Positions 1 through 64,000 of a DNA stretch of 64,000 nt are shown piece after piece. Under the pieces are notes generated by a model. The model did no database searches. It saw only the letters and a program-made list of their open reading frames with translations, and had not been told where the DNA came from. Location of the stretch: IMG/VR virus record IMGVR_UViG_3300035698_019895, positions 22,491 through 86,490 of that record. One strand, 5' to 3'. Every line of letters starts with the position of its first letter. The stretch's first letter is position 1. This DNA is from a virus. Position numbers and translations under genes: made by a program.

Positions 1-218
1 GAATAACTATAGCATCTGATGGTCTATCTACTTTCTTCTGTCCATCAACAGGAATTAAAACAAAAGAATCAGATGTTGCTACTTCTATGACTTCTTTTAA
101 AACTTTAAAAGGTGAATTTTTAAAAAGAAGAGTATTAAAAGCTGTTCAAGATTATGCCAAAAGAGATATCTACCACATGGATGATATAGCTTTGGCTTCA
201 TTTAATTTGAGATATTAA
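1..218 (+). CDS. PP2C-type protein phosphatase, C-terminal part (cut by window edge)
   Basis: Open from the window edge and read from base 3, ending at TAA 216-218. The roughly 70 visible residues include ASDGL, which matches the PP2C metal-site motif, and DDIALASFNL near the end, which matches the final metal-binding Asp-Asp motif of PP2C phosphatases. One base separates its stop from the kinase-like gene downstream, and a vWA gene follows, which is the layout of TerY-associated phosphorylation triads (known from comparative genomics). The presumed role is dephosphorylating targets of the neighbouring kinase. The N-terminal part lies outside the window. Confidence 0.7.
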   Translation, partial: ITIASDGLSTFFCPSTGIKTKESDVATSMTSFKTLKGEFLKRRVLKAVQDYAKRDIYHMDDIALASFNLRY

Positions 219-219
219 T

Positions 220-1905
220 ATGAGAGTATATATTCAAGGAAGACAAAAAAGAGAAGAAAATCTTACTGATAGAGATTATATTACTGAAGGTGGAGAAGGT
301 AGAATTTACGGTAAGCATGGAATAATATATAAACTATATTTTGACCCTAAAAAAGTTATTCCAAAAGCCAAAATAGATGAATTAAAAAAGATAGATAGAC
401 CAAATATATTATGTCCTCAAGATATAATTCTTAATAAAAAATTAGCACCTATAGGGACTACGATGAAATGGATAAAAAATGTTGAACCTATCTGTAAATT
501 GTTTAGTAATGATTTTAAAAGCAGACTCAATATTAAACCAAACAATATAGTTATGTTAGTAGAAAGATTAGCAAAAGATATTAAATTTATTCATGATAAC
601 AATTGTTTAATTGTAGATGGAAATGAAATGAATTATTTAGTAGATAATAAAACATTTTTAACACCTTACTTTATAGATGTAGATAGTTATCAAACTTCTC
701 ATTTTCCGGCTACAGCTATAAGTCCGGCTATAAAAGATTATCATAGCAAAAGGTTTTCTAATTTAAGTGATTGGTTTTCATTTGCGATAATAGCTACTCA
801 ACTATTTATTGGGATTCATCCATACAAAGGAACTCATCCAAAATATAAAAAATATGAGTTAGAAAAACGTATGAGAGATAATGTTTCTATATTTAATTCT
901 AAAGTTAAATTACCAGCATCTGTTAAAGATTTTAGTTATATACCAAAAAATTATATAGATTGGTTTATAAAACTCTTTGAAAAAGGGATAAGAACCATAT
1001 CTCCATCAGTTGCTGGACAAGTAATTGTAAGTATGAAAGTGAAAACAATAAAAAGCACTAACTTGTTTACTATTCAGTTAATAAGAGAAGTAGATGATGA
1101 TATTATAGATTATAATTCTGAAGTAATATTTACAAAAGATAAAGCATATTTAAATAAATTAGAAATTCCTTGTACTGCTAACACTAATGTTTTATTTACA
1201 AAACAATCTTTAACACCATTTTTTATTGACATTAAAGATAACAAGTTGGAGCTGAAGAAGTCTAATGAAGAATCAATACCTTGTAATATACACGCAACGA
1301 ATAAAACTTTTATAAATGATATGCTGTTTATTTTGATGAATGATTTGCTTTGTGAAGTAGATGTTGAAGAAATGAATTCTAAATTTATTCCAGTAATAAA
1401 ATCCACATGGAATGTGTTACCTAATTCTACAAAGATTTTTAATGGTATAGTTTATCAAGATGTTTTAGGAATGCCTTGTTTAGTAATTCCTTATAAATTA
1501 GATAATGGAAAAACAGCTTGTAGAATTCAAATGGTGAATGAATTAAAGAGATATAAGATATTAGAAGCAAAGCATGATAATCAAGTTGTTATGATTATAG
1601 GATATAAGAGTAATAAATATACGAGATTTATATTTAAATTTGATAATGATTATAAAACATATAATTGTAGGAAGGAGGAAGATGAAAGATATCATATTCC
1701 AAATTTTGTAACATTAAGTAATAACATTGTAGTATGTATTACTCCAGATGATACAATAGAAATTTTTAACAAAAGATTGGATAAGAATGATATCAAAAAA
1801 GTAGTGGATAAAGACATTAATTTCGATATGAAACTTTGTAGAAAAGGAATTGATGTTTTGTTTAGACAGAATAAAAAGTTATTTAAAATTGGTATGAATA
1901 AATAA
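220..1905 (+). CDS. Protein-kinase-like protein of a PP2C-kinase-vWA triad
   Basis: 561 aa. The N-terminal 230 residues look like a divergent Ser/Thr kinase: a glycine-rich loop EGGEG at residues 23-27, a candidate ATP lysine in IIYKLY (K38), a catalytic-loop-like IVDGNEMNYL (131-140, Asp133) and an IDVDS segment (152-156) in place of DFG. DWFSFAIIATQLFIG resembles the kinase F helix. The remaining 330 residues are unrecognised and strand-rich by eye. It starts 2 bp after the phosphatase stop, so the two are probably coupled. It resembles the helix-hairpin-helix-associated kinases found with TerY proteins. Kinase activity is inferred; the substrate is unknown. Confidence 0.65.
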   Translation: MRVYIQGRQKREENLTDRDYITEGGEGRIYGKHGIIYKLYFDPKKVIPKAKIDELKKIDRPNILCPQDIILNKKLAPIGTTMKWIKNVEPICKLFSNDFKSRLNIKPNNIVMLVERLAKDIKFIHDNNCLIVDGNEMNYLVDNKTFLTPYFIDVDSYQTSHFPATAISPAIKDYHSKRFSNLSDWFSFAIIATQLFIGIHPYKGTHPKYKKYELEKRMRDNVSIFNSKVKLPASVKDFSYIPKNYIDWFIKLFEKGIRTISPSVAGQVIVSMKVKTIKSTNLFTIQLIREVDDDIIDYNSEVIFTKDKAYLNKLEIPCTANTNVLFTKQSLTPFFIDIKDNKLELKKSNEESIPCNIHATNKTFINDMLFILMNDLLCEVDVEEMNSKFIPVIKSTWNVLPNSTKIFNGIVYQDVLGMPCLVIPYKLDNGKTACRIQMVNELKRYKILEAKHDNQVVMIIGYKSNKYTRFIFKFDNDYKTYNCRKEEDERYHIPNFVTLSNNIVVCITPDDTIEIFNKRLDKNDIKKVVDKDINFDMKLCRKGIDVLFRQNKKLFKIGMNK

Positions 1906-1914
1906 GGAGGAAAA

Positions 1915-2721
1915 ATGGATAAGAAATTTAAAGTTCATTTGGTAATAATTGACCCACAGTATGACTTTTGTAACTCAAAAGGTGCTCTGTTTGTAGCAGG
2001 TGCTGATAAAGATATGGAAAATTTGGCGAATATGATAGATAGAATAGGTTCTAGACTTGATGATATTCATGTTACATTGGATAGCCATCATTTAGTAGAT
2101 ATTGCTCATCCAATTTTTTGGATAGATTCTACTGGGAAACATCCAGCTCCATTCACTATTATAACTGCAGATGATGTAACGTCTGGAAAATATACCACAA
2201 CTAATCCTGCATTTTTGTCCAGAGCAATTGATTATGTTAAAGAATTAGCTAAGAACAATCGTTATCCTTTATGTATATGGCCACCTCACTGTTTAATCGG
2301 GAGTAATGGGTATAAAATAGAAGAAATTCTATATAAATCATTGTCAACTTGGGAAGAAAAGAATTTTGCAATGATTAATTTAGTTACTAAAGGTTCAAAT
2401 TTTTGGACAGAACATTATAGTGCTGTAATGGCTGATGTTCCTGACCCTAGCGACCCTCATACTATGTTAAACACCTCGTTTATAAACACTCTGAAAGAAG
2501 CAGACATTGTTGCTTTGTCAGGTGAAGCTAAATCGCATTGTCTAGCAAATACAGTTAGAGATATTGCTAACAACTTTGGAGAAGAAAATATTTCCAAATT
2601 AGTATTGTTAGATGACTGTACTTCATCAGTTACTGGGTTTGAAAAATTAGGTGATGATTTTGTTTCTGAAATGACAAAAAGAGGATTAAAAGTTTCTAAT
2701 TCTAAAGATTTCTTAAAATAA
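1915..2721 (+). CDS. Nicotinamidase / isochorismatase-superfamily cysteine hydrolase
   Basis: 268 aa. The catalytic triad of the nicotinamidase family can be placed: Asp13 in IIDPQYDF, Lys159 in VTKGSNFW and Cys209 in SGEAKSHC. The metal-site motif LDSHH (55-59) and WPPHC (122-126) are also typical of nicotinamidases rather than isochorismatases. The family reaction is nicotinamide to nicotinate plus ammonia, the first step of deamidating NAD salvage. AAGGAGG lies just before the ATG. The gene sits between a kinase and a vWA gene and two genes ahead of NAD synthetase, which supports an NAD role. It is longer than most PncA proteins (about 210 aa), so another amide substrate remains possible. 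Confidence 0.72.
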   Translation: MDKKFKVHLVIIDPQYDFCNSKGALFVAGADKDMENLANMIDRIGSRLDDIHVTLDSHHLVDIAHPIFWIDSTGKHPAPFTIITADDVTSGKYTTTNPAFLSRAIDYVKELAKNNRYPLCIWPPHCLIGSNGYKIEEILYKSLSTWEEKNFAMINLVTKGSNFWTEHYSAVMADVPDPSDPHTMLNTSFINTLKEADIVALSGEAKSHCLANTVRDIANNFGEENISKLVLLDDCTSSVTGFEKLGDDFVSEMTKRGLKVSNSKDFLK

Positions 2722-2739
2722 TAATAGAGGAGGATTGTC

Positions 2740-3477
2740 ATGAAATTAATGAATGAAAATATGGAAAATTTATCTATCTTAGGTGGTAAGGGAGCCTTCA
2801 ATTTCTCTGCTACTAAAATAGAGGACCTAGGTTCTACAGAGTATACTCTAGTTACTATAACATTAGATAAATCCGGTAGCGTGTCTTCTTACAGCTCTGA
2901 ATTGTTGAAGGCTTTGAAATCAATAATTAACGCTTGTAAGAAAGCACCAAGAGCAGAAAATCTATTATTGAGAATAGTAGAATTTAACAGCAAACTTCAG
3001 GAAGTTCATGGATTTAAATTGCTTAGTACGATAAATGCTGATGATTATGATGAACCAAGTCCTGACGGAATGACAGCTCTTTTTGATTCTGTCTATGATA
3101 GTGTAGGAGCAACAGCTACTTATGCTAAGAAATTGACAGAACAAGATTTTGGAGTTAATGGTATTTGTTTTATTATCACTGATGGAGCTGACAATGTTTC
3201 TGTTTCTACTCCGAATATGGTTTTAGAAATGATTAAAAAAATTAAAGTTGGAGAAGAAATAGAATCTTTGATAACTGTATTAGTTGGTATTAACACATCT
3301 CAATGCAAAGATGAATTAGAAAACTTTAAGGACGAAGCAAAGCTTACTCAATTTGTAGATGTAGGGGAAGCTACTAGTGGCAAGTTAGCCAAATTAGCTG
3401 CTTTCGTTAGTCAATCAATTAGTTCTCAAAGTCAATCTTTAGGTTCTGGTGGACCAAGTCAACAGTTAAACTTTTAG
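2740..3477 (+). CDS. von Willebrand factor A domain protein, TerY-like
   Basis: 245 aa with one vWA domain over most of its length. The metal-ion-dependent adhesion site is complete: DKSGS (43-47), Thr112 in GMTAL and Asp148 in TDGAD. The C-terminal 20 residues are rich in Ser, Gln and Gly and end in QQLNF. GAGGAGG precedes the start. TerY-type vWA proteins bind partner proteins and co-occur with PP2C and kinase genes, as here. There is no signal peptide, so it is probably cytoplasmic. Its binding partner is unknown. Confidence 0.8.
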   Translation: MKLMNENMENLSILGGKGAFNFSATKIEDLGSTEYTLVTITLDKSGSVSSYSSELLKALKSIINACKKAPRAENLLLRIVEFNSKLQEVHGFKLLSTINADDYDEPSPDGMTALFDSVYDSVGATATYAKKLTEQDFGVNGICFIITDGADNVSVSTPNMVLEMIKKIKVGEEIESLITVLVGINTSQCKDELENFKDEAKLTQFVDVGEATSGKLAKLAAFVSQSISSQSQSLGSGGPSQQLNF

Positions 3478-3498
3478 TTGCAAGAGAAGGATATCAAT

Positions 3499-4278
3499 AT
3501 GTTAAAAATAGATTGTAAAAAAGAGACGGATAAAATAGTAAAATTTATCCAAGATACTTTCAAAGAAAAAGGATTTGAAAAAGCTGTCATTGGTGTCTCT
3601 GGTGGGTTAGATAGTGCTGTTATAGTTGCTTTATTAGTAAAAGCATTAGGCAAAGATAATGTGTGTGGTTACTATATGCCAGTAGAAACTCCTAAAGATT
3701 TTACAGGTGATGCTTATGTTGTTACTGATAGATTTAAAATTCATATGGACACTTTTGGAATTAAATCATTTATTGAGATGTTCACAACTACTTTTCTTGA
3801 CCTAGCTGCTTACAAAATTAGAACAGGAAATATTATGGCTAGAACTAGAATGATGATTTTATATGATAGGTCTGCTTTTCATAAAGCTTTAGTAGTAGGA
3901 ACAAGCAACAAGACAGAATTAACTTTGGGATATTTTACATTATATGGAGACAGTGCTTGTGCTTTAGAACCAATAGGACATTTATATAAAACACAAGTGA
4001 AACAGTTAGCAGAATATCTAGAAGTTCCTAAAAAAATTATAGAAAAAGCTCCAAGTGCAGAATTGTGGGAAGGCCAAACAGATGAAAACGAATTAGGTAT
4101 GTCTTATGAAGAAATGGATAAAATACTTTTTATAATTATGTCTCCTCAATTTAGATATTGTGATATAGAAACAATAGATTTATTAGGATATAAAGAATTA
4201 AGAGAAAAAATAGAAACACTGATAGACAACAATAGATTTAAATCAGAATCATCTAGAATAATAAGAGAACAATTATGA
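3499..4278 (+). CDS. nadE: NAD synthetase, ammonia-dependent type
   Basis: 259 aa. It carries the PP-loop SGGLDS (34-39) of N-type ATP pyrophosphatases and, further on, VVGTSNKTEL and YGDSACALEPIG, which are hallmark segments of bacterial NadE. It adenylates and amidates nicotinate adenine dinucleotide to NAD. No glutaminase domain is present, so ammonia is the expected donor. I chose ATG 3499 because AGAAGG (3485-3490) lies 8 bp upstream; an in-frame TTG at 3478 immediately after the vWA stop is possible but less likely. With the nicotinamidase it gives the first and last steps of deamidating salvage; the two middle enzymes are not in this window. Confidence 0.9.
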   Translation: MLKIDCKKETDKIVKFIQDTFKEKGFEKAVIGVSGGLDSAVIVALLVKALGKDNVCGYYMPVETPKDFTGDAYVVTDRFKIHMDTFGIKSFIEMFTTTFLDLAAYKIRTGNIMARTRMMILYDRSAFHKALVVGTSNKTELTLGYFTLYGDSACALEPIGHLYKTQVKQLAEYLEVPKKIIEKAPSAELWEGQTDENELGMSYEEMDKILFIIMSPQFRYCDIETIDLLGYKELREKIETLIDNNRFKSESSRIIREQL

Positions 4279-4475
4279 AAATAGGACAGAAAGTAAAAGC
4301 ATTATCACCTTGTGATGGAAAAAGTTCGATTCAATTTGAAATAGGAAAAGTAATTTATATAGGAAGGAGAGTATTAGTAGAATTTTTTAGTAATGTATGT
4401 GGACATAATGGAAATGGAATAGGTAAGAATAGATATTGTTGGATGATTGATTTTAACAAATTACAGGAGGTATGA
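4275..4475 (+). CDS. Small hypothetical protein
   Basis: 66 aa, starting inside an ATGA overlap with the nadE stop, so translation is probably coupled. The sequence suggests a small strand-rich barrel (IGKVIYIGRRVLVEF) followed by CGHNGNGIGKNRYCW, whose two Cys and one His could bind a metal. Similar small proteins occur in many phages, but I cannot assign a function. Confidence 0.6.
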   Translation: MKIGQKVKALSPCDGKSSIQFEIGKVIYIGRRVLVEFFSNVCGHNGNGIGKNRYCWMIDFNKLQEV

Positions 4476-4476
4476 A

Positions 4477-4745
4477 ATGAGTAATAACTCAAGAGGATTG
4501 TTTGAAATAGTAGCTGTTAGTAAAGAAAGTGATGAAATAGTGTATGGAAAAAAATAGTAGCTGAAGGAGAAAAAGAAGCTCTTTTTGAAAGCGATTTAAA
4601 AGAACAGCTTAAAGCACAGGGTTTAAAGAAAGCAGATGTTTATATAATAGTTAAAGAATTCGGTGTATTGCCTGCTAAAGAGGATGTTAAAACAGTTAAG
4701 ATTATAGGACAAGTTGGTAAAACGCTTTTAGCTAAAGAGAAATAA
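4477..4745 (+). CDS. Small protein apparently made by -1 frameshifting (or a broken gene)
   Basis: ATG 4477 follows the upstream gene's AGGAGG and reads 26 codons (MSNNSRGLFEIVAVSK...) to TAG 4555-4557. Reading the last A of the A7 tract twice opens the -1 frame, which continues for 63 codons (IVAEGEKEALFESD..., ending LLAKEK) to TAA 4743-4745. The joined product would be about 89 aa and reads as one continuous protein: IVYGKK flows into IVAEGEKEA. Either the site is a programmed shift or slippage site, or one base was lost in the homopolymer (mutation or sequencing error). Function unknown. Confidence 0.55.
4548..4554 (+). other. A7 slippery heptamer
   Basis: Seven A residues in the 0-frame arrangement A AAA AAA, followed at once by TAG TAG. 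This fits the X XXY YYZ rule for -1 ribosomal frameshifting and is also a good substrate for polymerase slippage. The two reading frames it would join are both coding-like. I see no strong downstream stem by eye. Confidence 0.5.
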
Positions 4746-4764
4746 TAAAGATAAGGAGATTAAA

Positions 4765-5070
4765 ATGATTACAAATATGAAAAAAATGTGTGAAATGCGT
4801 TTGTTGGTTTCTGTAAAAGAATTAAGTTGGTTCAAAGAAAATTTTCCTAGCTTTAAATGGGAAGCAGGCGATACTACTATTAAATGGAATGCTAATGAAC
4901 CAGATGAAGTAGATATGGCTAAGAAAGCATTTGAAGCATATAAGAAAAAGCATCCAAAAGCAATGGCTTTTAAAGTTAAGAGAGATGATAAAAAAGATGC
5001 TCATGAGATTAAAGAATTCGACCCAAATGCAGAAATGATATTAATGCAAGATTGGATGCATAAAGGATAA
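4765..5070 (+). CDS. Hypothetical protein
   Basis: 101 aa with AAGGAG 6-11 bp before the start. Composition is Lys-rich, with an internal AKKAFEAYKKKHPKA helix and a strand MAFKVKRDD. No recognised motif and no membrane segment. It ends one base before the next start, so the two are probably co-translated. Confidence 0.6.
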   Translation: MITNMKKMCEMRLLVSVKELSWFKENFPSFKWEAGDTTIKWNANEPDEVDMAKKAFEAYKKKHPKAMAFKVKRDDKKDAHEIKEFDPNAEMILMQDWMHKG

Positions 5071-5071
5071 A

Positions 5072-5953
5072 ATGCAGTTTAACAAATATAGAAGCCCTAG
5101 TAGTCTTATGGAGACTCTTACTCTCCAATATCATTTACCTAGTGGAGAAGAAAAAATTGTAGGGTTAGATATAAGTCAAAGATTGCGTGGTTCTCAAGAT
5201 ACAGATTATTTTCTTCATATCGAAGAAAGAGTTAGAGAAGAATTAAAAAGAAAAGCTGATAAGGATATTAGAGAACATATAAATGAGAGAATGGGAGAAA
5301 TGACTGCTATACAATATCAGAATCAATATTCGACTTTTGTTGAAGGAAATTTTGACTATAGTGCTAATAGTACTAGTACAACAATGACCGCTGATGCAAC
5401 TACCCCTATAACTTTTGGTCCATCACCACTACTCCATTGGATGGAGACTCCAAATACTAGAAAAATTATTATTAAGTTTGAAGATGGTCGTAGAACATTA
5501 GAAATTGAAAAAACTATTGATTCTGATGTTAGAATAACTCAAGAGGATATCAACAAAGCTAGAATTAAATGGTGGGGAAATGCTAGATTTCAAGTGTTAG
5601 AACGTAAAGCAGAGAGAAAAGCTGAAGATTTATTAAAAATGTTTATAGATGAAGTTGATTTTAGAAATTATAAAGAAAAAGGTTTCTTTATAGTTAAACA
5701 AGGGAACAGAATATTTAGGATATGGAAAGATAATCATAAACATATAGACATGTGGGAAAAACGAGGACAGCTTTTCCAACCGAAAAATAGATTGTGCGTT
5801 CATACTCCTACAAGAGAAGTTCCTTTAGCGGACGAAGTTCTAAGTAAGATATTACTGATACGTTCTGGTAATGTATTAGAAAAAAGTAATCATTGGAGTG
5901 CAGAAAGTTTAGAATCTATTAAAAACGAAGAAGAATTATTAGTTAAAGTATAG
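5072..5953 (+). CDS. Hypothetical protein, 293 aa
   Basis: Soluble protein with three visible parts: a charged helical N-terminal section (about 50-85, EERVREELKRKADKD), a Thr/Ser-rich linker (about 105-130), and a C-terminal section with HKHIDMWEKRG and LCVHTPTREVPLADEVL. The last part reads like a compact beta domain followed by a helix and recalls a conserved tail seen in large-phage and archaeal proteins, but I cannot name a family. No catalytic motif is evident. Confidence 0.55.
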   Translation: MQFNKYRSPSSLMETLTLQYHLPSGEEKIVGLDISQRLRGSQDTDYFLHIEERVREELKRKADKDIREHINERMGEMTAIQYQNQYSTFVEGNFDYSANSTSTTMTADATTPITFGPSPLLHWMETPNTRKIIIKFEDGRRTLEIEKTIDSDVRITQEDINKARIKWWGNARFQVLERKAERKAEDLLKMFIDEVDFRNYKEKGFFIVKQGNRIFRIWKDNHKHIDMWEKRGQLFQPKNRLCVHTPTREVPLADEVLSKILLIRSGNVLEKSNHWSAESLESIKNEEELLVKV

Positions 5954-5964
5954 AAAGAAATAAT

Positions 5965-6351
5965 ATGTGGAAATTTATACAGCTTTTGTTTATGTTTATA
6001 GCAGGTCATAGTATAGCAGATACCGCTTTGCAACCTGATTCTATGGGTAGAGGTAAAAGCAGACTAAGGAAAATAGATATAAGTCGTGTTCCGCCAGGAC
6101 AAAAACCACTTAATCTATGGTTCATGTGGTTAAGTCATCATTCAATAATACATGGATTTATGGTTATGTTGTTAACTTTTATGTTTACACTGGATATATC
6201 GTTTGCAATTAATCTTGGAATGATAGAAACAGTATCTCATATGACTATAGATTTTTTTAAATGTGAAGGTAAATACAGTCCTTATGTTGACCAAACTTTA
6301 CATTATCTTGTCAAAGTAGGGTTAGCTCTTGCAATATTATGGAGATTATGA
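5965..6351 (+). CDS. DUF3307-family membrane protein
   Basis: 128 aa. Matches the DUF3307 pattern: AGHSIADTALQ near the start, HHSIIHG in the middle, and HMTIDFFKCEGKYSPYVDQ followed by LHYL near the end. Three to four hydrophobic stretches indicate an integral inner-membrane protein. The family is widespread in phages and bacteria; its function is not established. The conserved His and Asp residues suggest metal binding, which is inference. Confidence 0.78.
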   Translation: MWKFIQLLFMFIAGHSIADTALQPDSMGRGKSRLRKIDISRVPPGQKPLNLWFMWLSHHSIIHGFMVMLLTFMFTLDISFAINLGMIETVSHMTIDFFKCEGKYSPYVDQTLHYLVKVGLALAILWRL

Positions 6352-6482
6352 AGAAAAGTTTAGATAAAATTATTAAAAAACTAAAGAAACTTGTAAGAAC
6401 AGAACATAAACCAATGACAAAAGCTGAGGGATTTATAGCTATAACATATTATTTTTCTACTGGGAACATAAAGGAAATATAA
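6348..6482 (+). CDS. Small basic hypothetical protein
   Basis: 44 aa (MKKSLDKIIKKLKKLV...). It starts 4 bases before the end of the upstream frame (ATGA overlap), with GGAG just upstream. The N-terminal half is a Lys-rich amphipathic helix; the rest contains TKAEGFIAITYYF. No known domain. Confidence 0.45.
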   Translation: MKKSLDKIIKKLKKLVRTEHKPMTKAEGFIAITYYFSTGNIKEI

Positions 6483-6483
6483 A

Positions 6484-6756
6484 ATGCCATACATAAAACA
6501 AGAAAAAAGGAAAGTTTTAAATAAACACGCCAGATTAGAACTGATTGGAATGGAATGTGAGAACGAAGGAGATTTAAATTATGTTCTTACTATGATATGT
6601 AAAGGATATCTAAACAAGTACGGTTTAATTAGATATGCTCGTTTAAATACTATTGTTGGTGCTTTAGAGTGTTGTAAATTAGAATTTTATCGTAGAAAAG
6701 CAGTGCCATATGAAGATATGAAAATAAAAGAATCAGGTGGTGGAGATGTATATTAA
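6484..6756 (+). CDS. Conserved phage protein, DUF6899-like
   Basis: 90 aa. The opening MPYIKQEKR, the central DLNYVLTMIC, and the tail ALECCKLEFYRRKAVPYED followed by GGGDVY match a family very common in phages (DUF6899-like). Members are soluble, single-domain and about 80-100 aa, so this is full length. The biochemical role is unknown. Confidence 0.65.
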   Translation: MPYIKQEKRKVLNKHARLELIGMECENEGDLNYVLTMICKGYLNKYGLIRYARLNTIVGALECCKLEFYRRKAVPYEDMKIKESGGGDVY

Positions 6757-6820
6757 TGAGAAAACCAAGAATCAGGGAGATGTAATAATTAGTTTTAAAA
6801 AACCCAAAACAACTAAATGA
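6746..6820 (+). CDS. Possible 24-aa peptide
   Basis: ATG 6746 lies inside the end of the upstream gene with GGTGG before it, and reads MYINEKTKNQGDVII... to a TGA that overlaps the next start (6817). It fills the only gap between its neighbours and the overlap pattern matches the rest of the window, but a peptide this short may be chance. Confidence 0.3.
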   Translation: MYINEKTKNQGDVIISFKKPKTTK

Positions 6821-7152
6821 TTAAATCTGTAAACAAACTTTGGGGATATGAAGACAAGCTTATAAATACTGAACTTTATTGTGCTAAAATTCTAGGACTA
6901 AAACATGGTTATCAATGTTCTCTTCATTATCATAAGAAAAAAGACGAAACATTTTATTGTTTAGATGGTTGTATAAAATTAGAACTAGAAGATGAAGTAT
7001 TTACTTTAGCAAAAGGACAACAGGTGAGAATTAGACCTAAACAGAAGCATAGATTTACAGCAATAACTAATACAGCAAAAATATTAGAAGTAAGTACATA
7101 TCATTCTAATAAAGATAGTTGTCGTATTGAAAAATCAAAAGAAATAAAATGA
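6817..7152 (+). CDS. Cupin-domain protein
   Basis: 111 aa, a single cupin barrel. Motif 1 is seen as HYHKKKDETFYCLDG (two His and a Glu as metal ligands), and motif 2 as RPKQKHRFTAI. It resembles the C-terminal cupin of type II mannose-6-phosphate isomerases and small sugar-binding cupins. Overlaps the radical SAM gene by 4 bp (ATGA), so the two may act together. Substrate unknown. Confidence 0.7.
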   Translation: MIKSVNKLWGYEDKLINTELYCAKILGLKHGYQCSLHYHKKKDETFYCLDGCIKLELEDEVFTLAKGQQVRIRPKQKHRFTAITNTAKILEVSTYHSNKDSCRIEKSKEIK

Positions 7153-8636
7153 AATCTATATATTTAATTAATCCAAAAATAGATTTTCCAACATATTTCG
7201 GTTCGGAAATATTAAAAGAATTAAATCTAGATTCAAAAGTACTTGTTTCTGATATAGTTACCCCAACTATAGCAGCATTTGTCCCAAAAGAATTTAATGT
7301 TCAAATTTGTGATGAACGAGTTACTCCGATTGATTTTAATACTAAATCAAAGTATATTGGTATTACAGGTAAAAATGCTCAATATAAACGCATGAAAGAA
7401 ATTGCTCAAAAATTTCAAACAAAGGGTAAGACAGTTATTATAGGTGGTCCCTTCGCATCACTTAGTCCAGAAGCTGTTCGTCCTTATTGTGATATTTTAG
7501 TAAAAGGAGAGATAGAGGAAATAGCAGATGAATTATTTTCAGATTTATTACGTGGAGAATGGAAACAAGAATATACTGGGACTCGTCCAAATCCAATAAA
7601 ATCTCCTATACCGAGATGGGATTTATATCCTAATCAAAGAGCAACCACAGGAATGATACAAATTTCAAGAGGATGTCCATTTGATTGTGATTTTTGCGAT
7701 TTAAAATTATATGCAGGTCGTGGACAAAGACATAAATTAATTGAAGATGTATTAGCAGAACTAGATGTAATATATAAACATGGATATCGTCATATCTTCA
7801 TAGCAGATGATAACTTAACAGCAAATCGTAAATATGTTAAAGAATTAATGCAAGCAATAAAAGAATGGAATGAAAAACTTCCATCAGGATATGTGGGATT
7901 TGTTGCTCAATTATCTTTAGATGCAGCCAATGACGAAGAATTAGTTAAAATATGTGCTGAAGCTGGACTTACACAAATATATATTGGAATTGAAACGTTA
8001 GAACAAAACAATTTAGCTAACATTAATAAGTCACAAATTATCAATATAAATATAAAAGAAAAAATATTATTATTTTTAAAATATGGTATTTCTGTTATGG
8101 TAGGTTTGATTAGTGGTTTTGATTTCGACAATTTAGATGTTTTTGAACAACAATATCAGTTTGCTATGTCATTACCAGTTCCAATTTTTCTTTTTCAAGC
8201 ATTAATAGCATATCCAAATACTCGTATTTTTAATACATTACAAGAACAAAATAGACTTGTTAATAATATATCTACTGAAGATTTGCCTTGGGAAACAAAT
8301 ATAATACCAAAACAAATGACAAGAAAAGAACTTACTACTGGGATACGAAGATTATTTGAGAGTATATATAGTCCAGAAATGTTCGGCAAACGTTTAACTG
8401 CTTTTATTGATATTTTAGGTGAAAATAAAAGCTTGACAAAAGTGGAAAAAGATGATAGAATGAAGGTATTAATGTTCTCTGTTATTAAATATATAAGAAA
8501 ATTAGGTAAAAAAGAGCAAGAATTATGTCAGACTATTATAAAATTAATTGTTCAAAAACCAAGAACAGGATATTATCTAATACCGATATTAATTCATTAT
8601 GCTCAAATCAGTTATATGTATAGAGAGGGAAAATAA
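7149..8636 (+). CDS. Cobalamin-binding-domain radical SAM protein
   Basis: 495 aa. Residues about 1-135 form a Rossmann-like B12-binding domain (ITGKNAQYKRMKEIA..., IIGGPFASL). Residues 170-390 are a radical SAM barrel with the cluster motif C176-x3-C180-x2-C183 in SRGCPFDCDFC. The C-terminal 100 residues resemble the DUF4070 extension found in such enzymes. I see no DxHxxG motif, so cobalamin, if bound, is not held His-on. Family members catalyse methylations and other radical reactions; the substrate here cannot be predicted. Unusual cargo for a phage. Confidence 0.85.
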   Translation: MKSIYLINPKIDFPTYFGSEILKELNLDSKVLVSDIVTPTIAAFVPKEFNVQICDERVTPIDFNTKSKYIGITGKNAQYKRMKEIAQKFQTKGKTVIIGGPFASLSPEAVRPYCDILVKGEIEEIADELFSDLLRGEWKQEYTGTRPNPIKSPIPRWDLYPNQRATTGMIQISRGCPFDCDFCDLKLYAGRGQRHKLIEDVLAELDVIYKHGYRHIFIADDNLTANRKYVKELMQAIKEWNEKLPSGYVGFVAQLSLDAANDEELVKICAEAGLTQIYIGIETLEQNNLANINKSQIININIKEKILLFLKYGISVMVGLISGFDFDNLDVFEQQYQFAMSLPVPIFLFQALIAYPNTRIFNTLQEQNRLVNNISTEDLPWETNIIPKQMTRKELTTGIRRLFESIYSPEMFGKRLTAFIDILGENKSLTKVEKDDRMKVLMFSVIKYIRKLGKKEQELCQTIIKLIVQKPRTGYYLIPILIHYAQISYMYREGK

Positions 8637-8912
8637 ATGTCATTATTAACATTAAAAAAGAAGATACAAGATTGGTGGGAAATACAAACAGTTATTAGAA
8701 AAGCTTTTAATTCAAAAGGATTTTTCATAACTGTAAGCCATAAAGTAAAAACAAAAGAGAATGAAACAGATTTAAATCATTTTTGGACGACAAGAGATTT
8801 TCCTACAAAATCTATTCTTCCCTCTTTACAATCAATATTTAATGATTTAGATAAAAAAGAGCTATTATTTAATGACTTATTAAAGTCAAACAAGGAGCGA
8901 CATAATGAATAA
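8637..8912 (+). CDS. Hypothetical protein
   Basis: 91 aa, starting directly after the radical SAM stop, with GAGAGGG upstream. Trp and Lys-rich N-terminus (LKKKIQDWWEIQ), no recognised motif, no membrane segment. Overlaps the next gene by 8 bp. Confidence 0.5.
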   Translation: MSLLTLKKKIQDWWEIQTVIRKAFNSKGFFITVSHKVKTKENETDLNHFWTTRDFPTKSILPSLQSIFNDLDKKELLFNDLLKSNKERHNE

Positions 8913-9186
8913 AGCAATAAATATACCAGACTTTACAATTAATCAATTAATATATATTGTTGACTTTGATGATTTTATCATAGAACGAGGAGTGATAGCT
9001 AAACGTTATTGTGATGAGGATGATAATTATTTGTATATACTTAAAAACGATAGATTCGAAGTAGAATATGAAGAAGAAAATATGTTTAAAACTTTTCAAA
9101 CAGCTAAAAATTATATGGAAGATATTGTAAAAGAAACTTTACAAGATGTTAGAAAATTAAGTCAAAAAGATATAAGAGAGATATAA
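8905..9186 (+). CDS. Hypothetical acidic protein
   Basis: 93 aa with AAGGAG before the start. Rich in Asp, Glu and Tyr; strands INQLIYIVDFDDFIIERG followed by a helical C-terminus (VKETLQDVRKL). Conserved phage proteins of similar size and look exist, but I cannot name one. Confidence 0.5.
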   Translation: MNKAINIPDFTINQLIYIVDFDDFIIERGVIAKRYCDEDDNYLYILKNDRFEVEYEEENMFKTFQTAKNYMEDIVKETLQDVRKLSQKDIREI

Positions 9187-9187
9187 A

Positions 9188-9538
9188 GTGGAATTAAAAC
9201 ATCAAGTAGTAAGTTTAGAGTTAAGTAAGCAGTTAAAAGAGGCAGGTTACAAGCAAGAGGGGATTTGGGAATGGATAAAATATAAAGATAAACCACTCCA
9301 GCTTTTAATAATAAAAAGAATAATGACTCAAGAGTTAAGAATTATAGATTTCCAATATGTCGCCCCTACAGTAGCAGAGTTAGGAGAAGCGTTGCCAAAG
9401 TGGAATAAGACTTGGAAAATATCTAAAAAGTCTTGGAAGGGAAGTAATATTGAGAATACATTTTATCGAAGTGCCGACACCGAAGCAGATTGTAGAGCAA
9501 AAATGTATCTACACTTAAATAAAAAAGGATTAATATAA
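9188..9538 (+). CDS. Conserved phage protein, paralogue of the gene at 29947
   Basis: 116 aa from GTG 9188. The start is chosen because HQVVSLELSKQLKEAG aligns with the start of the paralogue at 29947-30315. Shared blocks: VVSLELSKQLKEAGY, the tract APTVAELGEALP, and a C-terminal DTEA..RAKM pattern. This family is frequent in phages of gut and anaerobic bacteria. Function unknown. Confidence 0.6.
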   Translation: MELKHQVVSLELSKQLKEAGYKQEGIWEWIKYKDKPLQLLIIKRIMTQELRIIDFQYVAPTVAELGEALPKWNKTWKISKKSWKGSNIENTFYRSADTEADCRAKMYLHLNKKGLI

Positions 9539-9539
9539 A

Positions 9540-10094
9540 ATGCGTTATTTTTTTACAGCAGATTATCATTTAGGACATTTCAACATAATTAGATACTGTA
9601 ATCGTCCATTTTCTTCATTAGAAGAAATGAACGAAATTATTATTCGTAATCATAATCAACGAGTAAAACCAGAAGATATAGTATTTTTTAATGGAGATTT
9701 TTGTTTTAGAAATAGTGCTGGAGGTAAAAAAGGAGAAGGAGAAACTTTTAAATCTGATTACTATATTAAACAACTTAATGGAAGATTTGTATTTATTAAA
9801 GGAAATCATGATAGAAATAACTCATTAAAAACAATTATAGAAAGATTAGTTGTTAGTTATGGTGGCAAACGAGTTAACATTGTACATAATCCTATTCACG
9901 CAGATAATAACTATACAATCAATTTGGTTGGTCATGTTCATAATAATTGGATGTTTAGAAAATTGAATCATAAATCAGATATGATTAATGTAGGAATTGA
10001 TATGTGGGATTTTAGACCAGTTACTTTTGAAGAGATAATGAAAAAATATAATCAATGGAAAAAATCTAATAATGAGCAAAAAACCACTCAGTAA
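9540..10094 (+). CDS. Calcineurin-like metallophosphoesterase
   Basis: 184 aa. All five metallophosphoesterase motifs can be seen: DYH (8-10), GDF (52-54), GNHD (88-91), a His in IVHNP, and GHVH. These bind two metal ions and cleave phosphodiesters or phosphomonoesters. Small phage members may act on nucleotides or RNA ends. It is followed two genes later by a second enzyme of the same superfamily but a different family. Substrate unknown. Confidence 0.85.
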   Translation: MRYFFTADYHLGHFNIIRYCNRPFSSLEEMNEIIIRNHNQRVKPEDIVFFNGDFCFRNSAGGKKGEGETFKSDYYIKQLNGRFVFIKGNHDRNNSLKTIIERLVVSYGGKRVNIVHNPIHADNNYTINLVGHVHNNWMFRKLNHKSDMINVGIDMWDFRPVTFEEIMKKYNQWKKSNNEQKTTQ

Positions 10095-10449
10095 AAAAGA
10101 AATTAAAGCCAGAAAAGCAGAACAGAACAAAAACAAGCGTAAGAAGATAGATTATAGGCAGTTTGCTAATAAATTTTTTAAAAAACCTACTGACCATCTT
10201 CCATTAATCATTGGAGGTATTGGGTTAGGTACAAAGTCTTACTGCTATAATTGTCAATCTATAGTTTCAAAGACTAAAACTATAGAAAAGGTTACAACTT
10301 GTGGTAGATGTGGAAGTACTTTCATAGAAATGAGAGAAAAAAATCCTAGTCGGTGGAAAAAGATATATTGGAAATGGAAAGAATTTCGGTATCTAAATAT
10401 TAAAATTAGAAATGATTATCAGAATAATTGGATAAATAGAAAACAATGA
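10072..10449 (+). CDS. Basic protein with a zinc ribbon
   Basis: 125 aa, overlapping the phosphoesterase by 23 bp. The N-terminal 40 residues are strongly basic (KKEIKARKAEQNKNKRKK). CYNC and CGRC, about 20 residues apart, form a likely zinc ribbon. Trp-rich basic tail. Nucleic acid binding is plausible. It sits between two phosphoesterases. Confidence 0.55.
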   Translation: MSKKPLSKKEIKARKAEQNKNKRKKIDYRQFANKFFKKPTDHLPLIIGGIGLGTKSYCYNCQSIVSKTKTIEKVTTCGRCGSTFIEMREKNPSRWKKIYWKWKEFRYLNIKIRNDYQNNWINRKQ

Positions 10450-11078
10450 AACTGATTTGTATAGCTGACACTCATTGCAATTATAAGAATCTTGAAGTTC
10501 CTGAGGGAGATATCTTAATTCATGCAGGTGATATTGATGCGTATCAATATTCTTCAGAACTCAAAGATTTTAATAAATGGTTAGGTAAATTACCTCACAA
10601 ATATAAAATAGTTATTGGTGGCAATCACGATAAATATTTATTTGAGACAGATACTAATAAAATCAGAAGCTATCTTACTAATGCTATTTATTTAGAAAAT
10701 TCTGGGTGCGAAATAGAAAAAATTAAATTTTGGGGGTCTCCAGTTACTCCTCGCTTTGGAAGATGGTTCTTTATGGCTGAAAGAGGAGCAGATATTAATG
10801 AGTATTGGAAAATGATTCCAAAAGATACTGATATACTTATTACTCACGGTCCTCCTTACAATATATTAGATGCTGTCGCTTTCAGTTATGGCAATCATCA
10901 TGTAGGATGTAGTGAATTATTGAATATAATAAAAAAGATTAAACCAAAATTCCATATTTTTGGTCATATACATAGTAGTTCAGGGATTTATAAAGAAGAT
11001 AATACAACTTTTGTTAATGCTTCTATTTTAGATGAAGATTATCAAGTAGCATATGAACCTATAACAATAGAAATATAA
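10446..11078 (+). CDS. Metallophosphoesterase, MPPED-like class III
   Basis: 210 aa. Motifs: DTH near residue 8, HAGDID near 27, GGNHDK near 59, ITHGPP and FGHIH. The sequence order and GHPP-type spacing resemble the MPPED1/MPPED2 group of phosphodiesterases rather than the neighbouring enzyme. Likely cytoplasmic. ATGA overlap with the upstream gene. Confidence 0.82.
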   Translation: MKLICIADTHCNYKNLEVPEGDILIHAGDIDAYQYSSELKDFNKWLGKLPHKYKIVIGGNHDKYLFETDTNKIRSYLTNAIYLENSGCEIEKIKFWGSPVTPRFGRWFFMAERGADINEYWKMIPKDTDILITHGPPYNILDAVAFSYGNHHVGCSELLNIIKKIKPKFHIFGHIHSSSGIYKEDNTTFVNASILDEDYQVAYEPITIEI

Positions 11079-11176
11079 TGGCAAAAGAACACAACGACAC
11101 AGATATTGTAATAATATTATCTATAATACTACTACTAGCAATATCAGTATTAGTTTTTCTTTGCTGGGGGATATAA
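11078..11176 (+). CDS. Single-pass membrane mini-protein
   Basis: 32 aa: a charged N-terminus (MAKEHNDTD), then one hydrophobic helix (IVIILSIILLLAISVLVFL). It shares its start A with the upstream stop and its stop with the downstream start, so it is wedged by overlaps on both sides. Function unknown; this size and topology is common among phage membrane peptides. Confidence 0.5.
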   Translation: MAKEHNDTDIVIILSIILLLAISVLVFLCWGI

Positions 11177-11730
11177 TGACAAAAATAAATGAACCTTCTA
11201 ATTTAACATTAGAAGAAGTATTTAAAGATACAAAAAAGCCATGGAAATGGTATAATCATGTTTGGTGGTGGATAAGATATGGTATTTGGAATAAAATTAC
11301 AGATTTAAAATGGCAAATTCCTAATATTATTAGTCGTGCAAAAAGAGGATGGGGACATGCAGATACTTGGGGATTCTCTGATTATCTATCAAATGTTATA
11401 TCAGATGGTATAAAACATCTCAAAAAAATTAAACATGGATATCCTGCTACATTTAATGAAAAAATTAATGATTTAGATTATAATGAAAAACGCTGGGATG
11501 AAGTTTTAGATAAAATGATTTGGACTTTTGATACAGCGAAAAAAATTCAATATAATTATCCAGAGAATGAGTGGTTATATTCACCTACTAAAGATTGGGA
11601 TAAAGGAAAAGACTTGAGAGATAAATTTAAAGACGGAAAATTAATGAAGGTAATGACTAAAGAAGAATGTTTAAGATATGAAGAAGGATGGAAATTGTTT
11701 CAAGAATATTTCTTTAGTTTATGGGACTAA
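11176..11730 (+). CDS. Conserved phage protein
   Basis: 184 aa. ATG 11176 chosen over an in-frame TTG at 11161 because GGGGG lies 5-9 bp upstream and the stop of the mini-protein overlaps it. Trp-rich: WKWYNHVWWWIRYGIWNKI at the start, then RAKRGWGHADTWGFSDYLS and HGYPATF, a pattern I know from uncharacterised proteins in many phages. Helical, soluble or membrane-associated. Function unknown. Confidence 0.65.
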   Translation: MTKINEPSNLTLEEVFKDTKKPWKWYNHVWWWIRYGIWNKITDLKWQIPNIISRAKRGWGHADTWGFSDYLSNVISDGIKHLKKIKHGYPATFNEKINDLDYNEKRWDEVLDKMIWTFDTAKKIQYNYPENEWLYSPTKDWDKGKDLRDKFKDGKLMKVMTKEECLRYEEGWKLFQEYFFSLWD

Positions 11731-11733
11731 AAC

Positions 11734-11892
11734 ATGTGTAAAATAATAGCAATACTTATGTTTCTTATCCCTTACATACTTTTCTTATCTAGTATGTGGA
11801 AAGAAGCAAAAGATTATGTGTTAATAGCAATAGGAATAACTACCCTCTGTACTGTATATTGGGGATTAGCAGGATTTCTATTAGGGAAATAA
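11734..11892 (+). CDS. Two-helix membrane mini-protein
   Basis: 52 aa with two hydrophobic segments (IIAILMFLIPYILFL and VLIAIGITTLCTVYWGLAG) joined by a short charged turn SMWKEAKD. It fills the gap between conserved genes. No known family. Confidence 0.5.
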   Translation: MCKIIAILMFLIPYILFLSSMWKEAKDYVLIAIGITTLCTVYWGLAGFLLGK

Positions 11893-11911
11893 GCAGAAAG
11901 GGATGGGAAAA

Positions 11912-12037
11912 ATGTCAAGAAGAAGCAAAACAAAAGGTGTAAAAAAACATAGAAAAATTGGGCACAAACCTAAACATAACAAGAAATCTGTAATGGAAAG
12001 AAAAAGATTAAGAGAGAGCCAAAATGCAAATGCCTGA
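11912..12037 (+). CDS. Small highly basic protein
   Basis: 41 aa, about 40% Lys and Arg (MSRRSKTKGVKKHRKIG...). ATG 11912 preferred over in-frame ATG 11903 because AAGGGATGGG lies at suitable spacing. Composition suggests RNA, DNA or ribosome binding. Two other tiny basic proteins occur at 20578 and 28960. Confidence 0.45.
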   Translation: MSRRSKTKGVKKHRKIGHKPKHNKKSVMERKRLRESQNANA

Positions 12038-12251
12038 TTGGATGAAATCTGGAGCGTTCATAATAATATGTATGATAGTATGGGATTTAATTAGAATTCC
12101 ATTACAGGCATGGATTACCAAGTTATTCATGAGTGACAATTTTAAAAAAATAGAAGATAGTGTGGAAGATATAGAAGAAGTTGTTGAAGAAGCTTTAGAA
12201 GAGGACCAAATAAATGAAACTAAAAACAAAACTGATAGAAAAAGCATTTAA
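12024..12251 (+). CDS. Membrane-anchored acidic protein
   Basis: 75 aa. One transmembrane helix (about residues 9-27, SGAFIIICMIVWDLIRI), then a strongly acidic helix (IEDSVEDIEEVVEEALEED) likely to form a coiled coil in the cytoplasm or periplasm. Overlaps both neighbours, 14 bp upstream and 38 bp downstream. Function unknown. Confidence 0.5.
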   Translation: MQMPDWMKSGAFIIICMIVWDLIRIPLQAWITKLFMSDNFKKIEDSVEDIEEVVEEALEEDQINETKNKTDRKSI

Positions 12252-12729
12252 AGGAAAAGTCATTCCATTTATAACAGTAATGGGAATTGATACAGCATCT
12301 AGAACTGGTTGGTGTAAAGCAACTACAGCTCCTGACTATGTAACTTTTGATTATAATTTTACAGATATTAAAACCAGAGACAAATATTATAAGTATAATC
12401 AATATATAGATATTTTTACTAATCTTTTAAAATCGGAAATAGATATAATAGTTATTGAAGAAACTTACTATAGTAAAAATGTTAAGACTTTCCAATTATT
12501 ATCTCGATTAGGCGGTTTCGTATATGCAGCCGCTCATACAGTAGGAATAAAAGACAAACGTTTTATACTAGCAACTTCTGCTAGAAAAAAATTAGGTTTT
12601 AAAGGAAATCTTAAAAAACAAATAATTCAGAAACAATTTATAAAAAAACTAAAGATAAAAATAGATGATGAAGACATCATCGATGCCATGGTTTTGGCAA
12701 TGAACGGAATTTTGGAGGAAAAAATATGA
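12214..12729 (+). CDS. RuvC-like Holliday junction resolvase
   Basis: 171 aa, RNase H fold. Acidic residues sit where RuvC has its four catalytic carboxylates: Asp26 in GIDTASRTGW, Glu82 and Glu83 in VIEET, and Asp154/Asp157 in DEDIIDAM. Length matches the family. It would cut four-way junctions made in recombination or replication. It lies close to a second nuclease of archaeal Hjc type and RecA, forming a recombination block. Confidence 0.8.
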   Translation: MKLKTKLIEKAFKGKVIPFITVMGIDTASRTGWCKATTAPDYVTFDYNFTDIKTRDKYYKYNQYIDIFTNLLKSEIDIIVIEETYYSKNVKTFQLLSRLGGFVYAAAHTVGIKDKRFILATSARKKLGFKGNLKKQIIQKQFIKKLKIKIDDEDIIDAMVLAMNGILEEKI

Positions 12730-13283
12730 TAATATATTTAATTGGATATTTATTAGTCGGAATTGTAACTGCAATAACATGTTCTTTCTTATGGGCTTTC
12801 GGGGGAGCAGAAAATACTGATAAAAATTGGAGAAGAATTGGAGTTCCAGTTGCAGTAGGAGTAGGAAGTTTTATAATAGCTTGGATTAGTTGGTCAGCTT
12901 TGTTATGGATTGTCTTAGCTTGTCTAGCTTTATATGCAGCTACTACTATTGGATATGGAATTCCTGATGAAAATGATGAAGGTTCTCCGTTAGGAAAATT
13001 TTGGTATTTGTTTTTTAATCAAGATGCTAAACAAGCAAATATTTTAACGAGAGCAACTGTTGGATTAGCATATGGAGGTTCACTTGCATTACTTTCCTTC
13101 ATTAAAGGACATTTGTTTTGGGGATTTGTCGTAGCTATAATATGTATGTTAAATACAATATATTGGGCTTGTTTTGATAAAGAAGGACCTTTTCCTCTAG
13201 ATTTAGGATTTGTTAAATTAAATTCAGAAGAAGTATTTATTGGTATTGGAATTGGTATTTGTACAGTATTGGCTTTAATATAA
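12726..13283 (+). CDS. Multi-pass membrane protein
   Basis: 185 aa with five to six hydrophobic segments (for example LIGYLLVGIVTAITCSFLWA and VGSFIIAWISWSALLWIVLA). A conserved loop GIPDENDEGSPLGKF lies between helices. Integral membrane protein of unknown role; it sits oddly inside the recombination block, overlapped on both sides. Confidence 0.6.
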   Translation: MIIYLIGYLLVGIVTAITCSFLWAFGGAENTDKNWRRIGVPVAVGVGSFIIAWISWSALLWIVLACLALYAATTIGYGIPDENDEGSPLGKFWYLFFNQDAKQANILTRATVGLAYGGSLALLSFIKGHLFWGFVVAIICMLNTIYWACFDKEGPFPLDLGFVKLNSEEVFIGIGIGICTVLALI

Positions 13284-13597
13284 TGAAAAAATGGCAGAAA
13301 CTTCAGTGGTATGTTGCTCGAAAATTAAAAGAACTAGGAATAAAAGCAAGACCTACTAAAGCTTCAGGAGCAAGTACAGAGCTAGGCGATATTTTAAACG
13401 AAGTTTTTTTAGTGGAATGTAAACAAAGAAATACTAAAAGTGTAACCATAGATTTAGCTACTTGGGAAAAAAATAAAGCGAGATTACCAGTGAATAGTAA
13501 ACGTATACCAATATTAGTATTGGAAAATAAAGAAATTAAAAGATTTGTAGTTCTTGAAGCTCATGATTTTTTTGAAATGTTAGGGAAACAGGAGTAA
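13283..13597 (+). CDS. Hjc-like / PD-(D/E)xK nuclease
   Basis: 104 aa. ATG 13283 (overlapping the previous TAA) preferred over upstream in-frame TTG 13259. The core GDILNEVFLVECKQR contains Asp36, Glu45 and Lys47, the ExK signature, after KASGAS as in archaeal Holliday-junction resolvases and VRR-type nucleases. A structure-specific DNA endonuclease role fits its place directly before RecA. Confidence 0.72.
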   Translation: MKKWQKLQWYVARKLKELGIKARPTKASGASTELGDILNEVFLVECKQRNTKSVTIDLATWEKNKARLPVNSKRIPILVLENKEIKRFVVLEAHDFFEMLGKQE

Positions 13598-13599
13598 AC

Positions 13600-14553
13600 A
13601 TGACAAACAAGAAAAAAGAAATAGTTTATAAGACTAAAGATGACCGTAAAACAGCTCTTAAAAATATGATGAGAGATATTAATAAAAATTTAGGAGATAA
13701 TGCTATAAAGTTTGCTAAAGATGAAAAAGCCAAAGATAGAATTCCTTTTGGAATTGAAAAAATAGATGAATTTACTGGTGGTGGTGCAGTCAGAGGAAAT
13801 TTCTGTATATTATATGGAGGAGATAGTACGGGTAAAACTTCGTTAGCTTATGCACAAATAGCTAAGAGTCAAAAAGAAGGATTAAATTGTGCTCTTTTTG
13901 ATTTAGAACATAGTTTTGATGGGATAAGAGCCGTAAGTTTTGGTGTAGATTTGAATAAATTAATTCTAATAGAAAATATTAAAACAGCAGAACAAGCTAT
14001 GGATATTTTGATTAAACTTTGTAAACAAAATGTTATAGATTATGCTGTTATAGACAGTATTCAAGCAATGTCTCCAACAGGGCAACAAGAAACTAAAAAG
14101 GGAGCAGAGAAGTCAGTAGAAGATGACAATATAGCATTATTAGCTAGAAAAATGAGTCAGTTCCTTGTTATGTCTAAAGATGCAGTATACAGTGCTAATG
14201 TAGGGATATTAATGATAGGACAAGTTAGAACAGGTATTGGTCCTTTTATGTCAACTAATGTTCTAACAGGGGGATTAGCCCAGAAACATTATTCTTTAAT
14301 TACTTTACTCATAAGAAGAGGACAAAAAGCAGATGCTCCTACAGAGAAATATAAAGAATATCTTGAAGATGAAAGTGATAAACAACATTATAAAACGAAA
14401 GAAAGAATTATAGGATTTGATTGTGTTCTAAAAATAATAAAAAAGAAAATAGGTGGTTGTCAAGTTGAAGGAAGTCAACTTCATATACCCTTTTATTTTG
14501 AAACAGGATTTTCTCAACCAGAAAAAAAAGATGAGGAAGAAAATGAGAAGTAA
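13600..14553 (+). CDS. recA: RecA recombinase
   Basis: 317 aa. Walker A GGDSTGKTS (73-81), Walker B YAVIDSIQ (148-155), and the L1/L2-adjacent MIGQVRTGIG. The core aligns with bacterial RecA, although Walker A has Asp in place of the usual Glu and the C-terminal domain is short. AGGAG precedes the start. It catalyses strand exchange in recombination-dependent replication and repair. The neighbours are nucleases and DNA polymerase. Confidence 0.9.
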   Translation: MTNKKKEIVYKTKDDRKTALKNMMRDINKNLGDNAIKFAKDEKAKDRIPFGIEKIDEFTGGGAVRGNFCILYGGDSTGKTSLAYAQIAKSQKEGLNCALFDLEHSFDGIRAVSFGVDLNKLILIENIKTAEQAMDILIKLCKQNVIDYAVIDSIQAMSPTGQQETKKGAEKSVEDDNIALLARKMSQFLVMSKDAVYSANVGILMIGQVRTGIGPFMSTNVLTGGLAQKHYSLITLLIRRGQKADAPTEKYKEYLEDESDKQHYKTKERIIGFDCVLKIIKKKIGGCQVEGSQLHIPFYFETGFSQPEKKDEEENEK

Positions 14554-14884
14554 AATAAAGAAATCACTTTATACTTATGACCCTAAAAAAAATAAAAAAG
14601 TATTAGTCGGAGTCTATACATATGGTTTCTTCTTTAAAACAGTGTCTTCTAAACATTTTATGATTAAAGAACAAGGATATGGTATTCAAGAAGATGTAAT
14701 AGAGCAATTAAAAGAATTAGGGTGTGAAAGAGTTTATATAAAAACACCTACTCATATTTATAGAACTGAGTTTTCAGAATGGTTAGAACAAGATATTAAA
14801 AATTATTGTCATGGAAATCAAAGATTTCTTTCTGTAGCTAAAACAAATCCTGTAACGTATGAACAAGAACTCAGTTTATTTTAA
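14543..14884 (+). CDS. Hypothetical protein with a clamp-binding-like C-terminus
   Basis: 113 aa. ATG 14543 chosen because GAGGAAG lies just upstream inside recA; a longer in-frame start at 14453 has no such site. Strand-rich body (VYTYGFFFKTV, VYIKTPTHIYRTEF). The last six residues QELSLF resemble the bacterial beta-clamp-binding peptide (QL[S/D]LF). It lies between RecA and polymerase, so a replication-associated role is plausible. Confidence 0.55.
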   Translation: MRSKIKKSLYTYDPKKNKKVLVGVYTYGFFFKTVSSKHFMIKEQGYGIQEDVIEQLKELGCERVYIKTPTHIYRTEFSEWLEQDIKNYCHGNQRFLSVAKTNPVTYEQELSLF

Positions 14885-14893
14885 GGAGACTAA

Positions 14894-15346
14894 ATGAATT
14901 ATCAAGAAGCATTAGTATTATTTGAATCAGAAGATAATATTTTAGATTTATTGGAAAAATTACAACCGATTTTTGAGAGAGTTAATCATTACGGAACTTT
15001 ATTTCAGAATCATCAAATTTCAATGAATTCAGAAGAATGTAAAAAAGCATTAGATGAATTAACAGGTTTATATATGTATCTTAATCCAATTTACTCTGTT
15101 GCTTTATCTGTTAAACAGAATAAAGAAGATGAATATTATGTTCAAAAACGAAAAGAAATGATAAAAGAGTTAAAAGGAAAAAGAATTATATCAGCTCCTA
15201 TTGATAGAGAAGCGTCTGCTCATGTAGGTAAACATCGAATAATTAGAAATTTATTAGAAAAATATACAGAATCATGCGATAAAGCAATTTCATCTTGTCA
15301 ATCCATACTAAAATATATGGGAGAGGAAATAAAGTTAAATAAATGA
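14894..15346 (+). CDS. Hypothetical helical protein
   Basis: 150 aa, AAGGAG before the start, nearly all helix by composition. Sections ILDLLEKLQPIFERVNHY and KHRIIRNLLEKYTES alternate hydrophobic and charged residues, suggesting a helical bundle. Its 4-bp overlap with the polymerase gene suggests a replication role, but nothing identifies it. Confidence 0.55.
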   Translation: MNYQEALVLFESEDNILDLLEKLQPIFERVNHYGTLFQNHQISMNSEECKKALDELTGLYMYLNPIYSVALSVKQNKEDEYYVQKRKEMIKELKGKRIISAPIDREASAHVGKHRIIRNLLEKYTESCDKAISSCQSILKYMGEEIKLNK

Positions 15347-17478
15347 AGCTATTAAATATTGCTAATACTAAAAGATTAGTTCGCTTATTTTGTAGAGACG
15401 AAAACGGAAAACAAATAATTATAAATGATAACTCGTTCTATCCGTTCTATTATGAACCATCTCCACAAGGTAAATTCATAGGATATGATGGAGTAAAATT
15501 GAGAAAAGTATTTTGTTCTGAACCAAAAGAAATTCCTCTTCAACGAAGCAACAAAAGCTATAGTAGTGATATTATTTTTGTTAAGAATTACATGATTAGC
15601 AAAATAGATAAATTGGATAAAACTGTTGTGAAATATCTATTTATAGATATAGAAGTTCTTAATGAGGATGGTATATTTCCTGAACCAAAAGATGCATTAT
15701 ATCCTGTAAGTTGTATAACTATATACAATTCCTTGCATAAAAACATACAAACTTGGTGGCTTAAAGATTTTAGAAATGAAGAAGAGATGTTAGATAGTTT
15801 TATTGAATATGTAGCATTAGAAAAACCAGACATTTTATTAGCTTGGAACATTAATTTTGATTACGATTATTTATATAATAGAGTGCCTAATTTTGCTAAA
15901 AGAATCAGTCCTATAGGAAGAGGAAGATTTCAAAGTAGAAAAGAATTATTCTATCCAACAGGTATAAGTATTGTAGATTATCTCGGTCTATTTAGAAAAG
16001 TATTTAAAGCAGAACAATCATATAAACTAGATGATATAGCTCAAAAACATCTAAAAGAGAAAGAATGGGGAGAAACTGATTTTGGGTTAAATGAGCATGT
16101 TAGAGAGAAGAATATCAATGATGTCAAGAGACTAGTCAAATTAGAAGAAAAGTATCGTCTAATGCCCTATTATGATGAAATACGCCGGTTATCTAAGTGC
16201 CAGTGGGAAGACTTATACTATAATTCGAGAATTGTAGAATGTTTACTGTTAGAAGAAGCAAAACTTAAAAATATAGTGCTTCCTTCAAGACATGAAAGAA
16301 CAACAGAAAAAGTGGCATTTAAAGGAGCAACAAGAGAAGCAGCAGAGAATGGCGTTGTTTATGAAGTCGGGAAATTCGACTTAGGTTCAGCTTATCCTTC
16401 AATGATATACAACTTCTGTTTAGATACAATGAATAAAAACGATAACAAAGAAGGTATAGAAGTTGATGGTATGTATTATAAACAAAATGAAGATGCTTTA
16501 TTACCTTCTATAATTAAAAAAATATTAATAATAAAAGATGATTTAAAAAGAGCAAAAAAGATAGACCCTTCTCTAGATAGTCAGTATGAAGCAATAAAAG
16601 CCATTGTAAATTCTTGTTATGGAGTAATGGGAAATGAATATTTTAGATTATATGACCCAGATATAGCCGCCTCAACTACATATTTAGTTAGAGATTTATT
16701 AATGTATTGCAAAAATAAATTAGAAGAAAAAGGTCATAAGATTATATACTGGGATACAGATAGTTTATTTTTGAAAGGTAAAGATGATATCAGCAAACAT
16801 CTTAATCAACTTATTCAAGATTGGGGTAAGAAATATGGAAAAGAAAAAATTGATTTATTTTTTGGATATGAAGGATTTTTTAAGAGTTTATTTATCTTAG
16901 GAAAATGCCACTATTATGGTTATATAGATGGTAAGAAAGACCCTGAAATAAAAGGCGTTGAAATAAAAAGAAGCAGTTCTTCTAAATACGAAGCATATTT
17001 TCAGAGAGAATTATTAGAAAAAGTAATTAATAGAGAAACAAAAGAAAATATATTAGATTGGGTAGATACAGAGAGAGAAAGAATCAAAACACTACCTGTA
17101 GAAGAAATAGCTTTTCCATGTAAAATATCTGGAAAGAAATATAAAACAGTTGTAACTAGAAAAGATGGAAAAACATTCAATAAGAAACCTCCAATATTTG
17201 TTAGAGCATATGAGAATACACAAAAGATACTTTCTAATTTTAAATTAGAAATAGGAGAATTATTTTATTATATATATGTTAACGCATTAACTACTAACTG
17301 TGATGTGTTAGCATTAACCAAAACTAATAAAGATTTTATTGATTGGAAGGAAAATATTAATTGGAAAGAAATAATAAGAAGAAATATAATATCTAAAGCA
17401 AAACCAGTATTCGAAGCAATGAACTGGGATGCTGACATTTCAGAAACTGATAACAAACAATTAACATTTAAATTTTAG
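15343..17478 (+). CDS. Family B DNA polymerase with proofreading exonuclease
   Basis: 711 aa. Exonuclease: ExoI DIE (102-104), ExoII NINFDYDY (169-176), ExoIII around Asp260. Polymerase: motif A FDLGSAYPS (345-353), motif B KAIVNSCYG (419-427), motif C YWDTDS (469-474). All catalytic aspartates are present, so it should be active. The length is typical of compact viral and archaeal-type PolB enzymes. The C-terminus ends QLTFKF, which resembles a sliding-clamp-binding peptide; a DnaN clamp is encoded at 53378. Very likely the replicative polymerase of this element. Confidence 0.93.
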   Translation: MKLLNIANTKRLVRLFCRDENGKQIIINDNSFYPFYYEPSPQGKFIGYDGVKLRKVFCSEPKEIPLQRSNKSYSSDIIFVKNYMISKIDKLDKTVVKYLFIDIEVLNEDGIFPEPKDALYPVSCITIYNSLHKNIQTWWLKDFRNEEEMLDSFIEYVALEKPDILLAWNINFDYDYLYNRVPNFAKRISPIGRGRFQSRKELFYPTGISIVDYLGLFRKVFKAEQSYKLDDIAQKHLKEKEWGETDFGLNEHVREKNINDVKRLVKLEEKYRLMPYYDEIRRLSKCQWEDLYYNSRIVECLLLEEAKLKNIVLPSRHERTTEKVAFKGATREAAENGVVYEVGKFDLGSAYPSMIYNFCLDTMNKNDNKEGIEVDGMYYKQNEDALLPSIIKKILIIKDDLKRAKKIDPSLDSQYEAIKAIVNSCYGVMGNEYFRLYDPDIAASTTYLVRDLLMYCKNKLEEKGHKIIYWDTDSLFLKGKDDISKHLNQLIQDWGKKYGKEKIDLFFGYEGFFKSLFILGKCHYYGYIDGKKDPEIKGVEIKRSSSSKYEAYFQRELLEKVINRETKENILDWVDTERERIKTLPVEEIAFPCKISGKKYKTVVTRKDGKTFNKKPPIFVRAYENTQKILSNFKLEIGELFYYIYVNALTTNCDVLALTKTNKDFIDWKENINWKEIIRRNIISKAKPVFEAMNWDADISETDNKQLTFKF

Positions 17479-17491
17479 AAAGGAGGAAGAT

Positions 17492-17698
17492 ATGAATTAT
17501 TTAGTTTATTTGCAAAGTAAAGAAGACAAGTTAATTGATGTTACAGTTTGTAACGAAACCGAGTTTGCTAATCTATTACAACATATAGATTCAAAAAGAT
17601 ATGTTGTAACTGAGGCTGTAAAACTAGCGGATAGGTTACCAATTTACAAAGAGTTTTGTAAAAAAGAAGACAGCCTGGAAACAGGGAAAAATAAATAA
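17492..17698 (+). CDS. Hypothetical protein
   Basis: 68 aa with AAAGGAGG before the ATG. No recognised motif; the sequence alternates strands and helix (LVYLQSKEDKLIDVTV, YVVTEAVKLADRL). Soluble. It follows the polymerase at 13 bp and is probably co-transcribed. Confidence 0.55.
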   Translation: MNYLVYLQSKEDKLIDVTVCNETEFANLLQHIDSKRYVVTEAVKLADRLPIYKEFCKKEDSLETGKNK

Positions 17699-17712
17699 AA
17701 AGGAGGAAAATT

Positions 17713-17958
17713 ATGTTAAGTAATAGAGATTTGTACGCAGAAATTGAATCCATTGAAAAAAGAATGGAAGCTATGGAAGAAGGTCAAGCTAAAGATGCAT
17801 TGAAAATAGGAACTCTTCAGTTAAAGTTATTGCACAACATCAGAGCTAACACAGTAACAGTCATGAGACATTTTAACATCGAACTATTGAAATCACAACT
17901 TGGGAAAAAAGAAGAAGAGCAGACTGACAAAGAGAAATCTAAGTCAGAAGAGAAATAA
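17713..17958 (+). CDS. Hypothetical coiled-coil protein
   Basis: 81 aa, AAGGAGG before the start. Mostly helical with heptad-like spacing (LYAEIESIEKRMEAMEEG) and a very charged tail. Probably oligomeric. It is the last gene before the long hairpin at 17959-18018. Confidence 0.55.
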   Translation: MLSNRDLYAEIESIEKRMEAMEEGQAKDALKIGTLQLKLLHNIRANTVTVMRHFNIELLKSQLGKKEEEQTDKEKSKSEEK

Positions 17959-18018
17959 GTTTAGAGATAAAGTTGCCAAGACCGTAAAGAAAAATGGTCT
18001 TGGTAGCTGTCTCTGAAC
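17959..18018 (+). promoter_or_regulatory. Long imperfect hairpin in the leader of the ribonucleotide reductase gene
   Basis: Base pairs by eye: 17959-17967 with 18010-18018 (9 pairs, one G-U); a small internal loop (TAA against G); then 17971-17983 with 17996-18008 (13 pairs, two G-U); and a 12-nt loop GTAAAGAAAAAT. The core CCAAGACC/GGTCTTGG is perfect. It starts right after the stop of the upstream gene and ends 32 bp before the reductase start. No T-tract follows, so it is not a standard terminator. It may be an RNase processing site, an mRNA stabiliser or a control element. Confidence 0.65.
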
Positions 18019-18050
18019 TAAAAAAATAAGAAAAGGAAGGTAAACTATAA

Positions 18051-20315
18051 ATGGCTTTGACTAAAAACGCTAAAAATTTATTAGAACAACGCTATTGTCA
18101 TTCTGATGAAACATATAAAGATGTATATCCTAGAGTAGCAGGTGTTTTATCTTTAGGAGATACAAGATTTGAAAAAAAGTTGCGAAAAGCCATGATGGAT
18201 GGTATATTTTTGCCTAATTCTCCTTGTTTACGAAATGCTGGTATTAAAAAAGGTATGCTTCATGCATGTTTTGTTCTTCCTATTGATGATGATATGGAAA
18301 GTATTACAGATACTATTAAAAATATGATGAATATTTTTAAACATGGAGGAGGAGTTGGTATCAATTTCAGTAAACTAAGACCGAAAGATGCAGAATTATC
18401 TGGAGGAGGAACTTCCAGTGGAGTAGTGTCTTTTATGGGCTTATTTAATACAGCTACTGAAGTAGTTAAACAAGGGGGGTTCAGACGAGGAGCTTTGATG
18501 GGAGTTTTGAATTTTGAACACGCAGAAATAATGGAATTCATCAGAAGCAAACTTACTGGTAAACTTACTAATTTTAATATATCTGTTTTAGTTAGTAATA
18601 AATTTATGGAACAAGTTGAAAAAGGAGAAATTATAGAACTTAAAAATCCTCAAGATGATAAAATTTGGGGAACAATTAATGCTAAAACTATTTTTGATGT
18701 TTTATGCTTTTCAGCATGGAACAGTGGTGACCCAGGATTTTTATTTTATGATAGAATAAATAAAGATAATATGTTATTTCCTAAAATCAAGATAAAGACA
18801 ACTAATCCTTGTTTCACAGGAGATACTGAAATAGAAACTCCTCATGGTAAAATAGCTTTTAAAGATTTTAAAATGAAATCTGTTCCAGTATATTGTTACG
18901 ATGGGAAGAAAATTAATATTAGCTGGATGAGAAACATTCGAAAAACAGGAATTCAACAAGAGGTTTGGAAATTAACTTTAGATAATAAGAAAGAAATAAA
19001 AGCTACTCCAAATCATAAATTTATGTTGAGAAGTGGAGAATATGTAGAACTTAAAGATTTAAAAATTGGCAGTAGTTTGATGCCTTTTTATAGATATAAA
19101 AGAAATTCTAAAGGATATAATCAAATAGCATTGAATAATGGGAAACATATAGGAGAAGCTCAACTAGTTTGTGAATGGTTTAATGGACGAAAAATGAAAA
19201 AAGGAGAATGTGTTCATCATAAAGATGAAGATAAGCAAAATAATAATCCTTTTAATTTAGAATTTAAAAAATCTGGTAATCATAATTCTGAACATATGAA
19301 GGGAGATAATAATCCTTCAAGAAGATTTCCTGAAAGAAATCCTATGAAACTGTATCCTGATATGTTTAAAGGTGAAAAGAATCCAATGTTTGGTCATAAA
19401 CATAGTAAGAAAACTAAAAAGAAAATAAGCGAATCACAGTTAGTAAGATTACATAATCATAAAGTTAAGAAGATAGAATTTTACGGTTATGAAGATGTTT
19501 ATTGTGGAACGGTGGATGCTTATCATAATTTTGTTTTAGAAGCCGGAGTTGTTGTTTCAAATTGTGGCGAGGTTCCTTTACCAAACTATGGAGCATGTTG
19601 TTTAGGTTCTATAAATATTAGTAAATTAGTAAAATATAATAAGTTTGATTTTGATGCGTTTGGTAAATATGTAGAATTAGCTATAAGAGCATTAAGAAAT
19701 AACAATGCTATCTCTTGGTATCCTTTACCAGAGATAACTAAGATAATGAAAGAACTAGACCCTATAGGTGTAGGTATAATGGGATTTGCAGATTGTTTAA
19801 TTAAATTGGAAATGATGTATGATAGCGAAGAGACTCTTAAATTTATAGATGAACTGGGTAAAATATATAAAGATGTAACAGATAGATTAGCAAAAAAATG
19901 TTTTTGGAAAAGAATAATCGCACCTACTGGTTCATTAAGTATATTAGCAGATTGTAGTAGTGGAATAGAACCTGTTTTCGAAGCTGCATTTGAAAGACAT
20001 CTTACCGTAGGAATAATAGAAGAAAAAAGAGAATTGTATAAGTCTAAATATTTAAGAACAGCACATCAAATAAGTCCTGAATGGCATTTAAAGATTCAGG
20101 CTCAATGGCAAAAATGGTTAGACGGAAGTATAAGTAAGACTATCAATTTACCTAATAGTGCTTCTGTAGATGATATAAAGAAAATATATATAGATGCTTG
20201 GAAAATGGGATGTAAAGGAATAACTATTTTTAGAGACGGTAGTAAAGAAGGAGTATTGAGAACAAAAACAGCTTCTGTTAGAGGAAAGTGTGAAGGAGAT
20301 AGTTGTCAACTTTAA
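18051..20315 (+). CDS. nrdJ: Adenosylcobalamin-dependent (class II) ribonucleotide reductase with intein
   Basis: 754 aa precursor; the spliced protein would be about 503 aa. Diagnostic segments: HGGGVGINFSKLRP, SGGGTSSGVVSF, FRRGALMGVL, TNP-CGE around the active-site cysteine, and the end-loop LPNSASVDD. No ATP cone is present at the N-terminus. It makes dNTP precursors and needs cobalamin from the host. The active-site cysteine codon is interrupted by a 251-aa intein (18810-19562). The C-terminus KCEGDSCQL has a Cys pair that may act in re-reduction. AAGGAAGG precedes the start. Confidence 0.88.
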   Translation: MALTKNAKNLLEQRYCHSDETYKDVYPRVAGVLSLGDTRFEKKLRKAMMDGIFLPNSPCLRNAGIKKGMLHACFVLPIDDDMESITDTIKNMMNIFKHGGGVGINFSKLRPKDAELSGGGTSSGVVSFMGLFNTATEVVKQGGFRRGALMGVLNFEHAEIMEFIRSKLTGKLTNFNISVLVSNKFMEQVEKGEIIELKNPQDDKIWGTINAKTIFDVLCFSAWNSGDPGFLFYDRINKDNMLFPKIKIKTTNPCFTGDTEIETPHGKIAFKDFKMKSVPVYCYDGKKINISWMRNIRKTGIQQEVWKLTLDNKKEIKATPNHKFMLRSGEYVELKDLKIGSSLMPFYRYKRNSKGYNQIALNNGKHIGEAQLVCEWFNGRKMKKGECVHHKDEDKQNNNPFNLEFKKSGNHNSEHMKGDNNPSRRFPERNPMKLYPDMFKGEKNPMFGHKHSKKTKKKISESQLVRLHNHKVKKIEFYGYEDVYCGTVDAYHNFVLEAGVVVSNCGEVPLPNYGACCLGSINISKLVKYNKFDFDAFGKYVELAIRALRNNNAISWYPLPEITKIMKELDPIGVGIMGFADCLIKLEMMYDSEETLKFIDELGKIYKDVTDRLAKKCFWKRIIAPTGSLSILADCSSGIEPVFEAAFERHLTVGIIEEKRELYKSKYLRTAHQISPEWHLKIQAQWQKWLDGSISKTINLPNSASVDDIKKIYIDAWKMGCKGITIFRDGSKEGVLRTKTASVRGKCEGDSCQL
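18810..19562 (+). mobile_element. Intein with HNH-type homing endonuclease in nrdJ
   Basis: Begins with Cys (CFTGDTEIETPHGK, block A) after TNP, and ends VVVSN before the +1 Cys of CGEVPL. Block B is ATPNHKFM; block F is VYCGTVDAYHNFVL. The penultimate residue is Ser instead of the usual His. The insert holds an HNH-like core (CVHHKDEDKQNNNPFNLE) and NUMOD3-like repeats (NNPSRRFPERNPM, KGEKNPMFGHKHS). It is inserted exactly at a catalytic residue, the usual target of reductase inteins. 753 bp is a multiple of three, so the host frame is kept. Confidence 0.88.
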
Positions 20316-20331
20316 CAAATAGGAGGGAGTC

Positions 20332-20556
20332 ATGGGATATAGTTATTATGGAGAAGGTTATGGTAAAGAAATAGAAGTGAAAAAAGGAAGTCCTACAACT
20401 GCGAAATATGCAATATTTTATGCTATTGATGATGACCCAGTAATATTCTGTAAGAATAAAACTGAGATGAAAAAAGAATTAGCAAAAGTGAATAAAAAGA
20501 AAAATGTAGATAAAAAAAGTATCAGGATATTTGAATTAGTTGAAGATGCAAAATAA
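20332..20556 (+). CDS. Hypothetical protein
   Basis: 74 aa with AGGAGGG upstream. The start MGYSYYGEGYGKEIEV is rich in Tyr and Gly; the rest is KYAIFYAIDDDPVIFC followed by a Lys-rich helix. No known motif. Confidence 0.5.
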   Translation: MGYSYYGEGYGKEIEVKKGSPTTAKYAIFYAIDDDPVIFCKNKTEMKKELAKVNKKKNVDKKSIRIFELVEDAK

Positions 20557-20577
20557 TTGTAAAGGAATGAAAATGAA

Positions 20578-20688
20578 ATGACAAGACCAAAAGCCAGAAG
20601 AAGAAAGAAAAAAAGAGGTAATAAAAAAGCTAAAAGTTTAGAATTACATAGAAAAAAACATGGAAAAAACAGAAAAAAAGAAAGGTAG
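20578..20688 (+). CDS. Tiny highly basic protein
   Basis: 36 aa, more than half Lys and Arg (MTRPKARRRKKKRGNKK...). AAAGGA lies about 11 bp upstream. It resembles the basic peptide at 11912 in composition. Nucleic-acid binding is the obvious guess; it may also be a chance frame in A-rich DNA. Confidence 0.4.
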   Translation: MTRPKARRRKKKRGNKKAKSLELHRKKHGKNRKKER

Positions 20689-20698
20689 GGTTTAATGT

Positions 20699-21403
20699 AT
20701 GATAGATTTAAAATCGTTGAAAAAATCTGAGATATTAAAAAGAGCGGCTTGGAAATGTCCAGTACCTGGTCATTCTAAACATAATGGTTTAGAACATCCG
20801 AGATGTTATGATAAATTAAATAAATTAACAGGAGAAAGAGTGGGAGTTTTGGATATTGAAACAGAAGATTTATCAGCAGAATATGGAATTATTTTTTGCT
20901 GGTGTCTTCTAGATATGGAAACAGATAAAATACATGAAGATATAATTACTGCAGAAGATGTTAAAAAATATAAATCTAATAAACGTAACAAACAGCCAAG
21001 AGAAGATACTAGAGTAATAGAAAGTTTAGTAAAACTTCTAAACAGTTATGATAGAGTAATTCTGCATTATGGTTCATATTTTGATTTAAAATTTATAAGA
21101 ACTAGAGCAGTTATTTGTGATGTTGATTTTCCTACATATGGCCTACTTAATCAGTCAGATACTATAAAAATGTTATGGTCTAAATTTAAATTAAAGAGAA
21201 ATAATCTAGCAAATGCTACAAGAGTACTAGTAGGCAAAACTAGAAAAGACCATTTATCTCTAGCTATTAAACATGGTTGTTTAAGAGTGGAAAAATGGGC
21301 ATTAGATGATACTATTAAACATTGTAGAAAAGATGTATTAGATACTAGAGATTTATATAACATTATACATCCTTTTGTTAGAAAAACCAATACTAGTATT
21401 TAG
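20699..21403 (+). CDS. DEDD 3'-5' exonuclease, YprB/RNase H-like
   Basis: 234 aa. DxE motif in VLDIETEDL (about residues 51-53), second motif ILHYGSYFDLKF with the Asp, and final HCRKDVLDTRDLY with the Asp. An N-terminal extension contains KCPVPGHSKHNGLEHPRCYD, whose Cys and His may bind zinc. It probably trims DNA or RNA 3' ends. Separate from the exonuclease domain already in the polymerase. Confidence 0.75.
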   Translation: MIDLKSLKKSEILKRAAWKCPVPGHSKHNGLEHPRCYDKLNKLTGERVGVLDIETEDLSAEYGIIFCWCLLDMETDKIHEDIITAEDVKKYKSNKRNKQPREDTRVIESLVKLLNSYDRVILHYGSYFDLKFIRTRAVICDVDFPTYGLLNQSDTIKMLWSKFKLKRNNLANATRVLVGKTRKDHLSLAIKHGCLRVEKWALDDTIKHCRKDVLDTRDLYNIIHPFVRKTNTSI

Positions 21404-21417
21404 GGAGTTAAATAAAT

Positions 21418-21723
21418 ATGAAAAATATACAGAGGCTTTGTCATAAAATAGCAAAAGAAAAAGGATTTTGGGACAAAGATAGAAATGATGGTGAACTAAT
21501 TGCTCTTATGCACTCAGAATTATCAGAAGCATTAGAGTGGTTAAGAAATGCACAAAAACTTAAAAAAGAAGATATGTGGAATAAAGTTGAAGAAGAAATG
21601 GCTGATTGTATAATTAGAATTTTTGACTTTTGTGAAGCTAGAGGATTAGATTTAGAAACTGCTATCTGGCAAAAGATGGATGTAAATAAGAAAAGACCAA
21701 GGAAACATGGTAAGGTATTTTAA
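21418..21723 (+). CDS. MazG-like nucleotide pyrophosphohydrolase
   Basis: 101 aa. The metal-binding ExxE pair is seen in SELSEAL (Glu34, Glu37) and the second in EEEMAD (58-63). Members hydrolyse (d)NTPs or (p)ppGpp; phage MazG homologues are thought to alter the nucleotide or stress-signal pool. It sits next to reductase and ThyX genes. Compact single-domain form. Confidence 0.78.
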   Translation: MKNIQRLCHKIAKEKGFWDKDRNDGELIALMHSELSEALEWLRNAQKLKKEDMWNKVEEEMADCIIRIFDFCEARGLDLETAIWQKMDVNKKRPRKHGKVF

Positions 21724-21743
21724 CCAAAACAAAGGAGGGAAGT

Positions 21744-21998
21744 ATGAAGCTGTTACTAAATGTTCGAGATTCTGCCCAGTCGGTAGAAAGCAAACAGTTG
21801 AAAATGTCGAATAAGTCTTTAAAGAAAGACTTAAAAATTCTAGCTAAAAATGTTGCAAAGATAGAAAAAATTAAAGAAAAGCAACTAAAAGATGCAGAGA
21901 GTCTTCATTGTCTAAAAACAGATAACACAGAGTTAAAAGGCAGTGTAAAAGATTTGCAAGAAAGAGCCAATCAGTTAATAAAAGAATTAGCAGTCTAA
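21744..21998 (+). CDS. Coiled-coil protein
   Basis: 84 aa, AAAGGAGGG before the start. Residues 20-80 are a continuous heptad-rich helix (KSLKKDLKILAKNVAKIEKI). Soluble, Lys-rich, no other feature. Function unknown. Confidence 0.5.
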   Translation: MKLLLNVRDSAQSVESKQLKMSNKSLKKDLKILAKNVAKIEKIKEKQLKDAESLHCLKTDNTELKGSVKDLQERANQLIKELAV

Positions 21999-22039
21999 AT
22001 TGATTAGAAAGAATCTATATAAATAGAGGAATTTTAATT

Positions 22040-22234
22040 ATGAACGAAATGACTTTATCAAATAATGTTATTGATAATTATTATGGTATTTATATTAAAG
22101 CTGATACTAAAGAGATGAAAAAACTTTATGATATAAGTGATTCAAAAAAGAAAACAGAAGTATATATAGAAATAGATGGAAAAGTTAAAGAGATGACATT
22201 AAAAGAATTTACAAATAAAATATTTAAAGAATAA
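22040..22234 (+). CDS. Hypothetical protein
   Basis: 64 aa with AGAGGA upstream. Short strands YGIYIKADT and EVYIEIDGKVKEM followed by a helix. No known family. It lies 8 bp before the dehydrogenase gene. Confidence 0.5.
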   Translation: MNEMTLSNNVIDNYYGIYIKADTKEMKKLYDISDSKKKTEVYIEIDGKVKEMTLKEFTNKIFKE

Positions 22235-22242
22235 AACATAAT

Positions 22243-23067
22243 ATGCAAGTAGGAATTGTAGGACGAGGGACTGTTGGAAATGCTTTAGCATATGGTCTAT
22301 CTAGAGGACATGAAGTTCTTAGTTATGATAAATATAAAACTGAATTTCAAAATATAACTGAAATAGCAAAATGTCCAATAATATTTTTCTGTGTACCTAC
22401 TCCAATGACAGAAAATGGACGAATTGGGTTAGAAATTCTTGAAGATGCGGTATATGAAATTTTTAAAAGAATTGAAAAATTTTCAGGACAAATTTTTGTT
22501 ATTAAATCTACAACAGTTCCTGGTACAACCACATATTTTGAAAAAAAATATTTAGGAGTTCATTGGGCATTCTGTCCAGAATTTTTAAATGAACGTTCAG
22601 CTCAAGAAGATTTTGTAAATACAAACAGAATTATCATTGGAACCTGTTTAGAATCAACTAAAACAATATTAACAAATCTTTTTAGAAATGCTAAATTTAC
22701 ATGTCCTATTTATCATACAGATAATATAGTAGCTGAATTTGTAAAATATTATTGTAATATATTGGGGGCAACAAAAGTTACACTTGCAAATGAAATGTAT
22801 CAAATAGCAAAATTATTAGATATAAATTATAATAAAATAAAAAAATTAGTGATAACTAATAAATATTTTACAGACCAACATTTAGATGTTCCCGGTCAGG
22901 ATGGGAAATATGGATTTGGTGGAAAATGTTTTTCTAAAGATTTAAATGCTTTTATCTGTTTCGCTAAAGACAAAGGATATAATCCATATTTCTTAGAAGA
23001 AGTATGGAAAAACAATATTGAATTTAGAGCCAAAGGAAATAAAAATGAAATACACAAACAAATTTAA
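22243..23067 (+). CDS. UDP-glucose / GDP-mannose dehydrogenase family protein, short form
   Basis: 274 aa. N-terminal Rossmann motif GIVGRGTVGNAL (4-15), central domain with EFVKYY and NEMYQIAK, and the catalytic cysteine at C229 in GFGGKCFSKD. Members oxidise UDP-glucose or GDP-mannose to the uronate in two NAD-dependent steps. The usual C-terminal nucleotide-binding domain (total 390-450 aa) is missing, so it may be non-functional, use a partner, or act on something else. It would feed the glycan island far downstream. Confidence 0.78.
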   Translation: MQVGIVGRGTVGNALAYGLSRGHEVLSYDKYKTEFQNITEIAKCPIIFFCVPTPMTENGRIGLEILEDAVYEIFKRIEKFSGQIFVIKSTTVPGTTTYFEKKYLGVHWAFCPEFLNERSAQEDFVNTNRIIIGTCLESTKTILTNLFRNAKFTCPIYHTDNIVAEFVKYYCNILGATKVTLANEMYQIAKLLDINYNKIKKLVITNKYFTDQHLDVPGQDGKYGFGGKCFSKDLNAFICFAKDKGYNPYFLEEVWKNNIEFRAKGNKNEIHKQI

Positions 23068-23932
23068 TTTACCACTGAGTTTAGTTGATGTGATAAACAA
23101 TAAGACTTATGATTTATCTGAAGCCGACCCAAATAGGATAGGAGTTACTACATTAATCAATCCTCCTATAACTAGATTGCTTACTGTCCGTCATTGGAAA
23201 GAATTAGAAGAAGATGTTTCGGACCATCTCTGGAGAATAACGGGTAATGCCTATCACTATATTTTGGCCAAGACTAGTAGCAAAGATAGATTAATTGAAG
23301 AAAAATTGTTAGAAGTTGTAGATGGTATTACGATAGTAGGTAAATTAGATTTATATGAACAAAAACATAAGTCAATTGAAGATTACAAAGTTACTTCTGT
23401 TTGGGCTGTGAAGCTAGGAAGTAAAGAAGAATGGGAAAAACAATTAAATTGTTATGCTTGGCTATTACGAAAATCCAAACTTGAGGTTAAAGAAGCTTAT
23501 ATTAATGCTATATTAAGAGATTGGAGAAAAAAAGAAAGTAAAAAATATAATGATTATCCACCAATACCTTTTTCTAGAATAAAAGTTAAGTTGTGGTCTT
23601 TTGATGAACAACAAAAATTTGTAGAAGATAGAGTTGCATTGTACAAGTCTGTAATGAATCTTCCAGATGATGAATTACCTATATGCAGTCCAGATGAAAG
23701 ATGGGCAAAAAAAGATGTATGGGCAGTATATAAACACACTAACAAAACTGCTATGAGACTATTTGATACTGAAGATGCAGCTATAGATTTTACTTATAAT
23801 GTTTCTTGCAAAACTAGAATAGAAGAACGAAAAGGTGTTGATATGAAATGTCAGGATTATTGTCTCATAAACAAATTTTGTAAGTATTGGAAAGAAAATT
23901 ATGAACGAAAGACAAGCAAAAAAACTTCGTAA
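23045..23932 (+). CDS. PD-(D/E)xK nuclease, Cas4/RecB-like
   Basis: 295 aa. ATG 23045 has AAAGGAAA upstream, so it is preferred over an in-frame start at 23018. The catalytic core is GKLDLY (Asp102) followed by IEDYKVTS (Glu112/Asp113 and Lys115), then QLNCYAWLL. Near the C-terminus, four Cys (CKTRIEERK...MKCQDYCLINKFC) are spaced like the Fe-S cluster ligands of Cas4/AddB-type nucleases, but without the usual first Cys. A DNA-end processing nuclease is likely; no CRISPR genes are nearby. Confidence 0.72.
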   Translation: MKYTNKFNLPLSLVDVINNKTYDLSEADPNRIGVTTLINPPITRLLTVRHWKELEEDVSDHLWRITGNAYHYILAKTSSKDRLIEEKLLEVVDGITIVGKLDLYEQKHKSIEDYKVTSVWAVKLGSKEEWEKQLNCYAWLLRKSKLEVKEAYINAILRDWRKKESKKYNDYPPIPFSRIKVKLWSFDEQQKFVEDRVALYKSVMNLPDDELPICSPDERWAKKDVWAVYKHTNKTAMRLFDTEDAAIDFTYNVSCKTRIEERKGVDMKCQDYCLINKFCKYWKENYERKTSKKTS

Positions 23933-24089
23933 AGAAGTATATGGTGATAAAGCTATAGTTGTAAAAACATTTAAAATAGGAGGGCAGATAATCTCTGACC
24001 CAGATAGAAGAAAGTATCAGCTTTTAAAAAAAGATTATTATAGAACTGAAGATAAAAAACCATTAGAGAAAAATGTCAAGTCAATTTGA
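23901..24089 (+). CDS. Hypothetical basic protein
   Basis: 62 aa, overlapping the nuclease gene by 32 bp. Lys/Arg-rich (RQAKKLRKEVYGDKAIVVKTF). No known motif; the overlap on both sides is the main support. Confidence 0.45.
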   Translation: MNERQAKKLRKEVYGDKAIVVKTFKIGGQIISDPDRRKYQLLKKDYYRTEDKKPLEKNVKSI

Positions 24090-24228
24090 TACTTATAAAC
24101 GCTGTACAAAATGTGACAAACCATTTAAAAATTATGTAGACACAGATAGATGTCCGAAGTGTAAAAGCAAAAAATATGTTATTAATTTACTAAAGGAAAA
24201 GAATGAAAATAATAAAACCAAGCGTTGA
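24073..24228 (+). CDS. Zinc-ribbon mini-protein
   Basis: 51 aa: two CxxC knuckles (CTKC at 11-14, CPKC near 27-30) and a Lys-rich tail. It overlaps genes on both sides. Typical of the many tiny zinc proteins in this window. Function unknown. Confidence 0.5.
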   Translation: MSSQFDTYKRCTKCDKPFKNYVDTDRCPKCKSKKYVINLLKEKNENNKTKR

Positions 24229-24832
24229 AATACTAACAATGACTCCTGATATATTAAGAACAATAGAAAAAGCAGGTAGAACTTGTTACAAATCAGAGAG
24301 CAAAATAACAAAAGACAGTTCTAAAAAGTTCATTAGTGGTATTATTAAACGAGGACACGAGTCTGTAATAGAACATGGAGTTGTTACTGTCAAGATTATA
24401 TGTGATAGAGGAATTTTAGGCGAAATAACACGCCATAGATTGGCAAGTTATTCTGTTGAATCTACTCGATATGTTAATTACAAAGAGGGACTTACAGTTG
24501 TAGAACCAATCTTCTGGAGAAGAGAAGATGCTCATAAAAATGGAAAATTAAAATATATAACATGGAAAAATGCAATGATTCAAGCAGAAGAGAATTACAA
24601 AACTCTTATCCAAGATGGAGCAAAGCCAGAAGAAGCAAGAACTGTATTACCTGCTTCTCTAAAGACAGAGATAATAATGACATGTAATTTAAGAGAATGG
24701 AGACATTTCTTTAAAGTTCGTTCTGAAAAAGGTGCACATCCGCAAGCAAGAGAAGTTGCTTTTATGATTTTAGAAGAATTTAAAAAGAAAATCCCAGTCA
24801 TATTTGATGATTTAAAAAATGAAAAAGAATAA
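24203..24832 (+). CDS. thyX: Flavin-dependent thymidylate synthase
   Basis: 209 aa. ThyX signature RHRLASYSVESTRY at residues 77-90 (RHRxxSxxxxSxRY), with FAD-binding context. Uses FAD and methylenetetrahydrofolate to methylate dUMP, so no separate dihydrofolate reductase is needed. Works with the reductase and MazG in the nucleotide block. AAAGGAAA precedes the start. Confidence 0.92.
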   Translation: MKIIKPSVEILTMTPDILRTIEKAGRTCYKSESKITKDSSKKFISGIIKRGHESVIEHGVVTVKIICDRGILGEITRHRLASYSVESTRYVNYKEGLTVVEPIFWRREDAHKNGKLKYITWKNAMIQAEENYKTLIQDGAKPEEARTVLPASLKTEIIMTCNLREWRHFFKVRSEKGAHPQAREVAFMILEEFKKKIPVIFDDLKNEKE

Positions 24833-25142
24833 AAAATTAATTCCTAAAAATAAATGTTATTGTTATAACTATTTAAAACCTATGAAAAATGGAAGATATA
24901 AAGTAATGGGTTTATGTCCATATTGGTCTATTAGAAAAGGAAAACCAAAACAAAATAATGGCTATTGTGCTTATTTAGAGAAGGGAGATTGGGAAATAAA
25001 TGCTGAAAAGAGATGGCGACAAATCCATAACAAAAGAGGCAAAGATACTTATGGAAAATATAGAAGTGCTTATGAAATGGGATTTCCTATGTCATTGATA
25101 TGGGACCAAGTTAAAGAATGTAAAATAAATGAGGAGGAATAA
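24819..25142 (+). CDS. Hypothetical Cys-containing protein
   Basis: 107 aa. Contains NKCYCYNYL, GLCPYW and NGYCAYLEKGDWE; the four or five Cys may bind metal. SLIWDQVKEC at the end is conserved in some phage homologues. Soluble. Overlaps thyX by 14 bp. Function unknown. Confidence 0.5.
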   Translation: MKKNKKLIPKNKCYCYNYLKPMKNGRYKVMGLCPYWSIRKGKPKQNNGYCAYLEKGDWEINAEKRWRQIHNKRGKDTYGKYRSAYEMGFPMSLIWDQVKECKINEEE

Positions 25143-25144
25143 TA

Positions 25145-25456
25145 ATGTATCATGCAGGGTTTATAAATGCAAAAGATTATAATGGTAGATTGTATCGAGA
25201 AAAAATAACAGGAAATTCACTTGCATATTGCTCCCATTCATATATTATAAAACCAAGATTTGAAGATAGAGATAAAACTATTGCCAATGAATTCTCTTAT
25301 CCTGTAAAAACATTTGATGGTTTCAAAGGAATATGCGAATATTGTGGAGAAGTAATTTTAATACGTTCAGAAGATGTTATAGATGATGAAACTTTTGATA
25401 AACGAATAGATGAAAGAGTAAAAGAAATAAACGAAAAATCAAGGAGAAAAAAATGA
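25145..25456 (+). CDS. Hypothetical protein with CxxC motif
   Basis: 103 aa with AGGAGGA upstream. Contains ICEYCGEV, plus an upstream Cys-His (AYCSHSY), a possible one-zinc fold. C-terminus is strongly charged. Function unknown. Confidence 0.5.
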   Translation: MYHAGFINAKDYNGRLYREKITGNSLAYCSHSYIIKPRFEDRDKTIANEFSYPVKTFDGFKGICEYCGEVILIRSEDVIDDETFDKRIDERVKEINEKSRRKK

Positions 25457-25626
25457 AGATAAGAAGAAGAGTTTATGATAAAGCAAAAGGCACTACGAAA
25501 GTTAAAATAGAAACAGCTTCGCTAGTAAAAAAAAGCGATAAAACAGTATTAGTTAAACTTGGCAATAATGATGTAATTAAAAGAAAAATAAAGGATGTAG
25601 TAGAATGGGACAAAAAGAAAAAGTGA
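25453..25626 (+). CDS. Small hypothetical protein
   Basis: 57 aa, overlapping the previous stop by 4 bp, with AAGGAG upstream. Strand-rich and basic (VKIETASLVKKSDKTVLVKL), possibly a small SH3-like barrel. No assignable function. Confidence 0.45.
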   Translation: MKIRRRVYDKAKGTTKVKIETASLVKKSDKTVLVKLGNNDVIKRKIKDVVEWDKKKK

Positions 25627-25718
25627 TTTTAAAAGATATACCATTAGTTATAATGTGTTTTATAGTTTTTGGTATTGGGGATTTATTAAGAAAGGTAAAA
25701 CACTTATGGCGAAAATAA
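25605..25718 (+). CDS. Single-pass membrane mini-protein
   Basis: 37 aa: MGQKEKVILKD, then one hydrophobic helix (IPLVIMCFIVFGIGDLL) and a basic tail. Overlaps the upstream gene by 22 bp. Confidence 0.4.
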   Translation: MGQKEKVILKDIPLVIMCFIVFGIGDLLRKVKHLWRK

Positions 25719-25728
25719 AGGAGGAAAT

Positions 25729-25950
25729 ATGTCAGGATTTATATCAAGAGAAGCAATGATAGAACAAATAATTTATTGTACAGCCGGAGGAGATAACTGG
25801 GATAAACATAGAAAAAACATTATAAATAATTTAAATAATTTTATTACTATGCACCACACTCCAAAAGTAGATATTGTTAGAACAGAAGATGGTGATGTAT
25901 TATTTAATTGTGATAAAATAATTAGTGAAACTGTAACAAAAAAGGAATAA
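25729..25950 (+). CDS. Hypothetical protein
   Basis: 73 aa with AAGGAGG before the start. Begins MSGFISREAMIEQI, then a helix-rich stretch and strand VDIVRTEDGDVLF. Resembles small phage proteins annotated only as hypothetical. Confidence 0.5.
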   Translation: MSGFISREAMIEQIIYCTAGGDNWDKHRKNIINNLNNFITMHHTPKVDIVRTEDGDVLFNCDKIISETVTKKE

Positions 25951-25951
25951 A

Positions 25952-26290
25952 ATGGCGAAAATAGCCTTTGATATAGATGACACCCTAGCAAAAATAGTTG
26001 CACAAGGACAAGAATATGTCCAAGTACCTGACTATGATTTAATTCAAGTGATGAGATGGTTCATCAATAATGGAGATGAAGTTTATGTTTGGTCTGCAGG
26101 AGGAGTAGATTATGCTCAAATGTGGCTTAGAAAACTAGGACTTACTGATTCAGTAACAGTTATACCAAAAGTAGATTTGGGTGAAACACATCCTAATATG
26201 GATATTGCTTTCGATGATTGTGAAACTAAATTAGCTAAAGTAGATATTATAGTAAAAAGAAAATTAGGAATTGGACCAAAAAGAACATGA
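25952..26290 (+). CDS. HAD-superfamily phosphatase-like protein
   Basis: 112 aa. Motif I FDIDDTL (residues 6-12), motif II region VYVWSAGG (Ser), and motif IV region DIAFDD. Lacks a cap domain, so substrates are probably small molecules or protein-bound phosphates. Similar minimal HAD proteins are common in phages and are sometimes called 5'-nucleotidases. ATGA overlap with the next gene. Confidence 0.72.
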   Translation: MAKIAFDIDDTLAKIVAQGQEYVQVPDYDLIQVMRWFINNGDEVYVWSAGGVDYAQMWLRKLGLTDSVTVIPKVDLGETHPNMDIAFDDCETKLAKVDIIVKRKLGIGPKRT

Positions 26291-26973
26291 AGAAATCAGT
26301 AATATTAATAGGGGCAGGAAAAAGTGTTAGAGAAGGAATTGAAAAAGGTCTCTGGGAAAAGATTAAAGAGAAAACTATTTGGTCTTGTAACTATGCTTTT
26401 ATGACTATGCCTTATCTACCAAAAAGAGAACTCTTTGTAGATAGAGAATTTTATCTAAAAAATACAAATGCTTTGCAAGCTATATCTGATGAAGGAGTAG
26501 AAATGATTGCTCGTTATCAGTCACATTATGAAGCAGTAGGTTCAATTACAGGATATCAAACAACAAGATTACCAACTGGTTATAAAGGTAAACAAGCATT
26601 AAAAACAGATGGAACTCCTCATATTTATATAGGAGAAATGAATTTAGTAGGAACTTTTGCACTTTCATTAGCAATAGCAGAAGACTATGAAACTATTTAT
26701 TTACTCGGTTATGATTTTGGACCAACAAGTTATGAAGATAAAGATACTCATTATTATCAAGGAAAATTAGATGTATGGTCTGTAGGTGTAGGAAACCCAT
26801 CAGTTTATTTAAAAACTGATGGAAAAGTTGCAGATAATGTTAGAGATTTTAAAGTTTTTACACAAGAGAAAGATATTCAGATTTTTAATGTATCTTTGAA
26901 TAGTAATATTCCATATTTTACAAAACTCTCATATGAAACGTTCTTTAAAAAGATAGGAGATAATAATGTTTAA
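26287..26973 (+). CDS. DUF115-like Rossmann protein, possible transferase
   Basis: 228 aa. Starts SVILIGAGKSV, a Rossmann-type nucleotide loop, then WSCNYAF, ELFVDREFY and IYLLGYDFGPTS. This order recalls DUF115/MptE-like and bacterial motility-linked sugar transferase families in phages. I favour a glycan-related transferase, but the assignment is tentative. Overlaps the HAD gene. Confidence 0.5.
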   Translation: MKKSVILIGAGKSVREGIEKGLWEKIKEKTIWSCNYAFMTMPYLPKRELFVDREFYLKNTNALQAISDEGVEMIARYQSHYEAVGSITGYQTTRLPTGYKGKQALKTDGTPHIYIGEMNLVGTFALSLAIAEDYETIYLLGYDFGPTSYEDKDTHYYQGKLDVWSVGVGNPSVYLKTDGKVADNVRDFKVFTQEKDIQIFNVSLNSNIPYFTKLSYETFFKKIGDNNV

Positions 26974-27271
26974 ATGTAATAAGTGTGGGAAAACTACACA
27001 ACCAAGAGAAGGAATGAATAAGATAATGTTAAATCGTAGAGAAAAACAATATTATACTGCAACTTTTAGACATAAAAAAAATAATAATAAAATGATAAAA
27101 TACGTTAAACCTTATGATGAAGAGTTGGAAAAATTAAAAAGAGATAATTGGGAACTTATTTCTGAAAAACAGACTAAAGGATGGGAAATAGTTTCCGAAT
27201 TAAATTTGTGTGAAGAATGTAATAGACAGAATATAGAGAAAATTAAAACGGAGGAAACAATTAAAACATGA
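26966..27271 (+). CDS. Zinc-finger-like hypothetical protein
   Basis: 101 aa. CNKC at residues 4-7 and CEEC near 87-90 probably form one zinc site across the protein. Between them is a basic, helical section and GWEIVSELNL. Found in phages; function unknown. Confidence 0.5.
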   Translation: MFKCNKCGKTTQPREGMNKIMLNRREKQYYTATFRHKKNNNKMIKYVKPYDEELEKLKRDNWELISEKQTKGWEIVSELNLCEECNRQNIEKIKTEETIKT

Positions 27272-27957
27272 AGAAAAAAATTCTAGCTTTAGTAATGATT
27301 TTGTTCTTAATGGCAAGCCCAATAGTATTGGGTGATGCAGGAGTCGCAGGAGTTATTGGTTCAGGTTCGGCAAGTGATTCGACTTCCACTGCAACAGGCG
27401 GTGCTGGTGGCGCAGGTGGTAATGCAGTAGCTGGTGGTGGAACTGGCGTAGGGACAGGAGTAGGAACAGGCATTGGTGGAGACTCAAGTGCTATGTCAGG
27501 TTCTAACGCACAGCAATTAGGTATAGTAGAACAAGGTAGCGAGCAAGCTACTGCTGTAGATGCAAGTAAAAAGAATAATGTATTTGCACCAGTATTTGTT
27601 GCACCGTCGCTTAACCCAACAAAGGGAATGGCAGAGGCACAACTCAATACCTTTTTTGGAGGATTAGGTTTTTCACAGACAGAAGAGTATTCAACTTGTT
27701 CAGAAAGCATAAAGCTAACGCTTGAAGCTTTAAGAGCAGGTATTATTAATATAGATGAAGCAAAAGTAGAATATCTAGCAGCAAAAGCACAATATAAAGA
27801 TGCAACAGCACCTAAGAGACTTTGTAGCATAGGTCCAAAAACAAGAGGGAGACATCTTCTTAATGGTTTTGGTTTACTAGCTAACGATGGTTGTAAAGAG
27901 TTCAATACTGATAATTTGTTCGGGTTGAAAAATTTATTTTCAAAGAAAAACAAGTAA
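27268..27957 (+). CDS. Exported Gly-rich protein
   Basis: 229 aa. N-terminal signal peptide (MKKKILALVMILFLMASPIVLG, probable cleavage after about residue 22). Residues 25-75 are Gly, Ala, Ser and Thr-rich and low-complexity (TGGAGGAGGNAVAGGG). The C-terminal half is ordinary sequence with Cys residues (STCSES, RLCSIG, DGCKEF) that could form disulfides outside the cell. No lipobox. The G+C content of the repeat is higher than its surroundings, which may reflect the Gly codons alone. An exported protein encoded by a phage-like element is unusual; function unknown. Confidence 0.65.
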   Translation: MKKKILALVMILFLMASPIVLGDAGVAGVIGSGSASDSTSTATGGAGGAGGNAVAGGGTGVGTGVGTGIGGDSSAMSGSNAQQLGIVEQGSEQATAVDASKKNNVFAPVFVAPSLNPTKGMAEAQLNTFFGGLGFSQTEEYSTCSESIKLTLEALRAGIINIDEAKVEYLAAKAQYKDATAPKRLCSIGPKTRGRHLLNGFGLLANDGCKEFNTDNLFGLKNLFSKKNK

Positions 27958-27995
27958 ATTAAATATTCTGTCTATTACATTTAATTTAAAATATT

Positions 27996-28370
27996 ATGAA
28001 AGTAATTATAGCAGGAAGTAGAAATATAAATAATATTGCATTAGTAGAAGCTGCTTGCTTCAAAGCTATGCAACGTTGGAGAAAGCATGGAGTTGGATTT
28101 TACATTACTGAAGTAGTTTGTGGTGAAGCTAGAGGAGTTGATAGCTTAGGTAAAGAACTAGCTAAAAAAGCAGGAATTCCTATAAAATCATTTCCAGCTG
28201 ATTGGGATAAATATGGGAAACAAGCAGGATATATTAGAAATGCAGCTATGACTAAATATGCAGAAGCATTAATAGCAATTTGGGATGGGCAAAGTCGAGG
28301 CACTAAAATGATGATAGATTTAGCTAAAAGAGCTAAATTAAAAGTATTTGTTTATCAAGTAGAAGGATAA
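27996..28370 (+). CDS. YspA-like SLOG-domain protein (DUF2493)
   Basis: 124 aa. Opens with VIIAGSRN and contains CGEARGVDSLGKELAKKAGI and RNAAMTKYAEALIAIWDG, the pattern of the YspA/cpYpsA-related SLOG family. SLOG domains bind nucleotide-like ligands such as NAD or ADP-ribose derivatives. Common in phages, role unproven. Given the NAD genes, a link to NAD derivatives is possible but only inferred. Confidence 0.78.
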   Translation: MKVIIAGSRNINNIALVEAACFKAMQRWRKHGVGFYITEVVCGEARGVDSLGKELAKKAGIPIKSFPADWDKYGKQAGYIRNAAMTKYAEALIAIWDGQSRGTKMMIDLAKRAKLKVFVYQVEG

Positions 28371-28373
28371 AAA

Positions 28374-28880
28374 ATGACTATAATAATTCAAGCTAAAAAA
28401 ATAATAGAATCTTTATCTCAAATGAAAGAACAGCCTGCTTCAGTTTCAGGAAAATATCATTTCGGAGAAACTTTATTAGAACATACTGAACGTTGTGTTA
28501 GTATAATGTATAATATTTGTGATAGTTTGAATATTCAAGAAAGCGATAGAGAAATGTTAGTTGCTTCAGCTTATTTACATGATATAGGTAAAGTACTGAT
28601 TACTAGAAAAGGTCATGAAGATTTATCTTGTTGGAAATATTTTTCTAAAACAGGTTATAGTAGAATAGATGCTTTTATGCATTTACATCCTATATTATCT
28701 GCTGTTATGTTAGATGATTTTGAACTAGATAGAAAAGAAGAAATAAAAAGATTAGTTTCTGTTCATATGGGACATTGGTATAAAGAATGTCCACAACCTG
28801 AAACTTTATATGAAAAGCTAATTGTATTAGCTGATTATTTAGCTTATCAGAAAGAATTATTTAATTATAAAGAGAAATAA
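28374..28880 (+). CDS. HD-domain phosphohydrolase
   Basis: 168 aa. His in LLEHTERC, HD pair LHDIGK (68-73), His in LHPILSA, His in VHMGHW and final LADYLAY Asp. All metal ligands of the HD fold are present. Likely hydrolyses a nucleotide or cyclic nucleotide phosphate. It may act on dNTPs or on a defence signal; no further evidence. Confidence 0.75.
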   Translation: MTIIIQAKKIIESLSQMKEQPASVSGKYHFGETLLEHTERCVSIMYNICDSLNIQESDREMLVASAYLHDIGKVLITRKGHEDLSCWKYFSKTGYSRIDAFMHLHPILSAVMLDDFELDRKEEIKRLVSVHMGHWYKECPQPETLYEKLIVLADYLAYQKELFNYKEK

Positions 28881-28882
28881 AA

Positions 28883-28957
28883 ATGATAGAATATATATTA
28901 TTAGGTGCATTCTTATTCGGTGTATTTGTAGGTTATATTATACGAAGTATGGAGTAA
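28883..28957 (+). CDS. Single-pass membrane peptide
   Basis: 24 aa, MIEYILLGAFLFGVFVGYII then RSME. It fills the gap between two genes and starts 2 bp after the previous stop. Similar mini membrane peptides are seen at 11078 and 34345. Short, so support is limited. Confidence 0.35.
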   Translation: MIEYILLGAFLFGVFVGYIIRSME

Positions 28958-28959
28958 AT

Positions 28960-29229
28960 ATGAATAAAGATAAAACAAAAAGACTGTCTAAACATAGACA
29001 TGAATTGAAAGAAAAAAAGAAAAAACATAGTAATAGACATAAACATACTTGGATAAAATATCAGGATTTCAATACAGTTACAATGATGAAATGTAAAGAT
29101 TGCAATAAACTAGTTTTTCCAAATAAAAAAATAAATAAATGTGTAGTAAAAGGATGTTTTGGGAAGGCTAAATACAGACCACCGTTAGATACAAAAGCTT
29201 GGAAAGAAATATGCAAAAAATTAAAGTAG
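28960..29229 (+). CDS. Basic protein with zinc ribbon
   Basis: 89 aa. Lys and His-rich N-terminus (KHRHELKEKKKKHSNRHKH), then CKDC and CVVKGC knuckles forming a probable zinc site. Overlaps the start of dapB by 19 bp. Probably binds nucleic acid; function unknown. Confidence 0.5.
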   Translation: MNKDKTKRLSKHRHELKEKKKKHSNRHKHTWIKYQDFNTVTMMKCKDCNKLVFPNKKINKCVVKGCFGKAKYRPPLDTKAWKEICKKLK

Positions 29230-29912
29230 GATTACTAGGACTAGGTAGAACAGGACGAATAGTAGCTGAATCTCTATTCAAAGATGGAAGATTTGATTTA
29301 GTATTTGCTGTTAAAAAAACTCCTCCTAAAATTCAAGATTATGATTTTAGTGTAGAACCTAGAGAGATGCTTCCAAAATTAATTAGAGAATTTCAACCAA
29401 ATATTATAGTAGATTTTACAACTCCAGAAGCTACTTTAGAAAATATAAAAAATCTAAGTGAAAATATAGGTATGGTTGTAGCTACTACAGGATTTACAGA
29501 TAATCAGATTGATGAGTTAAAAATGCAATCTCTCAAGATACTTTATGCTCCAAATATTTCAGACGGTATAAACATCTTAATGAGTGCTTGTAAAACTATT
29601 GATAGATTATGGCCAGATGCAGATGTTGAAATAATAGAACAACATTTTAAAGGTAAAAAAGATGCACCTTCTGGAACTGCAAAAAAGATAGCAAATGTAT
29701 TTGAAAAAGATGTTTGTATACATGCAGTTAGAGCTGGAGGAATAGTTGGAATGCATAAAGTAATATTTGCTAGACCTAATCAAAAAATTATAATAGAACA
29801 TGAAAGTTTTTCTAAAGAAGTATTTGCAGAGGGAGCAAAAAGAGCTGTATTGTGGTTACATAAACAAGAACCCGGATTTTATGAAATGAATGATATTTTT
29901 AATGGAAGATAA
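29211..29912 (+). CDS. dapB: 4-hydroxy-tetrahydrodipicolinate reductase
   Basis: 233 aa. ATG 29211 with GGAAAG just upstream is chosen over TTG 29199. N-terminal NAD(P) loop GLLGLGRTGR (7-16), VDFTTPEA, ATTGF, and the substrate/catalytic segment EQHFKGKKDAPSGTA (143-157). Catalyses an NAD(P)H-dependent step of diaminopimelate and lysine synthesis. No other dap gene is in the window, so it may boost a host bottleneck, perhaps for peptidoglycan. A rare cargo for phages. Confidence 0.85.
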   Translation: MQKIKVGLLGLGRTGRIVAESLFKDGRFDLVFAVKKTPPKIQDYDFSVEPREMLPKLIREFQPNIIVDFTTPEATLENIKNLSENIGMVVATTGFTDNQIDELKMQSLKILYAPNISDGINILMSACKTIDRLWPDADVEIIEQHFKGKKDAPSGTAKKIANVFEKDVCIHAVRAGGIVGMHKVIFARPNQKIIIEHESFSKEVFAEGAKRAVLWLHKQEPGFYEMNDIFNGR

Positions 29913-29946
29913 AAAAGAAAAGTGATTAACCCCTTGAAAGGAAGAT

Positions 29947-30315
29947 ATGAAGCTACAAGACCAAGTCGTAAGTTTAGAGTTATCTAAGCAGTTAAAAGAG
30001 GCAGGATATAGGCAAGAAGGCTTATGGTGGTGGCAACTGACAGGTTTTCCAATAGAAGAATATTACAATGGAAAATTAACTAATAATCCTAATAATGAAA
30101 CGTTAAGAGCCATTATCGCTCCCACAGTTGCAGAGTTAGGGGAAGCGTTGCCTGATACATTTGTATCAGGACAATTAGATATAAAAAGTAATAAACCACA
30201 TACCTTTGCTTGTTATGGGTGGTCACAAATTCCACAACAAGAGGCCGACACCGAAGCCAATGCCAGAGCAAAAATGTGGTTATATTTAAAAAAAGAAAGG
30301 AAGAAAAGTGGCTAA
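29947..30315 (+). CDS. Conserved phage protein, paralogue of the gene at 9188
   Basis: 122 aa with AAAGGAAG upstream. Same N-terminal block QVVSLELSKQLKEAGY and APTVAELGEALP as the gene 20 kb earlier, and the same DTEA..ARAKMWLYL ending. The middle parts differ, so the two copies have diverged or recruit different partners. Unknown function. Confidence 0.6.
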   Translation: MKLQDQVVSLELSKQLKEAGYRQEGLWWWQLTGFPIEEYYNGKLTNNPNNETLRAIIAPTVAELGEALPDTFVSGQLDIKSNKPHTFACYGWSQIPQQEADTEANARAKMWLYLKKERKKSG

Positions 30316-30961
30316 AGAAAAAATAATTCTTTCAGCAATTGTAGGGTCTCATGCATATGGATTAGCTAATGAAGATAGTGATATAGATACTTTAGGAATC
30401 TATGTAGCTCCAACTCAAGAAGTACTAGGAATACGCAATATAAAAGAAACTATACACAAAACTAATCCAGATGTTACATATCATGAAGTAAAGAAATTTA
30501 TTAGTTTAGCTTTGAAATGTAATCCTACTATTTTAGAATTATTGTTTGTAGATAAGTATCTCAAACAAACTCCAGAAGGATTACTATTAGTACATAATAG
30601 AAAAGCATTTTTAAGCAGAATTATATATAACTCTTATGGTGGATATGCTATATCTCAAGCTCGCAAATTAAATGCGAAAGGAACTTTTCCATCAAAAGTA
30701 AAGAATAGATATGCAAAACATGCCAGACATGTTTATAGATTATTAGACCAAGGTCGACAACTTCTTGAAACAGGTAATTTGAATGTTAAAGTTAAGAACA
30801 GAGATGAACTGATGAGAATAGGAGAACTACCTGTATATGAATTAATTACAAAATTTGAAAAGGATTTTAAAAAGTTTGACCAAACTGTGACTACATTACC
30901 AGATAAACCTGATTATGAAACTATCAATAAAATACTTCTGGAAATTAGGAGTTACAATTAA
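30308..30961 (+). CDS. RlaP-like nucleotidyltransferase (RNA repair), with a swapped C-terminus
   Basis: 217 aa, GTG start with AAAGGAAG upstream. Polymerase-beta-type motif GSHAYGLANEDSDID (residues 13-27) and the C-terminal helical section match COG3541/RlaP, found beside RNA ligases in bacterial RNA-repair operons. The last 19 residues (DKPDYETINKILL...) are repeated in near-identical form after the endonuclease gene that follows, so the natural 3' end appears replaced by a version carried with that gene. The motif set suggests nucleotidyl transfer to RNA; partners and substrate are unproven. Confidence 0.75.
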   Translation: MAKEKIILSAIVGSHAYGLANEDSDIDTLGIYVAPTQEVLGIRNIKETIHKTNPDVTYHEVKKFISLALKCNPTILELLFVDKYLKQTPEGLLLVHNRKAFLSRIIYNSYGGYAISQARKLNAKGTFPSKVKNRYAKHARHVYRLLDQGRQLLETGNLNVKVKNRDELMRIGELPVYELITKFEKDFKKFDQTVTTLPDKPDYETINKILLEIRSYN

Positions 30962-31432
30962 ATGATATTGTCTAAAATTTGTAGAGCATGTAAAAAAGAA
31001 AAATCATTAAGTGATTTTTATACTAATAACAGATGGAAAGATAAATTAGAACGTAGATGTAAAAAATGTTTATCCTCTCAAGCAAAAAAAAGATATTGGA
31101 AAAACCCAGAAAAATATTTACTCAAAAACAAAAATAGTAAATACGGCAAAAAAGGCAGTGTTTTTGCTAAAGCAAGAAGACTAAAGAAAGCTTACAATCT
31201 TCCAATTAAAATATGGAATACTATGTTTAAACATCAAAAAGGTAAATGTGCTATTTGTGATGCTTCTGCATTAGTAGTAGACCATAATCATAATACTAAA
31301 GAAATTAGAGCTTTGTTATGTCATAAATGTAATCGTGGTTTAGGTCATTTTAATGATAATCCAGAATTATTAAGAAAAGCAGCAAGATATTTAGAAGACC
31401 CAGTTGCAGTAATATCTGAAAAACGGCCTTGA
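30962..31432 (+). CDS. Endonuclease VII-family HNH-type endonuclease
   Basis: 156 aa. Zinc pairs CRAC and CKKC at the N-terminus; core CAICDASALVVDHNHNTKEI, then LLCHKCNRGLGHFND, as in recombination endonuclease VII. ATG overlaps the RlaP stop, using the AGGAG in the RlaP 3' end. Homing-type enzymes of this family cut the vacant allele and spread. Its insertion near the RlaP 3' end, flanked by a duplicated 3' end, supports mobility. Confidence 0.85.
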   Translation: MILSKICRACKKEKSLSDFYTNNRWKDKLERRCKKCLSSQAKKRYWKNPEKYLLKNKNSKYGKKGSVFAKARRLKKAYNLPIKIWNTMFKHQKGKCAICDASALVVDHNHNTKEIRALLCHKCNRGLGHFNDNPELLRKAARYLEDPVAVISEKRP

Positions 31433-31494
31433 CAGATAAGCCAAATTATGATATAATAAACAAGATATTACTCGAAATAAGGAGCTATAATTAA
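31420..31494 (+). pseudogene. Remnant of the original RlaP 3' end
   Basis: Read from about 31420, the frame gives TALTDKPNYDIINKILL..., ending EIRSYN then TAA 31492-31494. The last 19 residues match the intact RlaP end in 16 of 19 positions, and the two DNA copies are about 75% identical by my count (45 of 60 bases, stop included). It has no start and follows the endonuclease gene, so it is most likely what is left of the uninterrupted gene. It provides AAGGAG for the next gene. Confidence 0.75.
31429..31457 (+). promoter_or_regulatory. Consensus sigma70-type promoter inside the RlaP remnant
   Basis: TTGACA (31429-31434), a 17-bp spacer, then TATAAT (31452-31457): a perfect match to the housekeeping promoter consensus. 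It lies 37 bp before the next gene start (31494). The corresponding positions in the intact RlaP copy read TTACCA and ACTATC, so the signal exists only in the remnant. It could drive 31494 and the downstream CCA-adding enzyme. Not tested by any other evidence. Confidence 0.6.
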
Positions 31495-31700
31495 TGACAG
31501 AAAGAATTAGAAAAGAAAGAGTAACTTTATTAAAACTTAAAAAGGGAGCATCTGACCATCAAATAGAACAAATGAAAAAGTTTTTGGTCAAACATGATTT
31601 ATTTAAAAAATATATTCCTGAAGAAAATGCTTTTGAAGTAAAAGACCAACAGAAAGCAAAAAAAATTCTAAATGATGCTAAACAAGGATTAGATACATGA
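31494..31700 (+). CDS. Hypothetical protein
   Basis: 68 aa, first gene after the consensus promoter, with AAGGAG from the RlaP remnant upstream. Basic and helical (ASDHQIEQMKKFLVKHDLFKK). No known motif. ATGA overlap with the next gene. Confidence 0.5.
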   Translation: MTERIRKERVTLLKLKKGASDHQIEQMKKFLVKHDLFKKYIPEENAFEVKDQQKAKKILNDAKQGLDT

Positions 31701-31879
31701 GTCAGTTTTGTAGAATTTGTGCAAAGAAAATACAAAAAGACAGAACAGGGCATGAACAAGTTTGTAACAAATGTATTGATAGTTTATCCCCTTGTCCTCA
31801 TTGTTTTAGTATGACATATACTATTAAAGATAAATGTGGAAAATGCAAAGAAAATAAATTAAAATGTATAATAAAGTAA
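31697..31879 (+). CDS. Zinc-binding mini-protein
   Basis: 60 aa with CRIC, CNKC, CPHC and CGKC: four CxxC pairs, enough for two zinc sites. Overlaps the CCA-adding enzyme start by 16 bp. Function unknown, perhaps an RNA-binding partner. Confidence 0.5.
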   Translation: MSQFCRICAKKIQKDRTGHEQVCNKCIDSLSPCPHCFSMTYTIKDKCGKCKENKLKCIIK

Positions 31880-32856
31880 AAGAAATTATCAATCCAGTAT
31901 ATATTGTAGGTGGTTCTGTTAGAGACGAAATTATGGGAAAGAAACCCAAAGATTACGATTTCTGCACTCCATTACTACCTGATGAAATTGAAAAAGCTAT
32001 AAAGAAAGCTGGTAAGAAAGCTTATAACATCGGTAAAAGATTCGGTACTCTTGGAATGACTTTCGATGGCCAAATGGTTGAAGTTACTACTTTCAGAACT
32101 GAACAATATACTCCTGGAAGCAGAAAACCTCAAGTTCAATTTGTCAATGATATTACTGCAGATTTAAGCAGAAGAGATTTTAGAATCAACTCAATAGCTA
32201 AAAGAGATGGCAAATATATTGACCCCTTTGGTGGCAGATTAGATATAATGGAACGCAGTATTAAATGTGTTGGAGAACCAAAGGCTAGATTCAAAGAAGA
32301 CCCCTTAAGAATGTTAAGAGCTGCTAGATTTGCTTCTCAATTAGAATTTAGTATAGACCAGTATCTAGAACAAATGGCTAAAAAAATGTGTCATAAAATT
32401 CTAGAAGTTAGTAAAGAGAGATGGATGATGGAGATGGATAAATTACTTGTAACTGAACATCCAGAATTGGGTTTAGACTTTTTAGCTAGAACTAAATTAC
32501 TGAACTTTATGTTTCCAGAATTATCTTTACAAGTAGACTATGACCAGAACAATCCATTTCATAGTTTAAATTTGTGGGAACATACTAAATTAACTGTATA
32601 TTATACTCCAAAAGATGTCAACTTACGATGGGCTTCATTATTACATGATATCGGTAAACCTTTTGTTAGAGGAGAAAAAGACAATCCTCCCAGAAGTAAT
32701 TATATTAAGCATGATTTACTCGGAAAAGAACTTGTAGAGAAATATGCACGATATTTAAAATGGTCCAACGAAAGACGAGAGAAAGTCTCTGAATTAGTTT
32801 TAAATCATTTACTAACAGGAAGTCCTATATACGAAGCTGATAAGAAAGCTCATTAA
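31864..32856 (+). CDS. cca: CCA-adding tRNA nucleotidyltransferase with HD domain
   Basis: 330 aa. Class II motifs: VGGSVRDEIMG (15-25), DYD (30-32), RRDFRINSIA, EDPLRMLRAARFA. An HD phosphohydrolase domain follows (HSLNLWEHTK, LLHDIGKP). It adds or repairs the 3' CCA of tRNAs. All 12 tRNA genes here encode CCA already, so repair after damage is the more likely job. Overlaps the zinc mini-protein. The C-terminus ends shortly after the HD domain. Confidence 0.88.
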   Translation: MYNKVKEIINPVYIVGGSVRDEIMGKKPKDYDFCTPLLPDEIEKAIKKAGKKAYNIGKRFGTLGMTFDGQMVEVTTFRTEQYTPGSRKPQVQFVNDITADLSRRDFRINSIAKRDGKYIDPFGGRLDIMERSIKCVGEPKARFKEDPLRMLRAARFASQLEFSIDQYLEQMAKKMCHKILEVSKERWMMEMDKLLVTEHPELGLDFLARTKLLNFMFPELSLQVDYDQNNPFHSLNLWEHTKLTVYYTPKDVNLRWASLLHDIGKPFVRGEKDNPPRSNYIKHDLLGKELVEKYARYLKWSNERREKVSELVLNHLLTGSPIYEADKKAH

Positions 32857-32875
32857 ATGAAAGTAAGGGGGTATA

Positions 32876-33055
32876 ATGGCATTAAAAGTAGGATGTATAA
32901 TGTGTGGTAATGAACTTCAAGAACCCGGAGCAATACTTTTTGCATCACCAACAGAGATAGGGCTGTGTGCTAAATATCATATATGTATTAAATGTCAAAA
33001 AAGTGTTATTATTTTTATAACTGAAAAAATGTTACAAAATAAGAAAACTCATTAA
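32876..33055 (+). CDS. Small Cys-containing protein
   Basis: 59 aa with AAGGGGG upstream. CIMC near the start and CIKC in the middle, plus CAKYHIC, suggest one zinc ribbon. Ends NKKTH; the 18 bp at its end (33039-33056) closely match the end of the CCA gene (32840-32857). Function unknown. Confidence 0.5.
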   Translation: MALKVGCIMCGNELQEPGAILFASPTEIGLCAKYHICIKCQKSVIIFITEKMLQNKKTH

Positions 33056-33067
33056 AAGGAGAAATAT

Positions 33068-33379
33068 ATGCCTGGATTAATACTAGAAACAGATTTATCT
33101 GAACACTATAATTGTACCAAGTGTGGTCAATGTTGTCATTTTTTTGAAATGATAGTTAACCCACAAACACTTAAAATCGATGGTTTGTTAGTTAAAGAAG
33201 CATTTAAAAAAGAATTAAGAGTAGATTTTAAAGATGTAGGACAATGTTCAGTTAAAGTTAATGTTACATGTGAACATTTTGATAATACTAACGGATTGTG
33301 TAAGATATATGACAGAAGACCAAAAATTTGTAGAAATCATTTTTGTCAACGTTATCCGAAAATAGATGAGGAAAAATGA
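33068..33379 (+). CDS. YkgJ-family cysteine-cluster protein
   Basis: 103 aa. CTKCGQCC near residue 16, then CEHFDN..GLCKIYDRRPKICRNHFC: the CxxCxxCC...C...C pattern of the YkgJ family, a putative zinc or iron-sulfur binding protein. Family function is not established. AAGGAG upstream. Confidence 0.75.
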   Translation: MPGLILETDLSEHYNCTKCGQCCHFFEMIVNPQTLKIDGLLVKEAFKKELRVDFKDVGQCSVKVNVTCEHFDNTNGLCKIYDRRPKICRNHFCQRYPKIDEEK

Positions 33380-33696
33380 AAATTATAATAGGAAACATAA
33401 TAAAGAAGCTTTTACATACAGTAAAAACAAAAATATCAGTTAGTAAAAAAGAAATTAGAATAAATGGTGAGAAAATTGATATAAAAATTGATGATAAAGA
33501 TGAAATTAAAATTATTGTAGAAGGAGGAGTCGCAGATATTGATGCTAATGTTGTTATAGTGAAGGGTAATGTTAATGGTAATATAAAAACAAATAGCATT
33601 GAATGTAAAGATGTTAATGGTGACATAGATGCGAATTCTGTTATATGTAATAAAATCAAAGGTAATATAGACTCATTGAGTATTATAAATAATTAA
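33376..33696 (+). CDS. Beta-helix-like repeat protein, polymer-forming type
   Basis: 106 aa. Repeats of 12-17 residues rich in Asn, Gly and Val/Ile (VKGNVNGNIKTNSIECKDVNG, DIDANSVICNKIKGNID, limited here to single turns) resemble a right-handed beta helix or bactofilin-like/DUF4097 fold. The N-terminal 20 residues are basic. Such domains can assemble into filaments. Role unknown; it is the last gene before the tRNA clusters. Confidence 0.5.
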   Translation: MKIIIGNIIKKLLHTVKTKISVSKKEIRINGEKIDIKIDDKDEIKIIVEGGVADIDANVVIVKGNVNGNIKTNSIECKDVNGDIDANSVICNKIKGNIDSLSIINN

Positions 33697-33720
33697 AAAT
33701 GAAGAAGATAAATAATAAAT

Positions 33721-33808
33721 TGCGTGGTTGCGATAGCGGCAATTCGACCTGCCTGTAGAGCAGGTGCTCTTCGGAGCTTCGATGGTTCGAGTCCATCACT
33801 ACGCACCA
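33721..33808 (+). tRNA. tRNA-Tyr (GTA)
   Basis: Acceptor TGCGTGG/CTACGCA with one G-U pair, anticodon stem CCTGC/GCAGG, loop CTGTAGA giving anticodon GTA. Long variable arm (TGCTCTTCGGAGCT) as expected for Tyr. T arm GATGG-TTCGAGT-CCATC. CCA is encoded. Discriminator A. Confidence 0.9.
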
Positions 33809-33812
33809 TTAT

Positions 33813-33882
33813 TGGGAGGTAGTTTAATTAAAACGCCAATCGTAAGTGGAAATGTAACGTCAAATCGTTTCCCTCCCAGCCA
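33813..33882 (+). tRNA. Degenerate tRNA-like element
   Basis: A perfect 7-bp acceptor TGGGAGG/CCTCCCA, discriminator G and encoded CCA, but only 70 nt. The D region GTTTAATTAAAAC looks like an Asn/Thr-type D arm that has lost the GG of the D loop; the T arm is a 4-bp stem with a 6-nt loop (AACG-TCAAAT-CGTT); and the anticodon arm is weak (CCA with TGG around ATCGTAAG). It lies 4 nt after tRNA-Tyr and directly abuts tRNA-Leu. Probably a decayed tRNA or a minimal tRNA-like molecule; not counted as a functional tRNA. Confidence 0.45.
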
Positions 33883-33959
33883 GCGAGTGTAACAGAATTG
33901 GTATATGTACTCGGCTTAGACCCGAGGTTTTAGAGGTTCGACTCCTCTCACTCGTACCA
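33883..33959 (+). tRNA. tRNA-Leu (TAG), short variable arm
   Basis: Acceptor GCGAGTG/CACTCGT, anticodon stem CTCGG/CCGAG, loop CTTAGAC giving TAG. D arm AGAATTGGTA is leucine-like. The variable loop is only GTTTT (5 nt), whereas bacterial Leu tRNAs carry a long variable arm. T arm AGAGG-TTCGACT-CCTCT, discriminator A, encoded CCA. Confidence 0.82.
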
Positions 33960-33973
33960 AATGGAGAAAATAA

Positions 33974-34249
33974 ATGAGTAGAGAATATTTGCTGAAAATA
34001 GATTTTGAAAAACACTATAAGAAAAAAGAATTAAGAGACTTTTTTATTAAATGGTGTGGTAAAGACCAGATATTTAAAATAGAGCCTGACTATGTAGTTG
34101 TAGAAATGGGATGCAGTAGTGGTTTAGATGCTGATGAATATATGCAAGAATTATATACTCAATTACAAGAACAAGGTTTTAAACTAGAAAAAGAAGATAT
34201 GCTATGTTGGAGTTTACATCCTGACAGAGCAATAAGTTTGGCGGAGTAG
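33974..34249 (+). CDS. Hypothetical protein ending inside a tRNA gene
   Basis: 91 aa. Strand-helix mix with EPDYVVVEMGCSSGLDADEYMQEL. The stop codon TAG lies in the 5' acceptor of tRNA-Leu(TAA), overlapping the tRNA by 10 bp. Function unknown. Its end may have been reshaped by tRNA insertion. Confidence 0.5.
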   Translation: MSREYLLKIDFEKHYKKKELRDFFIKWCGKDQIFKIEPDYVVVEMGCSSGLDADEYMQELYTQLQEQGFKLEKEDMLCWSLHPDRAISLAE

Positions 34250-34316
34250 TCCAACTGGCAGAGGCAACGGTCTTAAAAGCCGTAAAGTGAGGGTTCGAAT
34301 CCCTCTTCCGCTACCA
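34240..34316 (+). tRNA. tRNA-Leu (TAA), short variable arm
   Basis: Acceptor GGCGGAG/TTCCGCT with G-U at the first and last pair. Anticodon stem ACGGT/GCCGT, loop CTTAAAA giving TAA. Variable loop AAAGT (5 nt). T arm GAGGG-TTCGAAT-CCCTC, discriminator A, CCA encoded. Overlaps the end of the gene at 33974. Confidence 0.82.
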
Positions 34317-34344
34317 TTATTAAGTCTGAGAAAGAGATAAAAAA

Positions 34345-34473
34345 ATGTTATTAATTTTGGGAATAATATTAGTTATTTTAAGTTATTTTATGGCTTATTG
34401 GTCTGCATTAAAATATATTATCGGAGCTATAGGAACTGGTTTGATAATTGGATATTTGTTAAATTTTTTATAA
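34345..34473 (+). CDS. Membrane mini-protein between tRNA genes
   Basis: 42 aa, two hydrophobic helices (LLILGIILVILSYFMAYW and IIGAIGTGLIIGYLLNFL). It fills the gap between two Leu tRNA genes. No ribosome binding site of note, so moderate support. Confidence 0.4.
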   Translation: MLLILGIILVILSYFMAYWSALKYIIGAIGTGLIIGYLLNFL

Positions 34474-34479
34474 TAATAT

Positions 34480-34555
34480 GTGCGAGTGATGCAACGGCAG
34501 ACATGCTTGTTTCAAAAACAAGCTTTTATAGGTTCGAGTCCTATCTCGCATACCA
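34480..34555 (+). tRNA. tRNA-Leu (CAA), short variable arm
   Basis: Acceptor GTGCGAG/CTCGCAT, anticodon stem CTTGT/ACAAG, loop TTCAAAA giving CAA. Variable loop CTTTT (5 nt). T arm ATAGG-TTCGAGT-CCTAT, discriminator A, CCA encoded. Third Leu anticodon in this cluster. Confidence 0.82.
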
Positions 34556-34605
34556 ATAATGTAAAAAGATTTTGAATAGTAATTTTTTAACAGGGAAGGT
34601 AAAAG

Positions 34606-34824
34606 ATGAAAACAATAAACAGTGAAACCCTTGTCGGTGGACGTTATACAACTCATGATTGTGAAGTAAATATTTTTGAAATTCTGAAAGATGTTGATGC
34701 AAGAATATCAAAATATGGACTCGAAATTGTTCTAAAAGATTATAGTGGCATTGACTATGATAAAGATATATATGGTCATCCTTCTTTCGATTTTTGGATA
34801 GAGAAAAGTGATAAAAAATTATGA
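34606..34824 (+). CDS. Hypothetical protein
   Basis: 72 aa with AGGGAAGG upstream. Short helical and strand stretches; TLVGGRYTTHDCEVNIFE then IVLKDYSGIDYDKD. No known family. Confidence 0.5.
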   Translation: MKTINSETLVGGRYTTHDCEVNIFEILKDVDARISKYGLEIVLKDYSGIDYDKDIYGHPSFDFWIEKSDKKL

Positions 34825-35030
34825 ATAAAACAGTTGTTAATTTTATAAGAACACAAATAAAAGAAGGATTGGCACAATTAGAAGATGAGAATAGATTACT
34901 TTTTAATCGCATGTATTCTCATGACAATTTAGAAAGACCAGTAAATGAAGTTGTAGATGATATGCCAGAAGAAAAACTTAATTGGGCTTTAACTCAAGTA
35001 GAGAATAGTTTGAAGAAAAAGGAGAAATAA
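34821..35030 (+). CDS. Small helical hypothetical protein
   Basis: 69 aa, ATGA overlap with the previous gene. Almost entirely helical and acidic in the centre (RTQIKEGLAQLEDENRLLF). It recalls phage proteins in early gene regions, but no function is known. Confidence 0.5.
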   Translation: MNKTVVNFIRTQIKEGLAQLEDENRLLFNRMYSHDNLERPVNEVVDDMPEEKLNWALTQVENSLKKKEK

Positions 35031-35611
35031 TGATTGAAGGAAATTGTTATTATTGTGACAAACCTGTAAATAATCTTGCAGGTAATCCAAATGAATGGGG
35101 AATACCATTATGTCATGAAGATGAACCTGGAAAAGTAAAAACTCATCATATTGGATGTGTTAGCGAAAGGTTAAGAGAGAATAAGAAAATGAAAAAAGCT
35201 CTTGCTTGGGCTGATGAAGAATTATCTCGTTTAAAGACAGGTAAAGAAAGTCAATTAGTAGAAGAAATAACCAAACTTCAAGAAGAAAAGAAAAAGTTTG
35301 ACAAAATATATGAAGAAGAAATGAAAACTGTGGGAGGAATTCTTAATGATAATGAAGAACTTCAAAAGAAAAATGAAGCATTAACGACAGAATTACATAG
35401 AGATTGTAAACTTACTTGTTGGGAAATGCAACAACTTCGTAAAACTATAGAACCTTTTAATAATAGTATGAAACAAAATGAAGAATTGAAAGATTGTTTA
35501 AAAGAAGCAGTTGACTTAATGGAAGATATTATTAAAGGAAAATATGAACCAGACAGTTTCACTACTCAACCATGGAAAAAGATTTTAATGATAGAAGAAG
35601 AATCTAAATGA
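35030..35611 (+). CDS. Protein with N-terminal zinc site and long coiled coil
   Basis: 193 aa. N-terminal CYYC (residues 5-8), then CHED and HHIGC, a likely zinc-binding module. Residues 55-150 are a continuous charged coiled coil (VEEITKLQEEKKKFDKIYEE). Dimeric or oligomeric. Similar architectures occur in phage proteins of unknown role. Confidence 0.55.
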   Translation: MIEGNCYYCDKPVNNLAGNPNEWGIPLCHEDEPGKVKTHHIGCVSERLRENKKMKKALAWADEELSRLKTGKESQLVEEITKLQEEKKKFDKIYEEEMKTVGGILNDNEELQKKNEALTTELHRDCKLTCWEMQQLRKTIEPFNNSMKQNEELKDCLKEAVDLMEDIIKGKYEPDSFTTQPWKKILMIEEESK

Positions 35612-35841
35612 AAGAAGCTATTTTAAAAGTATTACAAGAATTTAATGAAGGAAAATGGGGATATTATATTAAACCAATTGATAATAATACAAATATGATA
35701 ATGTATATCTATGATGAAAATGGGATAAAAGAAACCAATACAAAAGAATGGATGAAAAAACAAGGATTGAATCCAGAAAAAATAGATTTTGGTAAAGTGA
35801 TTGAAGAATATAAACGAGTAGGGATAATAACGGAAATATAA
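35608..35841 (+). CDS. Hypothetical protein
   Basis: 77 aa, ATGA overlap with the previous gene. Alternating strands and helices (GYYIKPIDNNTNMIMYIYD). No known motif. Confidence 0.45.
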   Translation: MKEAILKVLQEFNEGKWGYYIKPIDNNTNMIMYIYDENGIKETNTKEWMKKQGLNPEKIDFGKVIEEYKRVGIITEI

Positions 35842-36332
35842 TGAAAATAGGTTTAGACTTTCACGGAGTAATTGATAAATATCCTAATTTATTTAGAATA
35901 ATAACTAGTGGATTCAATATCACTGATGGACGTTGGATAAAGAATGTTGAAGTTCATATAATTACTGGATGTAGAAAAAAAGATGTAGAACAATTCTTAC
36001 AAGACCATGATATTTATTATACTCATGTTTATTCTTTAACTGATGAATTTCTAAAACACAAAGTACCTTATAAAATAGATGAAAATGGAAATCCCTCTTT
36101 TAAAGAAGCATTATGGAATACAGCTAAAAGTTTATATTGTGCTAGTCATGATATAGATATAATGATAGATGATTCAGAGATTTACGGTCAATATTTTGTT
36201 ACTCCTTATATATTATTTAAAGAAATAAAATCTGACTTTATTCCAAAAGAAATACAAGAAGGATTAGAAGATGCTAAAAAAGGTAAAGTAATAAGAGTAA
36301 AAAATATAAAGAAATTTTTGAGAGATTTATAA
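35841..36332 (+). CDS. HAD-like protein
   Basis: 163 aa. N-terminal DFHGVID (residues 6-12) in place of the usual DxDxT, IITGCRKKDV as motif II, and IMIDDSEIYGQY as the final motif. The second motif-I Asp is His, a variation seen in phage HAD-like proteins, so phosphatase activity is uncertain. ATGA-style overlap with the upstream gene. Confidence 0.65.
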   Translation: MKIGLDFHGVIDKYPNLFRIITSGFNITDGRWIKNVEVHIITGCRKKDVEQFLQDHDIYYTHVYSLTDEFLKHKVPYKIDENGNPSFKEALWNTAKSLYCASHDIDIMIDDSEIYGQYFVTPYILFKEIKSDFIPKEIQEGLEDAKKGKVIRVKNIKKFLRDL

Positions 36333-36333
36333 A

Positions 36334-36513
36334 ATGAAGAAAAGAAAAAGATTAAGAACATATGAAGTATGGTATGAACCTGACCCTATGCAGGATAGTA
36401 TAGAAGTAAAAGCATTTTCTACAAGAGGTGCTAAGAAAATTGCTATGGAACAAGAAGACCTTGATGAATATCAGATAGAAAGTGTAAATTTAAAAAGGAC
36501 TAGGAGAAGATAA
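36334..36513 (+). CDS. Small basic hypothetical protein
   Basis: 59 aa. Very basic ends (MKKRKRLRTY and KRTRRR) around an acidic centre. Shares its final A with the next start (TAATG). Function unknown. Confidence 0.45.
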   Translation: MKKRKRLRTYEVWYEPDPMQDSIEVKAFSTRGAKKIAMEQEDLDEYQIESVNLKRTRRR

Positions 36514-36743
36514 TGGCAAGACCAATAGAACCAACTCCTATATTATATGGTGAAGATGCAAAGAGATTATTAAGAGATGTTGCAGAAGTAAATAAAAAAT
36601 TAGAAGACCCTATATATAGAAAAAAAGCAAAAGCTCATTTAGACTATTGTGAACAGCTTTATTTAAAGTTTTTTAGGAAACTAAAAACTTCCAGGAAGGG
36701 CCATCCGATAGCTGGCGACGGATGCTGTCTTGAAAACAGTTAG
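36513..36743 (+). CDS. Conserved phage-type protein whose 3' end runs into tRNA-Ser
   Basis: 76 aa. The opening ARPIEPTPILYGEDAKRLL matches a small family seen in phages and bacteria. The last 16 codons lie inside tRNA-Ser(TGA), and the stop TAG is in the tRNA (overlap 50 bp). The tRNA may have been inserted into the gene's 3' end. Function unknown. Confidence 0.5.
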   Translation: MARPIEPTPILYGEDAKRLLRDVAEVNKKLEDPIYRKKAKAHLDYCEQLYLKFFRKLKTSRKGHPIAGDGCCLENS

Positions 36744-36784
36744 CTGTAACAGGCGTATAGGTTCGACCCCTATCCCTTCCGCCA
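36694..36784 (+). tRNA. tRNA-Ser (TGA)
   Basis: Acceptor GGAAGGG/CCCTTCC, anticodon stem CTGT/ACAG, loop CTTGAAA giving TGA, long variable arm AGCTGTAACAGGCGT as expected for Ser, T arm ATAGG-TTCGACC-CCTAT, discriminator G, CCA encoded. Abuts tRNA-Arg with no spacer. Confidence 0.88.
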
Positions 36785-36861
36785 ATCCCTGTAGCCCAAT
36801 CGGATAGGGCATCAGATTTCTAATCTGAACACTATAGGTTCAAATCCTATCAGGGATGCCA
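36785..36861 (+). tRNA. tRNA-Arg (TCT)
   Basis: Acceptor ATCCCTG/CAGGGAT, anticodon stem TCAGA/TCTGA, loop TTTCTAA giving TCT (reads AGA). T arm ATAGG-TTCAAAT-CCTAT, discriminator G, CCA encoded. AGA is the common Arg codon in this AT-rich region. Confidence 0.9.
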
Positions 36862-36937
36862 ATGCCTATAGCTGAAATGGAACAGCATCTGACTACGAAT
36901 CAGAGCAATGTAAGTTCGACTCTTACTAGGCATACCA
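36862..36937 (+). tRNA. tRNA-Arg (ACG)
   Basis: Acceptor ATGCCTA/TAGGCAT, anticodon stem TCTGA/TCAGA, loop CTACGAA giving ACG. T arm GTAAG-TTCGACT-CTTAC. Discriminator A, CCA encoded. No spacer to the preceding tRNA. Confidence 0.88.
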
Positions 36938-37013
36938 GGTGACTGTAGTGTAATGGTTAGCATATTTGACTGTGACTCAAATGGTATGGGTTCGAATCCC
37001 ATCGTTCACCCCA
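36938..37013 (+). tRNA. tRNA-His (GTG)
   Basis: Anticodon loop CTGTGAC giving GTG, stem TTTGA/TCAAA. The 5' end GG provides the extra G at position -1 opposite C73, as in His tRNAs. Acceptor has one C-T mismatch and one G-U pair. T arm ATGGG-TTCGAAT-CCCAT, CCA encoded. A Thg1-like gene starts 49 bp later. Confidence 0.85.
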
Positions 37014-37031
37014 TAAACAAAAGGAGAAATA

Positions 37032-37070
37032 ATGAAATCAGGATTAACAATTACAGGATTTAATGAGTAA
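37032..37070 (+). CDS. Possible 12-codon leader peptide before thg1
   Basis: AAAGGAG at 37020-37026 is followed by ATG 37032 and MKSGLTITGFNE to TAA. The Thg1-like start (37063) lies inside its last codons. Either a coupled leader or a chance mini-frame. Very short, so weak support. Confidence 0.3.
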   Translation: MKSGLTITGFNE

Positions 37071-37851
37071 ATTAGACGGTTTGGCTATTGGTGATAGAAT
37101 GAAGAGATATGAAAAAGTATCTGAATTTGTATTATCAAGACGAATTCCAGTAATAATTCGCATAGATGGAAGAGCATTTCACACTGTTACTCGTAAACGT
37201 TTTGGTAAGAATTGGTCTATGGAATTTGTAGAACAGATGATAGAAACAGCTAAGACAGTTATGACTGATATACAAGGATGTAACTTTTGTTACTCTCAAT
37301 CTGACGAAATAAGTTTTCTTCTGACAGATTATACTACTATACGAACAGAAGCTTGGTTTGGATATGATATTAGAAAACTTATATCTATATCTGCTTCTTT
37401 AGCAAGTTCGGTATTTTCTAGATTATACGGTAAAAATGTATGTTTTGATAGTAGAGCTTTTTCTCTTCCTCAAGATGAAGTATGTAATTACTTTATTTGG
37501 AGACAAGTAGATGCTACTAGAAATGCGATACAAATGGCAGGAAGAGAATATTTTTCTCACAAGCAACTAAATGAAAAAAGTTGTAATGAAATACAAGAAA
37601 TGCTCTTCCAAGAAAATAATATAAATTTCAATGATTATCCTGTAGTTAGAAAAAGAGGGTTTTCTATAATAAAACAATTTGAACATCAAAAAGACTTTGA
37701 TGAAACTATTCAGAAGAATGATAAATTATATAAAGCTGAAAGTGGTGAAGAAGTAAAAAATAGAAAGAAACCATATGCTGATTTAGAGATTCCTATATTT
37801 ACTCAAGATAGAAACTATATAAAACAGTTTGTAAACGTAAGAGAGGATTAA
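37063..37851 (+). CDS. thg1: Thg1-like tRNA(His) guanylyltransferase
   Basis: 262 aa. IIRIDGRAFH (residues 31-40, metal Asp) and SQSDEISFLL (78-87) are the catalytic motifs of Thg1/TLP enzymes, which add nucleotides 3' to 5' at tRNA 5' ends. Bacterial and phage members usually repair truncated 5' ends rather than add G-1. The gene sits directly after tRNA-His, the classical substrate. Confidence 0.88.
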   Translation: MSKLDGLAIGDRMKRYEKVSEFVLSRRIPVIIRIDGRAFHTVTRKRFGKNWSMEFVEQMIETAKTVMTDIQGCNFCYSQSDEISFLLTDYTTIRTEAWFGYDIRKLISISASLASSVFSRLYGKNVCFDSRAFSLPQDEVCNYFIWRQVDATRNAIQMAGREYFSHKQLNEKSCNEIQEMLFQENNINFNDYPVVRKRGFSIIKQFEHQKDFDETIQKNDKLYKAESGEEVKNRKKPYADLEIPIFTQDRNYIKQFVNVRED

Positions 37852-37854
37852 AAG

Positions 37855-37989
37855 ATGAATAAAAACAACTTATTACCAATTTGTGGAAATTGTGGATGTA
37901 GAAGATATACTGCTTGTAAATGTAGAAAACCTACACCTAATTCGATATCGCAAAAAAGAAAAAATTCCAGAGGTAGCTCAACTGACTGA
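37855..37989 (+). CDS. Small zinc-binding protein ending in tRNA-Met
   Basis: 44 aa with AGAGGA upstream. CGNCGC and CKC motifs (PICGNCGCRRYTACKC) suggest one zinc site. The last seven codons and the TGA stop lie inside tRNA-Met (23 bp overlap). Confidence 0.45.
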   Translation: MNKNNLLPICGNCGCRRYTACKCRKPTPNSISQKRKNSRGSSTD

Positions 37990-38042
37990 GCAGCACACTC
38001 ATAATGTGCCATATGTAGGTTTGAATCCTGCCCTCTGGACCA
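37967..38042 (+). tRNA. tRNA-Met (CAT), elongator-like
   Basis: Acceptor CCAGAGG/CCTCTGG with a paired C1-G72, so it is not a bacterial initiator. Anticodon stem GCACA/TGTGC, loop CTCATAA giving CAT. T arm GTAGG-TTTGAAT-CCTGC, discriminator A, CCA encoded. Could instead be Ile-CAT if the C is modified to lysidine. Confidence 0.78.
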
Positions 38043-38057
38043 AATAAAGAGATTAAA

Positions 38058-38642
38058 ATGAAAACAAATTATCTATTTTATAAAATTATGGACAAAAAGT
38101 TTCCTTCAATGGGAAAATGGTGGGTATTAGTTTTAAATACTGTAAAAAGATTATCTGATTATCAAGAAGTCCAATCGCAAAGAATGATAAACTCTTATGT
38201 TGATGCAAAAACTCAATTACGAAAAGGTCAACATGTAGAATATGAAGGATATGTTTTACTTAAAACATTAGAAAATAGAGCCAATAGAAAAACAATAGCT
38301 GATGATATGACTATTTTAAGTGAGGTTATGCAGACTCCTATGACAAACTTTTTTATAAATGGGGAAATACCTTTAATTAATTCTGTAGGTGGTTATAGAT
38401 TTTTAGATAAAACAGTAGAAGTACTTGAAAAACTTGAGAAAGACGAAATGGTTTGGCCAGATGATAATGATTTAAAGATTAAAGTTTCTCGATGGCCAGA
38501 AGGTGTACATTACTATGCCAAAGTTGGTAAATATGATGTACAAGATAAAGAAGGTAACGTAAAATGGAATACATCAAAACAAGCAAGAACAGAAGCTAAA
38601 AAATTCTTAAAGAGAATAAATAATGGGATTACTAGAAAATAA
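38058..38642 (+). CDS. Hypothetical protein
   Basis: 194 aa with GAGAT-type site upstream. Helical N-terminus (VLVLNTVKRLSDYQEVQSQR), basic C-terminus with KWNTSKQARTEAKKFLKRI. No recognised motif; soluble. Overlaps the next gene by 20 bp. Confidence 0.5.
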   Translation: MKTNYLFYKIMDKKFPSMGKWWVLVLNTVKRLSDYQEVQSQRMINSYVDAKTQLRKGQHVEYEGYVLLKTLENRANRKTIADDMTILSEVMQTPMTNFFINGEIPLINSVGGYRFLDKTVEVLEKLEKDEMVWPDDNDLKIKVSRWPEGVHYYAKVGKYDVQDKEGNVKWNTSKQARTEAKKFLKRINNGITRK

Positions 38643-38922
38643 AAAATTATATAATTCATTGTCTTTAAAGAAAAAGAAAGAAGCAATAGATTTTTTAAAA
38701 ACTTGGATACATAAAAACGATATTAAAAAAATAGATATTGCTATAAAGAAAGAACCTGAAAGTTGGTTTGCTTCTTATCATTTTAATTGGGGCATGGCGG
38801 TTAGAAATGCCTTAAGGACTGAAGGGTGTGGAGAAAAATATTTTGGTATAGATAATCTTGATGATATATATGTAGAGTTAGTAGAAGATGTCATAAAAAA
38901 TAAAAAAAGGAGTAAAATATGA
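38623..38922 (+). CDS. DUF6794-like protein
   Basis: 99 aa. Contains WFASYHFNWGMAVRNALRTEG followed by a negatively charged NLDDIYVELVEDV, a pattern (H..WGM..RN) of a small family related to immunity-like proteins. Function unknown. Overlaps both neighbours. Confidence 0.55.
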   Translation: MGLLENKKLYNSLSLKKKKEAIDFLKTWIHKNDIKKIDIAIKKEPESWFASYHFNWGMAVRNALRTEGCGEKYFGIDNLDDIYVELVEDVIKNKKRSKI

Positions 38923-39515
38923 CAAAGAAAATCGTACATCTCATGATAGCCATGTTTATGATTATTGCTATGACTTCACCTATATCTTTCGCAACAGAAA
39001 AATCATCCGAGGAAGTTATAATAGCTGACTTTAACAGTGGTATAAAGCCCAATAAGATAGGCGGTAACTTCGGAGCATGGGATAAAGACCCTGCAGATTT
39101 CTCACAAGGTTGTGAAGAAATATTTGACAGTAAGAATAGATATGGCTTACGTGGATTCTCAATCAAATTAGACTATGATGTTGATTCTGAGAAACCAGCT
39201 TATAATGGATTTTGGATGTTCTTACAAAACTTTGATGCATCAGAGTATGAAAGCATATCTCTATGGGTAAAAGGTGATAGCGATGGATATACAACTGTAT
39301 TTAAAATTGAACTCAAGAATGCCAAGAAGGAAGTAGGTCGTTACTATATAACAGAAGCAACAGAGAATTGGGTAGAATTTGTTATACCGCTGGAAGATTT
39401 CAGAGGAATAACAGACTTCTCAAGCATGACAGAGTTCGTCATTGTATTTGAAGATAGAGTTGTCTCAAACAAAGATGGCGCAATATATATAGATGATATT
39501 AAGTTTATAAAATAA
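38919..39515 (+). CDS. Exported protein with carbohydrate-binding-like domain
   Basis: 198 aa. Signal peptide (residues 1-26, KIVHLMIAMFMIIAMTSPISFA). The mature part has VIIADFNSG..., NGFWMFLQNFDASEYESISLWVKGDSDG and IYIDDIKFIK, the order of strands seen in CBM11/CIA30-like galactose-binding domains. It could bind cell-surface or extracellular glycan. No catalytic domain. Exported proteins are rare in phage genomes and this may be a captured bacterial gene. Confidence 0.65.
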   Translation: MTKKIVHLMIAMFMIIAMTSPISFATEKSSEEVIIADFNSGIKPNKIGGNFGAWDKDPADFSQGCEEIFDSKNRYGLRGFSIKLDYDVDSEKPAYNGFWMFLQNFDASEYESISLWVKGDSDGYTTVFKIELKNAKKEVGRYYITEATENWVEFVIPLEDFRGITDFSSMTEFVIVFEDRVVSNKDGAIYIDDIKFIK

Positions 39516-39525
39516 AGAGAGTATT

Positions 39526-39599
39526 CGAGGGTTAGCTCAATGGTAGAGCAGTCGGATGATAACCGACCAATAGAGGTTCAATTCCTTTACTCTCGACCA
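39526..39599 (+). tRNA. tRNA-Ile (GAT)
   Basis: Acceptor CGAGGGT/ACTCTCG with one G-U pair, anticodon stem GTCGG/CCGAC, loop ATGATAA giving GAT. T arm AGAGG-TTCAATT-CCTTT. Discriminator A, CCA encoded. Starts a third tRNA cluster right after the exported protein. Confidence 0.85.
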
Positions 39600-39675
39600 G
39601 GGCTCGTAGCGTAGTGGTTTACGCACCTGACTTTTAATCAGGCTTACGCAGGTTCGATTCCTGCCGAGCTCACCA
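39600..39675 (+). tRNA. tRNA-Lys (TTT)
   Basis: Acceptor GGGCTCG/CGAGCTC with one G-U pair, anticodon stem CCTGA/TCAGG, loop CTTTTAA giving TTT. T arm GCAGG-TTCGATT-CCTGC, discriminator A, CCA encoded. No spacer to tRNA-Ile. Confidence 0.92.
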
Positions 39676-39765
39676 GGAAGGTTGGCTGAGTGGTTTAAAG
39701 CGGTGCTCTGCTAAGGCATTGAGGATTTATCTCCTCCGCAGGTTCGAATCCCGCACCTTCCGCCA
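39676..39765 (+). tRNA. tRNA-Ser (GCT)
   Basis: Acceptor GGAAGGT/ACCTTCC, anticodon stem TGCT/GGCA (with a G-U), loop CTGCTAA giving GCT. Long variable arm (GAGGATTTATCTCCTCC). T arm has one mismatch. Discriminator G, CCA encoded. No spacer to tRNA-Lys. Confidence 0.85.
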
Positions 39766-39783
39766 AAAAGAAAGGAGTATATC

Positions 39784-39924
39784 ATGAGAAACAAAATTAT
39801 TAGAGCAGTACAAAAGAAAGCAGATACTTCAAAACAAAAGATAGATGCTTCTATTGTATCAAGAGTAGCTAGTTTAACTATAGATGAAGTAATGAAAATA
39901 TTAAAAAGAAAAAGAAATAAATAA
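39784..39924 (+). CDS. Small helical basic protein
   Basis: 46 aa with AAGGAG upstream. Helical and basic (IIRAVQKKADTSKQKIDASIV...RKRNK). Function unknown; it fills the gap between tRNA-Ser and the DUF4326 gene. Confidence 0.45.
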   Translation: MRNKIIRAVQKKADTSKQKIDASIVSRVASLTIDEVMKILKRKRNK

Positions 39925-39939
39925 AAAGGAGGAATAAAA

Positions 39940-40197
39940 ATGGAAAAAACTAAAGTAGTACACTGTAAAAAAGAAGCTTATGATGTTTATATAGGTAGAA
40001 ATTCTATATGGGGTAATCCTTTTAGCACAGGAACTTATGGTAGAAAAGGTGCAATAATGAAATATAAACTATGGCTTGAAAGTCAGCCTCAATTGCTTAG
40101 AAAATTAAAAGAATTGAAGGGTAAAACATTAGGTTGTTGGTGCAAACCATTAGAATGTCATGGTGATGCATTGGTGGAGTTGGCTGAAAGATTGTAA
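39940..40197 (+). CDS. DUF4326 protein
   Basis: 85 aa. VVHCKKEAYDVYIGRNSIWGNPF at the start, and LGCWCKPLECHGDALVEL at the end, are the diagnostic segments of DUF4326, common in phages and bacteria. The Cys and His residues may bind a metal. Function unknown. AAGGAGG upstream. Confidence 0.8.
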   Translation: MEKTKVVHCKKEAYDVYIGRNSIWGNPFSTGTYGRKGAIMKYKLWLESQPQLLRKLKELKGKTLGCWCKPLECHGDALVELAERL

Positions 40198-40313
40198 TGA
40201 AAAAGAAAAAAAGATGTGAGCAATGTGGAAAAAGATTTGTACCTAAAAATTCTCAACAAGAATATTGTACTGGTAAATGTTGGGAGAAAGCTAATGGGAT
40301 AAACAAAAAATGA
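40197..40313 (+). CDS. Zinc-finger mini-protein
   Basis: 38 aa: CEQC at 7-10, CTGKC near 24-28; a single zinc knuckle of the kind seen in small phage zinc-ribbon proteins. Shares its first base with the previous TAA (TAATG). Function unknown. Confidence 0.45.
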   Translation: MKKKKRCEQCGKRFVPKNSQQEYCTGKCWEKANGINKK

Positions 40314-40669
40314 TTATAGAAGGAATTGTTTTAAAAGGTTTGGGGAAAGCTAGTAAAGCAATGGCTCAATGTATAGAAGGATATAAAACTATATTAAATG
40401 AATCTATCTTTCCCGGAACATTTAATATTCAAGTTAAAAAAAATCTTTACTTACTAAGTCCAACTATTAGAAGTAATGGTGGAAAATTTTGGAGAGTTAA
40501 AATAACAAAACCAAAAGCAGTTGCTGTATGGATTTATAAACAAGTTGGTTCAGAAATGCCAGATAATCAATTACAAATATTGTCTCAACATAGATTAAGG
40601 GGTTATCTAGGAATTGGAACGAACGGGACAATACATATAGACATAAATAGAAGGCATGTAAAAAACTAA
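40310..40669 (+). CDS. Possible riboflavin-kinase-like (DUF120-fold) protein
   Basis: 119 aa. IEGIVLKGLGKASKAMAQ followed by ESIFPGTFNIQV resembles the start of archaeal CTP-dependent riboflavin kinases (G-x-G-xx-A, then PGTLNV). C-terminal RGYLGIGTNGTIHIDI is strand-rich. Catalytic residues cannot be confirmed by eye, so the call is tentative. The 4-bp overlap suggests coupling. Confidence 0.4.
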   Translation: MIIEGIVLKGLGKASKAMAQCIEGYKTILNESIFPGTFNIQVKKNLYLLSPTIRSNGGKFWRVKITKPKAVAVWIYKQVGSEMPDNQLQILSQHRLRGYLGIGTNGTIHIDINRRHVKN

Positions 40670-40839
40670 TGAATAAATTTCATAATCTCGTTTTTATAAG
40701 TAATAAAATAAAATATCAAAATGGTAAAGAGGTTGATAAATTTATAATAGGAGATTATGAACTTGAATTTGCTAAACATGATACTTCTAAATATATAAAT
40801 GTTTTTATTAAATGTAAAAAAATTGGAAAAGAAAAATGA
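40669..40839 (+). CDS. Small hypothetical protein
   Basis: 56 aa, strand-rich (NLVFISNKIKY, FIIGDYELEFAKH). Overlaps the YopX gene by 4 bp. No known motif. Confidence 0.45.
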   Translation: MNKFHNLVFISNKIKYQNGKEVDKFIIGDYELEFAKHDTSKYINVFIKCKKIGKEK

Positions 40840-41210
40840 AAGAAATTAAATTTAGAGCTTGGGATAAGAAGAAAAGAAAAGGTAGTAAGTCAGGTATGAG
40901 CAAATCTTTTTCTTTATTAGAAGCATTAGAAATGAATAACACTAACTTTGATGGTTGGAAAGACCAAATCTTCATGCAATATATAGGATTAAATGATAAA
41001 TATGATATTGAAATCTATGACGGAGATATAATTCTTCACAAATGGGAAGGAGATTGTTATGGAGGTAGTTCAGGAGAAATGATATTTGAAGTTAAACAAG
41101 CAGAACAATCTCATTATATAAACTTTGATTGTTTGGCAGCTATATTTCCTTGGCAAATAGAAATAATTGGTAATATATATGAAAACCCAAAACTAATGAG
41201 AAAGATATGA
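40836..41210 (+). CDS. YopX-family protein
   Basis: 124 aa. IKFRAWDKK at the start and FMQYIGLNDKYDIEIYDGDII plus IIGNIYENP are the fixed segments of the YopX family. YopX proteins are small, structurally known, phage-linked, and of unknown function. First of three tandem copies; this is the most divergent. Confidence 0.82.
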   Translation: MKEIKFRAWDKKKRKGSKSGMSKSFSLLEALEMNNTNFDGWKDQIFMQYIGLNDKYDIEIYDGDIILHKWEGDCYGGSSGEMIFEVKQAEQSHYINFDCLAAIFPWQIEIIGNIYENPKLMRKI

Positions 41211-41617
41211 GAGAAATTAAATTCAGGGTTTGGGATGAAAATAAAATGACATATAACTATATTCACAAAGATGCACCAACTATCTTCTTAAATGCTAAAG
41301 GTATACTTGTGAAATCAGAGAATGTTATCCTCATGCAATATGTAGGTCTAAAGGATAAAAATAATGTTGAAATCTATGAAGGTGATATATTACAATATCC
41401 TAATGAGAATTTGCTTGTTTTAATAAAATTTGGAAAATATGATAATGAAGAATGGTATGAAGATAATATATCAGGTTATGGTTATTATTTAGAAATAGAA
41501 AATAAATCAACAAAAGAAAAAAGCATAGCAGATTTAGCTGATTATAACGAGACATCGAATAACTTACAAATTATAGGAAACATATATGAAAACCCCGAAC
41601 TGTTGGAGAAAAAATGA
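41207..41617 (+). CDS. YopX-family protein, second copy
   Basis: 136 aa. Same landmarks: [40 protein letters not shown]. Overlaps both neighbours by 4 bp. It shares 40 identical bp with the third copy across the central motif (41343-41382). Confidence 0.82.
   Translation: MREIKFRVWDENKMTYNYIHKDAPTIFLNAKGILVKSENVILMQYVGLKDKNNVEIYEGDILQYPNENLLVLIKFGKYDNEEWYEDNISGYGYYLEIENKSTKEKSIADLADYNETSNNLQIIGNIYENPELLEKK
41343..41382 (+). repeat. 40-bp perfect direct repeat, copy 1 (YopX core)
   Basis: 40 bp identical, base for base by eye, to 41732-41771 in the third YopX gene, encoding most of [11 protein letters not shown]. Flanking bases differ, suggesting recent duplication or gene conversion. Confidence 0.85.
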
Positions 41618-41922
41618 AACCAATTAAATTCAGAGCTTGGGATGGTTTGAGAATGACTACAACAGGAATAATGTTTAATAATTCTAAAGGTATTCTTGAA
41701 ACTATAAAAACTTCTATTCTTATGCAATACATAGGTCTAAAGGATAAAAATAATGTTGAAATCTATGAAGGGGATATAGTAAAAGACCATACAAACGGTG
41801 CTATTATAGAAGTGACATTTGACCCAAGACTATTATCTATCCTTACAACCTTTGATAATGTGCGTGAAGTAATAGGAAATATACACGAAAATTCAAAATT
41901 ATTAGAGGACACAAATGAGTAA
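41614..41922 (+). CDS. YopX-family protein, third copy
   Basis: 102 aa. [28 protein letters not shown] and [12 protein letters not shown]. Shortest copy; it lacks part of the variable middle. 8-bp overlap with the dehydratase gene. Tandem copies suggest amplification under selection. Confidence 0.82.
41732..41771 (+). repeat. 40-bp perfect direct repeat, copy 2 (YopX core)
   Basis: Partner of 41343-41382; together they lie 389 bp apart in tandem YopX genes. Confidence 0.85.
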
Positions 41923-42970
41923 AACTGCATTAATCACCGGAATTACCGGACAAGACGGTTCTTATTTAGCCGAAATTCTTCTCGCTAAAGGTTATACTGT
42001 TCATGGAGTTATTCGCAGAGCAAGTACAGTAAATACCGAAAGAATAGATAATCTTTTTGACCCCAAAAGTTACCAACATATTCACTATGGAGATTTAGCT
42101 GATGGTTTAGATGATTTATTATATGAGATACAACCAGATGAAATATATAATTTAGGCAGTATGAGCCATGTTAGAATTAGCTTTAATATTCCAGTTTATA
42201 CTGCTAGAGTAACTGGTGTAGCTGTTCTAAGAATATTAGAAGGAATCAGAAAATTAGGTCTACAGAAAAAAACAAAATTCTATCAAGCATCTTCTTCAGA
42301 AATGTTTGGAATCACTAAACCTCCCCAAAATGAAGGCTCACCTTTCTTACCAGTAAGTCCATACGGTTGTGCTAAATTATTTGGATATCATATTACTCGT
42401 ACATATAGATTAGGTTATGGAATGTTCGCAGCCAACGGAATTTTATTCAATCATGAGAGCCCCAGAAGAGGAGTTAATTTTGTTACTAGAAAAGTAACTA
42501 GGGCTGCTGTTAGAATTAAATTAGGAATCCAAGATAAGCTTAAACTAGGTAATCTAGATGCCCTAAGAGATTGGGGATATGCTAAAGATTATATGGAAGC
42601 AGTACATCTAATACTACAACAAGATGAACCAGATGATTGGGTAGTAGCGACTTGTGAATATTATAGTGTAAAAGCATTTGTAGAAAAAGTGTTCCAATAT
42701 TTAAATTTAGACCCTTGGAAATATATAGAAATAGATGATAAATATAAAAGACCGAATGAAGTTCCAGCTTTATTAGGAGATAGTACAAAAATAAGAACTA
42801 AATTAGGATGGAAACCAAAAGTAGATTTTGACCAACTTGTTAAAATGATGGTTGATGAAGATATGAAATTAGCTCGAAAAGAATTGAATGAAACTATGTA
42901 TCCTCCTACAGTTCCAAGTAAAGAAGATTCAGGTGAAGGAGAAAATAAACAAAATAAGGAAGTGAACTGA
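41915..42970 (+). CDS. gmd: GDP-mannose 4,6-dehydratase
   Basis: 351 aa. NAD(P) loop [12 protein letters not shown] (9-20), SSSEM (127-131), catalytic YGCAK (Tyr150, Lys154), [10 protein letters not shown] and [11 protein letters not shown] near the GDP-sugar site. It converts GDP-mannose to GDP-4-keto-6-deoxymannose, the precursor of GDP-fucose, GDP-rhamnose and GDP-perosamine. The aminotransferase at 49534 makes perosamine the best candidate product; no epimerase-reductase for fucose is visible. Confidence 0.9.
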
Positions 42971-42971
42971 T

Positions 42972-43181
42972 ATGTTAAAAATTGATTATGAAATATGTTG
43001 TTGGAAAAATGGAAAATGTGAAAGTAATTGTTGTGGAGATAATAGTAAATACGATGGTTGTGTTGAAGTTTGTCCAACTAAAGCATTAGAACGAAAAGAT
43101 AAAGTAATATTTTACGAGGATAAGTGTATTGAATGTGGGGCTTGTGTTGAAGCATGTAAGTATAAGGCAATTACATTATAA
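42972..43181 (+). CDS. Ferredoxin-like 4Fe-4S protein
   Basis: 69 aa. CIECGACVEAC near the end is a canonical 4Fe-4S motif. The first half holds NCCGD, GCVEVCP and scattered Cys for a second, looser cluster. Electron carrier or Fe-S scaffold, perhaps for the radical SAM enzyme or reductase. It starts one base after the dehydratase stop; AAGGAAG lies upstream. Confidence 0.78.
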   Translation: MLKIDYEICCWKNGKCESNCCGDNSKYDGCVEVCPTKALERKDKVIFYEDKCIECGACVEACKYKAITL

Positions 43182-43189
43182 AGGAAGTA

Positions 43190-43441
43190 ATGACAACCGC
43201 AAAACAAGCTTTAAAAGAAGGATATAAATGGTTTTGTATGGGATGTTATACTGCGTATAAAGTCAAACCTACAACAAAAATGCAAGGTCAAGGTTGTGAA
43301 TATGATTATGAAATGTGTCGTTGTACTTGTGATTTGTTTATGTCATTTGAAGAACATATAAAGATGAGAAAAGAGAAAAAACAAAAACCCCAGAAAAAAA
43401 ATGAAACAAGCATCTGGGAAAACTGGAAGAAAAAGAAATGA
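43190..43441 (+). CDS. Cys-rich hypothetical protein
   Basis: 83 aa. CMGCYTAY, GCEYDYEMCRCTC: five or six Cys in 45 residues, likely binding zinc or Fe-S. Lys-rich C-terminus. Sits right after the ferredoxin. Function unknown. Confidence 0.45.
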   Translation: MTTAKQALKEGYKWFCMGCYTAYKVKPTTKMQGQGCEYDYEMCRCTCDLFMSFEEHIKMRKEKKQKPQKKNETSIWENWKKKK

Positions 43442-43593
43442 GAAAAATAGATATAGAAAGAAGCAGAGATTATTATAAAAAGACTTTACATATTGCTCTT
43501 ATGACTATGGCACAAATGGCTAAAGTATTTGAAAAAACTGAAACATATTATAGAGACAGAATAAAAGAACTAGAGAAAAAAAGAAAGGGATAA
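43438..43593 (+). CDS. Small helical protein
   Basis: 51 aa, ATGA overlap. One long helix (TLHIALMTMAQMAKVFEKTE) and charged tail. Function unknown. Confidence 0.45.
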   Translation: MRKIDIERSRDYYKKTLHIALMTMAQMAKVFEKTETYYRDRIKELEKKRKG

Positions 43594-43603
43594 AACAATA
43601 CTT

Positions 43604-43750
43604 ATGACTTGTGAATTTTGTAAAGAAGAAATAAAGTATAATGAATCTCCTACTGAAATGAATAAAAAAAGCTATCATAATATGTGCTATTCATTTATGA
43701 TGTGGGTTAAAAGACATAAAGATAAAGTTAAAAAATTAATAGAGGAGTAA
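43604..43750 (+). CDS. Zinc-finger mini-protein
   Basis: 48 aa: CEFC at 3-6 plus a later HNMC, a likely one-zinc fold. Lys-rich C-terminal helix. Starts in a non-coding 10-bp gap. Function unknown. Confidence 0.45.
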   Translation: MTCEFCKEEIKYNESPTEMNKKSYHNMCYSFMMWVKRHKDKVKKLIEE

Positions 43751-43751
43751 T

Positions 43752-44213
43752 ATGACAAAAAAAGAATGTAAAGCACAAACTCAAAAACATATAAATAATG
43801 TAAGATTGTTTATGCTTCAATGTATTCAAGAAATAGCAAGTAAAGCAGATATCCATGATTCATCCAAATTATCTTCTCCAGAACTTGAAACATTTGTAAA
43901 ATATACTCCAAAGTTAGCAAATTCTGTTTATGGTTCAAAACAATATTATAAATTTTTAACAGCAATGAAGCCAGCTCTTGACCATCACTATAGTGTAAGC
44001 CGTCATCATCCAGAACATTTTCGTAAAGGTCTTAAAGGAATGAACTTATTAGATTTAGTTGAAATGCTATGTGATTGGAAAGCAGCATCAAAAAGACATA
44101 AAACAGGTAATTTTAGAAAGAGCATTATACAAAATCAAAAAAGATTTAAATATTCCAATGAATTAAAACAAATATTTCTAAACACTATAGATGTACTAGA
44201 GGAAAAGAAATGA
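43752..44213 (+). CDS. DUF5662 protein
   Basis: 153 aa. HDSSKLSSPE, LDHHYSVSRHHPEH, NLLDLVEMLCDWKAASKRH and SIIQNQKRF match DUF5662, a family common in phages. The His and Asp layout resembles HD-type metal hydrolases. Function unproven. GAGGAG upstream. Confidence 0.8.
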   Translation: MTKKECKAQTQKHINNVRLFMLQCIQEIASKADIHDSSKLSSPELETFVKYTPKLANSVYGSKQYYKFLTAMKPALDHHYSVSRHHPEHFRKGLKGMNLLDLVEMLCDWKAASKRHKTGNFRKSIIQNQKRFKYSNELKQIFLNTIDVLEEKK

Positions 44214-44371
44214 AGAAAAAAAAGAAGAGAATTCCAGTAACTAAAAGACAATTAGATTGGGTTACTGAATATGTAATGATTGGTACTGCTGATATGTTTA
44301 CAGATTGGTGGACAGAAAAGGGTAAGAAAATATTTCTTAAATGGGCAATAAAAAGAAAAGCAGATTTTTAA
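44210..44371 (+). CDS. Small basic hypothetical protein
   Basis: 53 aa, ATGA overlap with the DUF5662 gene. Basic N-terminus (MKKKKKRIP) and Trp-rich centre (FTDWWTEKG). Function unknown. Confidence 0.45.
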   Translation: MKKKKKRIPVTKRQLDWVTEYVMIGTADMFTDWWTEKGKKIFLKWAIKRKADF

Positions 44372-44385
44372 ATAAGGAGGATTGT

Positions 44386-45375
44386 ATGGTAAAAATTAGA
44401 AAAGGAAGTAAAATTAAGTTGAAAGAAACAAAGAAGGAAGTAAGAAAGCCATTTGTAAATTTTATTAATGATTTAGAAATAGCAGAATCTATTTCATATA
44501 AGAAATTACATTTGTTTCCTGTATTTAGACAGACTTTGAAAGATATTAAATTAAAAACATTAGCAGAAGCATTAAAAGAAGATATTATTGAAGTTAAAGA
44601 AACAGGAACAGTATCAGAATTAGAAATAGTTAATAAATCAAAAGATACTAAAGTATTAATTATGGAAGGTGATATTGTAAAAGGTGGAGCCCAAAACAGA
44701 GTTATAAATGTTTCTATGATTTTAGATGAAGACTCAACTGTAAAAGTTCCAACAACTTGTGTTCAAAAAAATAGATGGGATAATTTCGACGCTCCTTTTA
44801 AGGGATATAAATATTCATCTCCCAGTTTCGGACTTAATCTACATGAATCTGTAAGTAAGAATATGTTATGCTCACGAGGTACATCTGCTTATGCTGCTAA
44901 TCAAAGTAAGATATGGGAAGATGTTGAGTGTCATTTATCGGAAGGTGGAGTTGAAGATGCTTCTAAAAATTTTACGAAGCTTTATGATGAAAAGAAAGAT
45001 GATATTAAAGAATATGAAAAAGCATTTAAAGAAAAATTTCCACTTAAAGATAAATCACTAGTCGGTGTAGTTATTGTAATAGGTAATATGTGTAAAGTAG
45101 ATAATTGTGTAGATAATGATGTATTTTTAGCTCATTGTGAAGGACTATTAGAAGGATGTTTTCTAGATGCAGTTAATAACAAAGATGATGTGAGTGCAAT
45201 GTCAGTAAAAGATGTTAGTGATTTTATTGATGGATTAATTAAATGTGAGATTACTGAATTTAAAACTCCAAATAAAAACGCTGAAAATTTAGTTATTAAA
45301 GGTGATAAAGTTAAAGGAAATGTTTTGATATATAATGAGGAAGTAATTCATTTAACAGCATTTTTGGAAAGATAA
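44386..45375 (+). CDS. ARPP-1-like protein
   Basis: 329 aa. ATG 44386 with AAGGAGG upstream is preferred to an in-frame ATG at 44341. Diagnostic stretches: SYKKLHLFPVF, VSELEIVNKSKDTKVLIMEGDIVKG, QNRVINVSMI and TCVQKNRW. These match the ARPP-1 family, linked by genome context to ADP-ribose and NAD-related systems in bacteria. Function unproven. Presence here, beside an NAD-rich accessory set elsewhere in the window, is suggestive only. Confidence 0.7.
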   Translation: MVKIRKGSKIKLKETKKEVRKPFVNFINDLEIAESISYKKLHLFPVFRQTLKDIKLKTLAEALKEDIIEVKETGTVSELEIVNKSKDTKVLIMEGDIVKGGAQNRVINVSMILDEDSTVKVPTTCVQKNRWDNFDAPFKGYKYSSPSFGLNLHESVSKNMLCSRGTSAYAANQSKIWEDVECHLSEGGVEDASKNFTKLYDEKKDDIKEYEKAFKEKFPLKDKSLVGVVIVIGNMCKVDNCVDNDVFLAHCEGLLEGCFLDAVNNKDDVSAMSVKDVSDFIDGLIKCEITEFKTPNKNAENLVIKGDKVKGNVLIYNEEVIHLTAFLER

Positions 45376-45379
45376 AAAT

Positions 45380-45532
45380 ATGGAAATAATTATTTTATGT
45401 CTTTCAGTATCTTTAATATGTATACTTGTTGCTTTTTATTTTTTAAATGAAGCTTTAATACAATATAGAAAAAAGATACAAGAGTTAGAAAAAAGATTAA
45501 ATATGTGGAATATGAGAGGAGATAGTTGTTAA
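45380..45532 (+). CDS. Single-pass membrane protein
   Basis: 50 aa. N-terminal hydrophobic helix (IIILCLSVSLICILVAFYF), then a basic amphipathic helix (YRKKIQELEKRLNMW). Function unknown. Stop overlaps the next start. Confidence 0.45.
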   Translation: MEIIILCLSVSLICILVAFYFLNEALIQYRKKIQELEKRLNMWNMRGDSC

Positions 45533-45741
45533 TGAAAGCATGGTATAGATGTTGTAAAAGCTCATGCTGGGAAGCTATTATATTTTTACAAGGATGTACA
45601 TATATTAGTAGATGTATTTGCGGAACTTGGGTTATTAGAAATAGATTAGAAGAAGATACTCTTATAGATAGAATAGAACAAACAAATATTAATTTAGAGA
45701 AAGTGAATAAAAATTTAGAAGATATGAAAAATAATTTATAG
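45532..45741 (+). CDS. Hypothetical Cys-rich membrane-associated protein
   Basis: 69 aa. ATG 45532 has GAGAGGAG upstream. Cys-rich N-terminus (YRCCKSSCWEAIIFLQGC, CICG) and a coiled-coil C-terminus (IDRIEQTNINLEKVNKNLE). Function unknown. Confidence 0.45.
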   Translation: MKAWYRCCKSSCWEAIIFLQGCTYISRCICGTWVIRNRLEEDTLIDRIEQTNINLEKVNKNLEDMKNNL

Positions 45742-45766
45742 GTTCAGACTAAAAGGAGAATAAATT

Positions 45767-46195
45767 ATGGCAGAAATAATACACGAAGGACAAGTATATG
45801 CTATTCATGATACTATCAATAGTATAGAACCTAGATTTCCTATGGTATCTGAAAATCAAGAAGGCAGTAAATGGTATGGAGAAGATAGAGAAGCAATGCA
45901 AGCTTCTAGAATGTGTTATAATAAACATAAAATATTTAGAGCACATACTCATATTCTTAGACCTAGATTAAATAATTACACTCAAGAATGTTTTATAATT
46001 CATAAAGGAGTTATTAAATTAGATATTTATTCGCAAGATAAAGAACTTTTAGCTAATATAGTGGCTAGAGAAGGAGATATAGTAATATTGTATCGAGGCT
46101 ATCATGCAGTAGAAGTTTTAGAAGATGATAGCATATTCTACGAAATAAAAAATGGACCGTTTACTACTGTAGATGAGGATAAAACTTATTTATAA
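45767..46195 (+). CDS. WbuC/cupin-like glycan protein
   Basis: 142 aa. FRAHTHILRPR and GYHAVEV place the cupin metal residues. It resembles the cupin WbuC/RfbC-type proteins in O-antigen clusters. Possible sugar epimerase, isomerase or binding role. First gene of the glycan island. AAAAGGAG upstream; the next gene overlaps its stop. Confidence 0.65.
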   Translation: MAEIIHEGQVYAIHDTINSIEPRFPMVSENQEGSKWYGEDREAMQASRMCYNKHKIFRAHTHILRPRLNNYTQECFIIHKGVIKLDIYSQDKELLANIVAREGDIVILYRGYHAVEVLEDDSIFYEIKNGPFTTVDEDKTYL

Positions 46196-46809
46196 TGAAT
46201 TATAATAAGTTTAACAAATATTTTTCGAGAAAAAAAATAGAAGATTTAATAAATAAATATCTTGATAAAAATCCAGATAAAGAAACAGGTACTTATGTAG
46301 ATATAGGTGCTAATCACGCATTTAAAAATAGTAACACTTTCTATTATTATGTTAGAGGTTGGAGAGGATTATTAGTAGAACCTTACGCTAGATATAAACA
46401 AATTAGTAACAAAATCAGACCTCAAGATATATTTGTATCTAAAGCTATAATGGATTATGATGGAAAAATAGAAATGGATTATAATGTAATTGCTTCAAAA
46501 AAAATTAGAAAAGCAACACAGAAAAAATATAAACATGATAAGTATATAGCAGATTGTATAACTATGAATACATTGATAAAAACTTATCCAACATTTTCTA
46601 AACCAGATTTTGTAAGTATAGATATAGAAGGTAGTGAGAAAAGAGCTTTATCGAAATGCAACTTTAATATTTTCAAACCAAAGCTTATTTGTATAGAATA
46701 TAAAACTAAGAAATATAATTTTAGAAAAGATTGGGAACATTTTCTTTTACCATATTATGAATTAAAAGATACTTTAACAGTAGACGCAATTTATTTAAGA
46801 AGGAAATAA
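46195..46809 (+). CDS. FkbM-family methyltransferase
   Basis: 204 aa. SAM-binding motif VDIGAN (35-40) and SIDIEGSEKRAL match FkbM methyltransferases. Probably methylates a sugar hydroxyl. A related copy follows directly. Stop overlaps the cupin gene by sharing its last base. Confidence 0.82.
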   Translation: MNYNKFNKYFSRKKIEDLINKYLDKNPDKETGTYVDIGANHAFKNSNTFYYYVRGWRGLLVEPYARYKQISNKIRPQDIFVSKAIMDYDGKIEMDYNVIASKKIRKATQKKYKHDKYIADCITMNTLIKTYPTFSKPDFVSIDIEGSEKRALSKCNFNIFKPKLICIEYKTKKYNFRKDWEHFLLPYYELKDTLTVDAIYLRRK

Positions 46810-46811
46810 AA

Positions 46812-47453
46812 ATGAACGAATCAACAACTATAAAAGGAAAAAAATATTTTGCTCAAAACGAAGAAGAAAAAATTATTAATAAATATCTTGATAAAGACCC
46901 TAATGATTCAATTAAGGGTACTTACATAGATATAGGAGCAGGAGACCCAGTAATGATTAACAGTACTTATTATTATTACTGGAGAGGATGGAATGGTATA
47001 TTAATAGAACCCCATCCAAGATATGCAAAAAGAATTAAAGAAATGAGACCTAGAGATATTTTTCTACCAATAGCTATTCATAATTATGATGGCGAAGTTG
47101 AAATGTATGACACAGCTACTATTGGAAGTTATATAGGAGACGATTATAAATCTAGACTTCAAAAAAAGAAAGATTTATTTATTGTTCAATGTATGACTAT
47201 AAATTCTCTAATAAAAAAATATCCAGATTTCAGTGAACCTGATTTTTGTAATATAGATATAGAAAGTAATGAAGACAAAGCATTAGAAAAATGTGATTTT
47301 ACTATTTTTAAACCCAAAGTGATTTGTATTGAAGACTTTGGTACTTATAGAGGTATTAAGGATGAAAGATTCAAATGGAAACATTATTTAACTCCTTTTT
47401 ATGATTTAAAAGAAATGGTAATTAATAATCTATTTTATGTAAGGAAAAAATAA
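46812..47453 (+). CDS. FkbM-family methyltransferase, second copy
   Basis: 213 aa. IDIGAGDP (39-46) and NIDIESNEDKAL. Same N-terminal KYLDK motif as the first copy. Divergence suggests different acceptor positions. Both lie at the head of the sulfotransferase pair. Confidence 0.82.
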   Translation: MNESTTIKGKKYFAQNEEEKIINKYLDKDPNDSIKGTYIDIGAGDPVMINSTYYYYWRGWNGILIEPHPRYAKRIKEMRPRDIFLPIAIHNYDGEVEMYDTATIGSYIGDDYKSRLQKKKDLFIVQCMTINSLIKKYPDFSEPDFCNIDIESNEDKALEKCDFTIFKPKVICIEDFGTYRGIKDERFKWKHYLTPFYDLKEMVINNLFYVRKK

Positions 47454-48119
47454 ATGCGAAGTGACCCTCATTTTTATTGGATGCCGAGAAGTGGTGGAAC
47501 ATTTATATGGCAAGTGTTAATTAGACTTTTCCCACTTGAAAGTAAAATGCATGAATTTAAAAAAACTTCTGCTCCTATTATAATGAGTTATAGAGACCCC
47601 AGAGATATGACAGCTTCTTATTTAAGAATTATGTTTGGAAAATTTGATGAAAATAGAAATTTAATTTATATACCTCCAACTCAACAACAAATTAAGTTAA
47701 TGGCAGAAGGAGTGCAAAATCAATATAAAGTTTTTAATAAATATAAAAAATTCTATAAAAATAAAAAAAATATATTGTGGTTAAAATATGAAGATTACAT
47801 AAATGATATTAATATTCTTTTTGATAAAATAGAAAAATTTATGGATATGAAAGTTCCACCAGAAAGAAGAGAAGAAATTAAAAGAGAAACTAGTATACCA
47901 ATTAACAAAGCTATCGCTAACAAAGTTACTCATTGGAGAGATGATGCAAAATGTGAATTTGACCACTTTGATAAAAGTAGTAGAATACATATACATCATA
48001 TTTATGATGGAGAATATAAAGGATGGAAGAACTATATTCCTGAGCAATATCATAATTATTTAAATAAATTGTTAAAAGAAGAAATAAAGGAGTGGGAATA
48101 CAAATATGAGAGAACCTGA
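47454..48119 (+). CDS. Sulfotransferase-like protein
   Basis: 221 aa. 5' phosphosulfate loop PRSGGTF (11-17), 3' phosphate loop SYRDPRDMTASYLR, and WLKYEDY. These match the PAPS-dependent sulfotransferase fold. Would transfer sulfate to a sugar hydroxyl or amine. Starts exactly after the FkbM stop. PAPS must come from the host. Confidence 0.8.
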   Translation: MRSDPHFYWMPRSGGTFIWQVLIRLFPLESKMHEFKKTSAPIIMSYRDPRDMTASYLRIMFGKFDENRNLIYIPPTQQQIKLMAEGVQNQYKVFNKYKKFYKNKKNILWLKYEDYINDINILFDKIEKFMDMKVPPERREEIKRETSIPINKAIANKVTHWRDDAKCEFDHFDKSSRIHIHHIYDGEYKGWKNYIPEQYHNYLNKLLKEEIKEWEYKYERT

Positions 48120-48768
48120 ACCATATTTTTACTGGACACCAAGAAGTGGTGGAACGTTTGTATGGCAAGTGTTACATAGACTAATAGTAGTATATGAGAC
48201 AAGTCATAGTTTTATAGAAACAACAAGGCCTATAATAATTAATTATAGAGACCCTAGAGATATATTAACATCTTATTTAAGAATTCATTTTGGAAAATTT
48301 GATGAAAATAAAAACTTAATTTACATTCCTCCAACAAAAGAACAAATAGATATTAAAATATTTAGAGTTCAATTAGAGTTTAAAACTCTTAATGAATATA
48401 AAAGGTTTTATGAAAATAGAAAAGATATATTATATCTTAAATATGAAGATTATATAAGTGATATTAATATTCTTATTGATAAAATAGAAAATTTTATGAT
48501 GCTTCCAAAAGTTCCACTGGAAAGAAGAGCAGAAATTAAAAGAGAAACTTCTATTCCTGTCAATAAATCTATTGCTAATAAAGTTAAACGTTGGAGGACT
48601 GATATAAAATGTGAATTTGATAATTATGAACCAGTTACTAGAATACATATGCATCATATCTATGATGGACAATATAAGGGGTGGAAAAATTATATTCCAA
48701 AACAATATCATAATTATATAAATGAAGAATTGAAACAAGAAATAAAAAATTGGGGATATGAAATATGA
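48106..48768 (+). CDS. Sulfotransferase-like protein, second copy
   Basis: 220 aa. PRSGGTF (12-18), NYRDPRDILTSYLR and YLKYEDY. Close paralogue of the previous gene over its whole length, including C-terminal HHIYDG.YKGWKNYIP. GTGGGA upstream and a 14-bp overlap. Tandem duplication with likely change of specificity. Confidence 0.8.
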   Translation: MREPEPYFYWTPRSGGTFVWQVLHRLIVVYETSHSFIETTRPIIINYRDPRDILTSYLRIHFGKFDENKNLIYIPPTKEQIDIKIFRVQLEFKTLNEYKRFYENRKDILYLKYEDYISDINILIDKIENFMMLPKVPLERRAEIKRETSIPVNKSIANKVKRWRTDIKCEFDNYEPVTRIHMHHIYDGQYKGWKNYIPKQYHNYINEELKQEIKNWGYEI

Positions 48769-49544
48769 CAATTGATATATTAAAACATCTATCTTTCTAT
48801 AAAAATCTTGAAAAATATAACGAAGTAATACGAAAAGTAAGTAAAAAATATACTTTTACTCGAAGCCCGAACCCATCAAAAGGAGAAGCTACAACATGGT
48901 TTGACCCAGATAGGTATAGACTAGCACCTTTATCTAGAACATATCCTGATATATCTGTTATTCAATACAAAGAAGAATATAGTTTAATATTTTATCTTCC
49001 TAATTATGTTCCTTTATTTCTAATAAATATTTTATATCAAGATAGAAAAGATATATTAATAGAAGATTTTGGAGCTGGAGTTGGCAGATTATTTTTCTTT
49101 TTATCTAAATTAGGATTTACTAACTTTCATAATATAGATAATTTTAGCATGGTACCTAAAACATTTTTTGAAGAAATGATGGAAGCGGGAAATATAAAAT
49201 ATCATCTAAATGATTTATCATTGCAACCCGTAGTTGTTCATAATGCAAGTAGTCCTTTTTATTATATTACACATGGATTAGATAAACAACATATTTTTTC
49301 ATCAGCTTCAATACTTATTCCTAATACTTATATAACTGCAAAACAAATAGAAGAAAGAACTTTAACAAAATTAGAATTAATTTGTTTTTACACTAATAGA
49401 GAATGGGAAAAATTAGCTTATAAAATTTTAGAACCTCAAGGATATAAATTTCTTTGTAGAGATGGAGACGATATGGGAGTTGCATGGTGTAGAGAAGATA
49501 AATATGATGAATTTAAAGAGAAACTGAGACCTTATGAACAATAA
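48765..49544 (+). CDS. SAM-fold protein of a three-member family (copy 1)
   Basis: 259 aa. Middle segment DILIEDFGAGVGRLFFFLSKLGF looks like a SAM-binding strand and glycine loop. WFDPDR near residue 45 and the ending CREDKYDEF are shared with the two later copies (55338 and 56992). ATGA overlap with the sulfotransferase. Possibly a methyltransferase or other glycan-modifying enzyme; the family is unknown to me. Confidence 0.55.
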   Translation: MTIDILKHLSFYKNLEKYNEVIRKVSKKYTFTRSPNPSKGEATTWFDPDRYRLAPLSRTYPDISVIQYKEEYSLIFYLPNYVPLFLINILYQDRKDILIEDFGAGVGRLFFFLSKLGFTNFHNIDNFSMVPKTFFEEMMEAGNIKYHLNDLSLQPVVVHNASSPFYYITHGLDKQHIFSSASILIPNTYITAKQIEERTLTKLELICFYTNREWEKLAYKILEPQGYKFLCRDGDDMGVAWCREDKYDEFKEKLRPYEQ

Positions 49545-50640
49545 TTTTACACCTCAATATAAACCTATATTTACTAAAAAAGACCTTATTACGAGATTAT
49601 CTGACTATATCGAGAAAGATGGATGGATGACAGAGTTTATGGAAACTAAGAAATTTGAACAACAAATAGCAGATTTCTTAGGAGTTAAACATTGTATAGT
49701 AGTTAACAATGGAACTATATCATTAAGTTTAGCATTATTAGCTAATGGAATAAAAGCAGGCGATAAGATACTTGTTCCTTCTTTGTCAATGATAGCTACA
49801 GCAAATGCAGTAAGACTTATCGGAGCTGAACCAATATTTATTGATGTTGATTCCAAAACTCTTTGTATGGATTTAGAACAAGCTTATAGTATAATTCATA
49901 ATGATGAATATATAAAAGGAATCATATATGTTTCTTTGAACGGAAGAAGAAGAGTAGTCTATGAATTAGACATATTAATTAAAGAATGTGAAAAACAAAA
50001 CGTAGTATTCATAGAAGATGATGCACAAGCTTTTGGCTCTCAAGACAGTAAAAATGTAATGATAGGCAATACAGAACATATTTGTAGCTTTTCATTTTCT
50101 ATGCCAAAGATAATCACTACAGGACAAGGAGGATGTTTAACAACTAACAATGATGAATTAGCTCAAAAATTACGTTATCTAAAAGACCATGGAAGAAGTA
50201 GTGGAGGAAACGATATCCATAACTACTTTGGAGTTAATTCTAAGTTCACTGATTTACAAGCCATTGTAGGTTTAGAACAGATGAAAGAGATAAAAAACAG
50301 AGTTACTAAGAAAAAATGGATGTATCATTTATATTATAGTCAACTTAAAGATATTGTAGAGTTTATACCTACTAATATTAGATTTACTATTCCTTGGTTT
50401 ACTGATATTTATACAGACAAAAGAGAAGAGTTGGCAAAATATTTAAAAGATAGAAATATAGGAACTAGAAATATATATTCTCCAATGTATAGCCAAAAAT
50501 GTTATAATTTAGAGTTAAAACATCCAGTTACAGAAAAATATACAAGCAGAGGTTTATGGTTACCTTGTTCTTTAGATTTAAGAGAACCACAAATACTTAA
50601 CATATGTAAAAAAATAGAGGAGTTTTATGAAAATAATTGA
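49534..50640 (+). CDS. DegT/DnrJ-type sugar aminotransferase, perosamine-synthase-like
   Basis: 368 aa. PLP lysine at K192 in SFSMPKIITTGQGG, with NNGTISLSLAL and EDDAQAFGS upstream. Members aminate 4-keto sugars. Together with the dehydratase at 41915 it would make GDP-perosamine from GDP-mannose. The N-terminal WMTEFMETKKFEQQIADFLGV is typical of PerA/RfbE enzymes. Overlaps the previous gene by 11 bp. Confidence 0.8.
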   Translation: MNNNFTPQYKPIFTKKDLITRLSDYIEKDGWMTEFMETKKFEQQIADFLGVKHCIVVNNGTISLSLALLANGIKAGDKILVPSLSMIATANAVRLIGAEPIFIDVDSKTLCMDLEQAYSIIHNDEYIKGIIYVSLNGRRRVVYELDILIKECEKQNVVFIEDDAQAFGSQDSKNVMIGNTEHICSFSFSMPKIITTGQGGCLTTNNDELAQKLRYLKDHGRSSGGNDIHNYFGVNSKFTDLQAIVGLEQMKEIKNRVTKKKWMYHLYYSQLKDIVEFIPTNIRFTIPWFTDIYTDKREELAKYLKDRNIGTRNIYSPMYSQKCYNLELKHPVTEKYTSRGLWLPCSLDLREPQILNICKKIEEFYENN

Positions 50641-50869
50641 ACATGCTAATCAAAATTTTCAAAGAATAATGGCATCTTTAAGTTTTGATAACCATTCATT
50701 AGGAGGACGTTATAAAAAAGGAGATAAAGCCGGAATTATTATAGGACATTGGCACGAAGATGGTAATACTTTTGAAATAATTTGTCCAGAACAATTACGA
50801 GATAGTTTAATAGAGTTACTAAATAATATACATTTGTTAGAATTTAGAAATGGAGAGAATCAAGAATGA
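50627..50869 (+). CDS. Hypothetical protein
   Basis: 80 aa with GAGGAG before the start. Basic Lys-Gly loop RYKKGDKAGIIIG, then HWHEDGNTFEIICPEQL. Soluble. Sits between aminotransferase and LicD, overlapping both. Confidence 0.45.
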   Translation: MKIIEHANQNFQRIMASLSFDNHSLGGRYKKGDKAGIIIGHWHEDGNTFEIICPEQLRDSLIELLNNIHLLEFRNGENQE

Positions 50870-51462
50870 TAGTACCTTTAAAAAGTCCTTATCACTTACC
50901 TTGGGAAAGAGGAACACGAGAAAAAGGTGAGAATATGGATTTAGGAGCTATGACTAGTAATATGTTAGTTTTTAAAGAAGTTATGGATAGACAAGGTATT
51001 CCTTTTATATTAATTTTTGGTACTTTGTTAGGAGCTATTAGAGAGAAAGGATTTATTGTTTATGATTCTGATGCAGATGTAGCTTGTTATGCTCAAGACC
51101 ATAAAAAAATTGGTAAAGTAATTAAAATTTTAGAATCGAAAGGTTTCTATATTCCAGATAAAAACGAATGTCCTTTACATGACCATTTCTTTGCTAGAAA
51201 AGGAGAAAGAATTGATATATGGTGGTTTGATGAAATAGATAATGATTGGATATATGATAAATATATAAGATATAATAAAAAATATTTCGATAATCCAATA
51301 TCTATAGAATTTTTGGGACAATCTTTTCTTGTTCCCAATGAGCCAGAAAAATTTCTTGAACTAACTTATGGAGATTGGAAAACTCCTAAACATATAAATG
51401 ACGAAAAAAGTAGTTATATCATAGACAGAACACAGCCGGACGGAAAACATAAACCAGGATAA
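50866..51462 (+). CDS. LicD-family protein (copy 1)
   Basis: 198 aa. FGTLLGAIREKGFI (51-64), then YDSDADV (66-72) with the metal Asp residues, and YGDWKTPK at the end. LicD-type enzymes transfer phosphocholine or other phospho-groups from CDP-alcohols to glycans. It is paired with the nucleotidyltransferase at 51830 that could make the CDP-alcohol. ATGA overlap. Confidence 0.8.
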   Translation: MIVPLKSPYHLPWERGTREKGENMDLGAMTSNMLVFKEVMDRQGIPFILIFGTLLGAIREKGFIVYDSDADVACYAQDHKKIGKVIKILESKGFYIPDKNECPLHDHFFARKGERIDIWWFDEIDNDWIYDKYIRYNKKYFDNPISIEFLGQSFLVPNEPEKFLELTYGDWKTPKHINDEKSSYIIDRTQPDGKHKPG

Positions 51463-51468
51463 ATAATT

Positions 51469-51819
51469 ATGAAAAGAAAAATAGAAGATTTTATTTTAGT
51501 AGTTGATGCTTTTGGTCCCATGCCCATGTGGTCGTTACAACACCCTATTAAAGAAGCAAAAGACAGTTTTATGATTGTACAAATCTTAGATACACCAAAG
51601 AAGAAATGGCCACAATGGTTTAAAAGATTATGGAAAGTTGAGCAATTTTGTAATAAACTTAGTAAAGATTTAATGGATGTTCAAGCATATATTACAGGAG
51701 TTGTAACTTATTCAAACAAGTATCGTGAAGAGAAATGTAAACATATTACTAATCTTAAAATTGAGTTTATTGATATAAGAGGATTCTATCCAACAAAAGA
51801 GGAAGAACTCAAATCATAA
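51469..51819 (+). CDS. Hypothetical protein
   Basis: 116 aa. FILVVDAFGPMPMWSLQHP and a Lys/Trp-rich middle (KKWPQWFKRLWKVEQF). No known motif. Lies between LicD and the nucleotidyltransferase, so it may belong to that module. Confidence 0.45.
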   Translation: MKRKIEDFILVVDAFGPMPMWSLQHPIKEAKDSFMIVQILDTPKKKWPQWFKRLWKVEQFCNKLSKDLMDVQAYITGVVTYSNKYREEKCKHITNLKIEFIDIRGFYPTKEEELKS

Positions 51820-51829
51820 AGGAAATCAT

Positions 51830-52252
51830 ATGAAGAAAATATATACTTATGGCGCCTTTGATTTGCTCCATCCAGGGCATATAAAACTTTTAGAAGGAGC
51901 CAGAAAATTAGGAAATTATCTAATAGTTGGTATAGTAGCTGATGAAGCAATCAAAGAATTAAAAGGAAATGATAGACCGATTCAGTCACAAGAAGATAGA
52001 GCTTACATCATAGAAAGCTTATCTTGTGTTGATGAAGTTATATTACAGGATGGATATGACCCCTCTCGTTATTTGAAAGAATATGAAGGAAAAATTGATT
52101 TTCTAGTTAAAGGAGATGATTGGGAATATATTCCAGGCACAGAAACAATCCATGAATTGGGTGGAGTATTAATTAAATTATCATATAGCAAAGAATATTC
52201 AACAAGTAGTATGGTAAATAAAATAAAAAATAATGATAATTCTGTCGAATAA
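51830..52252 (+). CDS. Cytidylyltransferase-like protein (copy 1)
   Basis: 140 aa. GAFDLLHPGHIKLL (8-21, with His14, Gly16, His17) is the HxGH catalytic motif, followed by KGDDW and STSSMV. Matches TagD/GCT and the adenylyl/cytidylyl domain of HldE. Activates a phospho-alcohol or phospho-sugar with CTP or ATP. AAAGGAAA upstream. Confidence 0.82.
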   Translation: MKKIYTYGAFDLLHPGHIKLLEGARKLGNYLIVGIVADEAIKELKGNDRPIQSQEDRAYIIESLSCVDEVILQDGYDPSRYLKEYEGKIDFLVKGDDWEYIPGTETIHELGGVLIKLSYSKEYSTSSMVNKIKNNDNSVE

Positions 52253-52763
52253 TTTAAAAGGTAGAATACCTATTCCAAAAGATATTGTAATAAGAGTTAA
52301 TATGGCTTGGATTAAAACTCAACTAAAATTGGATAATATTATAAGAAATATTAAACAAGATATATTTTTAGATTTTCCTAAAGGAAGAACTAAACCTCCA
52401 ATGCCTATTTTAAAGATAGAAGATGCTTTAGTTATGATGAAAAGATATAATCATATTAAATATTTTGCTATTTCTAATGCTGAAGATATAAGTACAATGA
52501 TATATTTACGAGAGGTAATTCCAAAACACATAACTATAGTGCCTAAAATAGAAACAATGTTAGGAATAACAAATTTTGAAATCTTGATGAAAACTGCTAA
52601 TAGTAAAATTGCAATGTTAGATAAAGAAGATTTATATCTAGATGTAAAAAGGAGAAATAGTGCATTTAATATTTTTGTTCGAAAAATAAGAAAAATATGT
52701 AAAAAAACAAATATTATATTATTAGAATTACAAGGAGTAATTTTTGAAGAAAAACATAAATGA
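52233..52763 (+). CDS. Pyruvate-kinase-like minimal TIM-barrel domain
   Basis: 176 aa. The order of segments tracks pyruvate kinase: VIRVNMAW (like MRLNFSH), DIFLDFPKGRTKPP (like LLDTKGPEIRT), then directly KYFAISNAEDISTM, ITIVPKIETMLGITNFEIL (KIE with conserved Lys and Glu) and MLDKEDLY (metal Asp). The cap B domain and the C-terminal domain are missing. It may bind phosphoenolpyruvate or a keto acid. Overlaps genes on both sides, between a nucleotidyltransferase and LicD. Confidence 0.6.
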   Translation: MIILSNNLKGRIPIPKDIVIRVNMAWIKTQLKLDNIIRNIKQDIFLDFPKGRTKPPMPILKIEDALVMMKRYNHIKYFAISNAEDISTMIYLREVIPKHITIVPKIETMLGITNFEILMKTANSKIAMLDKEDLYLDVKRRNSAFNIFVRKIRKICKKTNIILLELQGVIFEEKHK

Positions 52764-53373
52764 AGAAGTAAAATTCACCTCTAAAAATCCTATCTGGGAA
52801 CATGGACAACTGGGAGGTTTAGGAAGACCTATAGATAGAGATGTTCTATTTAGAAATTTAATAGAATTGCGTGATATATTAAACAAACATAAAATCAAAT
52901 GGTGGTTATCACATGGCACTATGTTGGGAGCTTATAGAGAAAATAATTTCATAGCTTGGGATGATGATGCTGATATAGGATTAGATATGAAATATCGAGA
53001 TAGAATTTATCCAGCTATAGAAGAAGCTAGAGAAGCAGGTTTCTTCGTACCACCAGAAGCTATAAAAGATACAATAGTATTACCCAGTCTTTGTCCGTAT
53101 TATGACACTGTTTTTATTAGAGATGGAGAAAAAATAGAGGGTTGGTGGTATGATAGAAAGATAGAAAAAGATGGAGCTTATTATATTTATGATGAAGTAA
53201 GAGAAGGAAATAAACTTAAACATGAAGCAAAATATTATGATATATTAAAAACTTTTGAATTCAGAAAAAAAATATTTCCAATACCAAATCATCTATATGA
53301 TTGGATTGTCATGATGTATAATGAAGATTGGGATATTCCAAATAAAAAGAAAAAATATAATTGGCAAGGATAA
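52744..53373 (+). CDS. LicD-family protein (copy 2)
   Basis: 209 aa from TTG 52744 with AAGGAG at 52733-52738. SHGTMLGAYRENNFIAWDDDADIGL (56-80; shorter here: GTMLGAYRENNFI, DDDAD) carries the catalytic acid cluster. Member of the same family as the gene at 50866 but divergent. Likely a second phospho-group transferase. Confidence 0.8.
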   Translation: MKKNINEEVKFTSKNPIWEHGQLGGLGRPIDRDVLFRNLIELRDILNKHKIKWWLSHGTMLGAYRENNFIAWDDDADIGLDMKYRDRIYPAIEEAREAGFFVPPEAIKDTIVLPSLCPYYDTVFIRDGEKIEGWWYDRKIEKDGAYYIYDEVREGNKLKHEAKYYDILKTFEFRKKIFPIPNHLYDWIVMMYNEDWDIPNKKKKYNWQG

Positions 53374-53377
53374 ACAA

Positions 53378-54475
53378 ATGAAATTTATATTAAAAAAAGA
53401 ACCGTTTTTAAAAATTATTCAAACCGTCCAAAATGCTATATCAGCAAATAAAAGTTTACCAATATTAACTAACATATTACTGGAAGCTGATAAAAATACT
53501 TTAAGACTTACAGCAACAGATTTAGAAATAAACATATCATCAGTTATATCTCTAAAAGCAGAAGTTGCAGGAGCTGTGATTGTCCCAGCAAAACAACTTC
53601 TTGATATTATAAAAGAATTACCTGATAAACAAGATATTACTGTAACTGTCAATGAGAAATATAAAGTAATACTAGAATGTAATAAAATAGTATTTAAAAT
53701 AGCAGGACTTCCTCCTGATGAATTTCCTAAAACATTATCGTTTAAAAATAAAGATTCGATAGAAATAGAACAAAAATTATTAAAAGAACTTATTTCAAAG
53801 ACAAGTTTTGCAATAAGTCATGATGAAACTAATCATATTTTAAGCGGATTACTTTTAGAAATAAAAAATAAAAATATAAAGATGGTTGCAACAGACGGTC
53901 GTAGAATTGCAATGATAGAAAGAAAGATGTCTCAAAAATCATTAACAGAGAGAAATCTAATAATACCTGTCAAAACAGTTCAAGAACTAAAAAAAATGTT
54001 AAAAGAAGTAGATAAAATTAAAATTCTCTTTGATAAAAATCACATACAATTTTTAACAGAAAACACGAGTATAACAACTCTTCTTATAGAAGGAAACTTC
54101 CCAAATTATAACCAGGTAATACCTTCTGAAATAAAAACTAAAATAAAATGTAATAAAAATAGTCTTTTGTCAGCAACAAAAAGAGCTAGTCTTTTCTCAA
54201 CTCAAGATTCTCTAGTAATAAAATTAGAATTATCACAAAACAAAATGATTGTCTCTAAAAATGCTCAATATATGGGAGAAGTAAATGAAGAAATTGATGT
54301 AGATTATACGGGTAAATCTATAACTATTGGTTTTAATCCCATATACATATTAGAAGTATTAAAAAGTATTAATGTAGAAGAAGTAAATCTTGAAATAACT
54401 GATGCAGATAAACCGGGTGTTATAAGAATAGATGACGAATTTGTATATGTTATGTTACCTATGCAATTAAATTAA
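53378..54475 (+). CDS. dnaN: DNA polymerase III beta sliding clamp, bacterial type
   Basis: 365 aa. ATG 53378 follows CAAGGA; an upstream in-frame start at 53321 is less likely. Three-domain clamp: LPILTNILL and LTATDLEI in domain 1, GRRIAMIE in domain 2, and YVMLPMQL at the very end, as in bacterial DnaN. A complete clamp suggests it serves the phage PolB. It is embedded among glycan genes. Confidence 0.88.
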   Translation: MKFILKKEPFLKIIQTVQNAISANKSLPILTNILLEADKNTLRLTATDLEINISSVISLKAEVAGAVIVPAKQLLDIIKELPDKQDITVTVNEKYKVILECNKIVFKIAGLPPDEFPKTLSFKNKDSIEIEQKLLKELISKTSFAISHDETNHILSGLLLEIKNKNIKMVATDGRRIAMIERKMSQKSLTERNLIIPVKTVQELKKMLKEVDKIKILFDKNHIQFLTENTSITTLLIEGNFPNYNQVIPSEIKTKIKCNKNSLLSATKRASLFSTQDSLVIKLELSQNKMIVSKNAQYMGEVNEEIDVDYTGKSITIGFNPIYILEVLKSINVEEVNLEITDADKPGVIRIDDEFVYVMLPMQLN

Positions 54476-54486
54476 AGGAGATAATA

Positions 54487-55212
54487 ATGAATTTCTCAAT
54501 AGTAATACCAACATATCAAAGACATTCTAAATTAAAAAGATGTATAGATTCTATTTTAAAACAAACTCATCAAGACTTTAATATCTATCCAATGTGTGAT
54601 AATAAGGATTGGGATAGTTTTAATTACATTAAAGAACAATATAAAGATAACAATAAAATTCTTCCTTTTATAGTTATAGACCATCAATATGTTATGGGAT
54701 GTTGGAACTTATTTACTAGAGACCAAGATACTTTTGATTTAATTAAAGATGTAATGGTATGGGTAGTTGATGATACAGAATTATTACCAGATTGTTTAGA
54801 GAAGTTAAATGAAACTTTTACTAAACACTTTCCAGACAAAGATGGTATGGTAGGAATTTCTCAAGTTTATCCTCTAATGACAGAAGCTTCTTGGAAAGAA
54901 AATGGACAGTGTGTGATAGGTAAAAAATTCATAGAACGTTTTCCAGAACGTCAAGTATGTTGTCCTGATTATCAGTTTTTTTATCAGGATGAAGAAGTAT
55001 TAGAATACGCTAAATCGATAAACAAGTTTGTACTTTGTAGAGAAGCTAAACTTATTCATCATTCTGCTAATTTTTACAAAATAGAAATGGACGAAACTCA
55101 TAAAATTCCTAGAGATAATGTTAAAAGTGAGGATAAGCTAACTTATCAAAGAAGACAAAAAAGAAATTTATATTGGGGAAAAAGTTGGGAATTAATAAAT
55201 GACAAATCATGA
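54487..55212 (+). CDS. Glycosyltransferase family 2
   Basis: 241 aa. FSIVIPTYQRHSKLKRCIDSILKQT (first part) is the GT-A start; VVDDTELLPDCLEK supplies the acidic metal motif. Single catalytic domain, no membrane segment. Transfers a sugar from an NDP-sugar to an unknown acceptor. AAAGGAG upstream. Confidence 0.8.
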   Translation: MNFSIVIPTYQRHSKLKRCIDSILKQTHQDFNIYPMCDNKDWDSFNYIKEQYKDNNKILPFIVIDHQYVMGCWNLFTRDQDTFDLIKDVMVWVVDDTELLPDCLEKLNETFTKHFPDKDGMVGISQVYPLMTEASWKENGQCVIGKKFIERFPERQVCCPDYQFFYQDEEVLEYAKSINKFVLCREAKLIHHSANFYKIEMDETHKIPRDNVKSEDKLTYQRRQKRNLYWGKSWELINDKS

Positions 55213-55357
55213 AGCCTATAATTTAATAAAACGAACTAAATACTCTATAAGAGATTATAAATTACTTGTAGCAGTTGATATGGCTTTACAAGCATTAACT
55301 TGGCAAAGCACAAATGAAATGATGAAAAAGGAACAAAATGAAAATAAACATATTTAA
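55199..55357 (+). CDS. Small hypothetical protein
   Basis: 52 aa, ATGA-type overlap with the GT2 gene. Helical (YKLLVAVDMALQALTWQ). Function unknown; overlaps the next gene by 20 bp. Confidence 0.4.
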   Translation: MTNHEAYNLIKRTKYSIRDYKLLVAVDMALQALTWQSTNEMMKKEQNENKHI

Positions 55358-56075
55358 AAGAAAAGATATTTTTAAAAAATTAATAAACTATAACAAAGAA
55401 TTTCAAAAATCATATGATATTTATAATAAATATGATAGTGAAGCAACTCCTGCTTGTCAAAAAATGACTCAAGGAAAAAGTACTTGGTGGTTCAATCCAG
55501 AACGTATCGGAGAAACAGAAACTCCTAGAATACATTTATCTGATAAACAAGGTAAACTAATTCAACAGCAACTACTTCCAGACAAAGACAACTATGTTTT
55601 ATCTATGCATGCACCAAATTATCTAGCTTTACTTTTAATTAATTTATTTTATCCTAATAAAAAAGATATTTTAATTGAAGATGCTTGTGCTGGAATGGGA
55701 ACATTAATATTCTATCTTAGTAAATGTAACTATACAAATTTCAGTATAATAGAAGATTTTTCTCAAGTTACGAAACTTTTAATGAATGGAATATTAACAA
55801 CTGCAAATATAAAATATATCTTAAACGATTTTAATACTAAACCGACTGTTATTAATATAGTAGCTTATACAACATATCCAAAAAATCATATTCCAGATTC
55901 GGTTGAACTTTTTTGTTGTTATGGAAATAGTCATGCATTAGAAACTACTGGACAAATGTTAGAAAAAACTCATGTAGAATTATGCACTGACCATAACATG
56001 ATTACTAAAGCATTTTGTAGAAAAGATAAATATGATGAATTTTACAATATAATAAAATTGTTAGAGGTTAAATAA
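55338..56075 (+). CDS. SAM-fold protein of a three-member family (copy 2)
   Basis: 245 aa. Start MKINIFKRKDIFKKL matches the start of copy 3; centre DILIEDACAGMGTLIFYLSKC; WWFNPER; end CRKDKYDEF. Same scheme as 48765 and 56992. Possibly a methyltransferase with a Cys near the glycine loop. It is directly followed by a GT10 gene. Confidence 0.55.
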   Translation: MKINIFKRKDIFKKLINYNKEFQKSYDIYNKYDSEATPACQKMTQGKSTWWFNPERIGETETPRIHLSDKQGKLIQQQLLPDKDNYVLSMHAPNYLALLLINLFYPNKKDILIEDACAGMGTLIFYLSKCNYTNFSIIEDFSQVTKLLMNGILTTANIKYILNDFNTKPTVINIVAYTTYPKNHIPDSVELFCCYGNSHALETTGQMLEKTHVELCTDHNMITKAFCRKDKYDEFYNIIKLLEVK

Positions 56076-56080
56076 AATTA

Positions 56081-56995
56081 ATGATTAATATTTGTTTTTT
56101 TCAGAACAATATATCACATGAAAAAGTATTAATAACTTTTTCTAAAATGACACCTAGTTCTGCAGGAATTTGGAAAAATTTACAAGGAGTTGTAAATCCA
56201 GATATAGCAGATTTTCATATAGTAATAGATGAAACTAGTCTAAAAGTAGATTCTAAAAAGGCAATATATGTTGGAGGACATCCTACTAGCTGTACAGGAT
56301 ATAGTAATTTCGAAAATAGAGGTGAATATGTAGCTAAATTAGATTTAGCAGAAACTTTTGGATTTGGAGAATGGTGGTTAAAAGCAAACTATGATGAACT
56401 ATCTAGTTTACAACCTCCAAAAAAGATAAAAGACCTAAGTTGTATACTAAGTAATACTAGAGTGTTTGATTATCATAGAAAAAGAATAGAATTTATGGTG
56501 AAATTTTGCAATAAATATCTTACTAGAATAGATTTATATGGCAGAATAGTAATTGGTGAAGGGGAAAGTAGTTTACTTAATAGTTATAAAGGTCAGATTG
56601 GGGTATCTGCTGCTCATATAAATTATGAAAAGTTATATTGGTTTGGAAAAAGAAAAGCTTTAGAACCTTATAGATATGCTTTAGAATTTGATATGGGTAG
56701 AAGCCCAGAGATGGGCATATGTGAAAATTATTGGTCAGAAAGATTTTTTGATGCTATGTTACTTTGGTCAATGCCAATTTATTATGGCGGAACTAATATA
56801 CATAAATATTTACCAGAAAATTCTTTTAGATATATAGATTTATTCAATCCCGACCATACTCCAGAATATGTAATAGATATTATAGATAGTGATTTCAGAG
56901 AAAAACACATAGAAGATATGAGAGAAGCTAGACATCTATTATTAAATAAGTATCAAATATGGGCAAGAATACACGAGACAATAAGAAATCTATGA
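56081..56995 (+). CDS. GT10 fucosyltransferase-like glycosyltransferase (copy 1)
   Basis: 304 aa. C-terminal domain YRYALEFDMG, YWSERFFDAMLLWSMPIYYGGTNI and LPENSFRYIDL match the GT10 donor-binding region. GT10 enzymes use GDP-fucose or related GDP-sugars; GDP-perosamine from this genome is a candidate donor. The N-terminal half is more divergent. Overlaps the next gene by 4 bp. Confidence 0.78.
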   Translation: MINICFFQNNISHEKVLITFSKMTPSSAGIWKNLQGVVNPDIADFHIVIDETSLKVDSKKAIYVGGHPTSCTGYSNFENRGEYVAKLDLAETFGFGEWWLKANYDELSSLQPPKKIKDLSCILSNTRVFDYHRKRIEFMVKFCNKYLTRIDLYGRIVIGEGESSLLNSYKGQIGVSAAHINYEKLYWFGKRKALEPYRYALEFDMGRSPEMGICENYWSERFFDAMLLWSMPIYYGGTNIHKYLPENSFRYIDLFNPDHTPEYVIDIIDSDFREKHIEDMREARHLLLNKYQIWARIHETIRNL

Positions 56996-57717
56996 TAATA
57001 AATGTTTTTAAAAGCGAACTATTTCAAGAATTAAAAAAATATAATAGCGATATTATAGAAGCTTGTAAAGATATTCAATTTGAACAGAAACAGTGGTGGT
57101 TTAACCCAAAAGAATATAAGAAATATTTTATGTGTGTTCGTAATAAGAAAGAATTAGTACATGGAATAGAAAATCTAATTGATTCAGATAAATACAATTT
57201 AATATTACATCCTGCCAATTATACTAGTATCTTATTAATAAATTTATTATATTCAGACAAAAATATTTTGATAGAAGATATATGTTGTGGCATGGGAAAT
57301 TTAGCTTTTTATCTTTCTAAATGTGAATATAACAATTTTAGTTTAGTTGACGATTTTTCCCAATTACCTTATCATTTTTTACAAATATTAATGAATGCAG
57401 GGAAAGTTAATCATATAGTAAATAAACCCCCAGGTTTATTTGAACTCATTTTATTTAAAGAAACAAAACCAATAGTAGTAAATTTAGTAGGTTATCATAC
57501 TTATCCTAAAAGACGCAATGAAGCTTTTATTATATCTGACAAAACTGAATTATTTTGTTTGGAATCAGATAATAAATTACTTACTATGTTCGGAAATCAT
57601 CTTCTTCGAGGAAATTTCGTAGAATTATGTGAAGACAGTAATAGAATTACGACATCTTATTGTAGAAAAGAAAAATTTAGTGAATTTTATAATAAAATAA
57701 AACACTTAGAAATATGA
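56992..57717 (+). CDS. SAM-fold protein of a three-member family (copy 3)
   Basis: 241 aa. ATG 56992 chosen because MIINVFKSELFQEL aligns with copy 2; an in-frame ATG at 56959 is possible. Centre NILIEDICCGMGNLAFYLSKC; end CRKEKFSEF. Two Cys replace Gly-Ala in the loop. Directly after the first GT10 gene. Function unknown. Confidence 0.55.
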   Translation: MIINVFKSELFQELKKYNSDIIEACKDIQFEQKQWWFNPKEYKKYFMCVRNKKELVHGIENLIDSDKYNLILHPANYTSILLINLLYSDKNILIEDICCGMGNLAFYLSKCEYNNFSLVDDFSQLPYHFLQILMNAGKVNHIVNKPPGLFELILFKETKPIVVNLVGYHTYPKRRNEAFIISDKTELFCLESDNKLLTMFGNHLLRGNFVELCEDSNRITTSYCRKEKFSEFYNKIKHLEI

Positions 57718-57923
57718 TACTTTTACAACTAGTAGCTTCTGCATTAATCATAATAGGATTAATTTTAAACACATACAAAAATAGATGGTGTTGGCCAATT
57801 TGGATATTAGGTAATATTGCACTTATTTGCTTATATTCTATTTCGAAATTATATGTAATAGTATCATTACAAGGAATTTTAATAATAATAAATATAATAG
57901 GATGGTTTAAATGGAAAACATAA
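57714..57923 (+). CDS. Small PnuC-like membrane protein
   Basis: 69 aa with three hydrophobic helices. WPIWILGNIALICLYSISKLY and GILIIINIIGWFKW resemble the repeats of PnuC-type (nicotinamide riboside) transporters, but it is only one half-size bundle. A link to NAD precursor uptake is speculative. Overlaps both neighbours. Confidence 0.4.
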   Translation: MILLQLVASALIIIGLILNTYKNRWCWPIWILGNIALICLYSISKLYVIVSLQGILIIINIIGWFKWKT

Positions 57924-58147
57924 ATGAAATGAGAGAAAGACATAAAAAAGAAATAGAGATTCTTGAAAACAGATGCACTCATAAAGGAAAAAAAGAATGG
58001 ATGCCATATATGTGGGCTCCTGGACATTTTGGTGGAGATGTTAAAATATGTAGATTTTGTGGAAAAATATTAAAAAGAAAAAATTCTTCTTCATTTCCTA
58101 AAATTAGTAAAAAAATAATAAAAGAAAAAGGAATGATGTTAAATTAA
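57911..58147 (+). CDS. Zinc-site hypothetical protein
   Basis: 78 aa. CTHKGKKEW, then APGHFGGDVKICRFCGKIL: a Cys-His plus CxxC zinc site. Basic tail. Found in some phages; function unknown. Confidence 0.5.
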   Translation: MENINEMRERHKKEIEILENRCTHKGKKEWMPYMWAPGHFGGDVKICRFCGKILKRKNSSSFPKISKKIIKEKGMMLN

Positions 58148-58944
58148 TGGAAACTCAACTAAGCGTAATAGTACCGTATACATATGGTGGACCTACTAGA
58201 GAAGGTGCTTTAAATATACTATTAGACAGTTTAAAAGCACAATTATTTCAGCCTTTTGAACTAATAGTAGTTGAAGAGGTTCTTGGAGATACAAAAGTCA
58301 CTTTTAAGGGACATGAAAGAGTTAATAGTCACATAGTATTACGAGATAATAGAAAATTTAATAAAAGCTGGATTATAAATGTTGCGGCTAGAAAAGCTAA
58401 AACTAATAGTTTATTAATTCTAGATGCAGATAGTAAAATGAGAAATACACACTTAGGGGAAGTGTTTATTTATAGAGATGCACAACCACAATTTAAATTT
58501 TTCTGTGCTTATTTATATTTGAAATTACAACCAGGAAAAGATAATCCTGTAGAAAGATTAACAAGTTTATTACACTTGCAAGCAGTAGGTGGAGCTTGGT
58601 TTTGTTATAAAGACTTCTTATTCAATACTCTCGGTGGAATGAACGAGAATTATTTCGGATATGGAGCAGAAGATAATGACATGTGGTGGAGAGTCCAATT
58701 ATGGTTTAATAAAACATTAGGAAATAATATGGCATATCCTATTCCTATGATGCCAGTCAACATGGTACATCAGTATCATGATTGGGCTCCGTTTACATCT
58801 GAAAGATATGATATGTTAAATAAAACAAGAAATCATCCAGAAATAGTAACTCAAAGATTAATTGAAGCTAATTTAGGTAAAGAATCTGGACCAACCTTAA
58901 TTGAAATAAAAGATATACCTGTAGAAACACTCTGGTATAAATAG
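58147..58944 (+). CDS. Glycosyltransferase family 2/7-like
   Basis: 265 aa. Start SVIVPYTYGG, LLILDADSKMR (metal motif DAD), VGGAWF and GGMNENYFGYGAEDNDMWWR, which resembles the GT7 galactosyltransferase C-terminal motif. Substrate unknown. Confidence 0.78.
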   Translation: METQLSVIVPYTYGGPTREGALNILLDSLKAQLFQPFELIVVEEVLGDTKVTFKGHERVNSHIVLRDNRKFNKSWIINVAARKAKTNSLLILDADSKMRNTHLGEVFIYRDAQPQFKFFCAYLYLKLQPGKDNPVERLTSLLHLQAVGGAWFCYKDFLFNTLGGMNENYFGYGAEDNDMWWRVQLWFNKTLGNNMAYPIPMMPVNMVHQYHDWAPFTSERYDMLNKTRNHPEIVTQRLIEANLGKESGPTLIEIKDIPVETLWYK

Positions 58945-58953
58945 GAAAACAAT

Positions 58954-59955
58954 ATGAAAATATTATGGTTCTATCGTTTTGACTCAGATTATAATACAGA
59001 CCATTGGCTACATATGGATTTTGCAGAACACATTAAAAAATATCCTGGAGTTGAAATTAAATGTTATGGACATCTTTTACATGACATATATCCTAACTTT
59101 GTTGTAATGCCATGGAAAAAAACTATAACTATGAAAGATATAAAGAAAGAATATGATTTTGATATAATTATATTAAATACTAAAAGTAGAATGTTTGTAC
59201 AATATTTACCACCAATAAATCCAGGAAATTTACCTCATTCACATTCACCAACTTGGATGCCTAAAGATTTTGATAACTATGATTGTCCAAAGATAGTTAT
59301 AGAAGAAGATTATCATTGGGAAATAAATGATGATTGGTATGATAAAGTAGGAATAGATTTAATTATACAACGTCATTATTCCCAATCTCTTAGAAAAGGA
59401 AAAATTAAGTCTACTTGGCTTCCTTTTTCAGTAGATACTGCTGTATTTAAACCTAATGAAAATATTGATGAAAGAGAAAAAAGAATATGTTATATGGGAG
59501 GAGCTTCTGAATGTTATATTTACAGAAATAAAGTAAAAATAATAATAATGTATAGCAATTTAGGTCTAAATTTTATGACTGATTTTGGTAATACACATAG
59601 AGAAAAAAGATATGTAAAAACATTACAAAATTATAGAGCATATTTAAGTGGTTCTTCAACTGTAAATCATACACCTGCTAAAATGTTTGAAATAATGAGT
59701 TCTGGTGGATTATTATGGACTAACAAATCAGATAAATATGGGCTAAAACAATTGTTCCCAGATAATACATATGTAACTTATAATGAAGATTTTTCAGATG
59801 TAATCGAAAAAGCAGGAAAAATAGTACAAAATAAAGATTGGGCTGAAGCTATTGCACAAAAAGGAATGGAATATGTCCGAACAAATCATAATCATAAAGT
59901 TCGTATAAAACAATTAATGGATATATTGAATAAAGAATTTGGACTGTCTACATGA
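58954..59955 (+). CDS. Glycosyltransferase, GT4/CgeB-like
   Basis: 333 aa. KILWFYRFDSD at the start, STWLPFSVDTAVFKPN in the middle, and TPAKMFEIMSSGGLLWTN near the C-terminus are the GT-B landmarks of the CgeB/GT4 clan. The second half includes the donor-binding PAKMFE. ATGA overlap with the next gene. Confidence 0.7.
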   Translation: MKILWFYRFDSDYNTDHWLHMDFAEHIKKYPGVEIKCYGHLLHDIYPNFVVMPWKKTITMKDIKKEYDFDIIILNTKSRMFVQYLPPINPGNLPHSHSPTWMPKDFDNYDCPKIVIEEDYHWEINDDWYDKVGIDLIIQRHYSQSLRKGKIKSTWLPFSVDTAVFKPNENIDEREKRICYMGGASECYIYRNKVKIIIMYSNLGLNFMTDFGNTHREKRYVKTLQNYRAYLSGSSTVNHTPAKMFEIMSSGGLLWTNKSDKYGLKQLFPDNTYVTYNEDFSDVIEKAGKIVQNKDWAEAIAQKGMEYVRTNHNHKVRIKQLMDILNKEFGLST

Positions 59956-60509
59956 GAATTCATATATGTGCAGGAGATGTTTATCTCGAAAATTATATCA
60001 ACATAGATATAAAAGGTAAATTAGCTACTGAAGTTTCTAAAGAAGAATTAGAAAAAAACAAGACAAATATTGACAAATATTTTAAATATCCTTTTGGTGC
60101 CGTTAGAAGAGAAGTTATAGTTGATAAAAAAATGGATGTAACAAAACCTTGGAATTTCAAAGATAACTCTATAGAAGAAATTGTAGCAATATCTACAATC
60201 GAACATTTCACTTTATCAGAAGCTAAATTCATCATGTCAGAAATAAAAAGAGTATTAAAATCTGATGGACAATTGATAATAGATTTTCCAGATATAAAAG
60301 AAACAGTAAAAAAATATTTAGATATAATTCCTGAATTTTGTATGCGTCTTTTATATTGTAATCAAAAAGACAAATATTCTACTCATTTTTGGGGATATAC
60401 AAGAGAAACATTTAGAGAATTATTAGGATACGATTGGAAAGAAATAGTTTGGGGAAATGTAATAGAACACTCTTATCCCATGATAGGTACACTTTGTATA
60501 AAAATATAA
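59952..60509 (+). CDS. SAM-dependent methyltransferase (type 11-like)
   Basis: 185 aa. Starts RIHICAGDVYLENYINID, then EIVAISTIEHFTLSEA and EIKRVLKSDGQLIIDFPD, the core pattern of class I methyltransferases with a compact N-terminus. Probably acts on a sugar. Overlaps the preceding glycosyltransferase by 4 bp. Confidence 0.75.
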   Translation: MRIHICAGDVYLENYINIDIKGKLATEVSKEELEKNKTNIDKYFKYPFGAVRREVIVDKKMDVTKPWNFKDNSIEEIVAISTIEHFTLSEAKFIMSEIKRVLKSDGQLIIDFPDIKETVKKYLDIIPEFCMRLLYCNQKDKYSTHFWGYTRETFRELLGYDWKEIVWGNVIEHSYPMIGTLCIKI

Positions 60510-60518
60510 GGAGATAAT

Positions 60519-60683
60519 ATGGGAGTATTTGAAGAAATAAATTTAAAAATAAAGATTGAAGGACAGATAAAGACAGGAGATTTAGAAGAAGATATTAGAT
60601 TAAAAAATACATTTACTAAAGAATTAGAATTATTATGTGCCAAATATGACTTAAATCTTGAATATTTGGAGGAGGAAATATGA
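60519..60683 (+). CDS. Small acidic helical protein
   Basis: 54 aa with AAGGAG upstream. Acidic, helical (TKELELLCAKYDLNLEYLEEE). Function unknown. Overlaps the next gene by 4 bp. Confidence 0.45.
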   Translation: MGVFEEINLKIKIEGQIKTGDLEEDIRLKNTFTKELELLCAKYDLNLEYLEEEI

Positions 60684-60874
60684 AACCCTACCAAAAAAGA
60701 AAAGAAGTAAAATTAATTCCATGCCCATCTTGTAAAGGAAAAGGTAGTGTTAAAGATGAGGATTCCAATGAATCTGGAATGTGTTTACATTGTGGTGGTG
60801 CAGGTGAAATTATAGATAAAATAGTTCCAGTGAATCCAATCAGACCAGGAAAAATAATAAAAAAATTAAAATAA
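60680..60874 (+). CDS. DnaJ-like zinc-finger mini-protein
   Basis: 64 aa. CPSCKGKGS and CLHCGGAGE repeat the CxxCxGxG pattern of the DnaJ zinc domain. Likely one or two zinc sites. Function unknown; perhaps protein binding. Confidence 0.55.
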   Translation: MKPYQKRKEVKLIPCPSCKGKGSVKDEDSNESGMCLHCGGAGEIIDKIVPVNPIRPGKIIKKLK

Positions 60875-60882
60875 GAAAGATT

Positions 60883-61323
60883 ATGAAAGAAAAATTAGTA
60901 TGTATTTCTGGAGGATTTGACCCTATTCATATTGGACATATTAGATATATTCAAAAAGCTGCACAGTTAGGTACAAAATTATGGGCAATATTAAATACTG
61001 ACGATTTTTTGTTGAGAAAAAAAGGTTATGTTTTTATGTCTCAATCTGAAAGAAAAGAAGTTTTATGGAATATAAAAGGTATAGATAATGTAGTTTTATG
61101 TATAGATAAAGATAATACTGTTTGCAAAACATTAGAAATGATAAAACCTAATATTTTTGCGAAAGGTGGAGACAGAACAAATAATAATATTCCCGAAGCA
61201 TCTATATGTGAAAAAATAGGAATAAAAATGTATTTTGGTATAGGTGGTTATAACAAACCACAATCTAGCTCTTGGCTTATTAATAATTTATCAATGTATT
61301 TAAAGGAGAAAAAAAATATATGA
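60883..61323 (+). CDS. RfaE/HldE-type nucleotidyltransferase (copy 2)
   Basis: 146 aa. GGFDPIHIGHIRYIQ (10-24) with His16 and His19, FAKGGDRT, NIPEASIC and the end SSSWLI. Stronger resemblance to the adenylyltransferase half of HldE than copy 1 at 51830. Activates a phospho-sugar. Overlaps the second GT10 gene by 4 bp. Confidence 0.82.
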   Translation: MKEKLVCISGGFDPIHIGHIRYIQKAAQLGTKLWAILNTDDFLLRKKGYVFMSQSERKEVLWNIKGIDNVVLCIDKDNTVCKTLEMIKPNIFAKGGDRTNNNIPEASICEKIGIKMYFGIGGYNKPQSSSWLINNLSMYLKEKKNI

Positions 61324-62237
61324 AAACAGTTTGCTTTTTAACCTGGCATTATAGAAGTCCAGAAATGTTCTTAGAAACATTGAAAAAACAAACTCCAAAT
61401 CGTTCTGGAATATGGAAGAATATTAAAGCTATAACAGAACCCGATAAAGCAGATTTTTGCGTTATATTTGATGGTTATCGAAATCCATTTCCTGCTGAAC
61501 GAGCTTTGTATTTCGGACAACATCCTCGTGGAGTTCAAGGATGTGTAGATTATAGAGATTTTAAAGACGTAAAATGTTTGGCAGCTTTTCCATTAGAAAG
61601 ACATTTAAATCCTGCCGAATGGTGGATAGATTATGATTATGATACTTTAGTAAAGATGAAAGCTCCTGAAAAGAAGAAAGATTTATGCTGTGCAGTTACT
61701 TATCAAGAAAGCAGACCTACTTATATTCATAGAAGAGAATTTCTAGCTAGATATATGAGTATATCCGAGAATATAGACCTTTATGGAAGACCCGAAGAGA
61801 AATTTAGAGCTTGCGAATTGCGTAAAATATATAAAGGAGTTTTAGGTTTTAATACTTATGACCCTTATAAAATGGACCACACTAGAGGAAAAGAACAAAT
61901 AATAGATTATAGATATTCTCTAGAATTTGATATGGGACCAACTACAAATTACATATGTGAAAGATTTTATGACTCTCTATTACTTTGGACGTTTCCTATA
62001 TATTATGGTTCAACTAATGTAGAACAATACTTTCCCAAAAACTCTTTTAGGTATGTAGATATTGCTGATAATAATATGGGAGAATCTAAAAAGGTATTAG
62101 ATTTAGTTAACAGTGATTTTAGAGAACAACATTTAGATGATTTAGCTCAAGCTAGAGATTTAGCATTACATAAGTATAGTACATTTGCTAGAATTCATGA
62201 AATTATAAACAATATTGATAAATATAGGAGGAAATAA
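61320..62237 (+). CDS. GT10 fucosyltransferase-like glycosyltransferase (copy 2)
   Basis: 305 aa. FFLTWHYRSPEMFL-type start seen as CFLTWHYRSPEMF, and C-terminal YRYSLEFDMG, YICERFYDSLLLWTFPIYYGSTNV, FRYVDI. Close relative of copy 3. GDP-sugar transferase. Stop overlaps the next gene by 1 bp. Confidence 0.8.
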   Translation: MKTVCFLTWHYRSPEMFLETLKKQTPNRSGIWKNIKAITEPDKADFCVIFDGYRNPFPAERALYFGQHPRGVQGCVDYRDFKDVKCLAAFPLERHLNPAEWWIDYDYDTLVKMKAPEKKKDLCCAVTYQESRPTYIHRREFLARYMSISENIDLYGRPEEKFRACELRKIYKGVLGFNTYDPYKMDHTRGKEQIIDYRYSLEFDMGPTTNYICERFYDSLLLWTFPIYYGSTNVEQYFPKNSFRYVDIADNNMGESKKVLDLVNSDFREQHLDDLAQARDLALHKYSTFARIHEIINNIDKYRRK

Positions 62238-62404
62238 TGAATGATATTATAAAGAAACGAGGTTTATTAAAAACCTGGCTACTTATCTTTTTTCCTAAAC
62301 TTCATTGTAGAATTGATGGTCACTTATTACATCCAGAAAATATGTTATGTGGAAGATGTAGAAAGAAAATAGATTTAAAAAAAGATAAAATAGACAGAGA
62401 TTAA
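62237..62404 (+). CDS. Small basic protein with Cys pair
   Basis: 55 aa with AGGAGG upstream. A hydrophobic LLIFFPKLH stretch, then CRIDGH and CGRCRKK with a zinc-knuckle look. Function unknown. Confidence 0.45.
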   Translation: MNDIIKKRGLLKTWLLIFFPKLHCRIDGHLLHPENMLCGRCRKKIDLKKDKIDRD

Positions 62405-62408
62405 GTAG

Positions 62409-62549
62409 ATGAGGCTAAATAGAATAAAAAAGACATCTCCAAAACGAGGCAGATACTGGTGTTATAAATGTGATAGAGCTCTTGTAAATAAAGGCAGTAA
62501 ATGCCCTGCATGTGGTCAAAGAGATATATCTAAACATAGAAAGAAATAA
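62409..62549 (+). CDS. Zinc-ribbon mini-protein
   Basis: 46 aa, ATG 62409. CYKC and CPAC (CxxC twice, 14 residues apart) form a zinc ribbon; basic throughout. TAATG overlap with the next gene. Confidence 0.5.
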   Translation: MRLNRIKKTSPKRGRYWCYKCDRALVNKGSKCPACGQRDISKHRKK

Positions 62550-62959
62550 TGGATAATACAAAAAAATATATTAAGATGTGTGAGAAGGCAGAGGAGATAC
62601 AGAAGCGAGATTTTGAAAATGGAGATATAATATTTTATAAAAATAAATGGGGGATGTATTTCAAAGAAAAGTTCTATGAAGAAATGGTATTTAATGACAA
62701 TACTTTGATAAAATATGAGCTTAATCCTATTTGGCTCCCTCGCCAAGACCAGTTGCAGGAGATGATAAGCGGTAAGTATGAAAATACACATTTTTTCTTA
62801 GTTGCTTTTCTGAAATTTGCTGATGATTTCGGATATGATGGAAATAATATAAATTGCACATTATTTACCTCTATGGAACAACTCTGGCTTGCCTTTGTAA
62901 TGAAAAAGAAATATTCAAAAAAATGGTTGACAAATGAAGAAAAATGGGTTATAATATAA
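62549..62959 (+). CDS. Conserved phage protein
   Basis: 136 aa. IKMCEKAEEIQ, IWLPRQDQLQEMI and TSMEQLWLAFVMKKKYSKKW match a family common in phages. Soluble. Its last codons contain a consensus promoter for the next gene. Function unknown. Confidence 0.65.
   Translation: MDNTKKYIKMCEKAEEIQKRDFENGDIIFYKNKWGMYFKEKFYEEMVFNDNTLIKYELNPIWLPRQDQLQEMISGKYENTHFFLVAFLKFADDFGYDGNNINCTLFTSMEQLWLAFVMKKKYSKKWLTNEEKWVII
62927..62955 (+). promoter_or_regulatory. Consensus sigma70-type promoter before the third GT10 gene
   Basis: TTGACA (62927-62932), 17-bp spacer, TATAAT (62950-62955), all inside the last codons of the preceding gene and about 14 bp before ATG 62969. Perfect match to the housekeeping consensus. 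AAGGA (62959-62963) precedes the GT10 start. The transcription start would fall close to or in the ribosome binding site, giving a short leader. Confidence 0.55.
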
Positions 62960-62968
62960 GGAAAAATT

Positions 62969-63895
62969 ATGAATGAAATAAAAGTTTGCTTTCTTAGTTA
63001 CCACTTTCAATCTCCTGAAATATTTCTAGATACTCTTATAAAGATGACTCCTAAATGTAGTGGTAAGTGGAAAAATATAACTGCGATTACAGACCCAATG
63101 GATGCAGATTTTTGTCTTGTATTCGATAATTATCTTGGAGTATATCCTCATAAGAGAACAATCTATTTTGGACAACATCCTTATGTTAAAGAACATAGTC
63201 CTTATTTCAGAACGTTCTTAGATAGAACTAACTGTGTAGCTAGATTTCCTCTTGATAAGTATCTTAATCCAGGAGAATGGTGGATTAAAAATACTTATGA
63301 TGAATTAATGGCTTTACAACCTCCAAAGAAAACTAAAAAATTAGCTTGTATAATGACTTATCAAACTCATAAGTCAATGTATGAACAAAGAGTTAAATTT
63401 ATGCAAGTACTTACAAAGCAATATAAAGATTATGACCTATATGGAAGACCTGAAGAGAAATTTAGAAAAGATTCTGATTTTACTAAAGTTTATAGGGGAG
63501 CATTAGGACATAATAAACCAGACGGCTTAAAAGGAGAACATCTGATAGGAAAAGAATTATTAATTGATTATAGATATAGTTTAGAATTTGATGTAGGACC
63601 AACTCGAAATTATCTCTCTGAACGTTTTTATGACGCTTTATTATTATGGACTATGCCTATCTACTTTGGTTCAAACAATGTTCATGAATATATTCCTTCA
63701 AATGCATTTCACTATATAAATATTTACGATAATTTAGATACAACTAAAGTGATGAACATAATTGATAGTGATTCCAGAGAACAAAATATAACAGCTATAA
63801 AAGAAGCTAGAGAATTATTACTTAATAAATATCAAACGTGGCCTTATGTTCATGAAATAGTGAACAATATAGAAAAATATAGAAGAACAATATGA
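62969..63895 (+). CDS. GT10 fucosyltransferase-like glycosyltransferase (copy 3)
   Basis: 308 aa. VCFLSYHFQSPEIFL at the start, YRYSLEFDVGPTRNYLSERFYDALLLWTM, IYFGSNNVHEYIP and FHYINIY at the end. Close to copy 2 over its whole length. Own consensus promoter upstream, so it may be expressed separately. Overlaps the next start by 4 bp. Confidence 0.8.
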   Translation: MNEIKVCFLSYHFQSPEIFLDTLIKMTPKCSGKWKNITAITDPMDADFCLVFDNYLGVYPHKRTIYFGQHPYVKEHSPYFRTFLDRTNCVARFPLDKYLNPGEWWIKNTYDELMALQPPKKTKKLACIMTYQTHKSMYEQRVKFMQVLTKQYKDYDLYGRPEEKFRKDSDFTKVYRGALGHNKPDGLKGEHLIGKELLIDYRYSLEFDVGPTRNYLSERFYDALLLWTMPIYFGSNNVHEYIPSNAFHYINIYDNLDTTKVMNIIDSDSREQNITAIKEARELLLNKYQTWPYVHEIVNNIEKYRRTI

Positions 63896-64000
63896 CAGTC
63901 GAACATCTAATTAGTCTTTTAAAACAATATGATAAAGATAGTAAAGTTAAAACTATAGGATTAGGAAGTTCTTCGGTTTCTATTTCTTCTGTAACTTCAT
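63892..64000 (+). CDS. Hypothetical protein, N-terminal part (cut by window edge)
   Basis: Starts at ATG 63892 overlapping the GT10 stop and runs open to the window end: MTVEHLISLLKQYDKDSKVKT followed by GLGSSSVSISSV. Its opening helix resembles a small phage family, but only 36 residues are visible. Confidence 0.45.
   Translation, partial: MTVEHLISLLKQYDKDSKVKTIGLGSSSVSISSVTS

Follow-up and report, generated by a model that had tools for sequence, protein, structure and literature searches.

A pyruvate-kinase-like barrel encoded with nucleotidyltransferases and LicD-type transferases: a possible undescribed route for phospho-group tailoring of surface glycans in uncultivated viruses and bacteria

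What would a virus do with a protein resembling pyruvate kinase (PK), encoded between a nucleotidyltransferase (NTase) and a LicD-family phosphotransferase? This question is raised by the window, the whole stretch of 64,000 nucleotides analysed here, which belongs to a virus record of 86,490 bases. An earlier note read the middle protein, here called PKL, as a stripped PK-like domain whose gene overlaps both neighbours, and the open reading frames do lie this way, with 20 bp shared in each pair (NTase/PKL and PKL/LicD) and an AAGGAG stretch preceding the TTG start of LicD. The features concerned are the following:

41915..42970, + strand: GDP-mannose 4,6-dehydratase-like NAD-dependent dehydratase of the glycan island, assigned from its sequence, with a homologue near PKL in viral contig L003
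49534..50640, + strand: DegT/DnrJ/EryC1 aminotransferase (PF01041, E=2.9e-79)
50866..51462, + strand: second LicD-family protein, upstream in the same gene run (PF04991, E=1.6e-11), conserved in viral contig L004
51830..52252, + strand: HIGH-superfamily NTase, HldE-C/TagD-like, 140 aa (PF01467, E=2.4e-17; TIGR02199, 3.5e-35; TIGR01518, 5.4e-20; nearest solved families ECT, HldC, TagD and Fom1 CyTase)
52233..52763, + strand: PKL, predicted PK A-barrel lacking the B and C domains and strand 8, 176 aa (AlphaFold, Foldseek, invariant residues)
52744..53373, + strand: LicD-family phosphotransferase, 209 aa, TTG start (PF04991, E=6.6e-13; NF045866, 5.7e-14, below the NF045866 cutoff)
60883..61323, + strand: second HldE-like nucleotidyltransferase, not adjacent to PKL (PF01467, E=2e-12), 27% identical to the first

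In L003 the DegT/DnrJ/EryC1 aminotransferase gene immediately precedes the NTase, and in L037 it immediately precedes the NTase-PKL pair. Elsewhere in the window, positions 46195-48768 hold tandem pairs of FkbM-like methyltransferases (46195 and 46812) and Sulfotransfer_1-like proteins (47454 and 48106), probably duplications, positions 18051-20315 a ribonucleotide reductase reading frame with an apparent intein-like insert and an HNH-type homing endonuclease motif, and positions 33722-39765 a cluster of 11 tRNA genes on the + strand.

Regarding the fold, PKL lies below the PF00224 cutoff and gives only sub-threshold matches in Pfam (PK, 0.019; HpcH_HpaI, 0.015); a profile of three PKL sequences reaches PDB pyruvate kinases at 0.004, and one of 13 sequences finds the true PKs of bacterial genomes at 1e-4 to 1e-11. 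The AlphaFold model, built with 44 sequences, has seven strands, a pLDDT of 96.6 and a pTM of 0.91. The comparison with PEP/pyruvate-binding barrels proposed in the earlier note was run with Foldseek against the PDB, and ranks 1-20 are all pyruvate kinases (E 1.2e-6, probability 1.0), among the matches being a liver PK with its B domain deleted. A search of BFVD returned no viral fold matching PKL. The TM score is 0.64 on the query, with seven of the eight barrel strands in common, and strands 1-7 follow the same order as in the A domain of PK (PF00224). The loss of the B and C domains is thus borne out, and strand 8 is missing too. As modelled, PKL is a barrel derived from the A domain of PK, in both fold and ancestry.

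Meanwhile, the alignment places most of the PK active site in PKL. Eight residues are invariant across 45 PKLs, and seven of them match PK positions (numbered as in the rabbit enzyme) as follows: R21 corresponds to Arg72, N23 to Asn74, D47 to Asp112, R52 to position 117, K105 to Lys269, E107 to Glu271 and D133 to Asp295; K54, at a position held by Lys or Arg, corresponds to Arg119. The KIE (K105-I106-E107) and metal-binding Asp (D133) landmarks seen initially are therefore kept, with K105, E107 and D133 invariant. The eighth residue, D130, takes the place of Ala292, beside the carboxylate site of PK, in 45/45 sequences. PKL and its fused relatives are set apart from PK by this Asp, by a Pro two residues past Asp112 and by Lys or Arg at 117, although a positive residue at position 117 is also a trait of K+-independent PKs. 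Ser76 of PK is Ala in PKL. The Thr327 proton relay and the ARGD carboxylate loop of PK are not maintained in the family; Thr occupies the relay position in only four of the 45 sequences, the basal ones, and Leu is mostly found otherwise. Taken together, these residues suggest a site for handling phosphoryl groups or enolates with an altered substrate pocket. The invariant Asp at Ala292 indicates that PKL may act on something other than a PK-type carboxylic acid, so that PK-like substrate binding should not be assumed, and the pyruvate or glycerate origin first proposed for the group finds no support.

The conserved site also weighs on the idea that PKL is an inactive, structural partner that stabilizes or regulates the NTase. 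Its small size, the loss of three structural units and the frequent pairing with NTases of different families would suit such a role; however, a pseudo-enzyme would not usually keep its phosphate, metal and Lys ligands unchanged across 45 divergent sequences, and we consider this decidedly improbable. It is extremely improbable that PKL is a minimal glycolytic PK or a random truncated PK fragment, for which its homology to PK speaks, as the genes sit in glycan loci, form a family at about 40% identity and carry the family-specific A292D, the 'DxP' and the Arg at position 117. The glycolytic role was rejected because in some genomes with PKL (G006, G010 and G012) a longer PK gene is matched as well.

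As a single-sequence query, the window PKL had no match in viral contigs, genome contigs, phages or plasmids, and its first relatives were reached through searches with the NTase and LicD. These gave two viral contigs with the NTase-PKL-LicD trio in the same order, L004 (PKL 66% identical) and L003 (39%), and further PKL relatives were then collected through alignments, amounting to 37 loci of uncultivated viruses and 10 bacterial or archaeal loci (candidate-phylum MAGs, one Planctomycetes MAG and one Pacearchaeota MAG). Named phage and plasmid collections contained no PKL, even with two other queries. Stand-alone PKL is rare, occurring in 1/380, 2/237 and 1/246 genomes of three phylum surveys (about 1% or less), counts that include the starting genome of each survey. 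Several loci have particular arrangements. In L004, homing-endonuclease-like genes (1112-1810 and 3403-4104) stand beside the trio, where the window has a different reading frame or a DnaN gene; in L065, L066, L067 and L069, a related protein of about 300-340 aa comes after PKL or after its neighbour, the one in L066 being at most weakly similar to DUF4915/Kelch; in L070, a transketolase is split in two, with PKL between the halves; and in L009, L014, L036 and L050, a small PQ-loop membrane protein, perhaps a substrate transporter, is beside or between NTase and PKL or their transferase.

The survey of other loci proposed in the earlier note showed that the association of PKL with NTases recurs widely. 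Neither of the outcomes named there as refuting it, an unrelated fold or a lack of co-occurrence elsewhere, was seen. An NTase of the HIGH superfamily is located within 300 bp and on the same strand in 31/47 PKL loci, compared to 42/824 other genes (5.1%), a background drawn from genes of the same loci, including ones beside the same NTases, the loci being not fully independent; the other 16 loci have no NTase within 300 bp. Three kinds of partner are seen: HldE/TagD-like enzymes in 21 loci, mini NadM-like enzymes of 112-120 aa in 10 loci, all from one clade of marine viral PKLs, and ATP-sulfurylase-like enzymes. The pairing is both tight and exchangeable, as seen in two sister PKLs (node 100/98), where L013 has an HldE-like NTase with TagF and L016 an ATP sulfurylase with TagF. 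The mini NTase carries a conserved ESVNYGRDVGY stretch that recalls the GRDHAG of ATP sulfurylase, and the notion that it works only with PKL was rejected, as it also occurs alone or with APS kinase.

Concerning the NTase of the window, a PF01467 protein with its HxGH present, the initial assignment as a CTP-type enzyme could not be established. It falls below both equivalog cutoffs, with 120.9 against 181.5 bits for TIGR02199 (HldE) and 71.7 against 165.4 bits for TIGR01518 (TagD). Its best NCBIfam score is for the HldE type, which uses ATP, rather than TagD (3.5e-35 vs 5.4e-20), the nearest solved structures are a mix of CTP and ATP enzymes, and it lacks the Arg of RTxGIST. The window LicD, in turn, exceeds the PF04991 gathering score (49.7 vs 22.6 bits). 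LicD neighbours do recur, with a LicD or TagF-type transferase near 18 of the 21 HldE/TagD-like loci, but LicD is not the sole outlet, as there are TagF-like and CDP-alcohol transferases too. A CDP-alcohol phosphatidyltransferase is near the fusions L095 and L097, described below, and near the PKL locus L033/L072 (confirmed by Pfam for L095 and L072). The NTase-PKL-transferase set is a real and conserved module, and apparently an undescribed one; no description of a PK-like protein in polysaccharide loci was found in the open-access literature.

The origin of PKL can be approached through five Omnitrophota genomes, in which a PK barrel is fused to a PF12804 NTase domain (L034/L073, L095, L096, L097 and L098). 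All five lack the C domain; the B domain is absent in L034/L073, L095, L096 and L097 and present in L098, which matches PF00224 over its whole length. A fusion that still keeps its B domain suggests a stepwise reduction of PK, and the simplest reading of the series, from full PK to A+B fusion, A fusion and then PKL, is one of successive domain losses, as far as can be judged from the sequences. The fused NTase domain has, among plasmid matches, AepX, a fusion of PEP mutase and NTase, as its nearest relative; it may be inactive, as its sequence no longer shows the GxGxR loop and only L098 retains the catalytic Lys.

This relationship leads to the PEP mutases, which provide the phosphonates used in surface tailoring and in most cases are fused to an NTase of the PF12804 or PF01467 class (PMC6697681). 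The PK-like barrels described here pair with the same two NTase classes. Like AepX/PntC and Fom1, they combine a PEP/pyruvate-type barrel with such an NTase, in a surface-tailoring setting and with a LicC-LicD-like logic; unlike them, the barrel is of the PK type instead of the isocitrate-lyase type, consistent phosphonate genes are lacking and the loop of the fused NTase is degenerate. Could PKL then be a PK-derived analogue of PEP mutase, making a precursor with a C-P bond for activation with CMP or AMP? The fusions are built like AepX and Fom1, PKL retains the Lys, Glu and Asp by which enolpyruvate is stabilized, and in L012 PKL adjoins a PEP mutase and a phosphonopyruvate decarboxylase-like gene. 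However, the EDKxxxxxNS motif of PEP mutases (PMC6697681) is absent from the PKL sequences, genes for phosphonopyruvate decarboxylase and AEP aminotransferase are not consistent neighbours, and the PEP mutase of L012 is encoded separately, on the opposite strand, making a phosphonate product quite improbable.

PK itself is able to phosphorylate glycolate and L-lactate as a side activity (PMC6380167). Together with the parallel of the PEP mutase-NTase pairs, this makes PKL as a supplier of a small phosphorylated compound, X-P, the best explanation of the module. PKL retains the residues that handle phosphate, Mg and the enolate, and has shed the B domain that clamps ADP, the C domain used for regulation and the final strand of the barrel. 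It would produce X-P in one of two ways, with X phosphorylated from PEP or ATP, or with PEP rearranged. The NTase beside it would convert X-P to NDP-X, and LicD, or elsewhere a TagF-like or CDP-alcohol transferase, would then move phospho-X onto a sugar of a surface glycan or glycolipid. In favour of this reading are the PK fold and active-site residues invariant in 45 sequences, the frequent NTase and LicD/TagF neighbours, the exchange of partners between L013 and L016, the Omnitrophota fusions, and the precedents of PK side activity and of F420 synthesis; the order of the reactions, what X is, which nucleotide activates it and which acceptor receives it are what we infer. We give even chances to PKL making X-P, the NTase activating it and a LicD/TagF-type transferase attaching it to a glycan. 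The earlier outline, in which a phospho-group is made, nucleotide-activated and attached to a glycan, fits the genomic context; its use of CTP and of a pyruvate- or glycerate-derived group is not supported. Against X-P supply count the possibly inactive fused NTase domain, the change of Ala292 to Asp and the 16/47 loci without a near NTase.

A different role would be in sulfate activation, where PKL would link PEP chemistry to an adenylyltransferase, either ATP sulfurylase or the mini NTase. It could, for instance, regenerate ATP or drive the formation of APS, and the glycan would then be modified by sulfation. A sulfurylase is found beside the PK-like genes of L009, L016, L033, L073 and L095-L098, including all five fusions; in L009, PKL belongs to a complete sulfate-activation operon with Sat-CysC, CysQ and a sulfotransferase, and the mini-NTase clade of ten marine viral PKLs has APS kinase or Sulfotransfer_2 genes, with no LicD or TagF nearby. 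This clade, L009, L033 and L095-L097, whose sulfurylases in the last two cases keep the Gln of the QTRN sulfate motif, fit sulfate activation at least as well as X-P supply. On the other side, the 21 HldE/TagD-like loci are mostly accompanied by LicD or TagF instead of a sulfurylase, and the sulfurylases of L016, L073 and L098 have His for the conserved Gln, that of L016 as if its substrate had changed. Moreover, three marine viruses (L085, L086 and L088) carry APS kinase and a mini NadM-like NTase with no PKL. On balance, a sulfate-linked role seems unlikely.

Compared to known pathways, the X-P route resembles those of LicC/LicD for phosphocholine and TagD/TagF for glycerol phosphate in having an NTase and a LicD or TagF-type transferase in polysaccharide loci, but no LicA-type kinase is seen, an extra PK-like enzyme is present and the NTase is closer to HldE. 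In F420 synthesis, PEP is nucleotide-activated before transfer (PMC6450877); there too an NTase (FbiD/CofC) activates a PEP-type three-carbon phospho-acid and a transferase (FbiA/CofD) then moves the product, although the proteins are unrelated, the acceptor is another and no PK-like enzyme takes part. With respect to PK, PKL differs in its missing parts and in its genomic role in glycan loci.

The recurrence of the trio in other uncultivated viruses and bacteria makes it look like an undescribed route for placing a phospho-group on surface sugars. The broader proposal, of a surface-tailoring pathway with a PK-derived enzyme that evolved by stepwise domain loss, present in candidate-phylum bacteria and their viruses and served by three NTase kinds, is tentative, with chances somewhat below even. 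If true, a second branch of PEP/pyruvate-type enzymes would join PEP mutase, the representative known so far, in tailoring the surfaces of cells and viruses through nucleotide activation, and the paring down of a central enzyme of glycolysis to a core of 176 residues with a new function would be documented as a series. The series of full PK, PK A+B-NTase, PK A-NTase and stand-alone PKL offers a way to test what the minimal catalytic core of PK is, and many genes of uncultivated bacteria and viruses that lack annotation gain a function to look for.
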